Below the pieces are notes generated by a model. The model was not told the DNA's origin. It was given only the letters and a program-made list of their open reading frames with translations, and did not search any database. From Antitrichia curtipendula (taxonomy: Eukaryota; Streptophyta; Bryopsida; Hypnales; Leucodontaceae): 64,000 nucleotides of DNA. Shown here piece after piece: positions 1 to 64,000 of the stretch; the stretch's first letter is position 1; each line of letters opens with the position of its first letter. The position numbers and the translations under genes are program-made. The stretch lies in NCBI GenBank assembly GCA_951230915.1, contig OX579635.1, forward strand, positions 22,568,001-22,632,000, read 5' to 3'.

Positions 1-2245
1 TTCCAATTAGTTCAGTTTAGAATGATGCTCAATTGGATGGTCAAACCAAAAATTCCACCTTCCAATGTAAGCGGCACTTCCCACTATGACATAGGTCGAG
101 AGGATGTGGGTTTCCACCAATAGAAATCAAGAGTTCTACCTCTTGACTCTCCACACTAAAAGGCAAAGTTTGAAGGCCATCACCCTCCAACTATCTATAT
201 GGCAACAAATTGCCTTCAAGTCAAAAACTCTCAAAAGAAGTTTGGATCAACTAAAAATAGAGCCCCAAACTATGGTTGAGAGCTTACCTTTTTTTTGTTA
301 TAAAAAATAAAAAATTAACAAGATCTCAACCATTAGATTGGTATAGATTTGGACTTCGGACTTGACCTTTCCAAGCTTCACGCTATGATGGGTCAAAGGC
401 TCCGCTTCCTATATTTTGTTGCCTATTTATTGGTCATTTCATTAAACTCTCAACAAAACTTGTCCGCCTATCACAAAAACTCTCAACTTGGTCGGCCAGA
501 GGATCCTAAAATTCCACGGTCATGAGTCATGTGGCCAAAGTTCCTCACGGTCACAGGTCCATCCTTCTAGGAAGATTCGATAGGATACCACAGTTGTTCA
601 TCACCACACGCAAGCTTGGACTCGTCGTCCTGCACGTCACTGAAATGTCGGTAACGCAGAGGCCTTGTGTTTGCAGACACTTTGTTGGCCGCGTTCTGCC
701 TTGTGGATGTTCCGGTGTCGCCTTCCAATTCTGCTTGCGCTTCAATCTTTTGTGTCCTTAGTGAGGAAACATCTTAAGGAGGCTCTGAGGTAGTTGAATT
801 TGTGTAGAGCTCCATTCCGTGCCGAGAATGGTGCGTTGGGCGGAGCAGAAAAGTTTCATCCGACAAACGTGGAGGTAGGTTTTGCAACACTTGCAGGCCC
901 CGTTCTTGCATCCCTAGTTTTGGCGCTTGGGCAGACTTAGGTTTTCATGTTTTCTGGAGCTATCTTGCAGAGGAGCTTTTGCACGGTGAAGATTTGGTGG
1001 GGTGTTGGGGTGTGTTGGGGTTTTGCTGCCTGTTCCACCGAGTGCTACCTGTCGGCACACGATTTAGGGCATGGTTTTGGAAGGTTCTCGCTTAGGATCT
1101 GCCTAGATAATTAAAGTCACTTTGCTTAGATCAGTTGTCTTGCTATCTCTGCAGGATGCTACCATGTTTAGGGATCTTTGTTGAGGGAATGGTTGCGCTC
1201 GGTGTACTTGGCGTTCGAGGTGATGTTTGCAATGTGCATCTAGTTCCGAAGTAGATATAAGTTCGTTCCTAAGACCCTCGGGACCACCACTATTTGAACA
1301 CCGAGTGGGAACATCCCTTTCCAGTGATACTCGACAGAGAAATATAGCTGTTTCCCATCTTTTGAATGCGTTTGCATGGCATCCGATCAGGTCCGAGTGC
1401 TGCTCTGCTGACAGTCCCCCTGGAAATGTTCAAATCCGGAACATCATCTCCATAGAACATACATGGGGTGTTCCCTGAGCAGCTCTGAGCCCGCTCATCC
1501 TCTCACTATGGCGTAGCTGTTGTACATTTCGGTTTGTTAGAGCGAGACTATTCTCCATTTGGAATTCTTTTTACCTGCAAATCTGTGTGCCTGTTCCCTG
1601 TGGCTAGCATGTCGAACAGCGGACGGTTATAGCCACAAACCCCACTAAGGGTTTTCGTCGAGGGTTTTCTTGTATTTGCACAGTATAGTTTGTGCCGTCA
1701 GATGCCGCATCGTCAGACGATGGCGAATTCTGATTTTCATGTGAATGTTCCTCAGCATCTAGATTGGATATGGTATCCTTTATAGGTCCATGCAATTCAT
1801 CTGGTTGTTGATTTCTCTGGACCGTGGATGCTTGGTGATACTTGTAGGTGGTGCGGCAAATTTTGAGGTGGGTTGTTAGTTTAGCATTCTTGTTATGAAA
1901 TTGATTGAGGATGAGCTTATTTTCTCCACCCCTTTTAGATTTGGGTATCCCTAAACGAGTCAATGAAAGACCCATCTGTGTTTGAGCTTGTGCATGTTTC
2001 GACAGGTCATCATGAATTCTTAAAGTATGTTGTTTACGATGCTCCAAATATTCTGCTAATTAAAGCAGGTCGTGTGTACAAGGAGCGAGGTACTATAAGG
2101 TAGCAGGAGAATTTTCTTCTTCGGTTATTCCACTTGTGTATTCTGTAGCAGCACGTTCTTCAGCAGTGTCAATGATATTGAACTTGAAGAATTCATTTAG
2201 TTACAAGAATAAAATGAATGAAATGTGATTTGGATGATCACTCTA
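1..2245. other. No supported gene; GC-richer from about 500
   Basis: Positions 1-500 are ordinary AT-rich DNA. From about 500 to 2100 the base composition is clearly richer in G and C than most of the window, like the DNA just upstream of the receptor gene, but no reading frame gives a recognisable protein. The longest one (1604-2047, minus, 147 codons) has no domain that I know. It could be decayed gene or 5' flanking DNA. Confidence 0.5.
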
Positions 2246-2490
2246 CACAGGAAGATTTAGTGACGTTAACCAGGGCTAATCCTTTGAGGAATAGCCCCCA
2301 CTTTAGCCCCCTTGTACAAAGTGTTTGAAAAATCTCGGATTTTTTTTTTCACACTACTTTAGACCCCAAAATGTCCCACCTTGGCCGGGCTAAAGTTGAT
2401 GCGGGCTTAAGCCTTGGGGTCTAAAGTGGGGCAGTTTAGACCCCTCCAAAACTTTAGCCCCAGGGGCTAATGCCACGAAATCTTCCTGTG
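2246..2490. mobile_element. 245-bp MITE with CACAGGAAG ends and CTA duplication
   Basis: The left end reads CACAGGAAGATTTAGTG and the right end is its imperfect reverse complement (CACGAAATCTTCCTGTG). The element is flanked by CTA on both sides (2243-2245 and 2491-2493). The inside is rich in GGGGCTAAAG/CTTTAGCCCC words in both orientations, so it could fold back. A 3-bp duplication with CAC ends fits the CACTA group or a PIF-like group. There is no coding capacity. Confidence 0.8.
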
Positions 2491-4202
2491 CTAATGCTGA
2501 GCAGTGATCCCTAAAGTGGCTAAAATGAGGTGAGTTTCCACCAAAAAAATCCTTACGCTACTAGTACATTGTAGAAAAGGACCTTTAATGGAGACATTAT
2601 AGTCAAAATTGCAACACACAATAGAATTTGATAGCCAATTTGCAACTTCCTCCACATTGGATTTAGCACCTATTTAGTCAGTTTTGTGTAATAGTAGTAC
2701 TCCCAATAGTCCTTCACAACTTGCAAAATCCTTTCTTTTCTTTTCTTTTTATACTACTCACTCTTAAGGTACCCAAAATTGATGCATGTTTGTCTTTAAG
2801 ATAACATATTGCACTAAATTCCATAAACTAGTTCTAGAGTCACTGATGTTGAGTCACTGCGATGCTGCTGCTCCTCTTCATTGCGTATTTCGCCGAATCC
2901 GATAGTGTTGTTAGATCTAGTTTCTCCTGCGTCTACCACCCTTTGGACGTTGTGCGTGGTGTCAAAATGTTTGTATGCTATGGAGTACATTATTTATTTG
3001 GTCGATTGGTTAAACTCCTCTTTCACATCTCACAGTTCTTAGATTTGGTTTCCTTTACGGACCGTGCACCTCACTACGTATTGAGTCGTGTGGAACAGTT
3101 GCGTATTGGTTATTGATACGATTCAACAAGACTTTATGAACATGCAGTGTTGCCTTCTTGAATCGTTCGAACATTTTTACATGGGCTTCATTGTGTTGAA
3201 CCATGTCTTTTAGTGAAGTAGAGGGACTTTCTGGAATTTTAGCCGTGAAAGAGATTAGTATAGCAGACAGAAAGCAATTGTCAAACTATAATTCTCCGCT
3301 CCCTTGGCCAATTTCCGAGGTGTCTATTAATTTCAGGTGAGCAGATGGATGTCTGATCTTGTTTTCGAATGTCAATTCCGGTCTACGTTTGAGGGATTGG
3401 GGTTCCTGTGCTGACAATTTCTTTTTAGCAAGTTGCGTGACTGCGAGGAAGCTGTTGTATTGGATTTGGATGGTGTACTGTTAAAGTGTTCCCTGGAGCC
3501 GGGGAGATTCCAATTGAGCAGAATGAACTTGAAGGTCGGGCGTTTGAACGCGTCGTCTCTCCGATAGTTTTTGAATACTATTGAGGATCGATTTTTCCCC
3601 TGTTCTATTGAAAGCACGCACTTTGTACGTACGGCATGTGGTCAAGGCTTGAACTTGGCAGCGTGAATGCCATATCGATTTCAAGTATCTGGCAAGTTGT
3701 GTCTTGTTGGATTAAATGATTGATGTTAGTACTGGATGTCCCAATGTGTTCCGTTTTGCGAATGCAGCAGATTTTAACCCTGGAGGGATACAGCCCTATG
3801 ATTTGTACAGTTTTCTTGAAAGTCATTTGTCTAATACTTTTAGTCCTCAGCGTCGTCACTGGGTTTACTGGGTTTCCGATTTTATTTAACTCCAGTCGAG
3901 TCAGTGGACCTGCTGACCGTACATGCGTTAATTTGGACTTGTTATTCTTCACTCAGTTATTTTATGCTGTTGTTTGGACTCCTGGATTGCAAGTCTTTGT
4001 CACACAAATTATGAGGAAGTATGTTGTATATTATCACACTTCACTGTTGTGGTTGCTGGCGCTTAAAACTCATTCTATACAATGTCTGTCAAGCAGGGTC
4101 CCTTTCCTTGACTTCATGGAGATTAGACTCATTTCGACGACATTCAGATTATTGGTGCAAGATGCTCCAAGTTCTGGTTCGTAGGCTGAGTGGAAGCACG
4201 GG
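2491..4202. other. Upstream flank of the receptor gene
   Basis: This stretch has no confident gene. It holds pyrimidine-rich runs near 2735-2750 and several short open frames with no recognisable domain. Its composition from about 2850 on resembles the first receptor exon, so part of it is probably promoter, 5' UTR or decayed coding DNA. I could not identify a TATA box or transcription start with any certainty. Confidence 0.4.
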
Positions 4203-5033
4203 ATGGAGAATGAGCTGAAGAGGCGAGTGGATCTCCCAGAATCTTCTCACGCAGCGAAACTTGCTCGTTCTGATGATACTGACCACAGGTTATCATTCTC
4301 TCCCGGCTCTTCTGTGCTCTTTTCTGCCTCTCAACTTCATACCAGCGAAATATTTCCTTTGCTAATGCGTCTTGGCTCTGTGAAGCAATTTTGGTTGATG
4401 ATCTGTACCGTGACTTTGTCCATGTTCAGGGGATGGGGTTTGGGACCGGAGCATACGATATTCTTAAGCCACAGTGGCAAACAGAAGAATTTCACAGAGC
4501 GACTGTGGGTGGAGCTGAAGCGAGCTCATCATTTTCCGTTTTTCGACAAATGCCCCGATAGTTTGCCCAAGGGACATGATTTCCCTTCAGCCATCATCCA
4601 GGCCGCCCGACAATGTCATGTTGCGATTCTGGTGTTGTCGGAAGATTTTTTCACCGGATCAAGGTGGCCCATGATCGAGTTGAATGAGTTTGTGAAAGCC
4701 CAGGCATCCACGAACTCCACCTTGAAGCTCCTTCCTTTGTTTTATCGGATATCTGTGGAAGACTTCAAGGATGTGGAGCGGCAAAAGCGATGGCAAGGTA
4801 TTTGGGAAGGTTGGGCGGCAGAGGATATCAGAACCAACAGAACTCACAAACTAGATGTGGGTGCTTGGGCTTCTGCTTTGTCCGTGGTTGGTAGAACTAA
4901 CGGCTTGGAGTATATTGAAGAAGTTGGTAAGGTGACTTATGTTGCAAATGTGGTGGAAGCTGTGCGGCAGTTGAAGCTACCGTTTGTGCAATATGATGTT
5001 TCTCACGTGCAGTCCTTGCGACGGTTGTGTGAG
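4203..5033 (+). CDS. Receptor exon 1: N-terminal segment and TIR domain
   Basis: The exon encodes 277 residues. About 80 N-terminal residues have no known domain and may include non-coding DNA. The TIR domain runs from about residue 84 (HTIFLSHSG) to about 235, with a BB-loop-like stretch (PKGHDFPSAI) and the WPMIELNEF segment whose Glu159 matches the catalytic glutamate of TIR NADases. The exon ends at GAG before GTACCT. Intron 1 is 5034-5690 (657 bp), ending CTAATGTCAG. Confidence 0.85.
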
Positions 5034-5690
5034 GTACCTCTTTCCTTTGTAGTATCAATTAATCTTGATTGTTTGTTTTATTGTCCAACATGAAGGTCTT
5101 TTGTTGAAGATGTTTGAATTTTTGAATTGTTTCTGTGCTTGTTCATTGGCTTCTTGTTGTTACGGCCCATTACTGGGGTATTGGGTATTGATTGATTAGT
5201 CTTGGGATTTCATTGATTCCAGTGTGAATGAGGAAGGCAATGTGTAGGGGACTAGTGGCCCCAATTTAGAAGATATTTAGATCTGGAATTGATGGTGTAT
5301 TGTTGGTCAAGTGTGCTTTGTTGATGGACATTCAAGATTCCACTCTTTGAGTTGTTTTTTGCCTAGTTAGTTTGCATTAAACCTTATAATTGTTTTTGAA
5401 GTTTTTATCCTTGTTAATGTTGAGTGGACATCCCTTTGATCTAATGGGTGACTCATGTGCATGTAGTACTTGAAATTTGTTAACCATTTGATGTAATGAA
5501 TGGTTTTGATGCACTTTGGTACCTTTCATTTTGATTTTTGTACTCTTGCTTTGTGTTTTCTATTTTATTGGATCCTCTTCCTATCCATTTTCGTTTTTAT
5601 TCATGTTCTAGGTGTTTAGTATTTCATGTAGGAGCTTGCTTATTACATGGAGTATTCTACTGATATTTTTTTGTTGTTTACTAATGTCAG

Positions 5691-5939
5691 CCAATATTTG
5701 CCAAATTTCAAGACTCAAGGGTTGACCATGTTGGTTATAAAGTGCAAGTTGTTGGTTTATTTGGCATGGGAGGTGTTGGCAAAACCACCATCACCAAAGC
5801 TATGTGCAATGGACGTTTTGGAGACTTTGTTGGGGACTTTTGTCATGTGGAACTTGGGATGAAGGATGTTGGTGTGTTACGAAGGCAAGTCCTCCAAGAT
5901 TTGACTGGTGAACCAAGTTTGCCAAATGATCTTGACAAG
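5691..5939 (+). CDS. Receptor exon 2: start of NB-ARC domain with P-loop
   Basis: The exon encodes 83 residues in phase with exon 1. It carries VGLFGMGGVGKTT (Walker A, which binds the ATP/ADP phosphates) and the following RNBS-A-like region with FCHVELG. The exon ends at AAG before the strong donor GTATGTAAG. Intron 2 is 5940-6805 (866 bp). A short extra exon inside that intron cannot be excluded. Confidence 0.85.
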
Positions 5940-6805
5940 GTATGTAAGTTGTATAGATTGAATGGTCCCACAAAGAAGCAAGTTGGCAAAGGTTTAACTT
6001 GTTGAAGATAAGATTTTCTTGAATCTTGATGTTTTTTAGTAATAGTGCATGGTTTATTAATTGATTTGCGTTGCTCAATTGTATTGACCATTGCCCTAAT
6101 GATTTCTATTATAGAATTTTGAAACTTGGAATTGGAAACTCAGTCTTTCCTCCATTGTGAATGGAATATTTGTTATTGTTGAAGGAAGTTTTTCCCCTTG
6201 ATGTGTAGAATGTTTAGCTCAAACCATTGTGATTTTTCAATAATAGTGGTCTTTACGTTTAGAAGTGTTTTTTTTGAATGGTGAATGTTTGAATCCACAA
6301 TAATAGTGTTTGAGGTGCCATGTATTTGTATTGAATGAACCGAAGGTCACTTGCAAAGTGCAATTTTGATAATCTATTAAATTTTTTAGAGAAGTAACCA
6401 AGTCTTTGAACATTTGAATGGATAAATCAATATTGTTTCTATTTGAAACATGTTTGCATTCATTTGTTGTTGAAAACTTGAACATCTTGGTCTTAAGAGT
6501 GTAGTTGTTAAAGTATGTGGTTTGACTTACAATGATGATTGTGTTGTATTGGAAGGTACTTGTTTGATATTGTACGAATATTAATTGATGGTAGATTTGA
6601 TAGTTTATTCATTGTATATTGATTTTCAGGGTTGCATCATTGTTGAAAGATGCATCTTTGTCTTTATTTCACATGCATATTTATGTAAATATTTGGTTAA
6701 GGTTTCGTGATGTGTCTCCAAATCCTTAGATGAAGCCCAAGGATTTCAAGTTTATTGTTGTGTAGGCATGTTTGCAACTTGACTTTGCATTGGTGTTTTG
6801 ACCAG

Positions 6806-7483
6806 TTGAAAACGCTATTGAAGAAATGTATGCGACATCAAAAGGTGTTTCTTTGTTTGGACAACGTGTGGCATGGAGACATCGAGGAAGCCAAAATGTA
6901 TTTGCAATTAGATTACAAAATGGGAAGCAAGGTGTTGGTGACTTCTCGATCACACGAAGTTTTGCAGAGTTTGCGTCTCCAAAAGTGCCATTGTATGGAA
7001 ATGCCAGAATTGGACAAATGTGATGCCATCGAGTTATTTCTTCACTATGTTGGTATGGTCTCTACGAATAATGTCACTAAGCTGGAGTGGGATGTTATTA
7101 ATCAGTGTGTCCAAGCATGCCATTTTTTGAAACCAAGTTTACATGATGTGAGTAATGATTCATGGATTTGACAATATTTGCCATTGGCTTTGAAGGTTTG
7201 GGGAATTCAATTGGGACAAATTAGTAGATGTCCATTGGAGTGGAGAATAAGTCTACAAAATTTGCGCACCCACAACTTCAACCACTTCAATGATGATGTC
7301 CACCCTCTCTTTTCTCTTTTGAGACAAGGTTATGATTCATTGAAGCCAAGAGACCAATTCCTATTTTTGGATTTGGCAATATTTGTGGTTCAAGCTACCA
7401 AGTATCCTAATGGCTCTGAATTCAATGTAGTAAAATGGCTCCAACATGCTCATGGATGTGAGTTCTTTCTTATTGAACAAAGT
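6806..7483 (+). CDS. Receptor exon 3: rest of NB-ARC, contains TGA stop
   Basis: The acceptor TTTTGACCAG at 6796-6805 restores phase 0 with exon 2. The exon encodes the kinase-2 motif VFLCLDNVW, the RNBS-B-like GSKVLVTSRSHEVL, then CVQAC, an odd insert-like stretch with the stop TGA at 7169-7171, and LPLALKVWG in the same frame. Downstream it continues with the ARC2 region (RQGYDSLKPRDQFLFLDLAIF). The donor is AGT before GTAAGT at 7484. Intron 3 is 7484-7663 (180 bp). Confidence 0.75.
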
Positions 7484-7663
7484 GTAAGTCTTTATCACAA
7501 TGGTTTTTGTATTGATGAGGTCATATATTTTTATTTTTATGAATTAGTCTTTTGAATATTGATTGTTTTGAAATGAGGATAGTTAGTTAGATGAGTTCTA
7601 TTTAGTAGTTCAATGTTTCCTTGATTTTTGCATAATAACCTTTAATTTTTCTTGGAATTTCAG

Positions 7664-8800
7664 TTGGAGGCTTTGAAGAGAAAAGCACTTCTTGACTTTA
7701 CTATGATTGAGAAGGTCTTGGAATTTCGTATCCATGATTTGTATCTTGAATTTGCAAGAGAAGAGGTTCAAGCTTTGGAATCTAGTGGTCAACCTAGTCA
7801 TATTTTATATGATTACAAAAGAAAACATATTCCCCCTAAATTTCAAAGAGAGTGGGAATGTCGAGATTTAAAGAGGATGGGGATATATGCAAGTAAGGTG
7901 AAGAGCCTCAAGAGAGATGATCTTCTCCATTGTTCTCAAGTGGAAGTGTTTCAAGTTTATAGATGCCATAGCCTTGAGGAATTAGATGATGAAGGCATGC
8001 ATGGTTTGCGAATCTTGGATGTAGTGGGGTGTGAGAAACTTGGTGAGAAATTTCGAGGAGTGAACAAGTTGAAGGATCTTGAATGGCTTCGGATACATAG
8101 TAGGGCCCCCCAAGTTTTTTTTGGTGATTTATCATCATTAACAGCTTTGCAATATTTAGATTTGTTGGGTGGTCGTTGGCAAATCTTCCCTTCCTCATTT
8201 CTCAATGGGTGCAAAAAATTGCAAGAGTTGTATATTGAATATTCCGAAAATTTCCCCAATTTCGAGAATTTGACAACTTTAGAAAAGGTTAAATGTCATT
8301 ATTGTTCTAAAATGGCATCCACAGTTCACTTTTATTCCTTGACAAATCTAAAGGTTCTAGACCTTTCATCATGTTACTCATTGAAAGAGCTTCCAGGATT
8401 ATGCAATCTTGATGCTTTGGAAATACTTCATGTAGCGCAAACAAATATATCGCATCTCCATGGTATTGGGAAGTTGCAACATTTGCAAGAACTTGATGTT
8501 TCAAATTGTGAAAATCTCACAAGCTTGGTTGAGCTTGAATACGTGACATCTTTGCGTCGTCTGCGAGCATGTTTTTGCTATTCTTTGAAGGAGCTTCCAA
8601 GTATGAGCAACTTGAAGAAGTTGGAGATGGTTGACTTGAGTAGGAGTAAAATTTCGGTGATACCTATTGGTTTTGAAAGGTTGGCTAGAAATCGCATCTT
8701 CAACTTGGATGGATGTGTGGAGTTGTTGGAGCCTCTTGTGCTTTGGTTGTGGGAACAAGAACTACTACCTGTGGAGGGACTAATTGATAGTACTTTTGGA
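7664..8800 (+). CDS. Receptor exon 4: MHD-like motif and leucine-rich repeats
   Basis: The exon encodes 379 residues. It begins with a winged-helix end where FRIHDLYLEFARE takes the place of the usual MHD motif (Ile for Met). About ten to twelve irregular leucine-rich repeats follow, with plant-type phrases such as LKVLDLSSCYSLKELPGL and LQELDVSNCENLTSL. LRRs decide effector or partner binding. The exon ends at GGA before GTGAGT; intron 4 is 8801-8965 (165 bp), ending TTTTTTGGTAG. Confidence 0.9.
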
Positions 8801-8965
8801 GTGAGTATCCAAACATAATCCTTTTGTATGTTTATGTTATCATTGAATGTTGCAAGCTAGTGTGAAAGGGTGTTTTATGTTGAGATGATATTGAGAAGCT
8901 TGGAAGTTGTTGGTTAAGATGGAATTGACATTGACATGTGGAGGTTTATTGTACTTTTTTGGTAG

Positions 8966-9640
8966 GGATTGTTGTATATTGAAGAGACCAAGGACGATCT
9001 CCGAAGCAAGATTAGGAAGGACGTTGCTTATTACATGGACCAAATATCATCAAATTCATCACATTCTAATTTATTTGCAAGCTCACACAATTTATTGAGA
9101 GAAAAAGAGGGAGGAATTGACTTTGCTATAAAAGCATTATGTGAATATGAGGACTTGGGCATATTATCTTTAGTTGTCGCAAAGTATTTAATGGAGGTCT
9201 CTATGAAGACTACCAATCCAAAATTATCTAGTCGCATTATTCACTTCCTCAATGAACAAATTCATTATCTTCCAACTCGTCATGGTTTTATAACTTGTCG
9301 TGGTTTTACAACTCATTGTGGTTTTACAACACGCCGTGGTTTTACAACTTGTCATGGTTTTACAACTGATCGTGGTTTTGCAACTGATCATCCAACTTAT
9401 AGGCGCATTCTATTCATTCTTGAGCATATGATCAATAGTGGTATGCTGGTGAAGTCATTGGAAGTTGATAAGATCTATTTGTTTATAAAGAAGTTTGTAA
9501 TGAGGGATCCATATGCCCATGGAAATTCCATCTTTCGGAATTTTGTAGATCCAGTATTGGGGCAATTGTCTTCATATTTGAACCCTTGTTGTTTCAAAAC
9601 AGATTGCACTTATACACAATGTTCTTTTGAAGAAGAATAA
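8966..9640 (+). CDS. Receptor exon 5: unrecognised C-terminal extension
   Basis: The exon encodes 224 residues and ends with TAA. I recognise no domain. It starts with a charged helical stretch (EETKDDLRSKIRKDV), has a probable helical bundle (GGIDFAIKALCEYEDLG), then six tandem hexapeptides, and ends in a Cys-containing acidic tail. It is joined in phase 0 to the LRR exon. It could be a post-LRR domain specific to this lineage. Confidence 0.7.
   Translation, partial: GLLYIEETKDDLRSKIRKDVAYYMDQISSNSSHSNLFASSHNLLREKEGGIDFAIKALCEYEDLGILSLVVAKYLMEVSMKTTNPKLSSRIIHFLNEQIHYLPTRHGFITCRGFTTHCGFTTRRGFTTCHGFTTDRGFATDHPTYRRILFILEHMINSGMLVKSLEVDKIYLFIKKFVMRDPYAHGNSIFRNFVDPVLGQLSSYLNPCCFKTDCTYTQCSFEEE
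9281..9388 (+). repeat. In-frame 18-bp minisatellite, six copies, in receptor exon 5
   Basis: Six 18-bp units encode hexapeptides of the form [HRC]GF[TI]T[CHRD], for example RGFTTC and HGFTTD. The period is a multiple of three, so copy number can change without breaking the frame. The third and sixth residues vary most, which is what unequal exchange within a coding repeat would give. Confidence 0.95.
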
Positions 9641-12600
9641 ATTTTTTGGATGTAATGATCCAAATCATTTCAATAGCATTTTGTTTGACACTTTTTGTCC
9701 ATTCTTCAACCTTTTTGTTTGCATTGCATACTTCAACATGTTTATAAAGAAGAGCTATTTTCAATCTTTAGCAAAATTGGCATTCATTATTTTATTCAAT
9801 ATGAATGAATTATCATTAGCGCATTTAAGAGTTCAAGATCATTTCCTTTCTCAATTGGTTATTGGTCATCTTATAGGTTTTCAAGTGAAAGTTTAGTCCA
9901 AGATTCATATTGCACAATGTGTGAGACATGGATTTCATTAGGATGCAATTGAAAGCACTCTATAGATATGTTTGCAAGACATTGGCATCCATATGACTTG
10001 ATGTATATTTCTATCCTACAACCTTATTACTACTATAATTGAAGTTTTAGTGCTTTTGGTAGTACAAGATGGATTGGATGGGTATGTATATATAGTCATG
10101 AAGGTGAATTTGAGTTTTGTAATAATTATTAAAGAATACAGGGTTATAAAGGTGAAGTCTTGAATTTTTGGTGGAATCTTTAGCTTTGTATGAATTTGGT
10201 TGAGTATTGATGTGAAGAATTACAAAAATATTGTTTTCAATATATTGGATTAAGGCTCTCACTTTTAGGTTTCTGCTTCATTTTCCATGATATGATTTTT
10301 CCAATGTGCTATAATTGTTGTTTCCATTAAAGACTATAATCATAGCAAAGACACAAATTACATTAATGTATATTCACCTTTAACCTCCAAATGATGGAAT
10401 GTCCATTCAAGCGGGGACATTGGAATATGTGATGATGAAGTCAAAGATCATTAGAGACAAAATGAACTCTACTTGACATTTGCACTTCCCTACTTGGTTG
10501 ACAATTGCTTTTCAAAAGAAGTCAAAGAACCTATCCAGCAAAAAATGTGGCCCTAGTATCTTGAATTCTTGTGCAAACAACCATAGTATTTGTCAAAAGA
10601 ACAAAGTTCCCCCGATGAGGTTTTGTGTCTGAGTGTGCAAGTAGGGAATGCGATAATGTGTCAAAATTGAGTGTGAGCGCTATGGTTCCATTGCACCCTT
10701 GCAACTGCAATGTTGTGGTTATTTCCTTCAACGTGCATTTTAAGCGAAAGAATTCATACATGTTGCTTAAGTTTGTGATCACTGTTATTAAGTATCTTAG
10801 TCCTTGAAAGCAATCTCGAATAACTGAATAAGATAACTTAGAGTAGTGTTGGTGTCTTGTAATCAGAGGATTGTTGATGCAAACTCCACCTGATCCTTAA
10901 CCCTTAAAAGCCCAAGGGATTCAAACAAAATACAAATGAATTATAAAATATTAGTTCTATAATTTTTTTGAAGTTTGCATCAATGAAGATAATTTGAAGC
11001 ATGGAAATTAGAAAGTATCCGGACGGTCAAAATTATAAATTTTTTTTTAGATTCTTTTCAAATGAATTTTGAAGATATAACTTCAAAAATTTACCAAAAA
11101 TATAATTTCTACCTTTAGGATTTGTAGAAATGAGAACACCAATACTTTTCCGAAATAGTAAGTTTTTCAACACTAATCAATTCTAAATACTTTGAGCTAT
11201 TTCTCTTATAATATTTATTTGAATGTAGCAATTTTAGTTTTGAATATAAGTATTGAAAATAAATATTGAAAGACAATCAAATCTTTTGGAAAAATAAAAA
11301 TAAAGAAGTATTGAAAAAAAGTTTTTCTTTGCACGAAAATTCTGCCCAAAGTTGGACAGTGACCAAAAAATGGTCGTTTGAGCATTTAGGGGTTGAACCC
11401 TCCTTTGTCCATATCTCCATAAACAAGATGAAAGCAATCGCAAAGGGTAGTGCAATTTCAATAAAAACCCTAGTTTCCACTTACTGTAATACCAACATGA
11501 GATCTTGGATCTTAAAAAGAAATTGGTTAACGAGATCTTGTGTAAAATTTTGTCGAACATCTGTTGTAATGGAATTGCACAAGTGAATCAATTTCTGAAG
11601 TTTAGATTGCGCAAGTTTATGTTCAATGTGGAGACATTCAAGTTCCTTCAAGTTGCAATTGGGTGTTGGAATTAGGTTGCAAGTGCGCAAGAAAGTCTGA
11701 ACAGGTAGAATTGTTCAACATTTGAGCGTTCAAATATCCTAGTTGGTGAATGGAAAGCAATCATATTACCATGCATGAAATGTGCGAGGTTGACTCATCT
11801 CGTTTGCGTATTCTCATATATCTACATAGAATCAACCGAGGAGACTATGAAGAACTAACAAACTTTGATTAAGTAATGCATGAATTGGTAAATTAATGGC
11901 AGTAAACTTCCTTATTGATTGCCAAGGGAGTGCGATGTATTGGCGCTTGCATCCATGTGCAGCCATTCTACACGATTAATGTTTAGGTAGGTTGATATTG
12001 CGATTGTGGATGTTTCAAAACATTGGCTAGCTAAAGGCCTAAAGTAGTCAACTTTGTTATTGGATATTACTTTGACATATCTTTTTTTAGCAATGGAGTT
12101 AGGATTCATTTGTGACCCTTTCCGTCTTTAGATTCGGAGCATGTGAATACTCCACAATCTTTGCCAAAATAATAGTAGCCATCGCCTTTGAAACCTAAAA
12201 CGTCTAATTCAAAATTGAAATTTGCAATGATGCCAAGAAGTGTTGCATAGAGCATGTTACACAGAGCGTTATTTGGTATAATTTGAAGGATGATGAGGGT
12301 GATCTCATCGCCTTCAATAGTAGAAGTGAATGCATGGTTCTCTCTTCAATCCAGAAATATGCAAAAAGGTGTGGTAGAGCTTCAATGATTGGTGCCTATA
12401 GAGCAACAATATTGCATTTTGAAATTTTTTCCGGTTCAAATATTGTTTCAAAGATTGAAGTTCAGCATGGCTACATGCACTTGTAGTTGAGATCCCGGGT
12501 ACGCAACTCTTGTATTATACACAGGGGTCATCGGCATTAAAACGGCTTAGAGGATGGCTTTTGTAAAAATTATATCAAATTAGAAAGACCAAAAAGTTGG

Positions 12601-13294
12601 ATGAAGATCAAATTAAAAAAAATTAAATGCAAAAAGTGTTGGGTTGCATACATATTAGAAAAAAACTTGCAATATATATGAAGAATTGAAAAACCAATGC
12701 ATAGTTAAAAAATTCCATTCAAGAAGTTTCTTCCAATTAAAATTAAAATTCATTTTCAGTGTGTTATTTATAATAAAAAAATCTTAAATTTTTATTAGAA
12801 AGTCCCCAAAGTTGGGTAGCTCGGCCTATGATACATGTATTAAGAAAACTCATATAATTAGGTCTTTAATGCTATTATTGTCCTCAAAAATACTCATTTA
12901 AAATAAATAATTACATTTTTGGATTCCTTGTTGAAAGGGCTACAAGAGTTACCTAGAGGGTACAAGCACAATATGGATATCACCCCGGACAGCGCAGGAC
13001 TTCCGGATCTCGTTTTATTGAGTAGGGTTTCATTGCACGGATGACCTTTGCCACGTGGGATGGTTCCTATAACGGACTAGAAAACGTGGGAAAGAATTCA
13101 TAACGACTTTCTTCTATTTTTTACGTTTTGCACGCACCACTCTTATTGTCTTCCGCCATCCACGTCTCTTTAATGTTCAAAATGTTTTGTCCAGTGCAAA
13201 TTTCTTCAGTCAGTTTGTGTTTTGCTTGCTTTAACTGTGTGTTAGGAAGTACGTGCTTGTTTGCTTGGTTCTAGGGTTACAATTATTTTTTGAG
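9641..13294. other. AT-rich intergenic DNA
   Basis: No gene is supported. The first few hundred bases are probably receptor 3' UTR. Around 10,893-10,920 there is a TTAACCCTTAAAAGCCC sequence resembling one end of the TTAA-bounded repeat family described elsewhere in the window. From about 12,960 the DNA becomes GC-richer, which fits a promoter or 5' UTR for the decayed gene starting at 13,295. Confidence 0.5.
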
Positions 13295-14284
13295 ATGGAG
13301 TCTACAAATCTAGGATTTGGGTGTGAGTATCTTCCCACGGAAGACACTCTCGTTGCCAACATCAAAGATGATCAGGTGCCTGAGTCTTTAGTGTGCAAAT
13401 ATTTTGGTCCTAAAGCCACTAAATTTGATTGGAAGTATAATCTACTTACAACTGAAGCAGAACAGAGTGTTATTTTCACTTTATCGTCGGTATACCACTC
13501 TGTTGACATTCCAAACAAAAAAATATCCCTACAATTTGTCAGAGGTCTGATTTGGATGAGTTTAGGACAGAAAGTTAATTGGTTCTAGTTAAGCAAAGAG
13601 CTTAGACTAGTAAGGGCGGGGTTGAAAAGGAAAGGAGATGAGAGGAAACTAAAGAAGGAGAAGCAGACGGAGGGTCAAGGTTTTGAAAGTCCTTCGGTTC
13701 TTGGTAAAAAAACGTTTGATCAAATGTCTATTAACCTCTCTTTCCCAAGTTCGTTAAGCCTTACGGTCAAGAGTGAGATGGAGATTGCAACTCAACATTC
13801 TAATATGGAAGTGATGAAGAATTCAAGAAAAGGTGTAGGGAAGGGTCTGGGAAAGGGTTTTTTGTTAATTTTTCCCACTTGAATCACAAGTGAAGTACAG
13901 AGTATGAATAAGGTTATTCAAGAAAATAGAGTCTAAAATGATGATGCACTACAAGAAAACGGGTATTTTATGATTGCAAAAATATGACTGAGGATGACTG
14001 ACGACTAGTTGCAGTCATATTCTTGAAGGCCAATACATTGAAGAAAAATATGACTGCAAAATATGACTGTCAGTCATTTTTGGGCCTTCTACTTCATAAG
14101 TATACACTATACGACCATTAGGAACACCAAAGTACTTCATAGGGAACGTAGGGAACATGTTTGGGGAACGTTGAGTCATATTGTTAGTCATATTTCCATA
14201 GTAGTGACATTTTTTGTTTTGGGCAACCCAAGAAAAATACGGGCAATTCAAAAAAAAATTAGAAAAACCATTGTTTAAGATTTT

Positions 14285-14460
14285 GAAATCCTACTCACCT
14301 ATTTTTTAGGATTTTGAAACCTAGTCACCATTTTTTTAGGGTTTTGAGATCCTAGCCGCCACTTTTTTTAGGATTTTGAAACCCTAGCAGTCACTTTTTT
14401 AGGGTTTTGAAACCCTAGACGCCACTTTTTTAGGGTTTTGAAACCCTAGCCGCCACTTCT
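14285..14460. repeat. About five 32-36-bp tandem units around TTTTGAAACCCTA
   Basis: Each unit combines a T-run, AGGGTTTTGAAACCCTA (self-complementary) and GCCGCCACTT. The AAACCCTA word matches the plant telomere repeat but sits inside an inverted arrangement in the CACTA element, so this is not a telomere remnant. Confidence 0.8.
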
Positions 14461-14699
14461 TTTGGCCCTTCTTCCTTGCCTTTTATTGTCTCTTAGCTCA
14501 TACTTGTTATTGTTTCTTAGTTGTTGTCTTTTGTTGCATCTTATCTCTTCTTTCTTGTTGCTTCTTAGTTCTAATCATGCTTCTTGTTTCTTGTTATTGC
14601 ATCTAAACTCATTCTTTCTCTACCATTTTAACTCTTATCTTCTTCTTAGTTCTTTTTTTTGTTTCTTCTTGTTGTTTTTTAATTCCTACTTTTTGTTTC

Positions 14700-14910
14700 T
14701 TTTTGTTGGATCTTAACTCTTGTTTCTTGTTGTGTCTTAGTTGTTGCTTCTTGTTTCTTGTTGTATCTTAGTTGTTGTTTCTTATTTCTTGTTGTGTCCT
14801 AGTTGTTGCTTCTTGTTTCTTGTTGTATCCTAGTTGTTGCTTCTTGTTTCCTATTGTGTCTTAGTTGTTGCTTCTTGTTTCTTGTTGCATCTTAACTCTT
14901 GCTTATTGTT
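14700..14910. repeat. Tandem repeat of about 31 bp, CTTCTTGTTTCTTGTTGT type
   Basis: Imperfect units of TTGTTGCTTCTTGTTTC plus TTGTTGTATCTTAG repeat about six or seven times. The pyrimidine-rich DNA from 14460 on gives Leu/Ser-rich open frames that are products of the repeat, not genes. Confidence 0.75.
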
Positions 14911-15354
14911 ATCTCTTAGTACTTGTCTATTTCTTCTTCTTGTTTTCTCCATCATCATTTTTATTTTTCCTACCCTAAACTTGAGCTACATATTTTGTGT
15001 TGTTGTAAGCCTTTGAAGGTTGAGCTTTGTTTTTCATTCACTAAAAATTAACCTCCCATTTCTTTAATTGTTTATGCAGGCATCAAAAGTTGAAACAAAG
15101 TCATTGGAAGCTACTTGCAACCCAATAGAGCCATCTTCACATTATTGTAAGGAATATAGGCATTTTTTGAATTTTGTGAATGATTCATTGTAGTATATAT
15201 GTTTTGTATTGGTGATTAATAAATGTTAATGATGAGAGTTGCTTTCCTTCTTATATTCTTTCTTTCCAATATGATTATCTCTTGTATATCTTTAAAATCA
15301 TACGTATTCATTTTTAACTACATGGAGTCTTTTCTAATATATGACTTTGTATTT

Positions 15355-15760
15355 TCCAAAATATGACTGCAATTAGTCATAAATTACCAATGACATCCAC
15401 ATGAAGTACCACATCAACCAAAATATGACTCATAAGAGTCATATTTCACATTAATAAAATATGACTCACAAGAGTCATATTCCACATCATTCAAAAATAT
15501 GACTAACAAGAGTCATATTCCACATCTACAAAAAATATGATTGTACAAAGTCATATGTCACATTAGCCAAAATATGACTCACCGCAGTCATATGCCACAT
15601 GAGCCAAAATATGACTGACCGCAGTCATATTCCACGTCAGCCAAAATATGACTCATCGCAGTCATATTCCACGTCAGCCAAAATATGACTGACGCAGTCA
15701 TATTCCAAGTCATCCAAAAAAATTGACTACATGGAGTCACATGCCATGTAGGATTTATTT
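15355..15760. repeat. Palindromic subterminal repeats of the CACTA element
   Basis: About ten units of roughly 32-36 bp have the form AAAATATGACT, spacer, AGTCATATT, CCACAT. Each unit is itself an inverted repeat. The same ATATGACTG/CAGTCATAT words occur near both ends of the element (13,985-14,090 and 15,870-16,010). In CACTA elements such subterminal repeats are bound by the TNPA-type protein; that role is inferred here. Confidence 0.85.
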
Positions 15761-18053
15761 TTGTTTGGCCGGGCAACTCAATAAAAAGTCAAGCCCTCAA
15801 AGATAGTCAAAATATATGCCTTGTTGGCAAAATACGGCTAATTATGGATAATTATACCCCCCAAAAAATATAACTGCCAATATGACTGATGTCCGAAGCG
15901 ACTCGTCGGTAATGACTCATGTCAATCATATTGCAGTCATCTACAGTAATTTCTGCGGCCAGTCATATTTTTTGATTTTACGACTCATTGCAGTCGTATT
16001 TTGCAGTCATAAAACACTGGTTTTGTTGTAGTGATGATAATGATAATGATGATGTGACTGAAATAGAGTCTAAATTACAAATGTCTAGAATCCTTCTTAC
16101 TGACCAAAAAGTTATGCTGAAGGAAAGTAGGCAACAAATGAACGCGTTCTCCTTTACAGAGACGGAGCTTTGCAGTGCCATTGAGGAAAAAAATAGTGTA
16201 GTTGTCGACTATAGAAGAAGTATTGAGTCTGGGGGTTGTGAGGATAGTATGAAAGATAGAACTAGTTTAGAGGATATTATTGCCAAGAAAGGGATGGAAG
16301 AGCATACTTTCTCTCATTGCAATGAAGCCGTGGAAGGCTTGAGTTTCACTATTCAGGGTTTAGAGGATCAATTGTCTAGGAGTGAAGAAATGAAAAATAT
16401 GTTTTCTACACAGGTCTTGTCATTGAAAGGTCTTTAGAGGCCATGACAAACCAACTTAGTTGCATGTGCAATGGAGGTGGTGCAGCTCTTTTTCCGAGAC
16501 CCATTTCAGGACATTCATCTTCACATGTAGTCTTGATTCATACATTAAACGCGTGTCCCATTTTCTCTCTTTGGAACACATGCTTTGATTATGTTTCAAC
16601 CGCATGTGGTCATACCTATCATCTTTTTTGCTTGTGGAAGCACTCTAAACTGTCGTCAAAATGTGCTATGCCAAATTGTGAACAGTCCTTCCATGATGAC
16701 AGTCTTACTACTCTAGATATTCGCCCAACCATACTCACATCCATTATAGGTGACGCAAAAAAAGACTCTAGTGCGTCTCCAACAATAGTGGCTACAACAC
16801 CAGTCTTTCAGGTAACGTGCTTCAACCAGTTCATTAACTACTTTCTTAATTATAATTACAAATCATAGTGTTTCAGATATATATAGTAAATTGAACTTTG
16901 TCAATGCTCTTATGTACGAGCTATGTCTTAGATCATTCCTATTCTTTATGTCAATGCACAGTCACTTGTCATTTGTTTAGGAGGTATCAAGATGTCGAAT
17001 GTACAACCCAATGGTTTAGGAATTGTTATATCTTTATTCAAGAGCAAAGTTGCATTCTATTCCATTTCTTTAATTGAATGTAGTTCATTCTTTTTTCAAG
17101 AGTCCTTTCAAAGTTCATTCCAAGGTCAGGAGTCTATGAAAATGAGAATCCGGGTGCACGGATTGAGAGGTAGATTCATTCCAATTTAAAGTATCAAAGG
17201 TATGGAATTTCAAATCCAAGAGTCAATTTTGAAAGTTTGGTCCGGATATAGAAGTTGTGGCAAAATCAGGTCCATATCTTGAGTTGTACTGAAGTCTAGT
17301 CTTGGATTCCAATTGGATGTTGTAATTTGGATGTGGGCTAGAATATCCCAGGGTTAGAAATCATGGGCCCAGGATCAAGAGTCTAGGGTCAGGAGTCATT
17401 CTAGATTGAATTCGAGACCGGAATATTTAGTCTACAGTTTGGAATAGTAATGTTGTTTTATCTCGATTTTGGAGTCACCAGAATGACTTGATTATGAAAT
17501 TCGGAAGGTTGAGCTCCAGAAAAGTACCTTCCAGAATTTGGATTCTTTGTCTAATGTCCTTACTGTGAATTGAGTCTATGATCAATGATAACCTTCCCAT
17601 ATGTGTGTTTTTTGTCTTTTACGTAGGAGAGACTAAGTGCGTATTGTTGTCACCCAAACCTCAAAGCATAGAGTTTATTTCTCCAAAAAACACCAAGCTC
17701 GTGATCAAAGAGACAATACCTTCTCAATCCATCCAAATTGACTTGAAATGCAAAAAGAGCTCAAAAACAAGTGTGGTTGATTGTAATCCACCTTCTAATT
17801 GTACTGTATCTAGACAACGATTTGCCACAATTTTTCTAGAGGTACGTCAATTTGGAGTATAGTAATTTCAATTCAGTATAGTCAAATTGAAACTTGATAT
17901 AAAGTGTACAATGTTGGAAGTACTTCTTTAAAGTAATGTGATTGGTTTGAAATTGTTTAGAGATCAATTAAAAGATTCACTAACATGCAATGTCATAAAT
18001 CATAGTTTCATCTTGAAATGATTGGTTCCCATTTGAGTGAATGGATTGTGTAG

Positions 18054-18137
18054 AGATGCGGGCACAAATCATTGTGCTTTGGGTGTATCAAAGGCAAGAC
18101 AAAGTGTCCAATTTGTGAAGAGGATATTGACGGCTAG
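18054..18137 (+). CDS. Exon with the second half of a RING finger
   Basis: The acceptor GATTGTGTAG precedes AGATGCGGGCAC. The frame reads RCGHKSLCFGC, then KCPICEEDIDG and TAG at 18135-18137. This gives C-x-H-x2-C-x2-C and C-x2-C, the ligand pattern of the second half of a C3HC4 RING. The previous exon ends in phase 0 with CTVSRQRF, where a C-x2-C would be expected. The same frame stays open for about 80 codons after the TAG. Confidence 0.7.
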   Translation, partial: RCGHKSLCFGCIKGKTKCPICEEDIDG

Positions 18138-18467
18138 CAATTGTTGGTAAAAACACCAAGCATAAACCTCCATCTTGACACATTGGGTTGTGCTGAAGAT
18201 ATTTCAATTGATCCACTAATTGCTAGCACTGTCAAGAGAAAAAGATTAATAAAGGGGCCAAAGCCTAAGACTCCATCTGTGATTGTTTCTGAACCAACTA
18301 TGCATCATACAACCGAGGGGTACTCTAACAGCGACAATGAAGAGGGGACCTCTAACATTGGTGCGCAAACAATGTTTTTTGTAAGGGTGACACTAGGTCC
18401 ATATTAAGATCAGGTGAGAAGAGTCTTGCCTATATAGAGGTTCCCAAAGGTTCATATTGATCCAATA

Positions 18468-18686
18468 AGGTAAGTATACCCAAATCCGCTCATTGACCTT
18501 TTGCCGTTCAAATGTACCCCTGTATCTCATGTTCAAGAAGAAATGTACCTCCTGAATACATACCTTATTTTTGAACCCTTAAAAAATAAGGCATGTACTT
18601 CACAGATACATTTATGTTGTAAAATGAGTGGAGCATGTTCATTTGAACGGCAAAAGGTCAATGAGTGGAATTGGGTATACTTACCT
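18468..18686. mobile_element. 219-bp mariner-like MITE, arms of about 48 bp, TA duplication
   Basis: The left arm AGGTAAGTATACCCAAATCC continues to GCCGTTCAAATG and is repeated in inverse orientation at 18639-18686 with few differences. TA flanks both ends (18466-18467, 18687-18688), as in Tc1/mariner MITEs. It lies inside what looks like an exon of the decayed RING gene: removing it and one TA joins GATCCAA to TAGAAGTTGATC in one open frame. The arms would form a long hairpin if transcribed. Confidence 0.9.
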
Positions 18687-19051
18687 TAGAAGTTGATCAA
18701 GCATCATCATTGAAATGGGCAGCACAAGAAGTAGACTCAATAGTTTCAATGGGCATAGCAAAATCCAAACATACAATGAAAGGCAATCGGGTTACAGCCT
18801 CAAAAAAGCCTTTGGTTGATTCACTTAACCACACTTGCGTTGTCAGTAAAGCCTTGTCTAACTTGTTGGGTGAGTCTAGTGGCTCCATTATTTTGGCTAA
18901 AGAACTAGAAGTTAATGTAGTAATATCCAAATCAAGGAGAGGTCGGCCACCCGGAGATTCACGCTCGGTCACTTTCAAGGCGGCTCCAACAGTAGTTGTT
19001 GGCCAAGTCAATGTCCGTCCCATAAATTTGCCTACAAGACTAATAGATTAA

Positions 19052-20441
19052 TGTATCCATGTGCCGTTCAAGTTGAAGTTACAATTAGGACATAATACGT
19101 AGAATTGTAGCATGTTATTTATGCAATATGAAATACCATGATTAATTTCCAACACTCTTGCTTTTGTGTAACTTTTTCATCTCTTTCTAAATTATTGGAA
19201 ATGGTCAGTTGATGCAATGATACTTCTAGTGGACAATCTGTTCAAGTAAATTTTGGAATATTTGCGTGGATACGTTTAAAAAGATGTTAGAAGATGATAT
19301 GATTGCCTACAAAACAAAAGCTTCATAACATTCACATTACTTATCCAAATCAAATAAATCAAAGCTTTTATATTTAAATAAAAAATAGAATCTATAAAAA
19401 TAAAAATAAAAATAATTTTATTTCAATTTTTTGTGGATTTTGTTTGTTGCTCAAAGCTTGACCCAGAGTCCAAAATTTTGGGCTTATTATGATATAAGTT
19501 TATCTACTGAGCACAAATTGAAATAAAAAATATATTTTCCAAAAAACAAATGTGTTTTTCTATCTTAGCAATTGGTTTCAAAAAATTGTAATAGCAAAAT
19601 TGAGATCATAGGAACTTGCCCAAACTTTCATTTATCCTCCAAGGGGACACTTTTAGAGATAAATTGCATACAGATAAATCACAACTAACTAAAGTTGCAC
19701 AAAGTCCAAAAATGAAACTTGAATATAATTTGCAAAAATTATAAGGGTTCAAAGTTACATTGATAGAATTGCTAAAATGTGCCCTAATTGGCTAATTCCA
19801 ATGTATACATGTTGAACATGGTGCGACAAGCGTTTTATTTTTTTCTTGGACTTAGTGTAGGACATGCTTTTAGGAACAAGCTTAATTTTGAGCAAGAGGC
19901 TAAATCCATCCTCCAAAGTGAGCCATGTAGGGTGACTCTTGTGTTTTGCAGAGTAATTGTAAAAAAAGGCCCCGTGTTAATTCTACATTCTTCACTTCTC
20001 TTGGTTATTTTGGGGTCTCTAATTCAAAATATGAATTCAAAATTTGCAAGTTTTTATCATGTGTAGCAAATAAAAAATTAATGTGTTTTTCCTAGGGATA
20101 AATTCATCTTGCGGGCCCTACTTGTAGGAAGGATTTAACGCCCACCTTTTTTTATTTTTTTGAAACCCGGAGTTTATTCCAAAAAACAGAGAACAAACGG
20201 TGGAAAGTCGAAGGCAGAGCCCAGTCCAGCTACTTTTGAGTGATCCCACCTTACTTTATTATAATGGTCTCCTTGAAGCATGCTCTGCACTGGGAACTGG
20301 GAAATATTTGTTGACAGCAAAGATGGTCTCCACAATTATCTGAGTGAGTGAGTAAGATGGTGAACATGAATCACCTTTTGGTAGGTATCCCCAACTGAAA
20401 CCGCCATTGTTTTGCTACTGTGCCTAATTATTATTATGTGC
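19052..20441. other. AT-rich intergenic DNA
   Basis: This stretch holds A/T runs and no open frame with a recognisable product. I see no terminal inverted repeats that I can pair. Confidence 0.5.
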
Positions 20442-20696
20442 CTACACTAAATAGTGAAATTAGGTTGCCTTTACAATTAGGTTGCCTTATCCCCAAAAGT
20501 TATTGTGTAAGCCTTCAAAGTCAAAAATATCTCTACAAGTACTTCCATTTATATACATGGAGGTTCATGAGTTCCAACTACATTAAAAAAACTAATTCAA
20601 AAGTAGTATTTTCTTGTATAGAAACAATAAATATTTAAATAGTGTGGAATGTCGAGAAATTAGTGAGGGGCAACCTAATTTCACTATTCAGTGTAG
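20442..20696. mobile_element. 255-bp foldback MITE, ends CTACACT/AGTGTAG
   Basis: The left arm reads CTACACTAAATAGTGAAATT then AGGTTGCC. The right arm is its inverse with one or two changes (GGCAACCTAATTTCACTATT then CAGTGTAG). The flanks are both TTATTATTAT-like, so the duplication cannot be fixed exactly. It has no coding capacity. Confidence 0.8.
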
Positions 20697-21649
20697 TTAT
20701 TATTATTAGACTGGTCAAATTTTCATATTTTATTATTGACAAGTGAAAGGAGATTCCAACATATCAAAAAATGCAACATTTGGATATCCTATGCAAAAGT
20801 TAGGAAGGGTCAAAGTTTCTTTTGGTAGATGTTCTAAAATCATTTCTTCCACATACGTACATATTGATTTTGGAGATATATGCAGAGTGATGATGGTGGT
20901 TTTAGGCAGGGTGTACTTTTAAGTGTACGCACCTTAACTAACATGAATTTCAAGAAAGTGATTCAAGAGATAATTTCTAGAATTTTATATAATTATGTTT
21001 GCAATCACACGAGACGGACTTTGGGCTTTTCTTCCAAATTCCTGAATATAGCAAGAGTGGTGGTCAATGATGTTGTTTTTAAGTTGAAACCTGATGAAAG
21101 GAAGTGATCTTAAAGTAGATGAAAAACTGTTGAAAATAAATGAAAAGTTTAGTAATTTGAGGACAAAGAATTAATTCAATTTTTTTTATTTCTAAAAATA
21201 GATTTTTCATTCAACAATACATTTCAAACTAAAGAAACATGGATGGACTTGTAGTGTATTCTGATTTATTGTTTGAAAATCAATTTAATAAAAGAGACAT
21301 TCATTATTGTAGGAGTACCTAAAATAAGTATTCAAACTCAAAATGTATTCTCTAATATAGAAGTACATATCGTCTTCTTCAATGTACCAATGGTGAGCAA
21401 ATTGCCAAATTCAAAACAATTCCACAATAGTTTGCAACATATGAATAAAAATATTAGCTTCCATTTGTCTTTGAAATGTAATTTATTGAAATATGCTTAG
21501 AGATGTGCAAGTCCTCTAGAAAGCTAGTTCAATGATTAAAGATTATGATTTTGTTCTTGGTGTATTTCAAAAATACATAATTTTGAAATAGATGAAAATT
21601 TTCTTGTATTGTAAAAATCTTATGGTTGCTAGCATGTGAGCCTAGGATC
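20697..21649. other. AT-rich intergenic DNA
   Basis: A few short open frames are present (for example 20880-21107) but none has a recognisable domain or splice context. I see no mobile-element ends here. Confidence 0.45.
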
Positions 21650-21965
21650 TTGAGTCCATGAACCTAAGAGTCTAGGAGCCTATATTATAGGTACCTATGT
21701 TATAGACATCATCTATGGTTATAAGATATTTATATTATAGGTCTATATGTTATAGGTACCTATGTTGTAAGCCCCTTCCATAGTTATAGGATATTTATAT
21801 TATAAGTGTCTATGTTATAGATACCTTCTATGATTATATGTTATTTATAATATAGGTGTGTATGTTACAAATACCTATGTTATAAGCACCTTCCATGGTT
21901 ATAGGGTACTTATGTTATAGGTACTATGTTATAGGCACCTTCAATAGTTGTAGAGCACCTATTTA
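21650..21965. repeat. Imperfect tandem repeat, TATAGGTACCTATGTTATA type
   Basis: Units of about 50-80 bp repeat phrases such as TATAGGTACCTATGTTATA and CACCTTCCATGGTTATAGG. The block is preceded by a phrase like GAGCCTAGGATCTTGAGTCC and followed by CAAGGTTTGTAGG. The same flanks and core return at 27,905-28,115, so it is one dispersed family. Confidence 0.75.
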
Positions 21966-22149
21966 CACTTAGGCTCAAGGTTTGTAGGTTTCCATTTTTA
22001 GGCTAACATGCTAATGTTGTTGGTACAAATCTATATCCTCTTTATAATGTTCATTTTTTGAGATAGAATTTGGCAAATTTTTAACTTGTCTATTATTTTA
22101 GTTTGAAAAAATAAAATTATTTTGTTGATATATTTAAAACCATGGAATT

Positions 22150-22948
22150 AATTACTTGATATATTTGAACTCCTTAAAATTCCTTGACTATGTTCTCACC
22201 AAAAACGCTCCAAAACTGTCATATCTTTTTTTTTATCCTTGTAAAAAATTGGGCAGCTACACTTCACAAGGTCACATTTCTACTTTAAGATGTCCATGTT
22301 GTTGGTGCTTCTTTGGATTCATTTTTCAAGACAAGTTTGCTACATGCTTGAAAACTTTGAGATCACTTGGAATTATACAACATATAGGAAAAGAAAAAGA
22401 AGTAGAAAGAAGTAGAAAATGATTCAAAATATGAAACCGTTAAGAATTTAGTTATGGAACTGAAAAATGCCAATACCAATGGTTGCAAAGTTGTAATAAA
22501 CAATCTTTATCCTCTAATTTTTATTTTTTTCAAAAAATATTGAAAATTGAGTTAAATAAGGGACTTCAAAGTTTATTTAGTGTAGAAAATCTATAATTGC
22601 CCACAAACTAAAATTCCTTAAAACTTTCATTTCATTAATAAAAATAAAACAATTCAAATCTTTCCAAATATATATAAATTTAGAAAATCAATTTCAAATT
22701 TTTCTTTACAAAAAAAGTTTTTATTTTTCCAAATCTGCCTAACTTGCCTACTCTGGAAAAAGAAACTACATGTCATGGAATAACTTTTTAACCATCTAGT
22801 AAAAAGTTATGAAAATAGTTGGGCCTTCAAGAAAAAACTCATCTACATGTTATGTGAACATTTAAAATTAAAAAAATAAAAATTTCATTTGTAGTGAGCT
22901 GTCTAAAATCGCTTTGTTGCTAAAAAGCGTAGTTTGGACTTTTAGGGG
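22150..22948. mobile_element. TTAA-family repeat copy, right end at 22948
   Basis: The right end reads CTTTTAGGGG followed by TTAA (22949-22952). The inside shares long phrases with the copies at 25.6-26.2, 26.76-27.66 and (inverted) 57.6-58.5 kb, for example GATCACTTGGAATTATACAA and AGAAGTAGAAAATGATTC. The left end is not resolved. There is no coding frame. Confidence 0.6.
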
Positions 22949-22952
22949 TTAA

Positions 22953-23153
22953 ATGCAAATATCTTGCAATATACAAGGGCAAAGTGTCTGAAATTGCTTC
23001 CACACATTTTTACACTAGTCTAATGCAACATCCTACAGTTAGATTTGCAGAAGAATAAAATCCACAATTTTTATAGCTTTTTCCTCTTTGCAATTAAAAA
23101 AAATGGTAGTTTTGAGTGTTTTTTGGATGGAGAAAAGGTCATGGTCCTTTAGG
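22953..23153. repeat. Half copy of the TTAA-family repeat
   Basis: It begins right after the TTAA that ends the previous copy, with AATGCAAATATCTTGCAATA, and ends GGTCATGGTCCTTTAGGGG. The same order of phrases ends the complete copy at 34,108-35,017, so this is a solo right half abutting another copy. Confidence 0.6.
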
Positions 23154-25599
23154 GGCACAATCCAAGGAGATTTATAGCTTAACCGGCTAGAATCCTACAT
23201 TTTCTCAAATCAAATGGTTGTTTGAAGCATTCTCTGAGCTAGGCCTTTCAAAAATAGAGAATATTCTTTGATTTTCCTCTTACATGATCGAGTTTTTTCT
23301 AAAGATTTTGAAATCAATTAGGCAATTCTTGATTTCAATCGGCTAACTTGTAACTAAATGCTGGTACTCCCCATACATTGTTCAAGGGCTATAAAGCATG
23401 CTTTCACATGTACTACAAGCTCAGAATTCGTTGATCCTACCTTTACCTCCTTCAATACTAGCTTTGTCTGCCAAAGTGAAGATTTTTTTGTCCCTTGGAA
23501 ATTTGAATTTTCAATTGCACCTCAGGTGCGTACGTAGCTTATATTAAGTACAACAATCTGAGTGTGCCTCGCATGCTAGCTCGACCTTCGATATTAAATA
23601 GAATACCACTCCTCTAAATGATCAAGTCTATCTACTTTTGCACCACCTACAAATGAAATTTGCAACCTCATTGTCGCCCAAAGTAGGGCCAGTGTCCCAA
23701 TGTATCACTGGGTATGGTTATGTGTTGTCCGAGGACACTTGCATTGGCAAAATTTAATTTAATTTTGAAAGAGACAAGTCATGCTGCCATCTCTGTTAGA
23801 ATCTCATTAGAAGAGCATGCGTTCGTGCAACAAAAAAAAGAATTGGCATTTATTGGGGTACAATGTACCTCATTGAGTTCCCTGCATGATCAAATGTCTG
23901 CGACCATGTTTGAGCGACCAAATGTATGCTGCAGTGTACTCAGCCAGTGCATGTAAGTTGATGTCGATGAAAATCAAGCCTTAGTACGTGTACAATGGTA
24001 CAAATAATAAATTTATTATTTGTCCATTACAATGTCTAGAAAATGCATAAGAAGAGAATCTACTATCTTTTAAAAAAAAATTCAAACACCTTCCAACCAA
24101 AATTGGCCAAAAATGAGGCTGTTTTAATCATATGAATAGTGTTCAGTTGCTTCTTTGGTTGCATTTAAGGTAAGGTAGGTGTCTCTAAAAGCGACTTGGC
24201 TCTAAAAGTGACACTAACACAGAGGTACATTTTACTTTCTTCAATGTATCAACATTGTACATTTCAGGAGGGGTCGCTTTTAGAAACCACTGCATTTCAA
24301 CTTCAAAAAAATTTGTAACTAATTCCACGGAGGTCCGAAAAATATGAAACGACTTGGAAAAGATGCCAATTCCATTTTTCTTCCTAGTAAAATTACTGAA
24401 AATTGTTTCAAGGAGTTTAGCTTCCCTGAAAATGCAATCAGCTCTTAAATGGTTGCTTTAACAACCTCCTACTTTAGTGTGCTCTAAAAGCGTCCATCTT
24501 CTTTAAACCGCCCCTATTTTAAGGTGGAGAATGGAGATGGGTTGATCCTTAAATGGACCAGTTTAGCAATTGAATGCATGGAGGAAAAATTATTTCTATT
24601 GCAAGAGCCAATCATTGTCTTTGATTTCCGCTCATCTCTTTACAAGTTGCAAGTGAACAGATTTTGGAAGACCTATGGTCACAAATAGGTGCCTATGCCC
24701 AAAATCTTTGAAAATTTATAGGTAATTCAAAATGCTTGAAAAAATACAAAACCACTTGTGTTAGATTCCACATCTTTTTTTCTCTCTCAAAAATGATTAA
24801 AAATATTTATGCCCATGGAACCCTGTGAAAAAGGCGGACGAGCCCTTGAATGGTCGCTTTAAGAGCATGTTACCTTAGGATAATCTACTCCCTCTTGCAC
24901 ATGGTCCATCAAAGTCAAGGCAATCATGCACATGCTCATAATTTTCTTACATTGATGAAGTCAATTCAGTACTGCATTTTTTGGTGCAATTGATGTAACT
25001 TAAGCCAAAGAAAAGCTAATTAGTTTGCTCACTTTTACCTATAATAGAAAGTATTACTTTTGACTAATTTAAAACAAAAAAAGAAGTGAAACGGGTTTAG
25101 TGAGAAGTCTTACTTTATTTTGTACTTGATATACAAAACTTTTTTTATGACTTTCAAGTAAAGAGTCATAGCAAGATATAAAATATAATGTAATCCTCGT
25201 GTGCCTCACAACTAATAGCCAAAAAAATTTAGAGCATTTTATTGGAAAAGAAAATCTATCTCAGAAGTTTACACTAGAATTTAAGTTTATGGTCTTAACC
25301 CCTTAAAAGGAATTCGTTGTTTTTAGGTGCTCAAAATTGCTTCAAAGAGCTCAAATATAAAGCAAGGCTAAGATCTTCATTTATATTTATTCATTAACAA
25401 ATCAAACCATAGGATTCTTTAGTTAACTTGTTAGAGTACACCCTATTAAGATTTCAAAACAAGAAACCCTATCAATTGCAAGATCATGATACTTAGATTT
25501 CCAAAAGAAATATTTCCAAATCTTCCTAAATGGTTACATTTTATCTTTCAACCTTTTTACACAAAATGTGTAGATTCTACAACTTATTACTCTCCATAA
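23154..25599. other. Intergenic DNA with TTAA-family fragments
   Basis: No gene is supported. An open frame at 23714-23956 shows no domain. At 24180-24500 there are repeated phrases such as CTCTAAAAGCGAC and CTAAAAGTGAC, which look like a short dispersed repeat. Confidence 0.4.
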
Positions 25600-26244
25600 T
25601 ATGTTGAAGAAATATGTCAAGAATATACATATATGATTTCAACAAAAGATTTCATGTTCATGCTTGAAAAAAATAGTAGGTAGAAAGAAGTAGGCAAGTA
25701 GCATATTACTCAAAAGACTAAATTGTTAAGAATTTAGTAAGAAATTGAAAAAATTCAATCTCAACGGTTGTAATGTTGTAATAAACAATATTCACCCAAT
25801 TAATTATTTTATTTTATTTTATTTCAAAAATATTAAATATAGAGTTAAATTTAAGCACTTCAATGTTTATTTTAGAGTAGAGATTCCATAATTACTTGCA
25901 ACCTCAAACTCCTCATGACTTTCATCTTGTCAATCAAAATGGAATGATTCAAAGTTTTCCACATATATACAAATCTAAAAAATCAAGTTCAAATTTTTAT
26001 TTCTTGAAAAAATCTTTTTTTTGAGCTGTCCAAGGAACAACAAAAATTACATACCATACAATAACTTTTTAACCATGTAATCAAAATTTATGAAAATTGT
26101 TGCGCCTGAAAGCTACTCCTCAGGCCCATGCTGTGTAGAAATTTCAGTAAAATAAATAAATTTATTTGACATAGTGCTCATAATGGCAAAATAGTTGTCC
26201 AAAATTTCTATGTTGCCAAAAAACATAGTTTGGTCCTTTAGGGA
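25600..26244. mobile_element. TTAA-family repeat copy, damaged right end
   Basis: It shares the ATATGATTTCAAC to AGAAGTAGGCAAGTAG region and the later TTTTTAACCATGTAATC region with the other copies. It ends TGGTCCTTTAGGG followed by ATAAA instead of TTAA. The left end is not resolved. Confidence 0.55.
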
Positions 26245-26759
26245 TAAAATTGTTCTAAAATTGTCATTCTTATTGCATTGAGTGCAAGATTTTTTTTCAT
26301 TTTTCAATAATATTTTATTGCCTTCTACTATTGTAAGAATGTGTGGTAAAAATTGTGACTTTATAGATTATGAGATTTAAACATTCATAGTTAATAAAAA
26401 AAATCACAACTTTACCTAATTATTTGCCCTCTTGATTAACACATTACTTAAGCTATTCCTAAACCTTCAAGCTTTATTACTTTTGATCCAGGCATTTGAT
26501 TATAAAAAAATAACTTATATTTTCACAAAGCTTATACAAGCCCGCATCTCTAGATAAACTTCACTTTCATCCATTCAAAAATGGCTTTGTATGGACTTAC
26601 TTAAGCCTTTTTGTCCTTTAAGAATTAAGTTGTTATTTCTAACAGTCATTTGGTAACATGATGAAAATTTTGATTCCAAACTTTACATTTTGATCAAATG
26701 AGTGAATTTTGTTAAATTCACTCAATTTCAAAATTTATAATGGATTTTTACACAAAACC
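26245..26759. other. AT-rich intergenic DNA
   Basis: Nothing coding is seen. This separates two TTAA-family copies and contains short fragments of similar sequence. Confidence 0.4.
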
Positions 26760-26763
26760 TTAA

Positions 26764-27662
26764 TCCCTAAAGGTTTTTCTTAAAACATTTTTGGACAAAT
26801 GCATCAGTAGGATCTTGTAGTACGCTGGTTTGAGAATTTGTGGAATTTTTTTTAGAAAACTCCACCGTGTAGATTGCAAGATATTAGCGTTTGAAGTGAC
26901 AAATTTTTTTTTTGCCCCTACGAAGAAACGGGCAGCTGCACTGAAACGGGCAACAGCAGCTCACAAGGTCATATCTTTATGAAAAAATTTCCAAAATGGT
27001 TGTAACTATTTGGATTCATCCTTCAAGGCAAGTTGTCTACATGTTAGAATTTTCTTAGATTATTTGGAATTACACAACATATAGGGAAAAAATAGTAAGT
27101 AGAAAGAAGTAGAGAATGATTCAAAATACTAAATTGTTAACCATTTATTTATGGAATTGAAAAATGTCAATCCCAATGGTTGTAATGTTGCAATAAACAA
27201 TCTAAACCTAATGTTTATATTTTTTTTCAAAAATATTAAAATTTGAATAAAATAAAGGACTTCAAAGTTCATTTTAGGATAGAGATTTCATAACTATTTG
27301 TAAACTATCCTCAACTAAAACTCCTTGTAACTTTCATTTCATTAATCAAAATGGAATGATTCAAAGTTTTTTCATGTATATAAAAATCCAACAAAACAAT
27401 TTCAAATTTTTATTTTTCATAAAAGAGATTTTTAAAGAAGTTTTTTTTTCTGCCCGAGGTGCCCACCGAGCAATGAAAACCACATATCATTCAATAACTT
27501 TTTGACAATGTAGTCAAAAGTTATGAAAAAATTTGGGCCTTAAAGCTACTCCTTAGGAAAATGTTATGTTAAAATTTCATAGAAAAAAAATAAAAACTCC
27601 ATTCATAGTGAGTTGCCCAAAATTGTTATGCTGCCAAAAAATGCACTTTGGTCCTTTAGAGG
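26764..27662. mobile_element. Complete TTAA-bounded non-autonomous element, 899 bp
   Basis: TTAA flanks it on both sides (26760-26763 and 27663-27666). The ends are TCCCTAAAGG on the left and CCTTTAGAGG on the right, an imperfect inverted repeat. TTAA duplication with CCC-type ends is the signature of piggyBac-like elements. No transposase is present, so assignment rests on the ends alone. Confidence 0.75.
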
Positions 27663-27904
27663 TTAAAACTTAAGATAAGTACAAATATACATTTTAGAGT
27701 AGCTTGTCTTGAAAAGTGCTGAGTAGTGGATTACCACCAATTTGATGAAATTGATGTTCAAAATACCATAACTCACAACTAAAGTCCTTTCTTTACAATT
27801 CTATTGAAATGTAAATGAGTGCAAAATGATGAACTAGTAGGCCAATCCAAAGGACATATAAAGTATATTGCAAAGAGAGAGGGGGAATATTTTTGGGGAA
27901 TGTT

Positions 27905-28115
27905 AGTACGTGAGCATAGAATCTAATTATGAGCCCATGAACCTAGGAGTCTACATAATAGACACCTTCTATAATTATATGTGTCTATGTTATAGATACC
28001 TATATTATAAACTTGTTTCATGTTGTGGTGTACCTAAATTATAGGTACATATATTATAAGCACCTTCAAATGGTTGTAAGTACATACCTACAACTAGATT
28101 CAAGGCTTGTAGGCT
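27905..28115. repeat. Second copy of the TATAGGTACCTAT tandem repeat
   Basis: Flanking phrases (GAGCCCATGAACCTAGGAGTC before, CAAGGCTTGTAGGCTCC after) and the repeated TATAGATACCTATATTATA core match the block at 21,650-21,965. This copy is shorter. Confidence 0.7.
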
Positions 28116-28559
28116 CCCGTCTCTATGTTCACCCACTAGTATCTTTGGAATACTTTCCTATGTAGAGAGTGTTAATCAATAAATAATTAATTCATGCTTA
28201 AGCATTTTGTGATGTAAATTAGTGTATAATGCCTAATCCATATAGGACCAATAATTAAAGCCACAAAAAGAGCGGTCCATTGTGCATTATTTACGCTCAT
28301 TCAGAAAAGTCAGAAGCTCGGGGAGAGTTTTCTTTTGACTGTTTCATTGGAAATTGAATTCCATTAATTTAGTGGTGTTCCTTGAGCCATTTTGACATCT
28401 ACATTAGCTTGTCGTGCCAATAGATAGGTATACAAATTGATATGCAAATTCAATTTCATCCACAACACTATGCATTGCTCAACAACAATTTTCACCCGAA
28501 TCCTCTAAACTCCCTTCCTCCTAAATCATTTCATTTTAATCCTTTTTTGAGGGTCTACA

Positions 28560-28800
28560 AACCCATTTCAATGGGAATTGTACCAATTTAACCCTGGAAC
28601 GTCAAGCTGGTCACCATAAAAATCATCCTTTCACACCATAAAAGTATAGTGTGAGTTATTTGCTTAAAAAACACCCAAGAGCACTCATTGGAAGTCAAAC
28701 TACTGTGCAAGACCTTAGTCCCCGTTCACACAAAATTCCAAGAATTCCAAGAATGAACATCTGCACTTCTGTCTTACATATGAGAAGGACTCTCTGTCAT
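28560..28800. repeat. Dispersed repeat shared with 44,830-45,010
   Basis: Phrases such as CAAACTACTGTG, AGAGCACTCATTGGAAGTC, AGAATGAACATCTGCACTTC and GGTCACCATAAAAATCATCC recur in the same order and orientation near 44,850-45,010 inside the 21-kb element. The class is unknown. Confidence 0.6.
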
Positions 28801-31740
28801 GCACCAGGACACTTCTGGCCGGCCGCCGCGTCGTTACCGGGTTACCAAACTGCCGAACCTTCAGTATAGTATGCGTTTCAAAAGGAAAAAGAATTGATGC
28901 AAGAGTTGCTGATCAATTGGTACCGGCGTTACTTTCGGTGTGTCGTCTACTGGTGTTCTTGTCGTCTGCCTGTATCGAGATGTTACGCTTGTCGGTCTCT
29001 ACTTTTGCACGCAAATAATGACTCTTTTCTTTGTATCTGTGTCCATCAATGAAACAATTCCACTGTGCACTGAGAACTGACTTCCAAGCGTTACGAAAGG
29101 TTGCGGTTGCAGATGCAGTAACTTAACTTACGTGATGACTCCTGAGGGGAGCTGGTTTGACAGGGATTCAGAGATTTAATAGAGACAAGCGCATCTTTGC
29201 ACACTCCTGACTTCTAATCAAGTACAGGATAGAGCTTCAGAGAGAGGACCTGCAGATCGATGGAACTCTAACCTCTTTTTGAGATTTGTATGAACTAAGT
29301 CATAATCCGTTCATCCCAAGTCCGACATCAAAGTTCCGAGAGGACAGTGAGAGTGAAACTAAGCTAAAGGCACGGATGCATCCTCAATGCGCTTTGGAAT
29401 TTGCCCTGCCAAATATAACTCTTTAACTTTTAACTGCTTTGTAATAATTAGAACTTGACATTTTTATCATTGGAAGCACATTCAATAGTACTTTGAATAG
29501 GTTCAATAGTACTTTGAATAGGTACAAAAAAATTCAAATTCAAATATAATTATTTGGACAAAGAAAATAAACAGTTAGAAAGCTAGCTAAAAGACAAAAA
29601 ATTATAGTGGTGTTCACAAATCATTGTTGACTATGCAGTTTGCACTCCGAATTTGACCAATGCTGAAGCACTGATGTCTTAGAAGTAATGCGAATCCTAA
29701 TCGTTTTTCGCCAACCAGAGATCAACCCCATCTTGTGGAGTTGTGGCATTGACGAGGTCATTGATAATTCATCGTACTCGAGCCTGGACATATAGAGAAG
29801 CTTTGCAAGACCCCAAATGCAACTCGTAGTTTGAACAACAGCACAAAAGTGAAATTAAGGAAAGTCCACCTAGCCTGCATCAGTATCAGATAGTTTCGAA
29901 AGATCGAAGGGTCAAATTATCATTAATTGAACAAGATAAACTGGATCAATTGACAAGAAATCAGTTAATACTAAATCGATCCCAAGTACCTGACAATTGC
30001 GCAAAACCCACCTATTAGAAGCAACATCCGCTCCTTGAATTGGACAAAACGTGAATTTCATTAAAATGGCGGCATTCCAGAACTTTGGCGGGTTTACATC
30101 TATACCTGCCCTAGATGTTCAGACAAAGTGGCGGATTTCATATGCCATTTTAACGAAATTCACGTTACAACTGCTGGAACATGTGTTACGTTATCTGAAC
30201 TGTTAGTACATTGAGAGTTCAGGCCATAACATTATTAGCATTAGCAATTATAATTTTCAAAGAGAGACTCACCTGATTCGTCTCACAGAAAGAAATCTGG
30301 ACTGCCGTCTTGCATTGATTAGGAAGACACGCTTGCAAAGCTCAGAATGGATAACGCCACACTTCTATCTGTCGAACGTCTGGCCGGTTAATTACCAAAA
30401 CGACATGGATAATTGAACAGAGTTGGGCGCTATCCCTCCTGAGCTTCGTAATTGTGACACCTAGAGAAGGTGGTCTCTGGATACTCAAATCCGGCTTCCG
30501 ATCCCAGTTGATCAGTATATATTTGCGCTAGGAACAGGGGGACTCACGGAAAAGCAGCAAAGTAACAGAAAAAATCAGTGGCAAACGATTTCTCTGTTGG
30601 CAACACTGAACCCACTGTAGTCACAATAGTGCAAATCTTATACAGTCTTAGATAAGAATTCGGCAGAGAACTTATATAGCCTTCGATATACTTGAACAGA
30701 GAGACAGGCACTCCACAGCAAATCCGAGCGTTACTTATGCAACAGTATGAGAAATTGTGAGTTCCAATGTCATAAAACAAACCATTCAACACCTTGGGAC
30801 TTAGACTGGTGAGAAACAATCATAATACGCGTCTCCTGCGCAAACTAATGATCTCGGCAATCTCGATCTATGCTCTTTATGAAGCCCTTGTCGAGTTTAC
30901 AAACTGCAGAAGTTGCATCGTTCACAAAGCACAGGACCAACTTGTTAACTAGTACCTGCAAAAGATGCAACATTCATAGAGCGAAGGACCAAGCTAGTAT
31001 TGCAACATTCACAGAGCACCAGGCTTCATTCGAACTAACTGGAAATTAATGTTGCAACCGGTCGGCCTTGACGACCAAATGAAAACTGACTCTACCAAGT
31101 CACCAAGTGACCTTCTCTAAAGAATTGGAGCATCTCCACAGAGATCGATCAATTCAACACACTGCCAGAAGCCACGAGAGAGTGTTTGCAGACTGAGGAT
31201 CGGAGGTATAAATGGAGCCTCTGAGAGAACTGTAGGCTCCACTTTCTTAGATCGGTAACTTCAAATTAAAGGCGAGACAGTCACTCTTGAATTAAATCGA
31301 AGGAAAATTGGCTTGTGATTAAGTTTGTAAAATTCATATAAAAAACGGACCTTTGAGTCAGCTTTTTGGAACAGCTTTTGGGTTGCCTTTTTGCCCTACT
31401 TTTGGGCATCCTTGCAGTGCTTGCCTTATAATTGTAAAGTAGTGGCGTACTCGTGGAGCCTAGAGGGGGACAGACCGTGAGATTCAGGAGGAGTTGAGCG
31501 TGACAATGCCCGACAGTATCCCAATGTGGGGTTCTTCACATTGCCCGAATCCTTTGGTAGGGTACATTCACACCAAGGCCCAAGGGTGCTGACAAGGTGG
31601 GGTATGAATTTATATTTTGGTGGAGCAGAGGTAGGAATCCTGAAATGTTGCAGAGGGCAAGTTTGTAGTTGCTGAATGAACGACTCTCAAGGATAGTACT
31701 ATAGAAACAAGGAATGAACACTACTCACTTGTATAATCAT
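28800..31740. other. GC-richer block without a recognisable gene
   Basis: This 2.9-kb block contrasts with the AT-rich DNA on both sides and contains CG-containing words (for example GGCCGGCCGCCGCG near 28,818). Open frames are short and give no domain. It could be a decayed element, a long terminal region or a non-coding transcript. It contains one hairpin MITE (30048-30166). Confidence 0.4.
30048..30166. mobile_element. 119-bp hairpin MITE with ACAA duplication
   Basis: The left arm AACGTGAATTTCATTAAAAT and the right arm ATTTTAACGAAATTCACGTT are inverse copies with one mismatch. ACAA flanks both sides (30044-30047, 30167-30170). The arms are about 25 bp with GGC next to them and enclose a loop of about 70 bases. 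Confidence 0.8.
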
Positions 31741-32285
31741 CGCTAATTGCAACCGAGCATAGTTTCTATTATTTTATACATGAATTGTTTTCATTGGATC
31801 TTTTTGGCAATTGAAAAAAGATTTCAATGGACCATACGGACACCGCCTGAACACTCCTAATGGATTTTCAAAGTAACGTCCCTAGGTGTACTCCAAAACC
31901 AAGTACACTAGGGTCTCGTAGCCTCTTGTGTATTGATTTTGTACATCTTGTGTGATTAATATCTAGATTTTTGTAACGCTTTTTGGTCCAAGTGCAGGTT
32001 TCTCAGTCTCTCGTTTTGGATAGTATCAAGCATGGGTGTATATACTTTATTCATTCAAGAATCTAGTAATTTCTGGTTGTCTACCTCAATGAACGATATT
32101 TAAGCTTTGTTCTTCCAAGGTAGAGACAAGTTTCACGTATAATTTGCATAAGTATGAAATAATGTTCCTCCCAAGGTTTACATCATGAAGAGGAGGCGGA
32201 AATCCTTTAAATAACAAACAAAGAATAAAAGACGCCTCCCTCTATTATGTGGAGATTATCTTTGAGCACTATCTCCTTCTAATAA
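31741..32285. other. AT-rich intergenic DNA
   Basis: No gene or paired repeat ends are visible. Confidence 0.4.
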
Positions 32286-32289
32286 GTTT

Positions 32290-32565
32290 AGAATAATTGT
32301 ATTGAAGATCAGTCCATGGAATAATTGTTTTGAAGATCACCCCATGGAATATTTGTATTGAAGATCACTCCATGGAATAATTATTTTGAATATCACCCCG
32401 TGGAATATTTGTAATGAAGATCACTCCATGGAATAATTGTTTTGAAGATCACCCCGTGGAATATTTGTAATGAAGATCACTCCATGGAATAATTGTTTTG
32501 AAGATCACCCCATGGAATAATTGTATTGAAGATCATCCCATAGAATAATTGTATTGATTGAAGGT
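32290..32565. repeat. 28-bp tandem repeat in 56-bp dimers, about ten units
   Basis: Units of GAAGATCACTCCATGGAATA plus ATTGTTTT alternate with GAAGATCACCCCATGGAATA plus TTTGTATT. The alternation gives a 56-bp higher-order period. There are no spacers between units, which excludes a CRISPR array. Confidence 0.9.
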
Positions 32566-32743
32566 TATGATTCTAAGGGGAAAAATTGTAACCTTCAAAA
32601 ATTTAAGATATAATTCACCTGCCACATTATGTGTCACATATAGTTAGAATATTTTTTTTTCTATTGCTACAAATATTACATGGAGTTAAAAATCTTAGCC
32701 TTTCTAGTTTTGTATATTTTCCCTTCATACAAATGTATCCTTA

Positions 32744-33475
32744 GGGTGAATGCAAGAAACACTTGTACTATTTTGTGTCACATCTTCAAATTGAAAGTCG
32801 TTGTGTGGTATAAGTTTTAGGGAAATGATGCAAACAACTTGAAACTCATATCAAAGTTGGGCGTATATGTGCCCAACGCGCTGCAATTTTTTGGATTTTT
32901 CCAAAATTCATTGTGGAGGAGAAAGTGAATTTCAAAAAAATGTCACAAATTCACTTTTGGAGGTTTCTAGTACTATGGAGTACCTTTTTTGAAGTCATTG
33001 AAGTTGTAACTTGGCATGCTTGTTTATATGAGTAAATTCCAACTTCTTAGGGAAGGGATTTTGAAAATATTGCTTCTAGTGCCGTGTGGAAGGCCCTAAA
33101 GTGTCATGACTTCCACTGTAATTTCGGAGAAACTGAGAAATCAAATTCAATTTGTCATTGTGCGGATGCTCTCTTCAATGACTTAGGAGAAATGGCCATT
33201 TTTTTCCTTAATTTTTTTAAGTCATTTAGTATTTATGAAAAATCAAAATCTAAACTGGCATTTTCTACGAATTATGGCAGCCTGTGGTAGAACATAGTAC
33301 TAGAGAGTGTAGTGAGTAGTAGTGCATAATATTGGTTCATGAAAAAATTCCTCTGCTGCACGACGTTCCTCTGCTGTGACATTCCTAGTACTCACAGTAC
33401 TCGTAGTACACGTAGTACTGGTCATGAAAAACACCAAAACGCAACAAATAATACAAGTGTTTCTTGCATTCACCC
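32744..33475. mobile_element. 732-bp element with GGGTGAATGC ends and CTTA duplication
   Basis: The left end reads GGGTGAATGCAAGAAACACT then TGTACTATTT. The right end is the inverse (AATACAAGTG then TTTCTTGCATTCACCC). CTTA flanks both sides (32740-32743 and 33476-33479). The inside has no transposase, and near 33,400 has dense GTAGTAC/GTACTAC words. The superfamily is not clear from a 4-bp duplication alone. Confidence 0.8.
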
Positions 33476-34107
33476 CTTAGAACTTAATTGCACTTATTCC
33501 TAGAACCTCCAAAAGTAAATAAAATAAAATAAAATAATTGTTTTAAATAATAAATACTTATAACTCCTTCCAAAAAATTTGTATCATTGATTCATGTAGA
33601 ACATTTTTTGCTTTCCATTGATATATTACACAAGTTTTTGAAGCTTTTTTAGTGCATATTAAGGGAATCAAGTGCACTTTCTAAAACATTCGTCATCCAC
33701 AAATCTAACAAATAGATTTCATAAGTATTAGCTCATGAGCATAAATTTACAATAGGATATAATTGCTACATGTTTATATAACTAACCTATTCAAACTCTT
33801 GCCTGAAATGCATAACATTTTCTTATGCGAGCATATAGTTTATTTTAAATTTTCTACACGAAGGTCAAAACCAACGTTAACTAATTAAATTTTTTCAAAA
33901 AAATATGACATGTCATCTTACAATTTGTTCAAGGTAATGTGGACCTCTTAAAATCTAGCGTAGAAATTTAATTTTGGCATTTAAAAAATTAAATACAACC
34001 TTCATGTACATTATATCTAACTATAGTACTTTTAAAATACATACTCTATTCATTTCATGTTGAAAAATACCTTGAAAAGACTCAACAAAAACTATATGTT
34101 AGTTCAA
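33476..34107. other. AT-rich intergenic DNA
   Basis: No gene or paired repeat is seen. Confidence 0.4.
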
Positions 34108-35017
34108 CCCCTAAAAGACCGTTTGTCCTCTCAAGAGACAATTTGGGTCCGGCCGTCCGGGCAGGTTCCTATAACCTCAAATTTTGTGAAATTTTGTGAA
34201 ATTTTTTGAGGATGTGAAGTTGTGCAAGAGCTTTGTGGATATACAATTTTTATTTCAATCGGTGCTCGGAAGAAAAAGTTATGGCAAAATAAACAAAATT
34301 GAAGTTTGGCGGGTAACACAAAAAAATCCTCAAAAGTCAAAATATAATTTTTAAGTTTTTTTTTCCTAAAATATTATATTTTTGTCTACATGTGAAGCTT
34401 TGATTCATTCTATTTAGACTAATAATGAGAAAATTATGGACAATCTTAGTTTTTTGGGCAATCTAAGCATTTTCTTGAAAAAATAACTTATAGAGCTCAT
34501 TTTTGAATGCAATTTTTTCAATTTTTTTGTTAGATAGGGTTTAGTTTGCAGGTTCAAACAATCTAACCATTGGGATTATTGTGTTTCAATTCCATCTTAA
34601 CAATATAGTGTTCCCTTCAATTTTGAACCTACTTTTACTTAACAATTTTTTAATGAGTGAAAATTAATTATTTTTTTTCTAACTTTTTTTCCTTAAATTC
34701 TCACCTCAACTATCCAACATAAAATATTAGGAAAACGTCATCTTCAGTGCAAAAAATTTAAATTAAGAAGTTAAAAAGCCAAAAAATGTAGTTGAAGAAG
34801 GTGCAGGGTTTTTTTTCTTCACTTTAAATGCAAATAATCTGCAATATATGTGGTCAAAGTTCCTAAAGTTTCTTCCATACATCTTATACTAGTCTAGTAT
34901 AAAATCCTATGCTTAGATTTGAAAAAAATAATAATTTCCAAAGTTTTTTTTTCTTTGCAATAGACATGACAATTTTGAGTGTCTTTTGATGTAAGAAATG
35001 CCTTGGTCCTTTAGGGG
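34108..35017. mobile_element. TTAA-bounded element of about 910 bp abutting the 21-kb transposon
   Basis: The left end is CCCCTAAAAGACCG after TCAA; the right end is GGTCCTTTAGGGG before TTAA (35018-35021). It is close in sequence to the element at 56566-57480, and shares end phrases (GGACAATTTGGGTC in one orientation or the other) with those at 40767-41346 and 46201-46783. The right TTAA overlaps the GTTA duplication of the 21-kb element, so the larger element inserted exactly at the boundary of this one. Confidence 0.7.
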
Positions 35018-35020
35018 TTA

Positions 35021-35049
35021 AACACGGAATTAGACATTCTTGCACTTGG
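35021..35049 (+). repeat. Left terminal inverted repeat of the 21-kb element
   Basis: It reads AACACGGAATTAGACATTC and ends TTGCACTTGG. The ten-base word TTGCACTTGG occurs again in direct orientation at 35061-35070, 21 bases further in, so the left tip has two direct copies of a probable transposase-binding word. Confidence 0.9.
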
Positions 35050-35328
35050 GGGGTGCGACATTGCACTTGGCTAGTACGGCATCTAAATTGGACAATCTCA
35101 AATGTTGAGGGGAGGAGGGATTACTGCAAACATCATTTTCTCTTAGTAGGAGAAATTGCTGGGTAAAAAGTTGTCAAACACTTCATTTTTTATAATTATT
35201 TCATAAAAACCTTTCACACTTTTCACTCCACACTACTTGTAAGACATATTACTCTACGCTTAACACTCAAGTACTTCTACATACCTACAACTACAAGGTC
35301 AAAGAACACTGCATAATATCATACTTCA

Positions 35329-38300
35329 CTAATACATATTCAAATTATTCTGCAGACGTTCGTCATCTAGGTTCTCCATCTGCATTGCCATGTATTTGAG
35401 AAGATGCGCTTTAGCCTCCGTTGGAATGATCACTGTCTCCTCTGTATGCACACCATACACTGTAATCTTGGAACCTATAACATGACCACTTATCCCTCGA
35501 CGAGGGACATCTGTCCATGAATGTATAGCGGCTTCCTTCTCGGTCCAGCCCAACATCTCTCCAGACGGTTCCCACGTTGACTTCATACAGTTCGTGTACC
35601 TCACTCGGTTACTACCTGTTTCATCATGTGCTCCAGGTCTCATAGTAGGCCAATACCATAGGACCTTCATCTTGGAGGCCCACGTCCCCTGATCGAATTC
35701 GAGCACCTTCCCTAAAAAAAAAGGTACTTCTCCTCTTACTTCCGCTAGTTCTACGGTGAGGGCTACGTACTGCCCTACAACAACGTCATTCTCTAGATTG
35801 AATGGAGGAAACGGATCTTCCTTTGCATCTTGTTGTACCTCTGGTACAACTACATTTCTTCTGCCTCGAATCCTCCCCCCAGTCACTCTTCGCGATGTTG
35901 CTTGTATAGGTCTATCTCTGCGGGGTCCGAAATACCCCCTCCTCTCCGGATTTGGCATTGTCGCCATAATCTTGTCAACGATTGCACTCTCCGTTGTATT
36001 TCTATCCTCATCAGCAACTGCACTTGGAATTGTACCTCCTTCCACGTCAGGAACAATTCCATCATCCCTGTTCTGGTTCAAAACATCGTTGGGCCAAAAT
36101 GGTAAATCACGGACGCCTTCCCTATTTCGTTGTGGAAATTCCTCCAAATACTCCTTGAACTGTTCTGTTTCGTCCACCACTTCCATGTTCCTGATTGGGT
36201 TGATGCCTCTGTCTATCATCTTCTTCTTGTATGCAATGAACTCGTCTAATGCTTTCAATTCCCTCTGATCAGCTGCAAACACCTCCGCAAAGTCCGGTTT
36301 CTCTGCTATGCTAGGTAGTGAGTTTAGACACAAATGTCCTCTCGCTGGGCTCCACTCATTTGTGCAAAAATGCTTGTGTTACACACGGATCAACCCACTC
36401 TCCATGTAAAACTTCATATGGTGTGGAAATGTAATGCCCGTTAATGATTCCCCTCCTCGTAGTAAATGAGGTGTGATAAATGCCTTCCAGTCACGAACGT
36501 GCTCAAGCTTGCGAGCACTCACAAAAGCCTCTGTGTATGACGTTCCCTTCTCCACCAGCTGCAACATCTCTGTCAAAGTGTCTATGTCTTTCCTCTTCAG
36601 TACGTTCGAAATCACACTGAACCTCTGATCGATGTCCTCATGTGTATGGCCCACTATCAAAAAACAAAGATGCACTTCCTTGAAAAAACCAAGCCCAACT
36701 AGTGCAGCACACATAGCAAACATGTAATCGTTCTTGTTCTCTCTCGTGGTGTTATCCGCTTGAATCCTCAATGTCAGTGGCAATGACCCCTTCCTTCGCT
36801 TCACGTCGCATATGACGTTCATCACCGATGTTACGACTTGATTGCTATCATGCTTGTGGTGAGCATCTATCCACACGTCTACATACAGGCCGATACTATG
36901 TACAAGTACACCACACAAATGAGTCTTTACAAACCGAGATTCGATGTTCTTCACGGTCTACCTCATCTTCGGTTTCATGGTCGTATTCTGATCCATACCG
37001 TCAATAATCAAACACATAAAAAAGTCCGGAGTGATCATCGCGGACCTCTTGAACAACCAATAATCTCGCCTCTCTTCTATTTGATATCAAATGTGTAGCA
37101 CATACAGCTCTTTTATCTTCACCTTTGCTACAGCATTTGTCGTGGATTCTATCCCACACTTATACTCCCAACAATGCTAACACTTTGAAAACCGAGAAAA
37201 AGGTGGAATTTGCACATGCAGAAATTCCTTCCGCCAAAGCCGATGAAACGAAGACATGGACAACTCCGACCCGTCCACTAGTTTCTTCACTTCTTCGTTC
37301 ACATACTAAAAAACATCCAACTTGGTGGTATTCATTGGCAACAGAATCAGCGGGAGAACCGCACTGTCTGTTTTCCTGCAAATCAATCGATGGGGCTGTT
37401 GACAACCGGCTTCGTTGAAAAAAACGTTGAGGCTCTCCCTAGCTGCAAACATTTTTGCACTTTTCTTGTGCTGACACCTGTTTCCATGAACGGCTGCCAC
37501 TCTGCCATATACAACATGTGCTGTCTTCAATTGTTTCAAACGCCTTTGAGAATAACCCAACGCCGCGGCGTAGCATGCATTGCACATAACCCTGCCATCT
37601 AGTTTTATTACCTACTTGTCTCTTGTTGGACCCTCCGTGCGCGTGTAAAAGGCATTAAGCATTTGCATTATCCAAGTAGCACGTGCTTCGTACTTCTGTC
37701 CCCAAGCCATATACCGTTGGTCCAATACATATTTCGCATCTACATCACGCAGGCAATTGCGTTTACATGCTCTCCTTTCTTTCGCACACATAACACTGTC
37801 CAGAGTAACTTTTTGACTCGCAGACTCTCCCCTCTCCCGTGGACTTCTCACTCGTGCCCTTCGATTTGCCATTGAATACCTCCTCCTTGGTGCAAGCTCT
37901 GGTAGTCCTTCTACTCTTGTGAAATCCGCAGTGCTACCTTCAGAGCCTTGCGTTATAGGAGAACTTCTTTCTTGTGTGCTTCTTCCACCTTGACTTGGTG
38001 GCGTGCATTCGGAAGTGCTTGGGTTCTCTTCTACGTCATGAAAATCAAACTGTGGTGCTGCAACAGGAGGAAAAGAGAAATTTTGCCCCTCCCTCGCATT
38101 TGTTGCCGTTTTTCTCACCTCGTAGGGACGTGAAGAACGAACTGAAGCACGACGCCATCGTATTATTTTATCTACACAATCTCCCATAGTCTTCCCTACC
38201 AACTCACCAACCCATTTTGTTTCATGTACAGCATGTGTGACACGAACCGCAATCTCAAAAGGAGGTAATTTCTCTTGGTGAAGTTCATCATCACATTCAA

Positions 38301-38532
38301 AATTTGTATCCACCACACCCACACCCACAACTCGACCTTCGTCTCCAAGAAGTTGAACTATGCCATTGCTAGTTTGGAATTCTCCATCTCCTGGTGCACG
38401 ATCTTCTTCTTCGAATAGTCTTCCTCGTACCACACGCGCCAATCTTTCCCCTACGCTCCTTCGCTCTGTAGCAACCACTGTTGTCGCTACCGCATTGAAT
38501 ATCACTGGGCTTCCAAATGCTTGTGCTGCCAT
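35329..38532 (-). pseudogene. DUF7869-type, probable DDE transposase gene with six in-frame stops
   Basis: From ATG 38532 to the terminal TAG at 35329-35331 one frame runs 1068 codons without a frameshift. Six internal stops break it: TAG 37612-37614, TAG 37306-37308, TAG 37177-37179, TGA 37087-37089, TAG 36958-36960 and TAA 36379-36381. The N-terminal third is variable, with CAKERRACKRNC near 37,780. Across the stops come a CNACYAAALG motif, LWRKEFLHVQI, IIDGMDQ (37,000), WIDAHHKHDSN, QADN (Asp at 36754) and GHTHEDID (36628-36651). From memory this order is that of proteins annotated DUF7869. The spacing Asp-82-Asp-39-Glu fits an RNase H-fold DDE transposase; that role is my inference. The C-terminal part (35329-36330) includes a WYWP/WEPSGE stretch I do not recognise. 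All six stops could come from single C-to-T changes. Confidence 0.8.
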
Positions 38533-40766
38533 TTCTCACCTTCTCAAGTAATATATAATAGTCATGTATTTGGTGTAGAGCTTTTGTAATTCAATGTCTT
38601 CGCAAACCACTATCCTCTCTGTATTTTCATTCACACAGTACACAATAAAAAAAGTGGTCCTCCATCCTTTTCGAAGAAAACTGAAATCCCCCCGACCATG
38701 GCTACTTTTCAAGCCCTCATAAATAACACTATATAAACAAATCCAATGTTTCTGTTCCTTTTTTCCCTTCATTTGCTTCAGTAAAGGTCTGCAGATATAC
38801 TTGTCCACCATATTCAAGCAAACATTGCATGCTCTTCATACAACTTCCACATAATGAATTTTTTGTCAACCTCACTATTCTAAATGTCCATTTTGTTTAA
38901 TTGCATAATGAATACACTCTACATTTAGAGGGTTACATTACCTTTTTTACTCTATCAATTACTAATGATGTTTTATAAGTGCACACTTTCTATACTAATA
39001 TAATTGTATTTTCAGCTACAGACAACGTACAAAATCTTTTGAATCCTTGTACATTGGCCACTACAATGTACACATTCAAACCACACCATCCCGTTACAAC
39101 TTCTGTTTTGTGCGTGCTAACATTGATAGCTTTAATAACATTCGTCATGCTCTCTTTTTTTCTAAAGATTTTCATGTGAAAGTTCTAACCACACAGTCTA
39201 CATATCTAAATTACTAATTCGTTCATGCCATATGCCAAGGTGCCAAAAAATTATATTCCTTTATTTTACATGCAAATATCTTGCAATCTACATGGTCAAT
39301 CAATTTGAAATTTCTTCTCCACATTCTTACACTAATCTAGTACAAGATCCTATGATAAAATATTCAAAAAAATTAATTAATTTTCTTTTGTACTCTTTGC
39401 TCTAGAGTCTAGACATGGCAGTTTTGAGTGGTTTTTGATTGGAAAATGGCCTCGGGACTTCAGCGGTTCAGTTCAAAAAATCACGTCAGAAATTTAGATT
39501 GCACAAGCCTATTCAAAATCCATTTTGTCCCCTGTAGGACCAACAATGCTACTTCAGGGGTTACCTAAAGTAAAATTCATACTCATCTTTAACAAAATTA
39601 TAAAGTGAAAGGTGAAATTTGATGAAAACAATATCTAAATTGCTAATATATTTGATATAAAAATTGGGAATTACAATCCCAATGCTAAAAATGTTTCCTT
39701 AAACAACATGTATTCTATGTTTTGTTTTTACTTGAAAATTTTCAAAATTTAGTTCAAAAAATGACTACATATGTTTTTTTCTACTTTCATTGCATACAAA
39801 ACAGAAATCCCCACAACTTTCAATGTCACCATTTAGAATTGATTCACATATTTTTATGTAGGTATCAATCTAAGCAATTATATAAAATTGATCAATCTTT
39901 TTAAGAACATACTCTTAGCCACGTAGTTGACATATAAATAAAAAGACCTTCTTGACTTTTGCAATATTTAATAAAATATTGTGAAACAAATTTTCACATA
40001 TGTAGCTCAGGATGATTAGCATCCATCCTAAAAATTTCATGCAAAAATTCTAAATTATGAAGTCAATGGAGTTTGCCCAATTTCTCAAAAAAACCAAAGT
40101 GGGTTCCTTAGTTTGTCCCTTCAAGGTTAAGGGGTTAAACAACAAGTTTTTTTTCTTACATCATGGCCTTCAAGGGCAAACCATGGACCTTGAAAGTTTT
40201 TTTAAGTTGGTCCTTGACTCTTCTATAAAGAAACCTAAACAACCTTTGTTAGCTAACAGCTAACAGGTCTATTTTAGAAAAATGTCAAATTATAACTATA
40301 TTAATGTCTTCTAATCTCCAAAAGATTCATCCACTTGACTATTTTTCATCCATTTCAAATACATTTTCATCTACATTATTACCTTCCAAATTATTTCAAC
40401 TACAATACAATATCATTGATTGCTATTCGACCTAAGGTAAGAAGATCTATTATTGTTTATTTAATTGATGTACATAGATGGAGTCAAAATCACAATTAAG
40501 TATTATTTATATTTAGTAGACAAATGAAAATCATTAAGAGTCAAATTCAAAATTTAAAAATTTAAAAAGATCTATATTTTTTGTGAATTGAAAAAACCAA
40601 CACTGTAGAAATCTCAAAGTCTTCACTAGGTGCATGTTCAAAGCACCTTCACTAAAAGCTTCTTACTTTACCACCATGAAGCACCATTTGAAAAGTAAGA
40701 ACCATTCAAAGCAAACAATTTAATATCATATTGGTCATACTTCAATAGACAACTCTTTTACTATAA
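38533..40766. other. AT-rich interior of the 21-kb element
   Basis: No gene is supported. A fragment of the TTAA-bounded family lies at about 39,240-39,490 (TACATGCAAATATCTTGCAA and TGGCAGTTTTGAGTGGTTTT). The DNA just above 38532 should hold the promoter of the DUF7869-type gene; the start context on the minus strand is GAGAAATGGCA. I could not identify a TATA box with confidence. Confidence 0.45.
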
Positions 40767-41346
40767 CCCCTAAAGTCCTGAGGGTGTTTTTTGCCTAAAA
40801 CCACTCAAAACTACCACTTCTGCTATATTCAATTAAGGAAACCAATTTTTTTTGTTTTTTGGAGAATTTAACCATAGGATCTTGTACTTAACTTGTCTGA
40901 GATCATGTATTAAAAATTTCATCAAATTTCACTGTACGGATTGGAAGATATTAGCATTCAAAGTTGAACTAAAAGTTTTTTTTCAAAAAGATGCTTAAAT
41001 TGCCCGAAAAACTAAGATTGTCCATAACTTTCTCATCCCTAGTCCAAATAGAATGAATCAAAGCTTCACGTATAGGTAAAAACATAATCTTTTAGGAAAA
41101 AAATTAAATTTTTTTTTTTATGACTTTCCGTAATTTTTGTTGGGCTGTCCAAGAAGCTTATTTCTTGCTCACTGTGCCATAACTTTTTCATCCGGCATCC
41201 GATTGAAACAAAAATTATATATTCACAAAGCTCTTGCAAAGCTACACAACTTCAAAAAAACTCAAAAAAATTCACTTCAAATTCAGACAATAGGAACCTA
41301 CCCGAACCCAAATTGTCCCCCAAGGGGACAAGCGGGACTTTACGGG
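40767..41346. mobile_element. TTAA-family element of about 580 bp inside the 21-kb transposon
   Basis: The left end is CCCCTAAAGTCCTG after ATAA. The right end is GGACTTTACGGGA before TAAT. Internal phrases such as CCCAAATTGTCCCCCAAGGGG match the copies at 34.1 and 56.6 kb. The TTAA flanks are damaged on both sides, so it is not a recent insertion. Confidence 0.6.
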
Positions 41347-42239
41347 ATAATCAAGGATATACCAAAAAATATATATACTTTACATTAAATTTTTTGTAAA
41401 GAAAGCCCTACACACACTATGTCCAACAATTTTTTTTTTTGAGCGATATTCTGTCCGAAAGTGATATATTTTTTTTATATAAAATTGGTGATATATTTTC
41501 CTACTTTTGTGGATGAAATTGTTGATTTGGTACATATTTTAAGAACAAAATTGTTCTTTGGAGGATGAATGTACACTCTTTAGGATGAATAGTTCTAATT
41601 TCATCTACACTTGACATGTTTCTTGACATTTTTATAGATGTAAGCAATTTAATCACTTCAATGGAAATTGCTTTTTGCATTGCCCAAAATAAATATAAAA
41701 ATAAGCACTACCTGGGCAAATGACCCAACCAAAGTTTGGAGAGAAGTGCTGGTTAGTTCATTGTTAGCCAAAGAAATTGGGAAAAAACCCGGTTGCAATT
41801 TCAAAACATTAGAATAAAACATGTGAAAAAATCTATAAAATTTCTATTCAAAGTTAAAAAAAAAAAAGGAAAAAACACCCAAACTAGTTACCGTACGTGA
41901 AGATTTGAATCATCAGTCAAGTGCTGAAATTGAATTTCCTTGCCAAATTCTCAAGGGACCATACCATGGCACCTCACAACAATTACAATCACAACATGAC
42001 ATGTGGCACTTTATATTATTTATTATTTTTCTAGAGATGACATAATTTATGCTGAATCTGACCTTCATGTAGAATACTTGAATTAAAAAGGAAATTAGCT
42101 ATTAAAACTCAAGAAATATCTAGAACGTTGAACCTGAAACTTCCAAGGCTGATATTCAGGCCAATTTCCGTTGAGATCGAAATCGAAGGACGGAGTACTA
42201 GACCCCAGTCATACCGTCCTAACTCCTGATACCATGATT
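41347..42239. other. AT-rich interior of the 21-kb element
   Basis: Long A and T runs are present and no coding frame or paired repeat is visible. Confidence 0.4.
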
Positions 42240-44432
42240 CAGACTATTTTTTTTTTTTTTCTTGTTTGTTTGTTTTGAAGAAATGGGGAGACCCCACTAC
42301 ATTCAAGTTGAAATTGAGACCAGGTTTAAAGTCCGAAATTTACACACGTCTCGAGCGAACAAAAGAGACGGAGCCTGACTCTTTAATGGCGCTTTTTCAA
42401 TTCAAATTAGGAACTAATTTGAAGTCGCCTGCATGTTCCGCACTTCCGCAGCATGGAAGACCAGGGAAGCGAGGGACAAATTAGAAAGCTTGGTTTAGCT
42501 TATTGATAGCAACCATTATTAGAAAGACGAAGGTTCGCCATGAGGAACCTCCCGGACGAAACTCCAGGAAAGTGCGCCATTTCGGAATCTGGCTGGGTTG
42601 GCGCTTTCTTGACAATACACAGATGCTTGCTCGTGTGTCCGCACTCGGCCCTGCAATTGTTTCTCGCCTTCTCCGTCCATCGATCTCAATAGGCTTCTCA
42701 AAAACTTGATTAACAACGGTGACACACTTCTCTTTACACTGAACGTACGTTCATGCGCAATCCTTGTCCGGAACTCGCCTCTGTGCCTCTTGCATCGTCG
42801 ACGTCATCAAGCACTTGTTTCTCAAGCGGTCTAGGAAACCAGGACAAGGAGCATCTGGAACTCTGACAGCATCTGGAATTTCTAAACTTCGTCGCCTCTT
42901 CGGTGATGTTCATTTCTTTCCTAATCGTTCGTTCATAGTTTGGTTCGATTCGGTGTTCTGCAGGAGACCCCCTCCACGCGCGGGGGGTCTCCTGGTGAAC
43001 ACTGTTCACTGTTCACTGTTATATGCTCCGTCGAGACTTCACTCATTCGCACAACTGACTATCTTTGCCCGTTCATGACTGCTCTAGCTTTAAAAGGCTA
43101 AGATCGGGACTCACCAGGTTTTGGTGGAGCACGTGATACAACGGATCTTCCAACGCCGTTCCCCCCATACGCCACGACCACCGTCTTCTCGAAACGCAGG
43201 TATGTCCTGTTCGCCAGTTGCTCTTCGCTCCAGCAACTGAATCGGCAATATCCCAAGAGTTTACTTGCATTCTGGTCAATCGCGGCAATTAGTCCCGCTT
43301 TAAATTTTCACCAGTCGACTAAGAATGTTGTGTTTTCCAAAGTTCATCAATTCTCTACCAAATGAGCTCAACGGAGAGCTTTCAGGTAAATACATAATTC
43401 AAATTGGTATTCATAGTTGAGGTTAGTTAACAGACCCACCTGAACAGAGTTAGATTGAGTAGACAAATTTCGACGCTTGGGCTTCCTCGTTTCCAGCTTT
43501 GTTCATGAAGTGCGAGCCGAGAAACACAAGTGCGCCAGAAATTTGGGATGCTAAGGTTTTCGATTCTTCTGGTTCTACTAGCTAGTTTGACCTTCTTGGC
43601 AATTCCTTGGATTTTGCAGGTTAGAATATTGATATTCGTTACCGAACCAAGTGAACTCTGTGACTTTCAACTTTTCAATTAGACGAAGATTATAAAAACT
43701 GTAAATTTTCACTACACTTTGTCTAGCAAACTGTAGGCATCTGAAACAGTGACACCCTCGAATTGCCACTTCCGGCGATCGATCAAGTGAAGGCAAACTG
43801 CGGGCATCTGAAACAGTGACAACCTCGTAAAAAAATTTTGAATTCGACGGCAGAGAAGAAGACCTTCAATTCGTAGGAAGCACGCTCAAGATTCCATTCG
43901 ACTAAGGATCCGCGATTTGCACTTGTCCTGCTGCACACACAATCACTTGTGAATTGGTGTTCCCTCGACCAATCGTGTGGCAGACCAAGTACAAGAATCC
44001 ACTTGATTGGGGAAGGTTCAATCGATTGTTAGATCGACATCCGGAAGATCGACAGTCCGGCAGTTGACATATTCTGACTACGGTAGTACGTGTCTTTTCT
44101 CTTCCCCAACCGGACAACAGTTCGACCATGATCTTCGATCCTGATAGGAAGAGACAAAATCTGGATTGACAACTCTAAGATTGATGAAATTATTGTCCCG
44201 AATTGCAATTTGCATCACACATCTTTACAATGAAGGAATTCACACGAATAAATCCAAGGTTGAACTCAGCTTCTTCTGACCTTCAATCATTCCTCTCACG
44301 CGACCATCGTCCCTGCAGCTGTTTCGGGAACTTGTGAATCTGTCGTGGACAAGTCATTGAACTGAACCTCGGTGACTGAAGACTGGAGCTACCCGTCGGC
44401 AGAGGAATTGGGCGATATTGGATCGCAGTAAG
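42240..44432. other. GC-rich central block of the 21-kb element, ending in a good splice donor
   Basis: This block lies between the two outward-facing genes and is far richer in CG-containing words than its surroundings. Open frames are short and on both strands, none with a known domain. It contains a 12-bp-stem hairpin (42961-42994) and a 66-bp-spaced direct repeat (near 43730 and 43796). It ends GATCGCAGTAAG followed by GTAAGTGG (44433 on), a strong plant 5' splice site. It may be a promoter and untranslated first exon of the right gene, whose coding part begins after the acceptor TATTTTCAG at 50340-50348. Confidence 0.45.
42961..42994. repeat. Perfect 12-bp inverted repeat with a 10-base loop
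   Basis: CAGGAGACCCCC and GGGGGTCTCCTG flank the loop TCCACGCGCG. The stem is GC-rich, so the hairpin would be very stable in RNA or single-stranded DNA. A small tandem GTTCACT repeat follows at about 43005-43020. Confidence 0.95.
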
Positions 44433-46200
44433 GTAAGTGGCTCTTAAACCGACCCTTTAAGGGCTGTTGGGTATTTTAGATGTGTTTTAGATGCTCAATA
44501 TTTTTTTCCCTTATGTTTTATTTGAAGAGAAATTTCATGCAAAATCTAACACAAGTGGTTTCATAATTTTTGGAGTATTTATGAATTACTTACAAATTTT
44601 CAAAGAATTCTGCAATAGGCAACTATTTGTGATCTTAGGTTTTTAACTCCAAAAGGTCCCTAGAACCCAAACATAGTGCTCCTTCGTCAAACTTAATTGT
44701 AATTTTTAAACTATCCATTTTTATTTTGATCTAAATTTAGGAAGTGAAGCCCACAACTAAAATTATGTCTTTACTCCATTTCAAAAATTTGAAGAAATCC
44801 AAACATTCAATGAGTTATTGCAATTGGAAGCTCCATGCATTAATCCTTGAAAGATGAAATGGTGACCATGTAAATCATTCCTTTATATATTGTGGCTTTA
44901 AAAAATGCAAAAGCACTCAATAGAATTCAAACTACTGTAGAGCACCTCCCCTTTTCATACAGAATTTTAAGGAATGAATAGTTGTACTTCTATCCTATAC
45001 AGAAAGATTCCTCATTCATCGGCTAAAAAACGGTTGTAGTGTTGCTTATGAGTTAAAATCCAAATAACACAATTATATTGTATGCATTTCTTTTATCTTT
45101 CTTTCTTTACAAATAAACTTCAATTTCAAAAAATCAAAAATATTATTTTTCATTCTAAACTTCATTTATGGTCAAATTTCCAAATTATTCCAATATATAT
45201 ATATATATATATATTCAAAGTCATATAATTTGACGGACATTTTACACTTTAAAAATCACAAATACTTTTATATTTTTCAAATCAAAAAAAAAAAAATCAA
45301 CTTCTGTAGAAAAAATGTTTATTCATATATGAAAGTTATCAAAATGTGTGGAAGAAATTTCACAAACTTTGATTACGTAGATTGCAAGATATTTCATATT
45401 TGTATTTAAATTCTGCAAACGAGTTATTTTACACCTTATTCAACTACATTTTTGGGCTATCAACTTTTGTAACTTATAATTTTTACTCTACTGATTTTGA
45501 ATTTTAAATTTTATATGATAAAGTTTTGAGTTGAGAGTTGTAGTATAGTTTTTACATAAATACGAAACCCACACACATGCAGTCTGAAAAAAGAAATGTC
45601 TTCACCCAAAACCAACACTGTGGCATGGAAAAAGTAGTACACAACGTTCCTGAATGTGACCCTTACTAAAATTAAACGTAGCCTACATTCTTTTAAAATT
45701 TTCGAAAATGCAATTGGATAATCAATTCTAATTTAGAAAAATTAAGTGAACACACAGTGACTTTAAAATGTATCATCTCTAGTTCGTAATCCATGCATTG
45801 GCAAAGTTTGAAGCAATAATTGACAAGTCTTAATTATGCTCACATTGATGACAGTCCATTTAATGTCCGTTTTAGAACCAGCACTTAATTTTTATTTTGG
45901 AACCACCTACATAACTGTTTCAAGAAGCGGATCGCTTTATGAACCACTTACAATAGAAGATTAGAAGACGGGACTGTGAAATGTGTAAGTTCATGAATTC
46001 AAGTTGTCAAGTGCACCCCATTTAAATTGAGTGAGAAATAAAAAGAGTGAAGGGGACTTCTCAAGCTAGGGGGACTTGATTCCAGTATTGCCTTTATTTT
46101 TACCCTTGCAAAACACATTGAAATTTCTTTGTACTCCACATTCGATGAAATTTTCAATTTTAAAATTCATATTTGCAATCAGAGGCTCCGAATTAGTGAA
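44433..46200. other. AT-rich interior with dispersed repeat and AT microsatellite
   Basis: Positions 44,830-45,010 match the dispersed repeat at 28,560-28,800. An (AT)n run lies at about 45,197-45,216. No gene is supported. The stretch may be the start of a long intron of the right-hand gene. Confidence 0.45.
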
Positions 46201-46783
46201 CCCCTTAAACCCCGGTTATCCCTTCGGGGGACAACTTGGATCTGGTTAGGTTTTCAACTTCCTATTGTCTCAATTTGAAGTGAATTTTTTTTAAATTTTT
46301 AGAAGTTAGGGAGCTTTGCAAGAGATTTTTGGATATATAATTTTTGTTTCCATCGGATGGTGGATGAAAAAGTTATTGCACAATGAGCAAGAAATGAAGA
46401 TTGACGAGCAGTCAAAAATAAATAAATAATTATTTTTATCAAATTTTTTTTCTAAAAAATTATATCTTTACCTACACCTGGAACTTTGATTAATTTTATT
46501 TGGATTAGGAATAAAAAACAAAATTATGGACAATCTTAGTGTTTCGAGCAATTGAAGCATTTTTTTGGGAAAAAAACTTTTGTTGAACTTTAAATGCTAA
46601 TTTCTTCCAATCCGTTCGTTGAATTTTGATTAAATTTTTCTATTACATAATCTCTGACAAGTGAAGTACAAGATAATACGGTTGAAAATCCAAGAAACAA
46701 AAGAATTGGTTTTCTTAAGTTAATATAACAAAAGTGGTAGTTCTGAGTGGTTTTGGCAAAAAACACCTTCGGGGTTTTAGGGA
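46201..46783. mobile_element. TTAA-family element of 583 bp inside the 21-kb transposon
   Basis: The left end is CCCCTTAAACCCCGG, the right end GGGGTTTTAGGGA before TTAA (46784-46787). The inside resembles the copy at 40767-41346 in the opposite orientation (for example TGGTTTTGGCAAAAAACACC near the right end). Confidence 0.65.
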
Positions 46784-49001
46784 TTAAGAGACATGAAGAA
46801 ATACAGAATTGGAGTCACTAAATAGGGGGCAGTTGTTACATTTATCCTTCCGATGGGGCAATGCACAAGGCAGTCCTCCCTGGCTGATTTCTCGGGCTTT
46901 GACATCTTTGCATTAATTGTCCAAAAGAATATGTTTACCATGTCACGGTCCTGTATTGATTGTAAGAACACTTGAAATAAAAGAAAACGAACTTGGAGAG
47001 TCAAAATAGTGAACCTGTGGAACTAGGACTTCACAATCTGTTGCAGAATGCCAAAATCAGCAAATTTCTGAATTGACATGCAAGTTTGTTGTACTTGTCG
47101 TTTGTGTTCAAAACGAGTACAATATGGTCAATAGATATAGATGAGGACAATGGGAGGAAGTTGTCATTTGTTATTGAAAAGAATTATATTGGGTTGACAG
47201 ATTGAGTGGTTTTATTGAAAAGCAACATTGACATGAACCTGAATATTAATGTAGGCAAGTACATTGTTTTTAATTACGTGTTCTCTATTACTTAAAAATT
47301 AAAATTTACAATTACTAAACCATATGAGAGGTGGTTGAAATGATTGCCTGAAGGCTAGTGTGTCTAACTCGCTATTTTAAATTGCTTCACTCTTTTATGA
47401 TGCTAGTGAAGTTTTTTTCACTTAGTGCTCAGTAGTGCAATCTTAGAGTTGTATCAATGTTGTCAGAGCTTTCCTTGAATTGTTTGTAAATTGAAGGTTG
47501 TTATGTTATATGAAGTTAATTCAGTGCTTAAGAGAATTTGAAACCTTCATATTTGAAGTCTATATCCTGAAAGAAAATGAATGGTGGAGTTTTTGATTGT
47601 GCATCTTGGTATAGCAAATATTTCAAGAAGACTGATGGTTGTGAAACGCAACAATCAACAATGAAGGCTGCATAGTCACGCATGTTACATAGTTGCCTTT
47701 AGAATCAAGAGCAGCAAGAACATCTGCTTGAGGTATTGTTTTCACCTTTAAAAAAAAAAATTTAATTCATAGAAGTCTGTATTTAATCACGCTACTTTCT
47801 TTCCCATTCTTTAGAGGTTGTTATGTATTCTTTTCATTCATGGAAACTGTATGTGGAAGATATGAATTTCTTCCAATACAAAAAAATTTGTGATTACTTA
47901 TGAAGAATTTTTTAAATCCAATGAATTTCAAGTTGAAGATGTAGTAAAAGTCACTATAGAACTTATAACTAAAAAGTAAAAAATGTTAAATCCATTCACT
48001 GCATACAATGTATGCAGGACTCTTTAAGGTTTGAGTTCATGGCCTTTAGTATTTTAAGGTTTTGTTATACCCAATTCTGATAGCTTGTGTCATTAGATAG
48101 CGCATGAATTGAAAGTAAATAAGCGAAGACTTTATGATTTCTGAACTTGTAAAATTAAGATTTGGTAATATTATGGAAAAATACAATTTATGAATAATTT
48201 TGTCGTGGTAGTAAGGTGAGATGTATTTATCCATTCCATGTTGTCTCATCTGCTTTACTTATAGATCAATATTTTTTGGAAGCCGTAATGATGATCGTTC
48301 TAGAGAAATGCCACTGATAACTAAGAATTATAGTTTGTAGAGTAAAGAGTTTATTAACATCTTAAATTTTTCTTCAGAAACCCCCAACAAGAACCAAGAT
48401 AAACAAAACTTCCGCAATCATTCAGAATTTGTTGTAGTGATATATATGTATTTTTGAGGTTCTCTTTTAGAACAAAGCTTAGAGCCAATGTTTTATACAA
48501 ATGAAATGTATGATTGTTTCTTGGAAACGGTTCACCTCAGCTATTGTGTATTCGAAATGCACAAAAAAATAAGATAGGAAAGATTGAATAACTGTTCAAT
48601 ATTTTTGAAGGAGTAATTCAGGAAGATGTTGAAGTTCGAATTGATAAGTGCATTCTAAAAATAATACAGAGGTTTAATTTTCTATTACAAAATTTGAATG
48701 AGTAGATATTGAATAACAGCTACAAGTTATCTAATTATACAACCTATGATGAATTTGTCTATCAGTAGTTCAAGAAGTATTCCATTACAACTGCAATACA
48801 TATTTGAAGGTTCTGAACTCTGAAGCGTGAGTTCTTGAAATTGAAATTTTTTTGAATTATTTATTTTTTGCTTTGCATTAAATTTATTTTGCTTTTCTTT
48901 CATGGCCGTTGTTATTGTGTAAGTGGTTTTTCAATTCGTTTTGCTGTTGGAGCATTGGATACAAATATGTTACGTATATTCTAGTTACATTGAAGTTGGA
49001 T
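46784..49001. other. AT-rich interior of the 21-kb element
   Basis: No gene is supported; a short minus open frame (46777-47004) has no domain. It may be intronic to the right-hand gene. Confidence 0.4.
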
Positions 49002-49585
49002 CCCGGGGAGATCACTTAGAGGATCCTTTAGGAACTACGTGTGTTAAGATTTTAGACCCCCTATCTTATGTTCTAAAATTTAAATAAAAAAAAAAAAAAA
49101 AAATATGAGTAGATTTTAATACTTTGAAAGTTTATGTTTTGAATTATTGATAATTTTATTTGTTAATTATAATTAGTTACTAATTTTTGAAATAAAAAGA
49201 TACAATGCAAAGCTGAAAATAACTTTCACACCCCTATTTTATATAAGAAAAAATTGTATAAAAAATACACCAAAAATTCTCAAAAAGAAATCTCTATTGA
49301 AAGTTTCTATTCCTTTAATATTGATGCAATGGTCATCTAAATGCATTCTCTGTAAATATTTGAGTTGAAAATCATGCCATTTTAGTTCATTTTTCAACGT
49401 TCTCTAGAAATCATTTAGCATGGTATTTGAATTGGGAATTTTGGGCAATAGAAACCTATAGCCTGTATTAAACAATACTCAAAATTATAGGTCAAAATCA
49501 AAGTTCATTAAAAAGTAAATATGGGGGCAAAAAATCACCTGAACACACGTGGTTAGTTATAGATACACTAAGTAATCTCCCCGAG
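49002..49585. mobile_element. hAT-like MITE copy A, 584 bp, 8-bp duplication AGTTGGAT
   Basis: The ends are CCCGGGGAGATCACTTAG on the left and CTAAGTAATCTCCCCGAG on the right. AGTTGGAT flanks both sides (48994-49001, 49586-49593). The inside is AT-rich and non-coding, with a long A-run near 49,085. It is the same family as the copy at 54251-54814, in the opposite orientation. An 8-bp duplication is typical of hAT elements; the family assignment is inferred from that. Confidence 0.9.
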
Positions 49586-50354
49586 AGTTGGATTCTTGTT
49601 GTTCGTTTTCATTTAGAAATTTATAGTGGAAGTGATGTCCATCATATACATATACAATTTGTTGAGCTACTATCAACAGAAGAGAGATTGAAAGCTAATA
49701 GAAATAAGTCTTTTATGTAGTTTTATTAAACTCAAGCACATTGTTACAGAGGAAACATAACAGTATCTGAAAATACTCATTTCAATAAGGTAAATGAGTT
49801 TCAAATTGGGAGTTTAGGAACTGAGTGGAAGACTACAATTGTTTTGTAAGTTAACTTTTACTTCCAAGTGTGTAAGTGATTTTACTTTATTTGATAGACT
49901 AAGGAACAGCATATAAAGGTAATCATAAAATCATACATGTAATGTTCTATTGAGAAGATATATATAGGATTTTCACATGCCCATCATAGTGAGTTTTTTG
50001 GGATTGAAAGTGTAGTGCATTTGTTAGAGCGATTGTGGTATTCATTGTCGTGCATAGAACAAGTGTTGCCGGAAAATAATTGGGTTTGAATTCCGAAATT
50101 GGTTTGTTTTTGGAATTCAGTTTTTGAACTTCATTGGTCAATTCGGTCCTCTATGTAATTACATTTAGTAACATGGAGAGAATATTCATTTGTCTTATTC
50201 AATGAATTTTTCAAAATTGACGATAACAGCAGTGTGTTCTTCAAATCTGATACAATTTGAATTATAAATTTTTAATGTACTATAATGTGTTTAAAAACTT
50301 TTGAGAACGTCAATGAATGCTAAAGTATTGTTGAACTTTTATTTTCAGGGCATC
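49586..50354. other. AT-rich DNA before the ParB/methyltransferase-like gene
   Basis: No gene is seen. The last bases before the coding part, TGAACTTTTATTTTCAG at 50332-50348, look like a 3' splice site. Confidence 0.5.
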
Positions 50355-53300
50355 ATGGCACCGAAGATGCACTTGAAGTGGTTGGAGCACGGATGGTGGA
50401 TCGTAGTAAACGACAATGACAGGTTTTTTTTATGGATAACAGATTTTTCAATTGGGCAGGGGCGTTATGAGTCTGCATTGGCATCCTCACATGGAGTCAT
50501 CGAGGGCCTCACGGGCACCGCTGACGGAGGACTGACTGTGTCGGTGACCACAACAGAAACGGCACTTGAGAAGTATAAATTGCAGAAGATATTGATGATG
50601 GCTCCGGTTCCGCCACAACTCCTCTTAGTTCTCACTCCGATGCGTAGCTTGAAGAGTGGCAAATGATTGGAAGAAAGTGCCTCATGAATTGTAGGTTAAA
50701 CGAGAGAGAGCGGTTCAAAAATTCATGGGGATGACCTCTGAACAAGTGCGAGCATTGCGTCATCGATACCGGGAGATTCTGAGCCGTGAAGAATTAGAAA
50801 GGGTGAACGCAGGTGTCGTCCAAGAGCGGTCTGCACCAAGAGATCTAGAAGACTTGAATGAAGTATATTGGGATCTTGCTACGCCAGTGAATCCGAATTG
50901 GATTCCACCGGATGAATGGAACCGCAAGCGAGCTGCTGTTGAAAGGGGATTAGGAATGCATGCAAATGAGGGGATTCATCCTAGTACACCGAGGGCACAG
51001 CGTCAACGCCTCCAATCTGCAGCAACAGATGTTGTTGTTCAACCTACAAGTGATATTGAAGAGGTACAAGTGCAAGCGAGCGCAGCATTGAGGCCACCAG
51101 TAGTGGAGATGGAAGTTGCAGAAGAGTTGTTGCAATCGAGGGAGGAGGGAACTCAAAATCCTGTACCAAGCGAACTCCCGGTTTTTCCTGAGCTTCCAAG
51201 TGACGGAGAAGAGCGAGCTCCAACCACAACCACGAAAGTTGGATCAGGATCAAGATCAAGACAACCAAGAGTTGGCTCAGGTGCAAGAGTTTACAGGTCA
51301 CATGTTGTAGTGGCCAACGTAGATGCTGCAAGGATTGCCAATCGTGTAGGACGGAGTGTTGTTAGGGGACGCGGTGCTGGTGTAGGACGTAGTGCTGGTA
51401 GAGGACATGGTGGGGGTGAGATGCAACATGATTCTCCAGTGCAAAACATCTCAGAAGACCAAGCAGGGCATCAGATTTGTGCAACAAATGTTGGAGAAGA
51501 GCAAGGTGCTAGGAAGCGAACAGCAGCACAAGTACGTCGTCAAAGAGCAGCCTTACAAAGTCGTCCTCCACAAGGAAATGATGGCGAAAATGCTGTCATT
51601 GATGATGATTCCTCTGAAGGTGAACCAGAACAAGAGCGTAGAAGAGTATTGCCGAAGAGCATTACAAAAACTCATGTTGTTTTTCCTACTGAGACCGAGT
51701 ACAGAGCAAAATATATATGGGGACAGAGTCTAATTTTTGATGCGAGGATCGATAGCATCCGCGATGTGGTTAACGCAGAGACGAACCACAAGGTGCTAAT
51801 GGATTAGCGTGTGAATGAAATGTACGAGCGCCTCAAGGGATCCGAAGCTGATGGAGTAAGTGCAATTACACTTCGTCCCATTGCATATCGCTATGACAAT
51901 AGGAATGACGAGAGAGAGATGGAGGTGACGGATGTACCGTTTAGCCAAGAAGGGGCTGCACGTGAATTTGAAGCCGTGTATTTGAAACATTGCCAAGCGG
52001 ATTCATTGCTCTCGAGCACCGCATTGCAGAGGAGGTGGCTGGAGAGCAATATTGTGTGGGAGCCAATAGATGGCCAACATATTGTTGGTGCTTGTAAACG
52101 AGCTGAACGGGAGAAGGAAGAGGGACATTTATCCAATGAAGAGTATCATGCGCAGTTTGTGAGCCGGAAAGCAAAGTTTGTGGTGTACAACAACCCGCAG
52201 TTTTATATAGAAGCGTCGGTCAAAATAAATGCAAAGGAGTTTGACAGGAAATTCTTCAGCACGCATTACAAAAATCTCATCAAACTGCGCGACATATGGA
52301 AAGCGTGTGGAAGTCCAAGTGTGGCTACTCGGGCTGACGATGCATACAGAGCAAAAGCGTTGACAATGGCAACGAGTGCATTACATTTAAGTCAAAGCTT
52401 ATCAAAGCATGTATCGTTGGGGGAGTTGTCGAGGAAGATGGTGGACTATACACGCCATGCTTGGCATGAAGACGAGGAGTCCTATAAGGCTATCTTGCGG
52501 GTGTGCAAAGATTATGAGGACGGAAAACTATTTTTCAGCAAGAAGGCAGAAATGAAATGGAAGAAGATGGCTAGAGATCAGAATCTTGATGTCACAGTGG
52601 ATGGAAACCCAGAGCAGAAGAGGATGGAGAAGACCTGGTAGAGGCCGTTGAACAGCGTCTCTACGGAGAACTATGTACGTGTGGTGAAAGAAATGTCTGC
52701 AAAGGATGTGGTGAATGGAAAGCGTCCTTTGCAACGATACTATTTCAATGATGCTGCTTCTGCAAACCCCTGCAAAGGTACAATAGCGTATGCCGTGGAC
52801 AGAGTACAGCGGAAAGATGCCATCAGAAATCAAATTTGGTTTCTTATGGTAGAAGCAAGGGATGAAAATCCATCGTCCATGGATGATTTCTTCTCCATCA
52901 ACGCAAGCAAGTATGGAGATTCGGAAGGAAGGCAGTTCCTCTTGATGGGGAGGACATTGGATAATGACACAAAGACCTCGTGGTATTTTCCTGCAGTGAC
53001 GACGGTTCAAATGCTGAGCAGTTTGGAGAGTGTCGTCCCAGTTTTTGTCAGACAACACTTTGTGGATATCCGAGCGGGTCACAGAGGTTATGCGGGATAT
53101 GGTCGAGACGTCGAGGATGTATCCAATGCACGTTGGAATTGACAGGTTGCAATCTCCGTAGTGCAACACGAAGAGCAAGAAGCCTCATTTCACGTGAGAT
53201 GTAGGGGAGGGTTCTTTGAGGACGAGTACATTGAACTTGGCAAACCATGTTTATGGATTTTTGATTGTAGATGTGGAGGTTCGCAAGGGACGGACATACC

Positions 53301-53825
53301 ATGGTCGAACAAGGATTACAACAAGGTTATGCAGCAACTCAAGAACTGGATGTCTTGCATTTTTCGTTGGAATGCCGTATTTTTGTTTCCGCCCGGCGTA
53401 TCTTTTGACGAAGCGATGGAGTCGAGGATGGCGTTGCCAGAGGGCTGCCACGTGCTCCAAGGTTCTTGGATATTTCAAGCAGAAACCGTGTCCTCGTACG
53501 TGAATGATCTGCGTTATGGCGTGCAACAACATCATGGTGTACAACTTGTTGGTGGCATTGTCATCATCATGAATTATCCCAAAGAGAGTGGGTTCATGGA
53601 AAACCTTCCTAGCGGTACAGATGACTTACATGTTATATTTCAAGACTCTTGGAGTACAGAAGTGATGCCTCGAGCACAAGACAAGTTTGAGAGGACACCA
53701 ACGGAGTTGAAGAGATTGGTACAAATGTATTTGCTACGGAATTGGGGGTTGGTAACATTAGGCATCACAATGGCAGTGCCAGGGATTTTGGAGACAAGAT
53801 ATGTGGGCAATGATGTTATATGGCC

Positions 53826-54065
53826 AAATTCGTTAAAATGAGACAGAATGGTCATTTTGAGACTTCAATCTTAAAACCATTTTAGTGATTTTATCCTCGA
53901 GTCGAAGATAAAATACGAGTGCAACCTTTGGGCAATCAAAGGTTTTTATATATACTAACATATGAAAGTCTCAAATTACCAAATAGTCTCAAAATTAAAT
54001 AGTTATAACGATTTATCTTCGAGTCGAAGATAAAATTGAGACTACACTTTGTCTCATTTTAATGA
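53826..54065. mobile_element. 240-bp foldback MITE, duplication ATATGGCC, in the ParB/methyltransferase-like gene
   Basis: ATATGGCC flanks it (53818-53825, 54066-54073). The arms share TTAAAATGAGACA in inverse orientation. Two nearly perfect 23-bp palindromes of the form TTTATCTTCGAGTCGAAGATAA lie inside (about 53889-53911 and 54009-54031). Removing the element and one duplication joins GATGTTATATGGCC to TTTTATCATT in one open frame. The terminal bases are not exactly complementary (AAATTCG against TCA), so the precise ends carry an uncertainty of a few bases. Confidence 0.85.
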
Positions 54066-54250
54066 ATATGGCCTTTTATCATTATAGAAGGTGTCTCGTT
54101 GAAAACGCAATTCGTGTACAACAAATTGCAATCGATGTATGGGGATAAGTTGGTGATGGTGAACAGTGTGAGTATGGCCGCCGAACGCAGATCCTCACAG
54201 GGGTTGACTAGAGAAGAGAGGTTTCCTAGTCCTGGTGTTTCTGAAACAGA

Positions 54251-54814
54251 CTCGGGGAGGTCACTTAGCTCTACTACAACAAACCACGTACGAACAAGTG
54301 GTTTCTAATAAACTATAATTTCAACCTAAAATTTTGAGCATTGTTTAATAATGACTATAGGTTTCTATTGCCAAATTTTCCAACTCAAATAAAATATGAA
54401 ATGATTTCTAGAAGAGGTTAAAAATGGGCTAAAATGGCATGTTTTTCAACTCAAATAATTATAGAGAACACATTTAGATGACCATTGAATCAATATTCAA
54501 CTCAAAATGAGCTTTCAATAGAGAGTTATTTTTCAGAATTTTTTGTTTATTTTTTAGACAATTTTTTCTTATATAATATAGGGGTGTGAAAGTTATTTTT
54601 CAGTTCTACAGTGTATCTTTTTACTTCAAAAATTTGTAACTAATTATCATTAACAAATAAAAATATCAATAATTCAAAACATAAACTTTCAAAGTAGAAA
54701 AATCTATTCATATTTTTTTAATTTTGTTTTATTTAAAATTCAAAAAGTAAATAGGGGGTGCAAAGTTTTGATCGCACGTGGTTTTTAATGGACACTCTAA
54801 GTGACCTCCCCGAG
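54251..54814. mobile_element. hAT-like MITE copy B, 564 bp, 8-bp duplication GAAACAGA
   Basis: The ends are CTCGGGGAGGTCACTTAG and CTAAGTGACCTCCCCGAG, an exact 18-bp inverted repeat. GAAACAGA flanks both sides (54243-54250, 54815-54822). The inside is inverted relative to copy A and shares phrases such as TATAGGGGTGTGAAAGTTAT. Removing it and one duplication continues the host frame from VSETD into GGVPPGRVE. Confidence 0.95.
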
Positions 54815-55581
54815 GAAACAGATGGAGGTGTGCCACCTGGTAGAGTTGAAAGAATACCGCGGTCATCTAGGGACTCCTCCAATGAGGAAGGGAGAGATCA
54901 AGTGAACAGACGGGGACAGCGCAAGGGGAAAGCTAAAGCAGTTGATTTGGGAGCCTCATCGACGAACGAAGATGAGAGTGATGCCGAGCGGACATAGTCT
55001 GACAGATTACCAAGTGTTGGCCAAAGTTTAGGTTCTCGTGACACTGATGCAGTCAGTGACGCCCATGGGGATCAAGCAAATTTGATGGAAGTAGAGCAAG
55101 ACCCGGGTTTTGTTGTTCCAGAAATAGTTGAGGAGGTGGACAACGTGGAACCGGAACAAGTTGAAGAGGGCGTGGAAGAAAATGCAGATACAACAGCACG
55201 AACGGAGTCCATGTCAGCGTTGTAACATTCAGCCAATTGGATCAAATGAGCTTTGTCCCAAATAGTGAAGGATATTATCGTAATAGGGACAACGTTCAAT
55301 TCACTCGGACAGGTGAAGGATCAAATTACATTTATCACCGAGTGACTTCCATCTTGGAAGGACCTTCTCTGACGCCAACATTATCAGAAGGAGTAACAAC
55401 GCCTGTTGCAAGCGCCATGGTGGATACGGCGTTGCAGTTTATCTCTTCGCCTCCAATGAGTCCAATCCATGGACCAAGTACACACGATCAAGCGGAGGCA
55501 ACTGGTGGAGGAGAAAGAGGAGACTTAGTGCAATCATCTGCACGAATATTGAAGACACCGGATGAAGCAGGGCCGTTATAA

Positions 55582-56073
55582 GAGACATAGTAGTATGTTT
55601 GATGGTAGAATACGGTGTGTGAGAGTATAGACCTTGTATGCTAGTTTTGAAAGATTATGAAGATGTTTGAATAATTGTATGGTTTTTGATTGGTGTGAGC
55701 ACATAATTAAAAAATGTGAAGGTAGTTGCTAAATCTTCAATGTCATTCTGGATTTATAAATAAATATTCCAAAAATTGTAGTGAATACTGTTGTACACAT
55801 GGTATACGCATATAAATATTATAACATGAATGTAATTGCAAAGTACCGAGCATGAAGATTAATACATGAGACCGAACCAAATGATTGATAGGAAGAAATA
55901 TTATGTGTTGGACTCGTATTTCTCTTGGAAGAAGGAAATTGCATACTCATAGAGAGTTTGCGTTCATAAAGATAGTATTGCATGATGAAATAAAAAAATT
56001 GATTTCTTGAAAATCTGGGGGGTACTCAAGTTTTTGATAATACGTTTTTTGTGAATATTTTTTCATACGATCA
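55582..56073. other. 3' flank of the ParB/methyltransferase-like gene inside the right tip
   Basis: It is AT-rich and non-coding, and ends in the palindromic tip. It should hold the 3' UTR and polyadenylation site; AATAAA-like words occur (for example ATAAATAAATATTCC near 55,757) but which one is used cannot be told. Confidence 0.5.
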
Positions 56074-56093
56074 TTGCACTTGGCCAAGTGCAA
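56074..56093. repeat. Perfect 20-bp palindrome at the right tip
   Basis: TTGCACTTGGCCAAGTGCAA is exactly self-complementary. It is formed by the inner end of the right terminal repeat and a second inverted copy of the same ten-base word. The left tip has the two words in direct, not inverted, order. Confidence 0.95.
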
Positions 56094-56112
56094 GAATGTC
56101 TAATTCTGTGTT
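56084..56112 (-). repeat. Right terminal inverted repeat of the 21-kb element
   Basis: Read on the minus strand it begins AACACAGAATTAGACATTC and ends TTGCACTTGG, differing from the left end at one base. GTTA follows at 56113-56116. Confidence 0.9.
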
Positions 56113-56565
56113 GTTAAAGGGTTAGTATTATCTTTGTGAACAACAATATAAACAAAATGAAACAAACAACAATACTAAGCATATTCTAGAATTTATAAAA
56201 TTGGCACTCTTTGTACATACTGCTATACAAACTAAGCTTTATTAAATGCTTAGGATTTTATCAAAAAAAAAATAGCAATATTTGGTATGCCATTTCTGGA
56301 ATCCACAATTTGAACTGTAAAAATGCCATCTAAGACAAATACAAATTAATTTTTAGAAATTTTAGACTTATGCAGATTTCAAAAATCTAAGATTAGTATA
56401 GATTTCAGACCACACAATTTGAATTGTAAGAGTTCCATCTTGGACAGTTGTAGATTTCAGACATTTAAAAAAGTATAGATTTCAAACATCTAGGACAGAT
56501 GTACATTTCAAACCGCTTGGTCTAAATCATGAAAATTGCCAAAGTTGCAAAATGGTGCCATTTTA
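56113..56565. other. Right flank of the 21-kb element
   Basis: It starts with the GTTA duplication. Repeated phrases such as AGATTTCAGAC and TAGATTTCAAACATCTAGGAC form a loose direct repeat at 56,360-56,510. No gene is seen. Confidence 0.5.
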
Positions 56566-57480
56566 CCCCCTAAAGCCACGAGGCCTTTTCTCCATCAAAA
56601 CACACTCGAAACTGCCACTTCTATTACAAAGAGCAAAAAACCATAAAAATTGGGGTTTTTTGCATATCTAACCGTAGGATCTTATACTAGACTAGTATGA
56701 GAATATGTGCACGAAATTTCAGAAATTTTGACCAAATATATTGCAAGATATTTGCATTCAAAGTGAAAAAAACAAGTTTTTTTGCACCTTGCTTGACTAG
56801 ATTTTTGGGCTTTGAACCTATTTAACTTAAATTTTTTGTATTGTTGATTTTGATTTTCTAAGTTTATATGTTGAATACTTCAGTTGAGAATCTAGGAAAA
56901 AAATTTCAAGAAAAAAACACTAAATTTTTACTCATTAAAAAATTGTTAAGTAGAAGTAGGTTCAAGATTGAAGGAATAACTAAATCATTAATAGCTCTAA
57001 GACAAAATTAAAATACCATAATCCCAATGGTGAGATTGTTCTAGCAAGCAAATTCAACCTTGTCTAACAATTTTTTTCTGAAATTGTAAAAATTGCATTC
57101 AAAAATGAATCCTAAAAGTTATTTTTTCAAGAAGATGCTTAGATTGCCCAAAAAACTAAGGTTGTCCATAACTTTTTCATTATTAGTCCAAATAGAATGA
57201 ATCAAAGCTTCAAATGTAGACAAAAAGACATAGGTTTTAAAAAAATTATTTAAGAAATTTATTTTGACTTTTTGTGATTTTTTTGTGCTGCCCGCCACAC
57301 TCTATTTTTGGCATAACTATTTTTCTCGGGCACCAATTGAAATAAAAGTTATATATCCACAAAGCTCTCGCAGAACTGCACAACTTCAAAAAATCCAAAA
57401 AAAATTCTCTACAAATTGAGGTTATAGGAACCTACCCAGACCCAAATTGTCCCTCGAGGGGACAAACGGGGCTTTAGGGG
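56566..57480. mobile_element. TTAA-bounded element of about 915 bp
   Basis: The left end is CCCCCTAAAGCCACG after TTTA, the right end CGGGGCTTTAGGGG before TTAA (57481-57484). It is the inverted sister of the element at 34108-35017 (shared GGTACCTACCCAGACCC-like and TCTAACCGTAGGATCTTATA phrases). It has no coding capacity. Confidence 0.7.
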
Positions 57481-57619
57481 TTAATGAAGTTCCCCCATCA
57501 GTGTATTCAAATGACTAGAATTCAAATCCAATGAATATAATACAACCAGATTACAAACGCTATAACTAAGACCAGATACATGAAAGAGCAGGGAAATTGA
57601 TCAAACACCGACATGATCA

Positions 57620-58524
57620 AACACCGTTTTTTGACAACATAGCAATTTGGGGTAGCTCACTACAAACGGAGTTTTTATTTATTTTCTTTGAAATTTTCAC
57701 ACAAGATGTACCCGAGGAATAGCTTTAAGGCCCACCAATTTTCTTAACTGTTGACCATGTGGTTAAAAAGTTATTGCATGATATGTCATTTTCATTGGGC
57801 AGATGAAAAAACTTCTTTAAAAATAACTTTTTTTTTAAATAAAAATTTGAAATTGGTTCTTTAGATTTATATATATGCAAGAAGCTTTGAATCATTCTAT
57901 TTTGATTAATGAGATGAAAGTTATGAGGAGCTCTAGTTTGAGGGTAGTTATGGAATTTCTAATCTAAGGTAAACATGGAAGTCCTTTGTTTAACTCAATT
58001 TTCAATTTTTTTGAAAAAAAATAAAAACATTGGGTGTAGATTGTTTATTACAACATTACTTCAGTTGGGATTGGCATTTTTCAATTCCATATTTAAATTC
58101 TTAACAATTTTGTGTTTTGAACATTCTCTACCTCTTTCTACTTACTATTTTTTTCCTATATGTTTTACAATTCCAAATGATCTGAAAATTTTCAGGCATG
58201 TAGCCAACTTGCCTTGAAGAATGCGTCCAAAGAGTAACCACCATTTTGGACATTTTTTCATACCAATGTGACCTTGTGAAGTGCAGCTGCCCGGATTTTC
58301 GCAGGGATAAAAAAAGGATTTTTGTCAATTCAAACGCTATTATCTTGCAATCCACATAGTGGAAATTTCTAAAAAAAATTCCACAACTTCTCAAACTAGT
58401 GTACTACAAGATCCTACAGTTTTATTTTTCTAATTTTTTTTTTCTTTCTAAAATTTGGTACTTGTATTAAAAATAGCAGTTTTGGAGCGGTATTGTTCAA
58501 AACATAGTCTCTGACCTTTACGGG
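57620..58524. mobile_element. TTAA-family repeat copy, inverted relative to 26764-27662
   Basis: Phrases such as GGTAGCTCACTACAAACGGA and TTTTCAGGCATGTAGCCAAC match the other copies in reverse order. The right end is GACCTTTACGGG before TTAA (58525-58528). The left end lacks the CCCCTAAAG motif and is unresolved. Confidence 0.6.
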
Positions 58525-58609
58525 TTAAAAAAAGGGCCAGCAAAAATCAGCACTACCACTACCACCTTCTATATGTGGAAGATGCTAAATGCAAAGTTGG
58601 TCTTCTTAA

Positions 58610-59170
58610 CCCCTCAACGCCCAAGGGGCTCAAAAGTAGCCTCTCATAGTTTGGAAGTCCAATTCAAAGTGATGTAACTTTTGCATCCAATGTCCGAATT
58701 CAAAAAAACTTGTTGGAAAAGTTGCGCATACTAGTCTAGTTTATGTGATACAATTTTCAGACCAATCCAAGATGAATTGAGTTTGTAACAGCCATTCAAA
58801 GTTCACAGGTTCAATTTGATTTCAGCACATTGCATTGTCATGGCTGCAACTTCGGGGGCTTGTATCTCCTTCATCCAATGGTTGTTTTCAATAAAATTTG
58901 TTGGATTTTGTTCCTCTAGACATCTAATTAATGTGGTAAAATTTTCATGACAAGCCAAGTTGTTTTGAATGTTTGGGAGCAATTCAAAGTTCAAAACCCT
59001 AACATTTTTTGGTTAGTGTGAACTTCGGCGGCTTGTTACTTTTTCATACTGTTTCCGTTTTCAAATTTTTTCGGGGGGTAAGTTGCACATACTTGTGTAG
59101 TTTGTGTGGCTAAAATTTTGTATCAATCAAAGAAGTATCGAGTGACTGAGAAGCATTTTAGTAGAAGTAG
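58610..59170. repeat. Imperfect tandem repeat of roughly 190 bp
   Basis: After TTAA (58606-58609) the sequence CCCCTCAACGCCCAAGGGG looks like another TTAA-family end. Then three degenerate units recur with phrases such as CTTCGGGGGCTTGTATC / CTTCGGCGGCTTGTTAC, GTTGCGCATACTAGTCTAG / GTTGCACATACTTGTGTAG and GCAATTCAAAGTTCA. Confidence 0.5.
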
Positions 59171-61705
59171 GTTCAGCCTTAGATGTGTTTTTTGCACCCT
59201 TTTTTGCTATTTTTTTTTACATTTCAAAGTCATTTTACAAACACAATGATTTAATTTAATGAATTTTTTTTCACCAATGTGTTTATATGTTGATTTCAAA
59301 CCACTTTCTAGTGTAAAGTTTTTTCATTTGAGTAGGTTTAGAAATCAAATTTCACCTTCAAGTGTGTTTTAAGGAAAATTTCAGCATCTTTTTTCAACAC
59401 TAAAACATTATAATCTTGCAATCTATGAGGTCAAATGACTCCAAATTTGATCCATGTCATCTACAATATGCACACTACGAGATTGTACGATTGAGATTTT
59501 GATACCTTCATGACATGTAGACTTATAAGGCTTGAAAAGGTATCCTACATTATTTTTAAAATATATAAAATTCTAACCTCAAAACATTTTGAATACAGTA
59601 GTATTCTTTATTAGTTCTCACATAGTTTCTAATACTTAATACCTCAGTCTTCCCAAGGATAAGAACTAAGGAAAATTTGGATGGATGACAAATGCATCAT
59701 TTGAAAATCAAGGAACACTTTGTACTATGTCCATCAAGGAAATGGATTAACCTCTACAAGAGTGAGGCACATTTTGGACAAAATGCAAAAAATTGCCATT
59801 TTTTAGGGTAGTGAGAAAAAATGAAAAAAAAACAATTTTTTCACAATACAACTATCCAAATCTAAACTAGAGTACTACTAGAATGTGTAGAAAATTTCAA
59901 AACTTTGACTACATGAATTGAAAGATTATAACATTTGAAGTTTAAGAAACTTTTTTTTCCAACCTTGCTTGACTGGGCCAACTAACTTCAACTCCTTCCA
60001 ATATCTCTTGCATACATTGAACAATCACTAGGTTCTTTAGGGTTAGATGTAAGTATTGTACCCTTGAAAAACCATCATTTTTGTTAATGAATATAGTTCC
60101 AAAGTCTTTATATTATTAAGAAAAAACTATCTAAAATCATTTTAAAGAATTGTTCTGCATAAATAGAGTCAAAAGTGAAATTAGAAACTTAGAGGTTATT
60201 ATTTGCTTACAAAATTGGAAAGATAGAAAAACATAATTTTTCAAATATTAGAAATAGAAAATTTGGAAAATTTTATAATTACTGGGATTTTTCAAAAAAG
60301 CATTGACAAAACCTTAATGTTAGGTGCATTATAAGATTGTCTTTGTAAAGACTCAAAACCCTTGGATGTCACTAGTGATAATCTTGGAAATTGAAGAGAG
60401 TCCAAACAATAGCTAGGCTTTGTTTCTTGCATCACAATTAAAAAACAAAAAATAAAATCAGAAATTATTTTTCAAACATTTCCAAATATTCCAATTATTT
60501 TACTTACATCTCCTAAAAACATCAGCTTTGGTCACTTTTGGTTACCAAAATATACAAAGAGTGACACTTCCCAAGTCAAATTCATTTACCAAATTCTCTC
60601 TTACCGGTACTTTACACCCATATTATTCCATGTATAATATTGAAGACATTCTACAAAGATGTTCTAAGGTCATATAGGTTCCCCCTTCTCAAGCCTTTCA
60701 CTATTCAAGCTTTGTATAGTTTATTAAGGTTTTGGTTAACTACCATTGAGATTCTTTTTTCTTATAATATATTAGAAATGTTGATTGCAATGTAAAAATC
60801 CACATATCAATGACCAAACCACACTGAACAAGTATTGGAAAGAAATCACTTATTTTTTGAATTAAAAAAAGACATCAAGCTTCAATTTGTTGGCTTTATC
60901 ATTTTAAAGGCAAAGACTTCATGAAGGTTGAACAAATTGCATAATTTTTTTTTAAAGTAGTGAAGAAAGAAAGCAAAAATGGCCTGATAACATTAGAAGA
61001 AATTTGAACCCTGCATAGGGCCATTTGATTGCATAAAAATGTGTAATTAAAAAATTAAAAAATTAAAAATTGGGCCCACGCGATCACTTGGTGTGCCACA
61101 CAAGATTAGGGGCTAAATTTGTTTTCCAAAAAAAACTTCTTTTTTTCAAAAAAGAAGTCAAACCAAAATCTTTTTCTTCCCCTTAGATTTGTACATTGGT
61201 CAAAAGTCAAACCACCGTCCACACGGGTTAGATTTTTCTAATGATTGAAGGTGAAGGAAATATAATAGTGAATTTTTAGAAGTAAAAAATATTCTACACT
61301 TATTTAGATAAATTTAAGTTTTTAAAAACAATCATACAACTTTTCTACATGTCTTTGGTCTTTGGTCTCCAAAACAAGCAAAAGTGAAAGCCGTGCTTGT
61401 TTGTGAAACCACCTTCTTAATGAAAGACAAAAATGTCTTCCTTCTCTGTTGTAATGCTAATGAGGTTAGAGCTTCAAACAATTTCATTTTGCCACATTTG
61501 AGCAATTCATAGATGCTCGTGCTTTAGTTTTTTGTCACATTTGTTCAAGACCTTAGATGAAGACTTTTTCATACAAATACATGTGATGGCGTGTGTGCTC
61601 GTAGAGGATGTTTTGAATGGTACCATGATGCTAGCTTGAGCATGTGATGGAAAATAGCATGTGGACTCCTTTATGTTGTTGTGAAAGAATAGAACATGCT
61701 TGTAT
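59171..61705. other. AT-rich intergenic DNA
   Basis: No gene, paired terminal repeats or tandem repeat could be supported. Confidence 0.45.
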
Positions 61706-61942
61706 GGCGTATTTAACTACTTCTAGACTATTCAATGAATTTTGGACTAAGCATGATCTACACAAGCATCAGGGAATCTCCCAATGTTTGTATAGATCAA
61801 GAGATCCCCTGATGCTTAATCCCAATGTTTTGTATTGATCCCCTGATGAAAATTTAGATCTCCCAGTGATTTACACAAATCCCCCGATGCTCAATTGAGA
61901 GATCTCCTGATGTTCAAAAGTCTAAAAGTAGTTAAATATGGC
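61706..61942. mobile_element. 237-bp MITE with GGCGTATTTAACTAC ends
   Basis: The left arm GGCGTATTTAACTACTTCTA and the right arm (inverse of AGTCTAAAAGTAGTTAAATA then TGGC) match with few changes. Inside, GCATCAGGGAATCTCCC and GAGATCCCCTGATGC repeat in both orientations. The duplication could not be resolved. Confidence 0.7.
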
Positions 61943-62964
61943 ATATTGTAGCAAATGTTATATTAAATATTTGTTTTCTTATTATTAAATCCTTGCAATG
62001 CTTGTGTTCATTTCATATGGTAGAAGTGGAAACTAACAAAAGTGGTATGCGCTCTTGAGCCATAGCATGTAGAAGAGAATGAAAAGTGATTTAGAGCAAG
62101 TTAGAACTCAAATTTGCTTCCACAATTTTGCATAAGTCTTCGTTGGGCTAGGATGAAAAAACAATTTTCCAAACTTTAAATGTTATAATCTTTGAATACA
62201 CGACATTAGATGGGTTGAAATTTTTTTACACATAATACATTGCCATAATGGTTATTATAATTTTGTATAGTCGAAGGTTAAAAAAGAAATTTGATTTTCA
62301 ATTTTGGTCAATGGAACTAAAAACAATTTTTTTGACAATTTAAAAAAAAAATCATCCCTAGTCTTTTAGAGGTTAATACCTACATTAAGCCCTTAAGGAC
62401 TAGGGGATAATTCAAAGTTCTAAAATTTAAAAAGATGTATTATAAAGTGCAACTTAGAATAATAATTTAATGATGACTCTTGAACAATAGTTATAAAATA
62501 TGATCCATAGATCATATCTATATAGTTAAATCAATTGACCAATTTACAAACCAATATTTTTTAATAAAAATTTAAAGACAAAAATTTGAAAATTCCTTCT
62601 AAAATCGATTATAGATTGAATATTTGTAATTATTACAAGAATTTTTTTTCCTTGAGGTTCAAAATGTTAAATTCTAATCATAGTAATTTTTAAAGGTTTT
62701 GGTTTTACTTTTTTATTCAAGTTGTTTTTGAAGAATAATTTTTTCAACTGAAAAAATTACTTTTGAGTTCAAACCTTTAAGTTCCCTTTGAATTATAGAA
62801 TATTTGCAAAGCAAAATCTGTAGAATCTACACCATTTAAATGTTAAAAAACTAATACAAAAATCTTTTAAAAGATGATCAATGAAAAAACGCTTTTTTGT
62901 GTGCTTGGAATGTGTTTGGGTTCATCTATTGGTCAAAATTTGAATGCTTGGTTTTTAAGGGATT
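61943..62964. other. AT-rich intergenic DNA with TTAA-family fragment ends
   Basis: CTAGTCTTTTAGAGGTTAA (about 62,357) and GGTTTTTAAGGGATTAAAC (about 62,950) look like ends of TTAA-family copies whose bodies are too degraded to delimit. No gene is seen. Confidence 0.4.
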
Positions 62965-63656
62965 AAACTCTATATTTTTGAATTTTCAAGATATTTTAAT
63001 TTGCAAGCAATTATGGATTCTCTACTATTAGATAAACTTTGAAGTCCTTTGTTTAATTCAATTTTCAATATTTCTTGAAAAAATAAAATCATAGGACATA
63101 GATTGTTTATTACTACCTGTGTTTGGAAATAGTGTATCCATTCTCAGTGGTGATTGCAATGAGAATGGAGGTAGTACAACATTACAACCATTGGGATTGG
63201 CATTTTTCAGTTCCATAATCAAATTCTTAACAATTCCATACTTTGAATCATTATTTCTACTTAACATTTTTTTTTCCTATACGTTGTACAATTCCAAATG
63301 ATCTGAAATTTTTCAAGCATATAGCCAACTTGCCTTGAAGAATGAATAAAAAGAAGGACCACCAAGAGTACAATCAACATGGACATTTTTTTAATACAAA
63401 TGTGACCTTGTGAAGTGCAACTACCATATATTTTGTAGGGCCCCCAAGAAGGTTTGTGTCACTTAAAATGCTAATATCTTGCAATTTGTACAATAGAAAT
63501 TTCTAAAAAAAAATTCACATCTTTTCAAATCAGTGTACTACAAGATCTTTGGTTATATGTGTCCAAAAATGTTTAAGAAAATAAAATTGGTACTTGTACT
63601 AGAAATGGCAGTTTTGAAGTGTTTTTGGTGAAAATATAGTCAAGGAACTTTAGGAA
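62965..63656. mobile_element. TTAA-family repeat copy carrying a small insertion
   Basis: The body matches 57.9-58.5 kb (for example GGGATTGGCATTTTTCAGTT and CAAGCATATAGCCAACTTGC). The right end is GGAACTTTAGGAATTAA. Compared with the other copy it has about 60 extra bases at about 63,115-63,176 (from CTACCTGTG to GGAGGTAG) with inverted ends. Confidence 0.6.
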
Positions 63657-64000
63657 TTAAAGTGGTTTATATTATAACCAATTAGTTCCCTCCATAGTCA
63701 ATACGGTCCTTTGCCAATTCTATCACAATCCTCCAAGTGCTTTTCAAATGAATAGAATTATCCTTTAAGTCATAAAAAATCCACCTATCATTAGATTCCA
63801 ATTTTAATTCATTTTCTAAATCATATTTGAATTTAAACTCAACTTGTTACTTTTTTTAGCATAATAGCATGTACTCTAATCAAATTGATCTTGTCTTCTT
63901 CCTATATGATTAAGCTTTTGGTCCCATTCACCTACTTCAATTGAGTTGCCATGATTGCATGCATTCTAATCACATTCAATTGTCTTCACTCTAAATTGAG
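63657..64000. other. AT-rich intergenic DNA
   Basis: No feature could be supported to the end of the window. Confidence 0.4.

Follow-up and report, generated by a model that had tools for sequence, protein, structure and literature searches.

A broken copy of a giant two-gene DNA transposon, probably of the Sola class, in the moss Antitrichia curtipendula

The 64,000-nucleotide stretch of Antitrichia curtipendula DNA analysed here (contig OX579635.1; hereafter the window) contains an interval bounded by short inverted repeats, within which one gene faces each end. The locus raises the question of whether these features belong to a single mobile element and, if so, to which class it should be assigned and what its second gene might do. 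From the window, the 400,189,583-base assembly that contains it and the relatives of the two proteins, we read 35021-56112 as a decayed member of a multi-copy family of giant DNA transposons that carry two genes, likely belong to the Sola class and would move by cut and paste.

Boundaries of the element and its copies

The terminal inverted repeats match at 28 of 29 positions and have GTTA on both flanks, as the initial annotation had described, and the outermost bases were confirmed at 35021 and 56112 (Table 1). No further occurrence of the 29-bp tips was found in the window at up to three mismatches, and two matches were obtained in none of 100 shuffles. Such an inverted pair was likewise produced in none of 50 trials with order-2 shuffles of 33001-58000, a test in which low-complexity pairs were removed from the shuffled counts only; other inverted pairs are present in the real region, formed by copies of short repeated elements. 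The end of a 0.9-kb short element (34106-35022) shares bases with the left GTTA, and an inverted copy of this short element lies beyond the right tip (57482-56562, 77%); the overlap with GTTA indicates that the giant element inserted at the edge of another repeat. The two genes face outward and end 308 bp (gene A) and 531 bp (gene B) from the tips, in keeping with the earlier estimate of about 550 bp. The interval is a decayed copy, a relic with six in-frame stops in gene A and three in gene B. In the middle of the element, 42000-44000 has a raised G+C content (0.44) and no recognised gene.

Table 1. Features of the element in the window (positions of the window; a dot marks a feature given without strand)
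Feature	Position	Strand	Remarks
GTTA, left copy of 4-bp target-site duplication	35017..35020	.	overlaps end of neighbouring short repeated element
Left 29-bp terminal inverted repeat	35021..35049	+	28/29 match, conserved in copies
Gene A, likely transposase	35329..38532	-	single frame of 1067 codons, 6 in-frame stops; has relatives; kept in copies
DUF7869 domain of gene A	36364..36939	-	profile match; predicted strand/helix order as in DDE transposase core
Element middle	38533..50354	.	no gene recognised; nested short elements, e.g., 40764-41346, 46202-46786, about 48998-49590
Gene B, 5' part and core	50355..53841	+	frame change near 50660; 3 in-frame stops
DGQH motif of gene B	52069-52080	+	motif
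DCR motif of gene B	53263-53271	+	motif
Short hairpin-like insertion interrupting gene B	53842..54060	.	limits approximate
564-bp inverted-repeat element inserted in gene B	54251..54814	.	flanked by 8-bp GAAACAGA
Likely 3' part of gene B	54815..55581	+	frame changes; end resembles C-terminus of P0002, P0041-P0044 by eye
Right 29-bp terminal inverted repeat	56084..56112	-	28/29 match, conserved in copies
GTTA, right copy of 4-bp target-site duplication	56113..56116	.	adjoins right tip

The initial annotation had proposed one mobile element holding both genes, and had predicted further copies in the genome with ends 10-25 kb apart, 4-5-bp duplications and both genes; all of this was borne out. 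Searched with the first 201 bases of the element, the genome gave at least 40 scored matches out of 150 candidates, the window itself accounting for one and other loci for 39. With the gene B protein, 44 of 285 candidates were scored and yielded at least 50 matches, most match rows containing one or more stops and a few containing none. At 29 of the 40 scored left ends (window included), gene B follows downstream in the same orientation at no more than 40 kb, and at none of the 40 is it on the opposite strand, its distance from the left end being 11.0-18.3 kb in 25 of the paired ends and 30.9-33.7 kb in four. For the other 11 left ends, no gene B was scored in that range and orientation. Gene A was found behind all eight of the best left ends that were inspected, including four without a scored gene B. 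The family is therefore real and multi-copy, with a minimum of 29 related members in this genome; stand-alone short elements with the 29-bp tips may also be present. A separate element of its own for gene B was rejected on the same-strand pairing with left ends.

To describe the family we examined 20 of the 28 paired copies outside the window, leaving out the four wide-spaced ones and four more. All 20 contain both genes, with gene A at the same place in each (its frame also changes in nine), and 19 have both tips, 17,559-21,647 bp apart. Target-site duplications were exact over 4 bp in 14 copies, covered 3 bp in two and were absent in three, the right tip not having been found in the last; none exceeded 4 bp. 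The 14 exact duplications comprise 13 different sequences, which are somewhat AT-rich and reveal no fixed target. Mean pairwise identity among 21 copies was 97% in the left tip and 93% in the right tip, and fell to about 28-30% just outside. Comparison of the flanks of the copies with the window gave no case spanning an insertion site. In a diverged copy, identity is 66% for gene B and 78% for gene A. Its left tip has hardly changed, and its right end remains similar until about 15 bases short of the tip, where no tip was found. The gene pair seems older than the main family, because this diverged copy holds both genes. Three copies of the diverged subfamily (gene B 66-67%) occur on one contig of the assembly (G000:C2), near 29.44, 31.23 and 46.08 Mb; in the one inspected, gene A is present at 78%.

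The two genes, their conservation and their decay

Gene A gives a strong match to DUF7869 (E 5.7e-51), which upholds its description as a DUF7869-type gene. A Pfam scan of the gene A proteins P0005 and P0006 at E-values up to 10 returned DUF7869 and one sub-threshold ToxB_N, and no KDZ model. Among 7996 candidates scored there were 35 relatives of gene A with 25-74% identity, seven of them Riccia sorocarpa proteins named for DUF7869. The relatives P0007, P0019 and P0022 come from ENA contigs of 673, 279 and 409 kb, possibly from other bryophyte genomes. The DUF7869 protein encoded by gene A has a predicted DDE-transposase-like fold and is a likely transposase; Foldseek returned nothing for this fold at E <= 0.001, and Argonaute PIWI domains ranked first by E-value. 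The word DUF7869 was not found in the literature searched, outside of which lay most subscription journals. Through the present family, DUF7869, a domain of unknown function, is linked to a transposon whose tips and duplications are defined, and hence to a likely role as a transposase.

Gene B occupies the plus strand from about 50355 to 55581, and its core is a single frame. Its likely 3' part was not among the listed tblastn matches of gene B. The element inserted ahead of that part ends CTCGGGGAG and has an inverted copy of 0.56 kb at about 48998-49590. Reading of TAG as an amino acid was rejected, as the aligned residues at in-frame TAG codons vary from place to place. A first search for relatives of gene B gave three, and a profile search gave 12 rows that included those three; the eight listed from other sequence sets are 27-47% identical to the window copy. 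The motif DGQH is invariant in the 13 family proteins. The methylase motif (D/N/S)PP(Y/F/W) occurs in none of the 13, and the conserved stretch that we take as the corresponding place reads DCR in 12.

Comparison of the gene B family with Pfam, PHROG, NCBIfam and PDB sequences gave no credible match and no match to a methylase profile. The best of the isolated weak matches were PHROG 35330 (function unknown, E 0.0018, one member) and Pfam Beta_helix_2 (E 0.002, one member, below its cut-off); the CxC3 model, which is named for KDZ elements and matched the relative P0004 (E 0.12), was likewise below the cut-off. In a profile comparison with nine phage ParB-domain proteins the probability was below 1%, the alignments being shallow and the evidence correspondingly weak. 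The fold predicted for gene B from four sequences is a poor model (pLDDT 34), in which the order of strands and helices in the last third could be Rossmann-like. No relative was confirmed by tblastn of one gene B relative in phages and plasmids or by pattern-seeded scans of IMG/VR and the GTDB species genomes. Of the initial label "ParB/methyltransferase-like", only the motif is left by these comparisons, and the proposal that the second gene modifies DNA was not supported, given the lack of the methylase motif throughout the family.

Between copies, dN/dS was 0.28 for gene A (median dS 0.154; 210 pairs from 21 copies) and 0.32 for gene B (median dS 0.210; 21 pairs from seven copies), and differences at third codon positions of gene A were about twice as frequent as at first or second positions. 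These ratios suggest that both genes probably served the element and were maintained for their protein products as the family expanded. The argument for selection is weakened by the first 300 non-coding bases, the median divergence of which (0.052) is close to the dN of gene A (0.043). We infer that this low divergence reflects constraint on a transposase-binding end, and fast-mutating silent sites may be an alternative source of the gap between dN and dS. The copies have decayed since the family spread, with 1-6 in-frame stops in all 21 gene A copies and 1-3 in five of the seven gene B copies. The initial annotation's autonomous-type element therefore stands in part: the family may once have been autonomous, whereas the window copy is broken and none of the 21 gene A copies read is free of stops.

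Comparison with known transposons

In fungi, KDZ elements with TET/JBP genes are large DDE elements that carry a second gene, and they leave 8-bp duplications. The moss family is unlike them, as no KDZ model matched gene A in the Pfam scan and the duplications are 4 bp. The nearest published match that we found is the giant Sola1 transposon of a brown alga, Sola1-1_Ec32 of Ectocarpus, which is 21.5 kb long and has a ParB/methyltransferase gene (1104 aa) on the strand opposite the transposase (PMC12477816, as far as its accessible text extends). The same text cites similar proteins for green and red algal transposons and describes nested insertions and broken transposases for giant families. 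The moss family resembles Sola1-1_Ec32, as described there, in its giant size (about 21 kb in the window, 17.6-21.6 kb in copies), its transposase gene, which is likewise broken, its nested insertions and its opposite-strand accessory gene; it differs in its host, a plant and not a brown alga, and in that gene B has no match to a ParB profile and no N4C/N6A methylase catalytic motif. It would thus represent a known plan in a new host with the methylase motif missing. The initial annotation had treated the gene pair as without precedent, which the Ectocarpus element contradicts; no land-plant report of such a pair was found in the literature searched, the coverage of which was partial and left most subscription journals outside.

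The accessible text of PMC10741241 describes Sola elements as having 4-bp duplications, a DDD transposase and tips of 11-1124 bp that vary between families; most are 2-9 kb long, some exceed 15 kb, and moss is among the hosts. Physcomitrella has Sola1 according to the available part of PMC9033089. The moss family agrees with these descriptions in its duplications, its 29-bp tips, its host and a size known for some members, and is larger than most. Judged by description, it likely fits the Sola plan. KolobokP (PMC9587614, accessible part) also pairs a DDD/E transposase with a second conserved protein; that protein is a His-Me nuclease, the target is TTAA and the elements have long terminal direct repeats, none of which applies to the moss family.

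Proposed mechanism and alternative readings

We infer the following catalytic steps. As a putative DDE/D transposase, the gene A product would bind to the 29-bp tips, excise the element and insert it elsewhere; a stagger of 4 bp at the joining step would account for the 4-bp duplications. The product of gene B would bind element DNA through a ParB-like (DGQH) domain and assist transposition or maintenance, its C-terminal part being a possible methylase remnant without the catalytic motif. A broken copy of the type in the window could move only if another copy supplied an intact transposase.

It is feasible that DUF7869 transposases define a giant cut-and-paste superfamily of their own, unnamed and separate from Sola. 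We consider this unlikely, as Sola, which is recorded from moss, accommodates duplications of 4 bp, tips of 29 bp and elements longer than 15 kb (PMC10741241, accessible part), and as an equally large Sola1 element has been described with a ParB-type gene on the opposite strand (PMC12477816, accessible part). The seven Riccia proteins named for DUF7869 would suit a separate superfamily, as would the absence of that word from the literature searched and the fact that Sola was matched by description rather than sequence.

With regard to gene B, the suggestion made for algal proteins, that an active ParB-methyltransferase marks the element's own DNA (PMC12477816, accessible part), would be consistent with the invariant DGQH and with the possible Rossmann-like order in the last third of the poor model; we judge it improbable here, as the methylase motif is missing from every family protein, its presumed place almost always reads DCR and no methylase profile matches. 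That gene B is a fragment of a host gene, a passenger of no use to the element, would be less surprising in light of the statement that genes without a known role are frequent in giant elements (same source and extent), but it is very improbable given the dN/dS of 0.32 between copies, subject to the caveat of low non-coding divergence, and the existence of relatives in other sequence sets. That two independent elements are involved, gene B having arrived with a second transposon that inserted into a DUF7869 element, is hardly credible: although gene B of the window is flanked and interrupted by nested short elements, it has the same strand at all 29 paired left ends and a spacing of 11.0-18.3 kb at 25 of them, and both genes also occur in the copy with a gene B that is 34% diverged.

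Under the preferred reading of a single Sola-like element, the giant two-gene plan published for a brown alga is extended to a land plant, with at least 29 copies. More tentatively, it is possible, rather than probable, that in the giant transposons of land plants the ParB-methylase gene known from algal Sola elements was stripped of its methylase site and turned into a dedicated second transposition protein, under purifying selection beside DUF7869, which would be a bryophyte-wide transposase family. Because gene B is conserved and yet lacks the methylase motif, the family is suited to testing the idea of self-DNA modification, with a binding-only role as the expected alternative.

Several neighbouring features were also observed in the window. 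Stretches of a plant immune-receptor-like gene (TIR, NB-ARC and leucine-rich repeats) lie in several open frames at 4203-9640. A short repeated element of about 0.6-0.9 kb, with the ends CCCCTAAAG and TTA or TAA beside some of them, has copies at 34104-35017, 40764-41346, 46202-46786 and 56562-57482, and another dispersed repeat family, with about 70-78% identity between copies, is present at 22228-22954, 25666-26250, 26775-27668 and 57618-58433.
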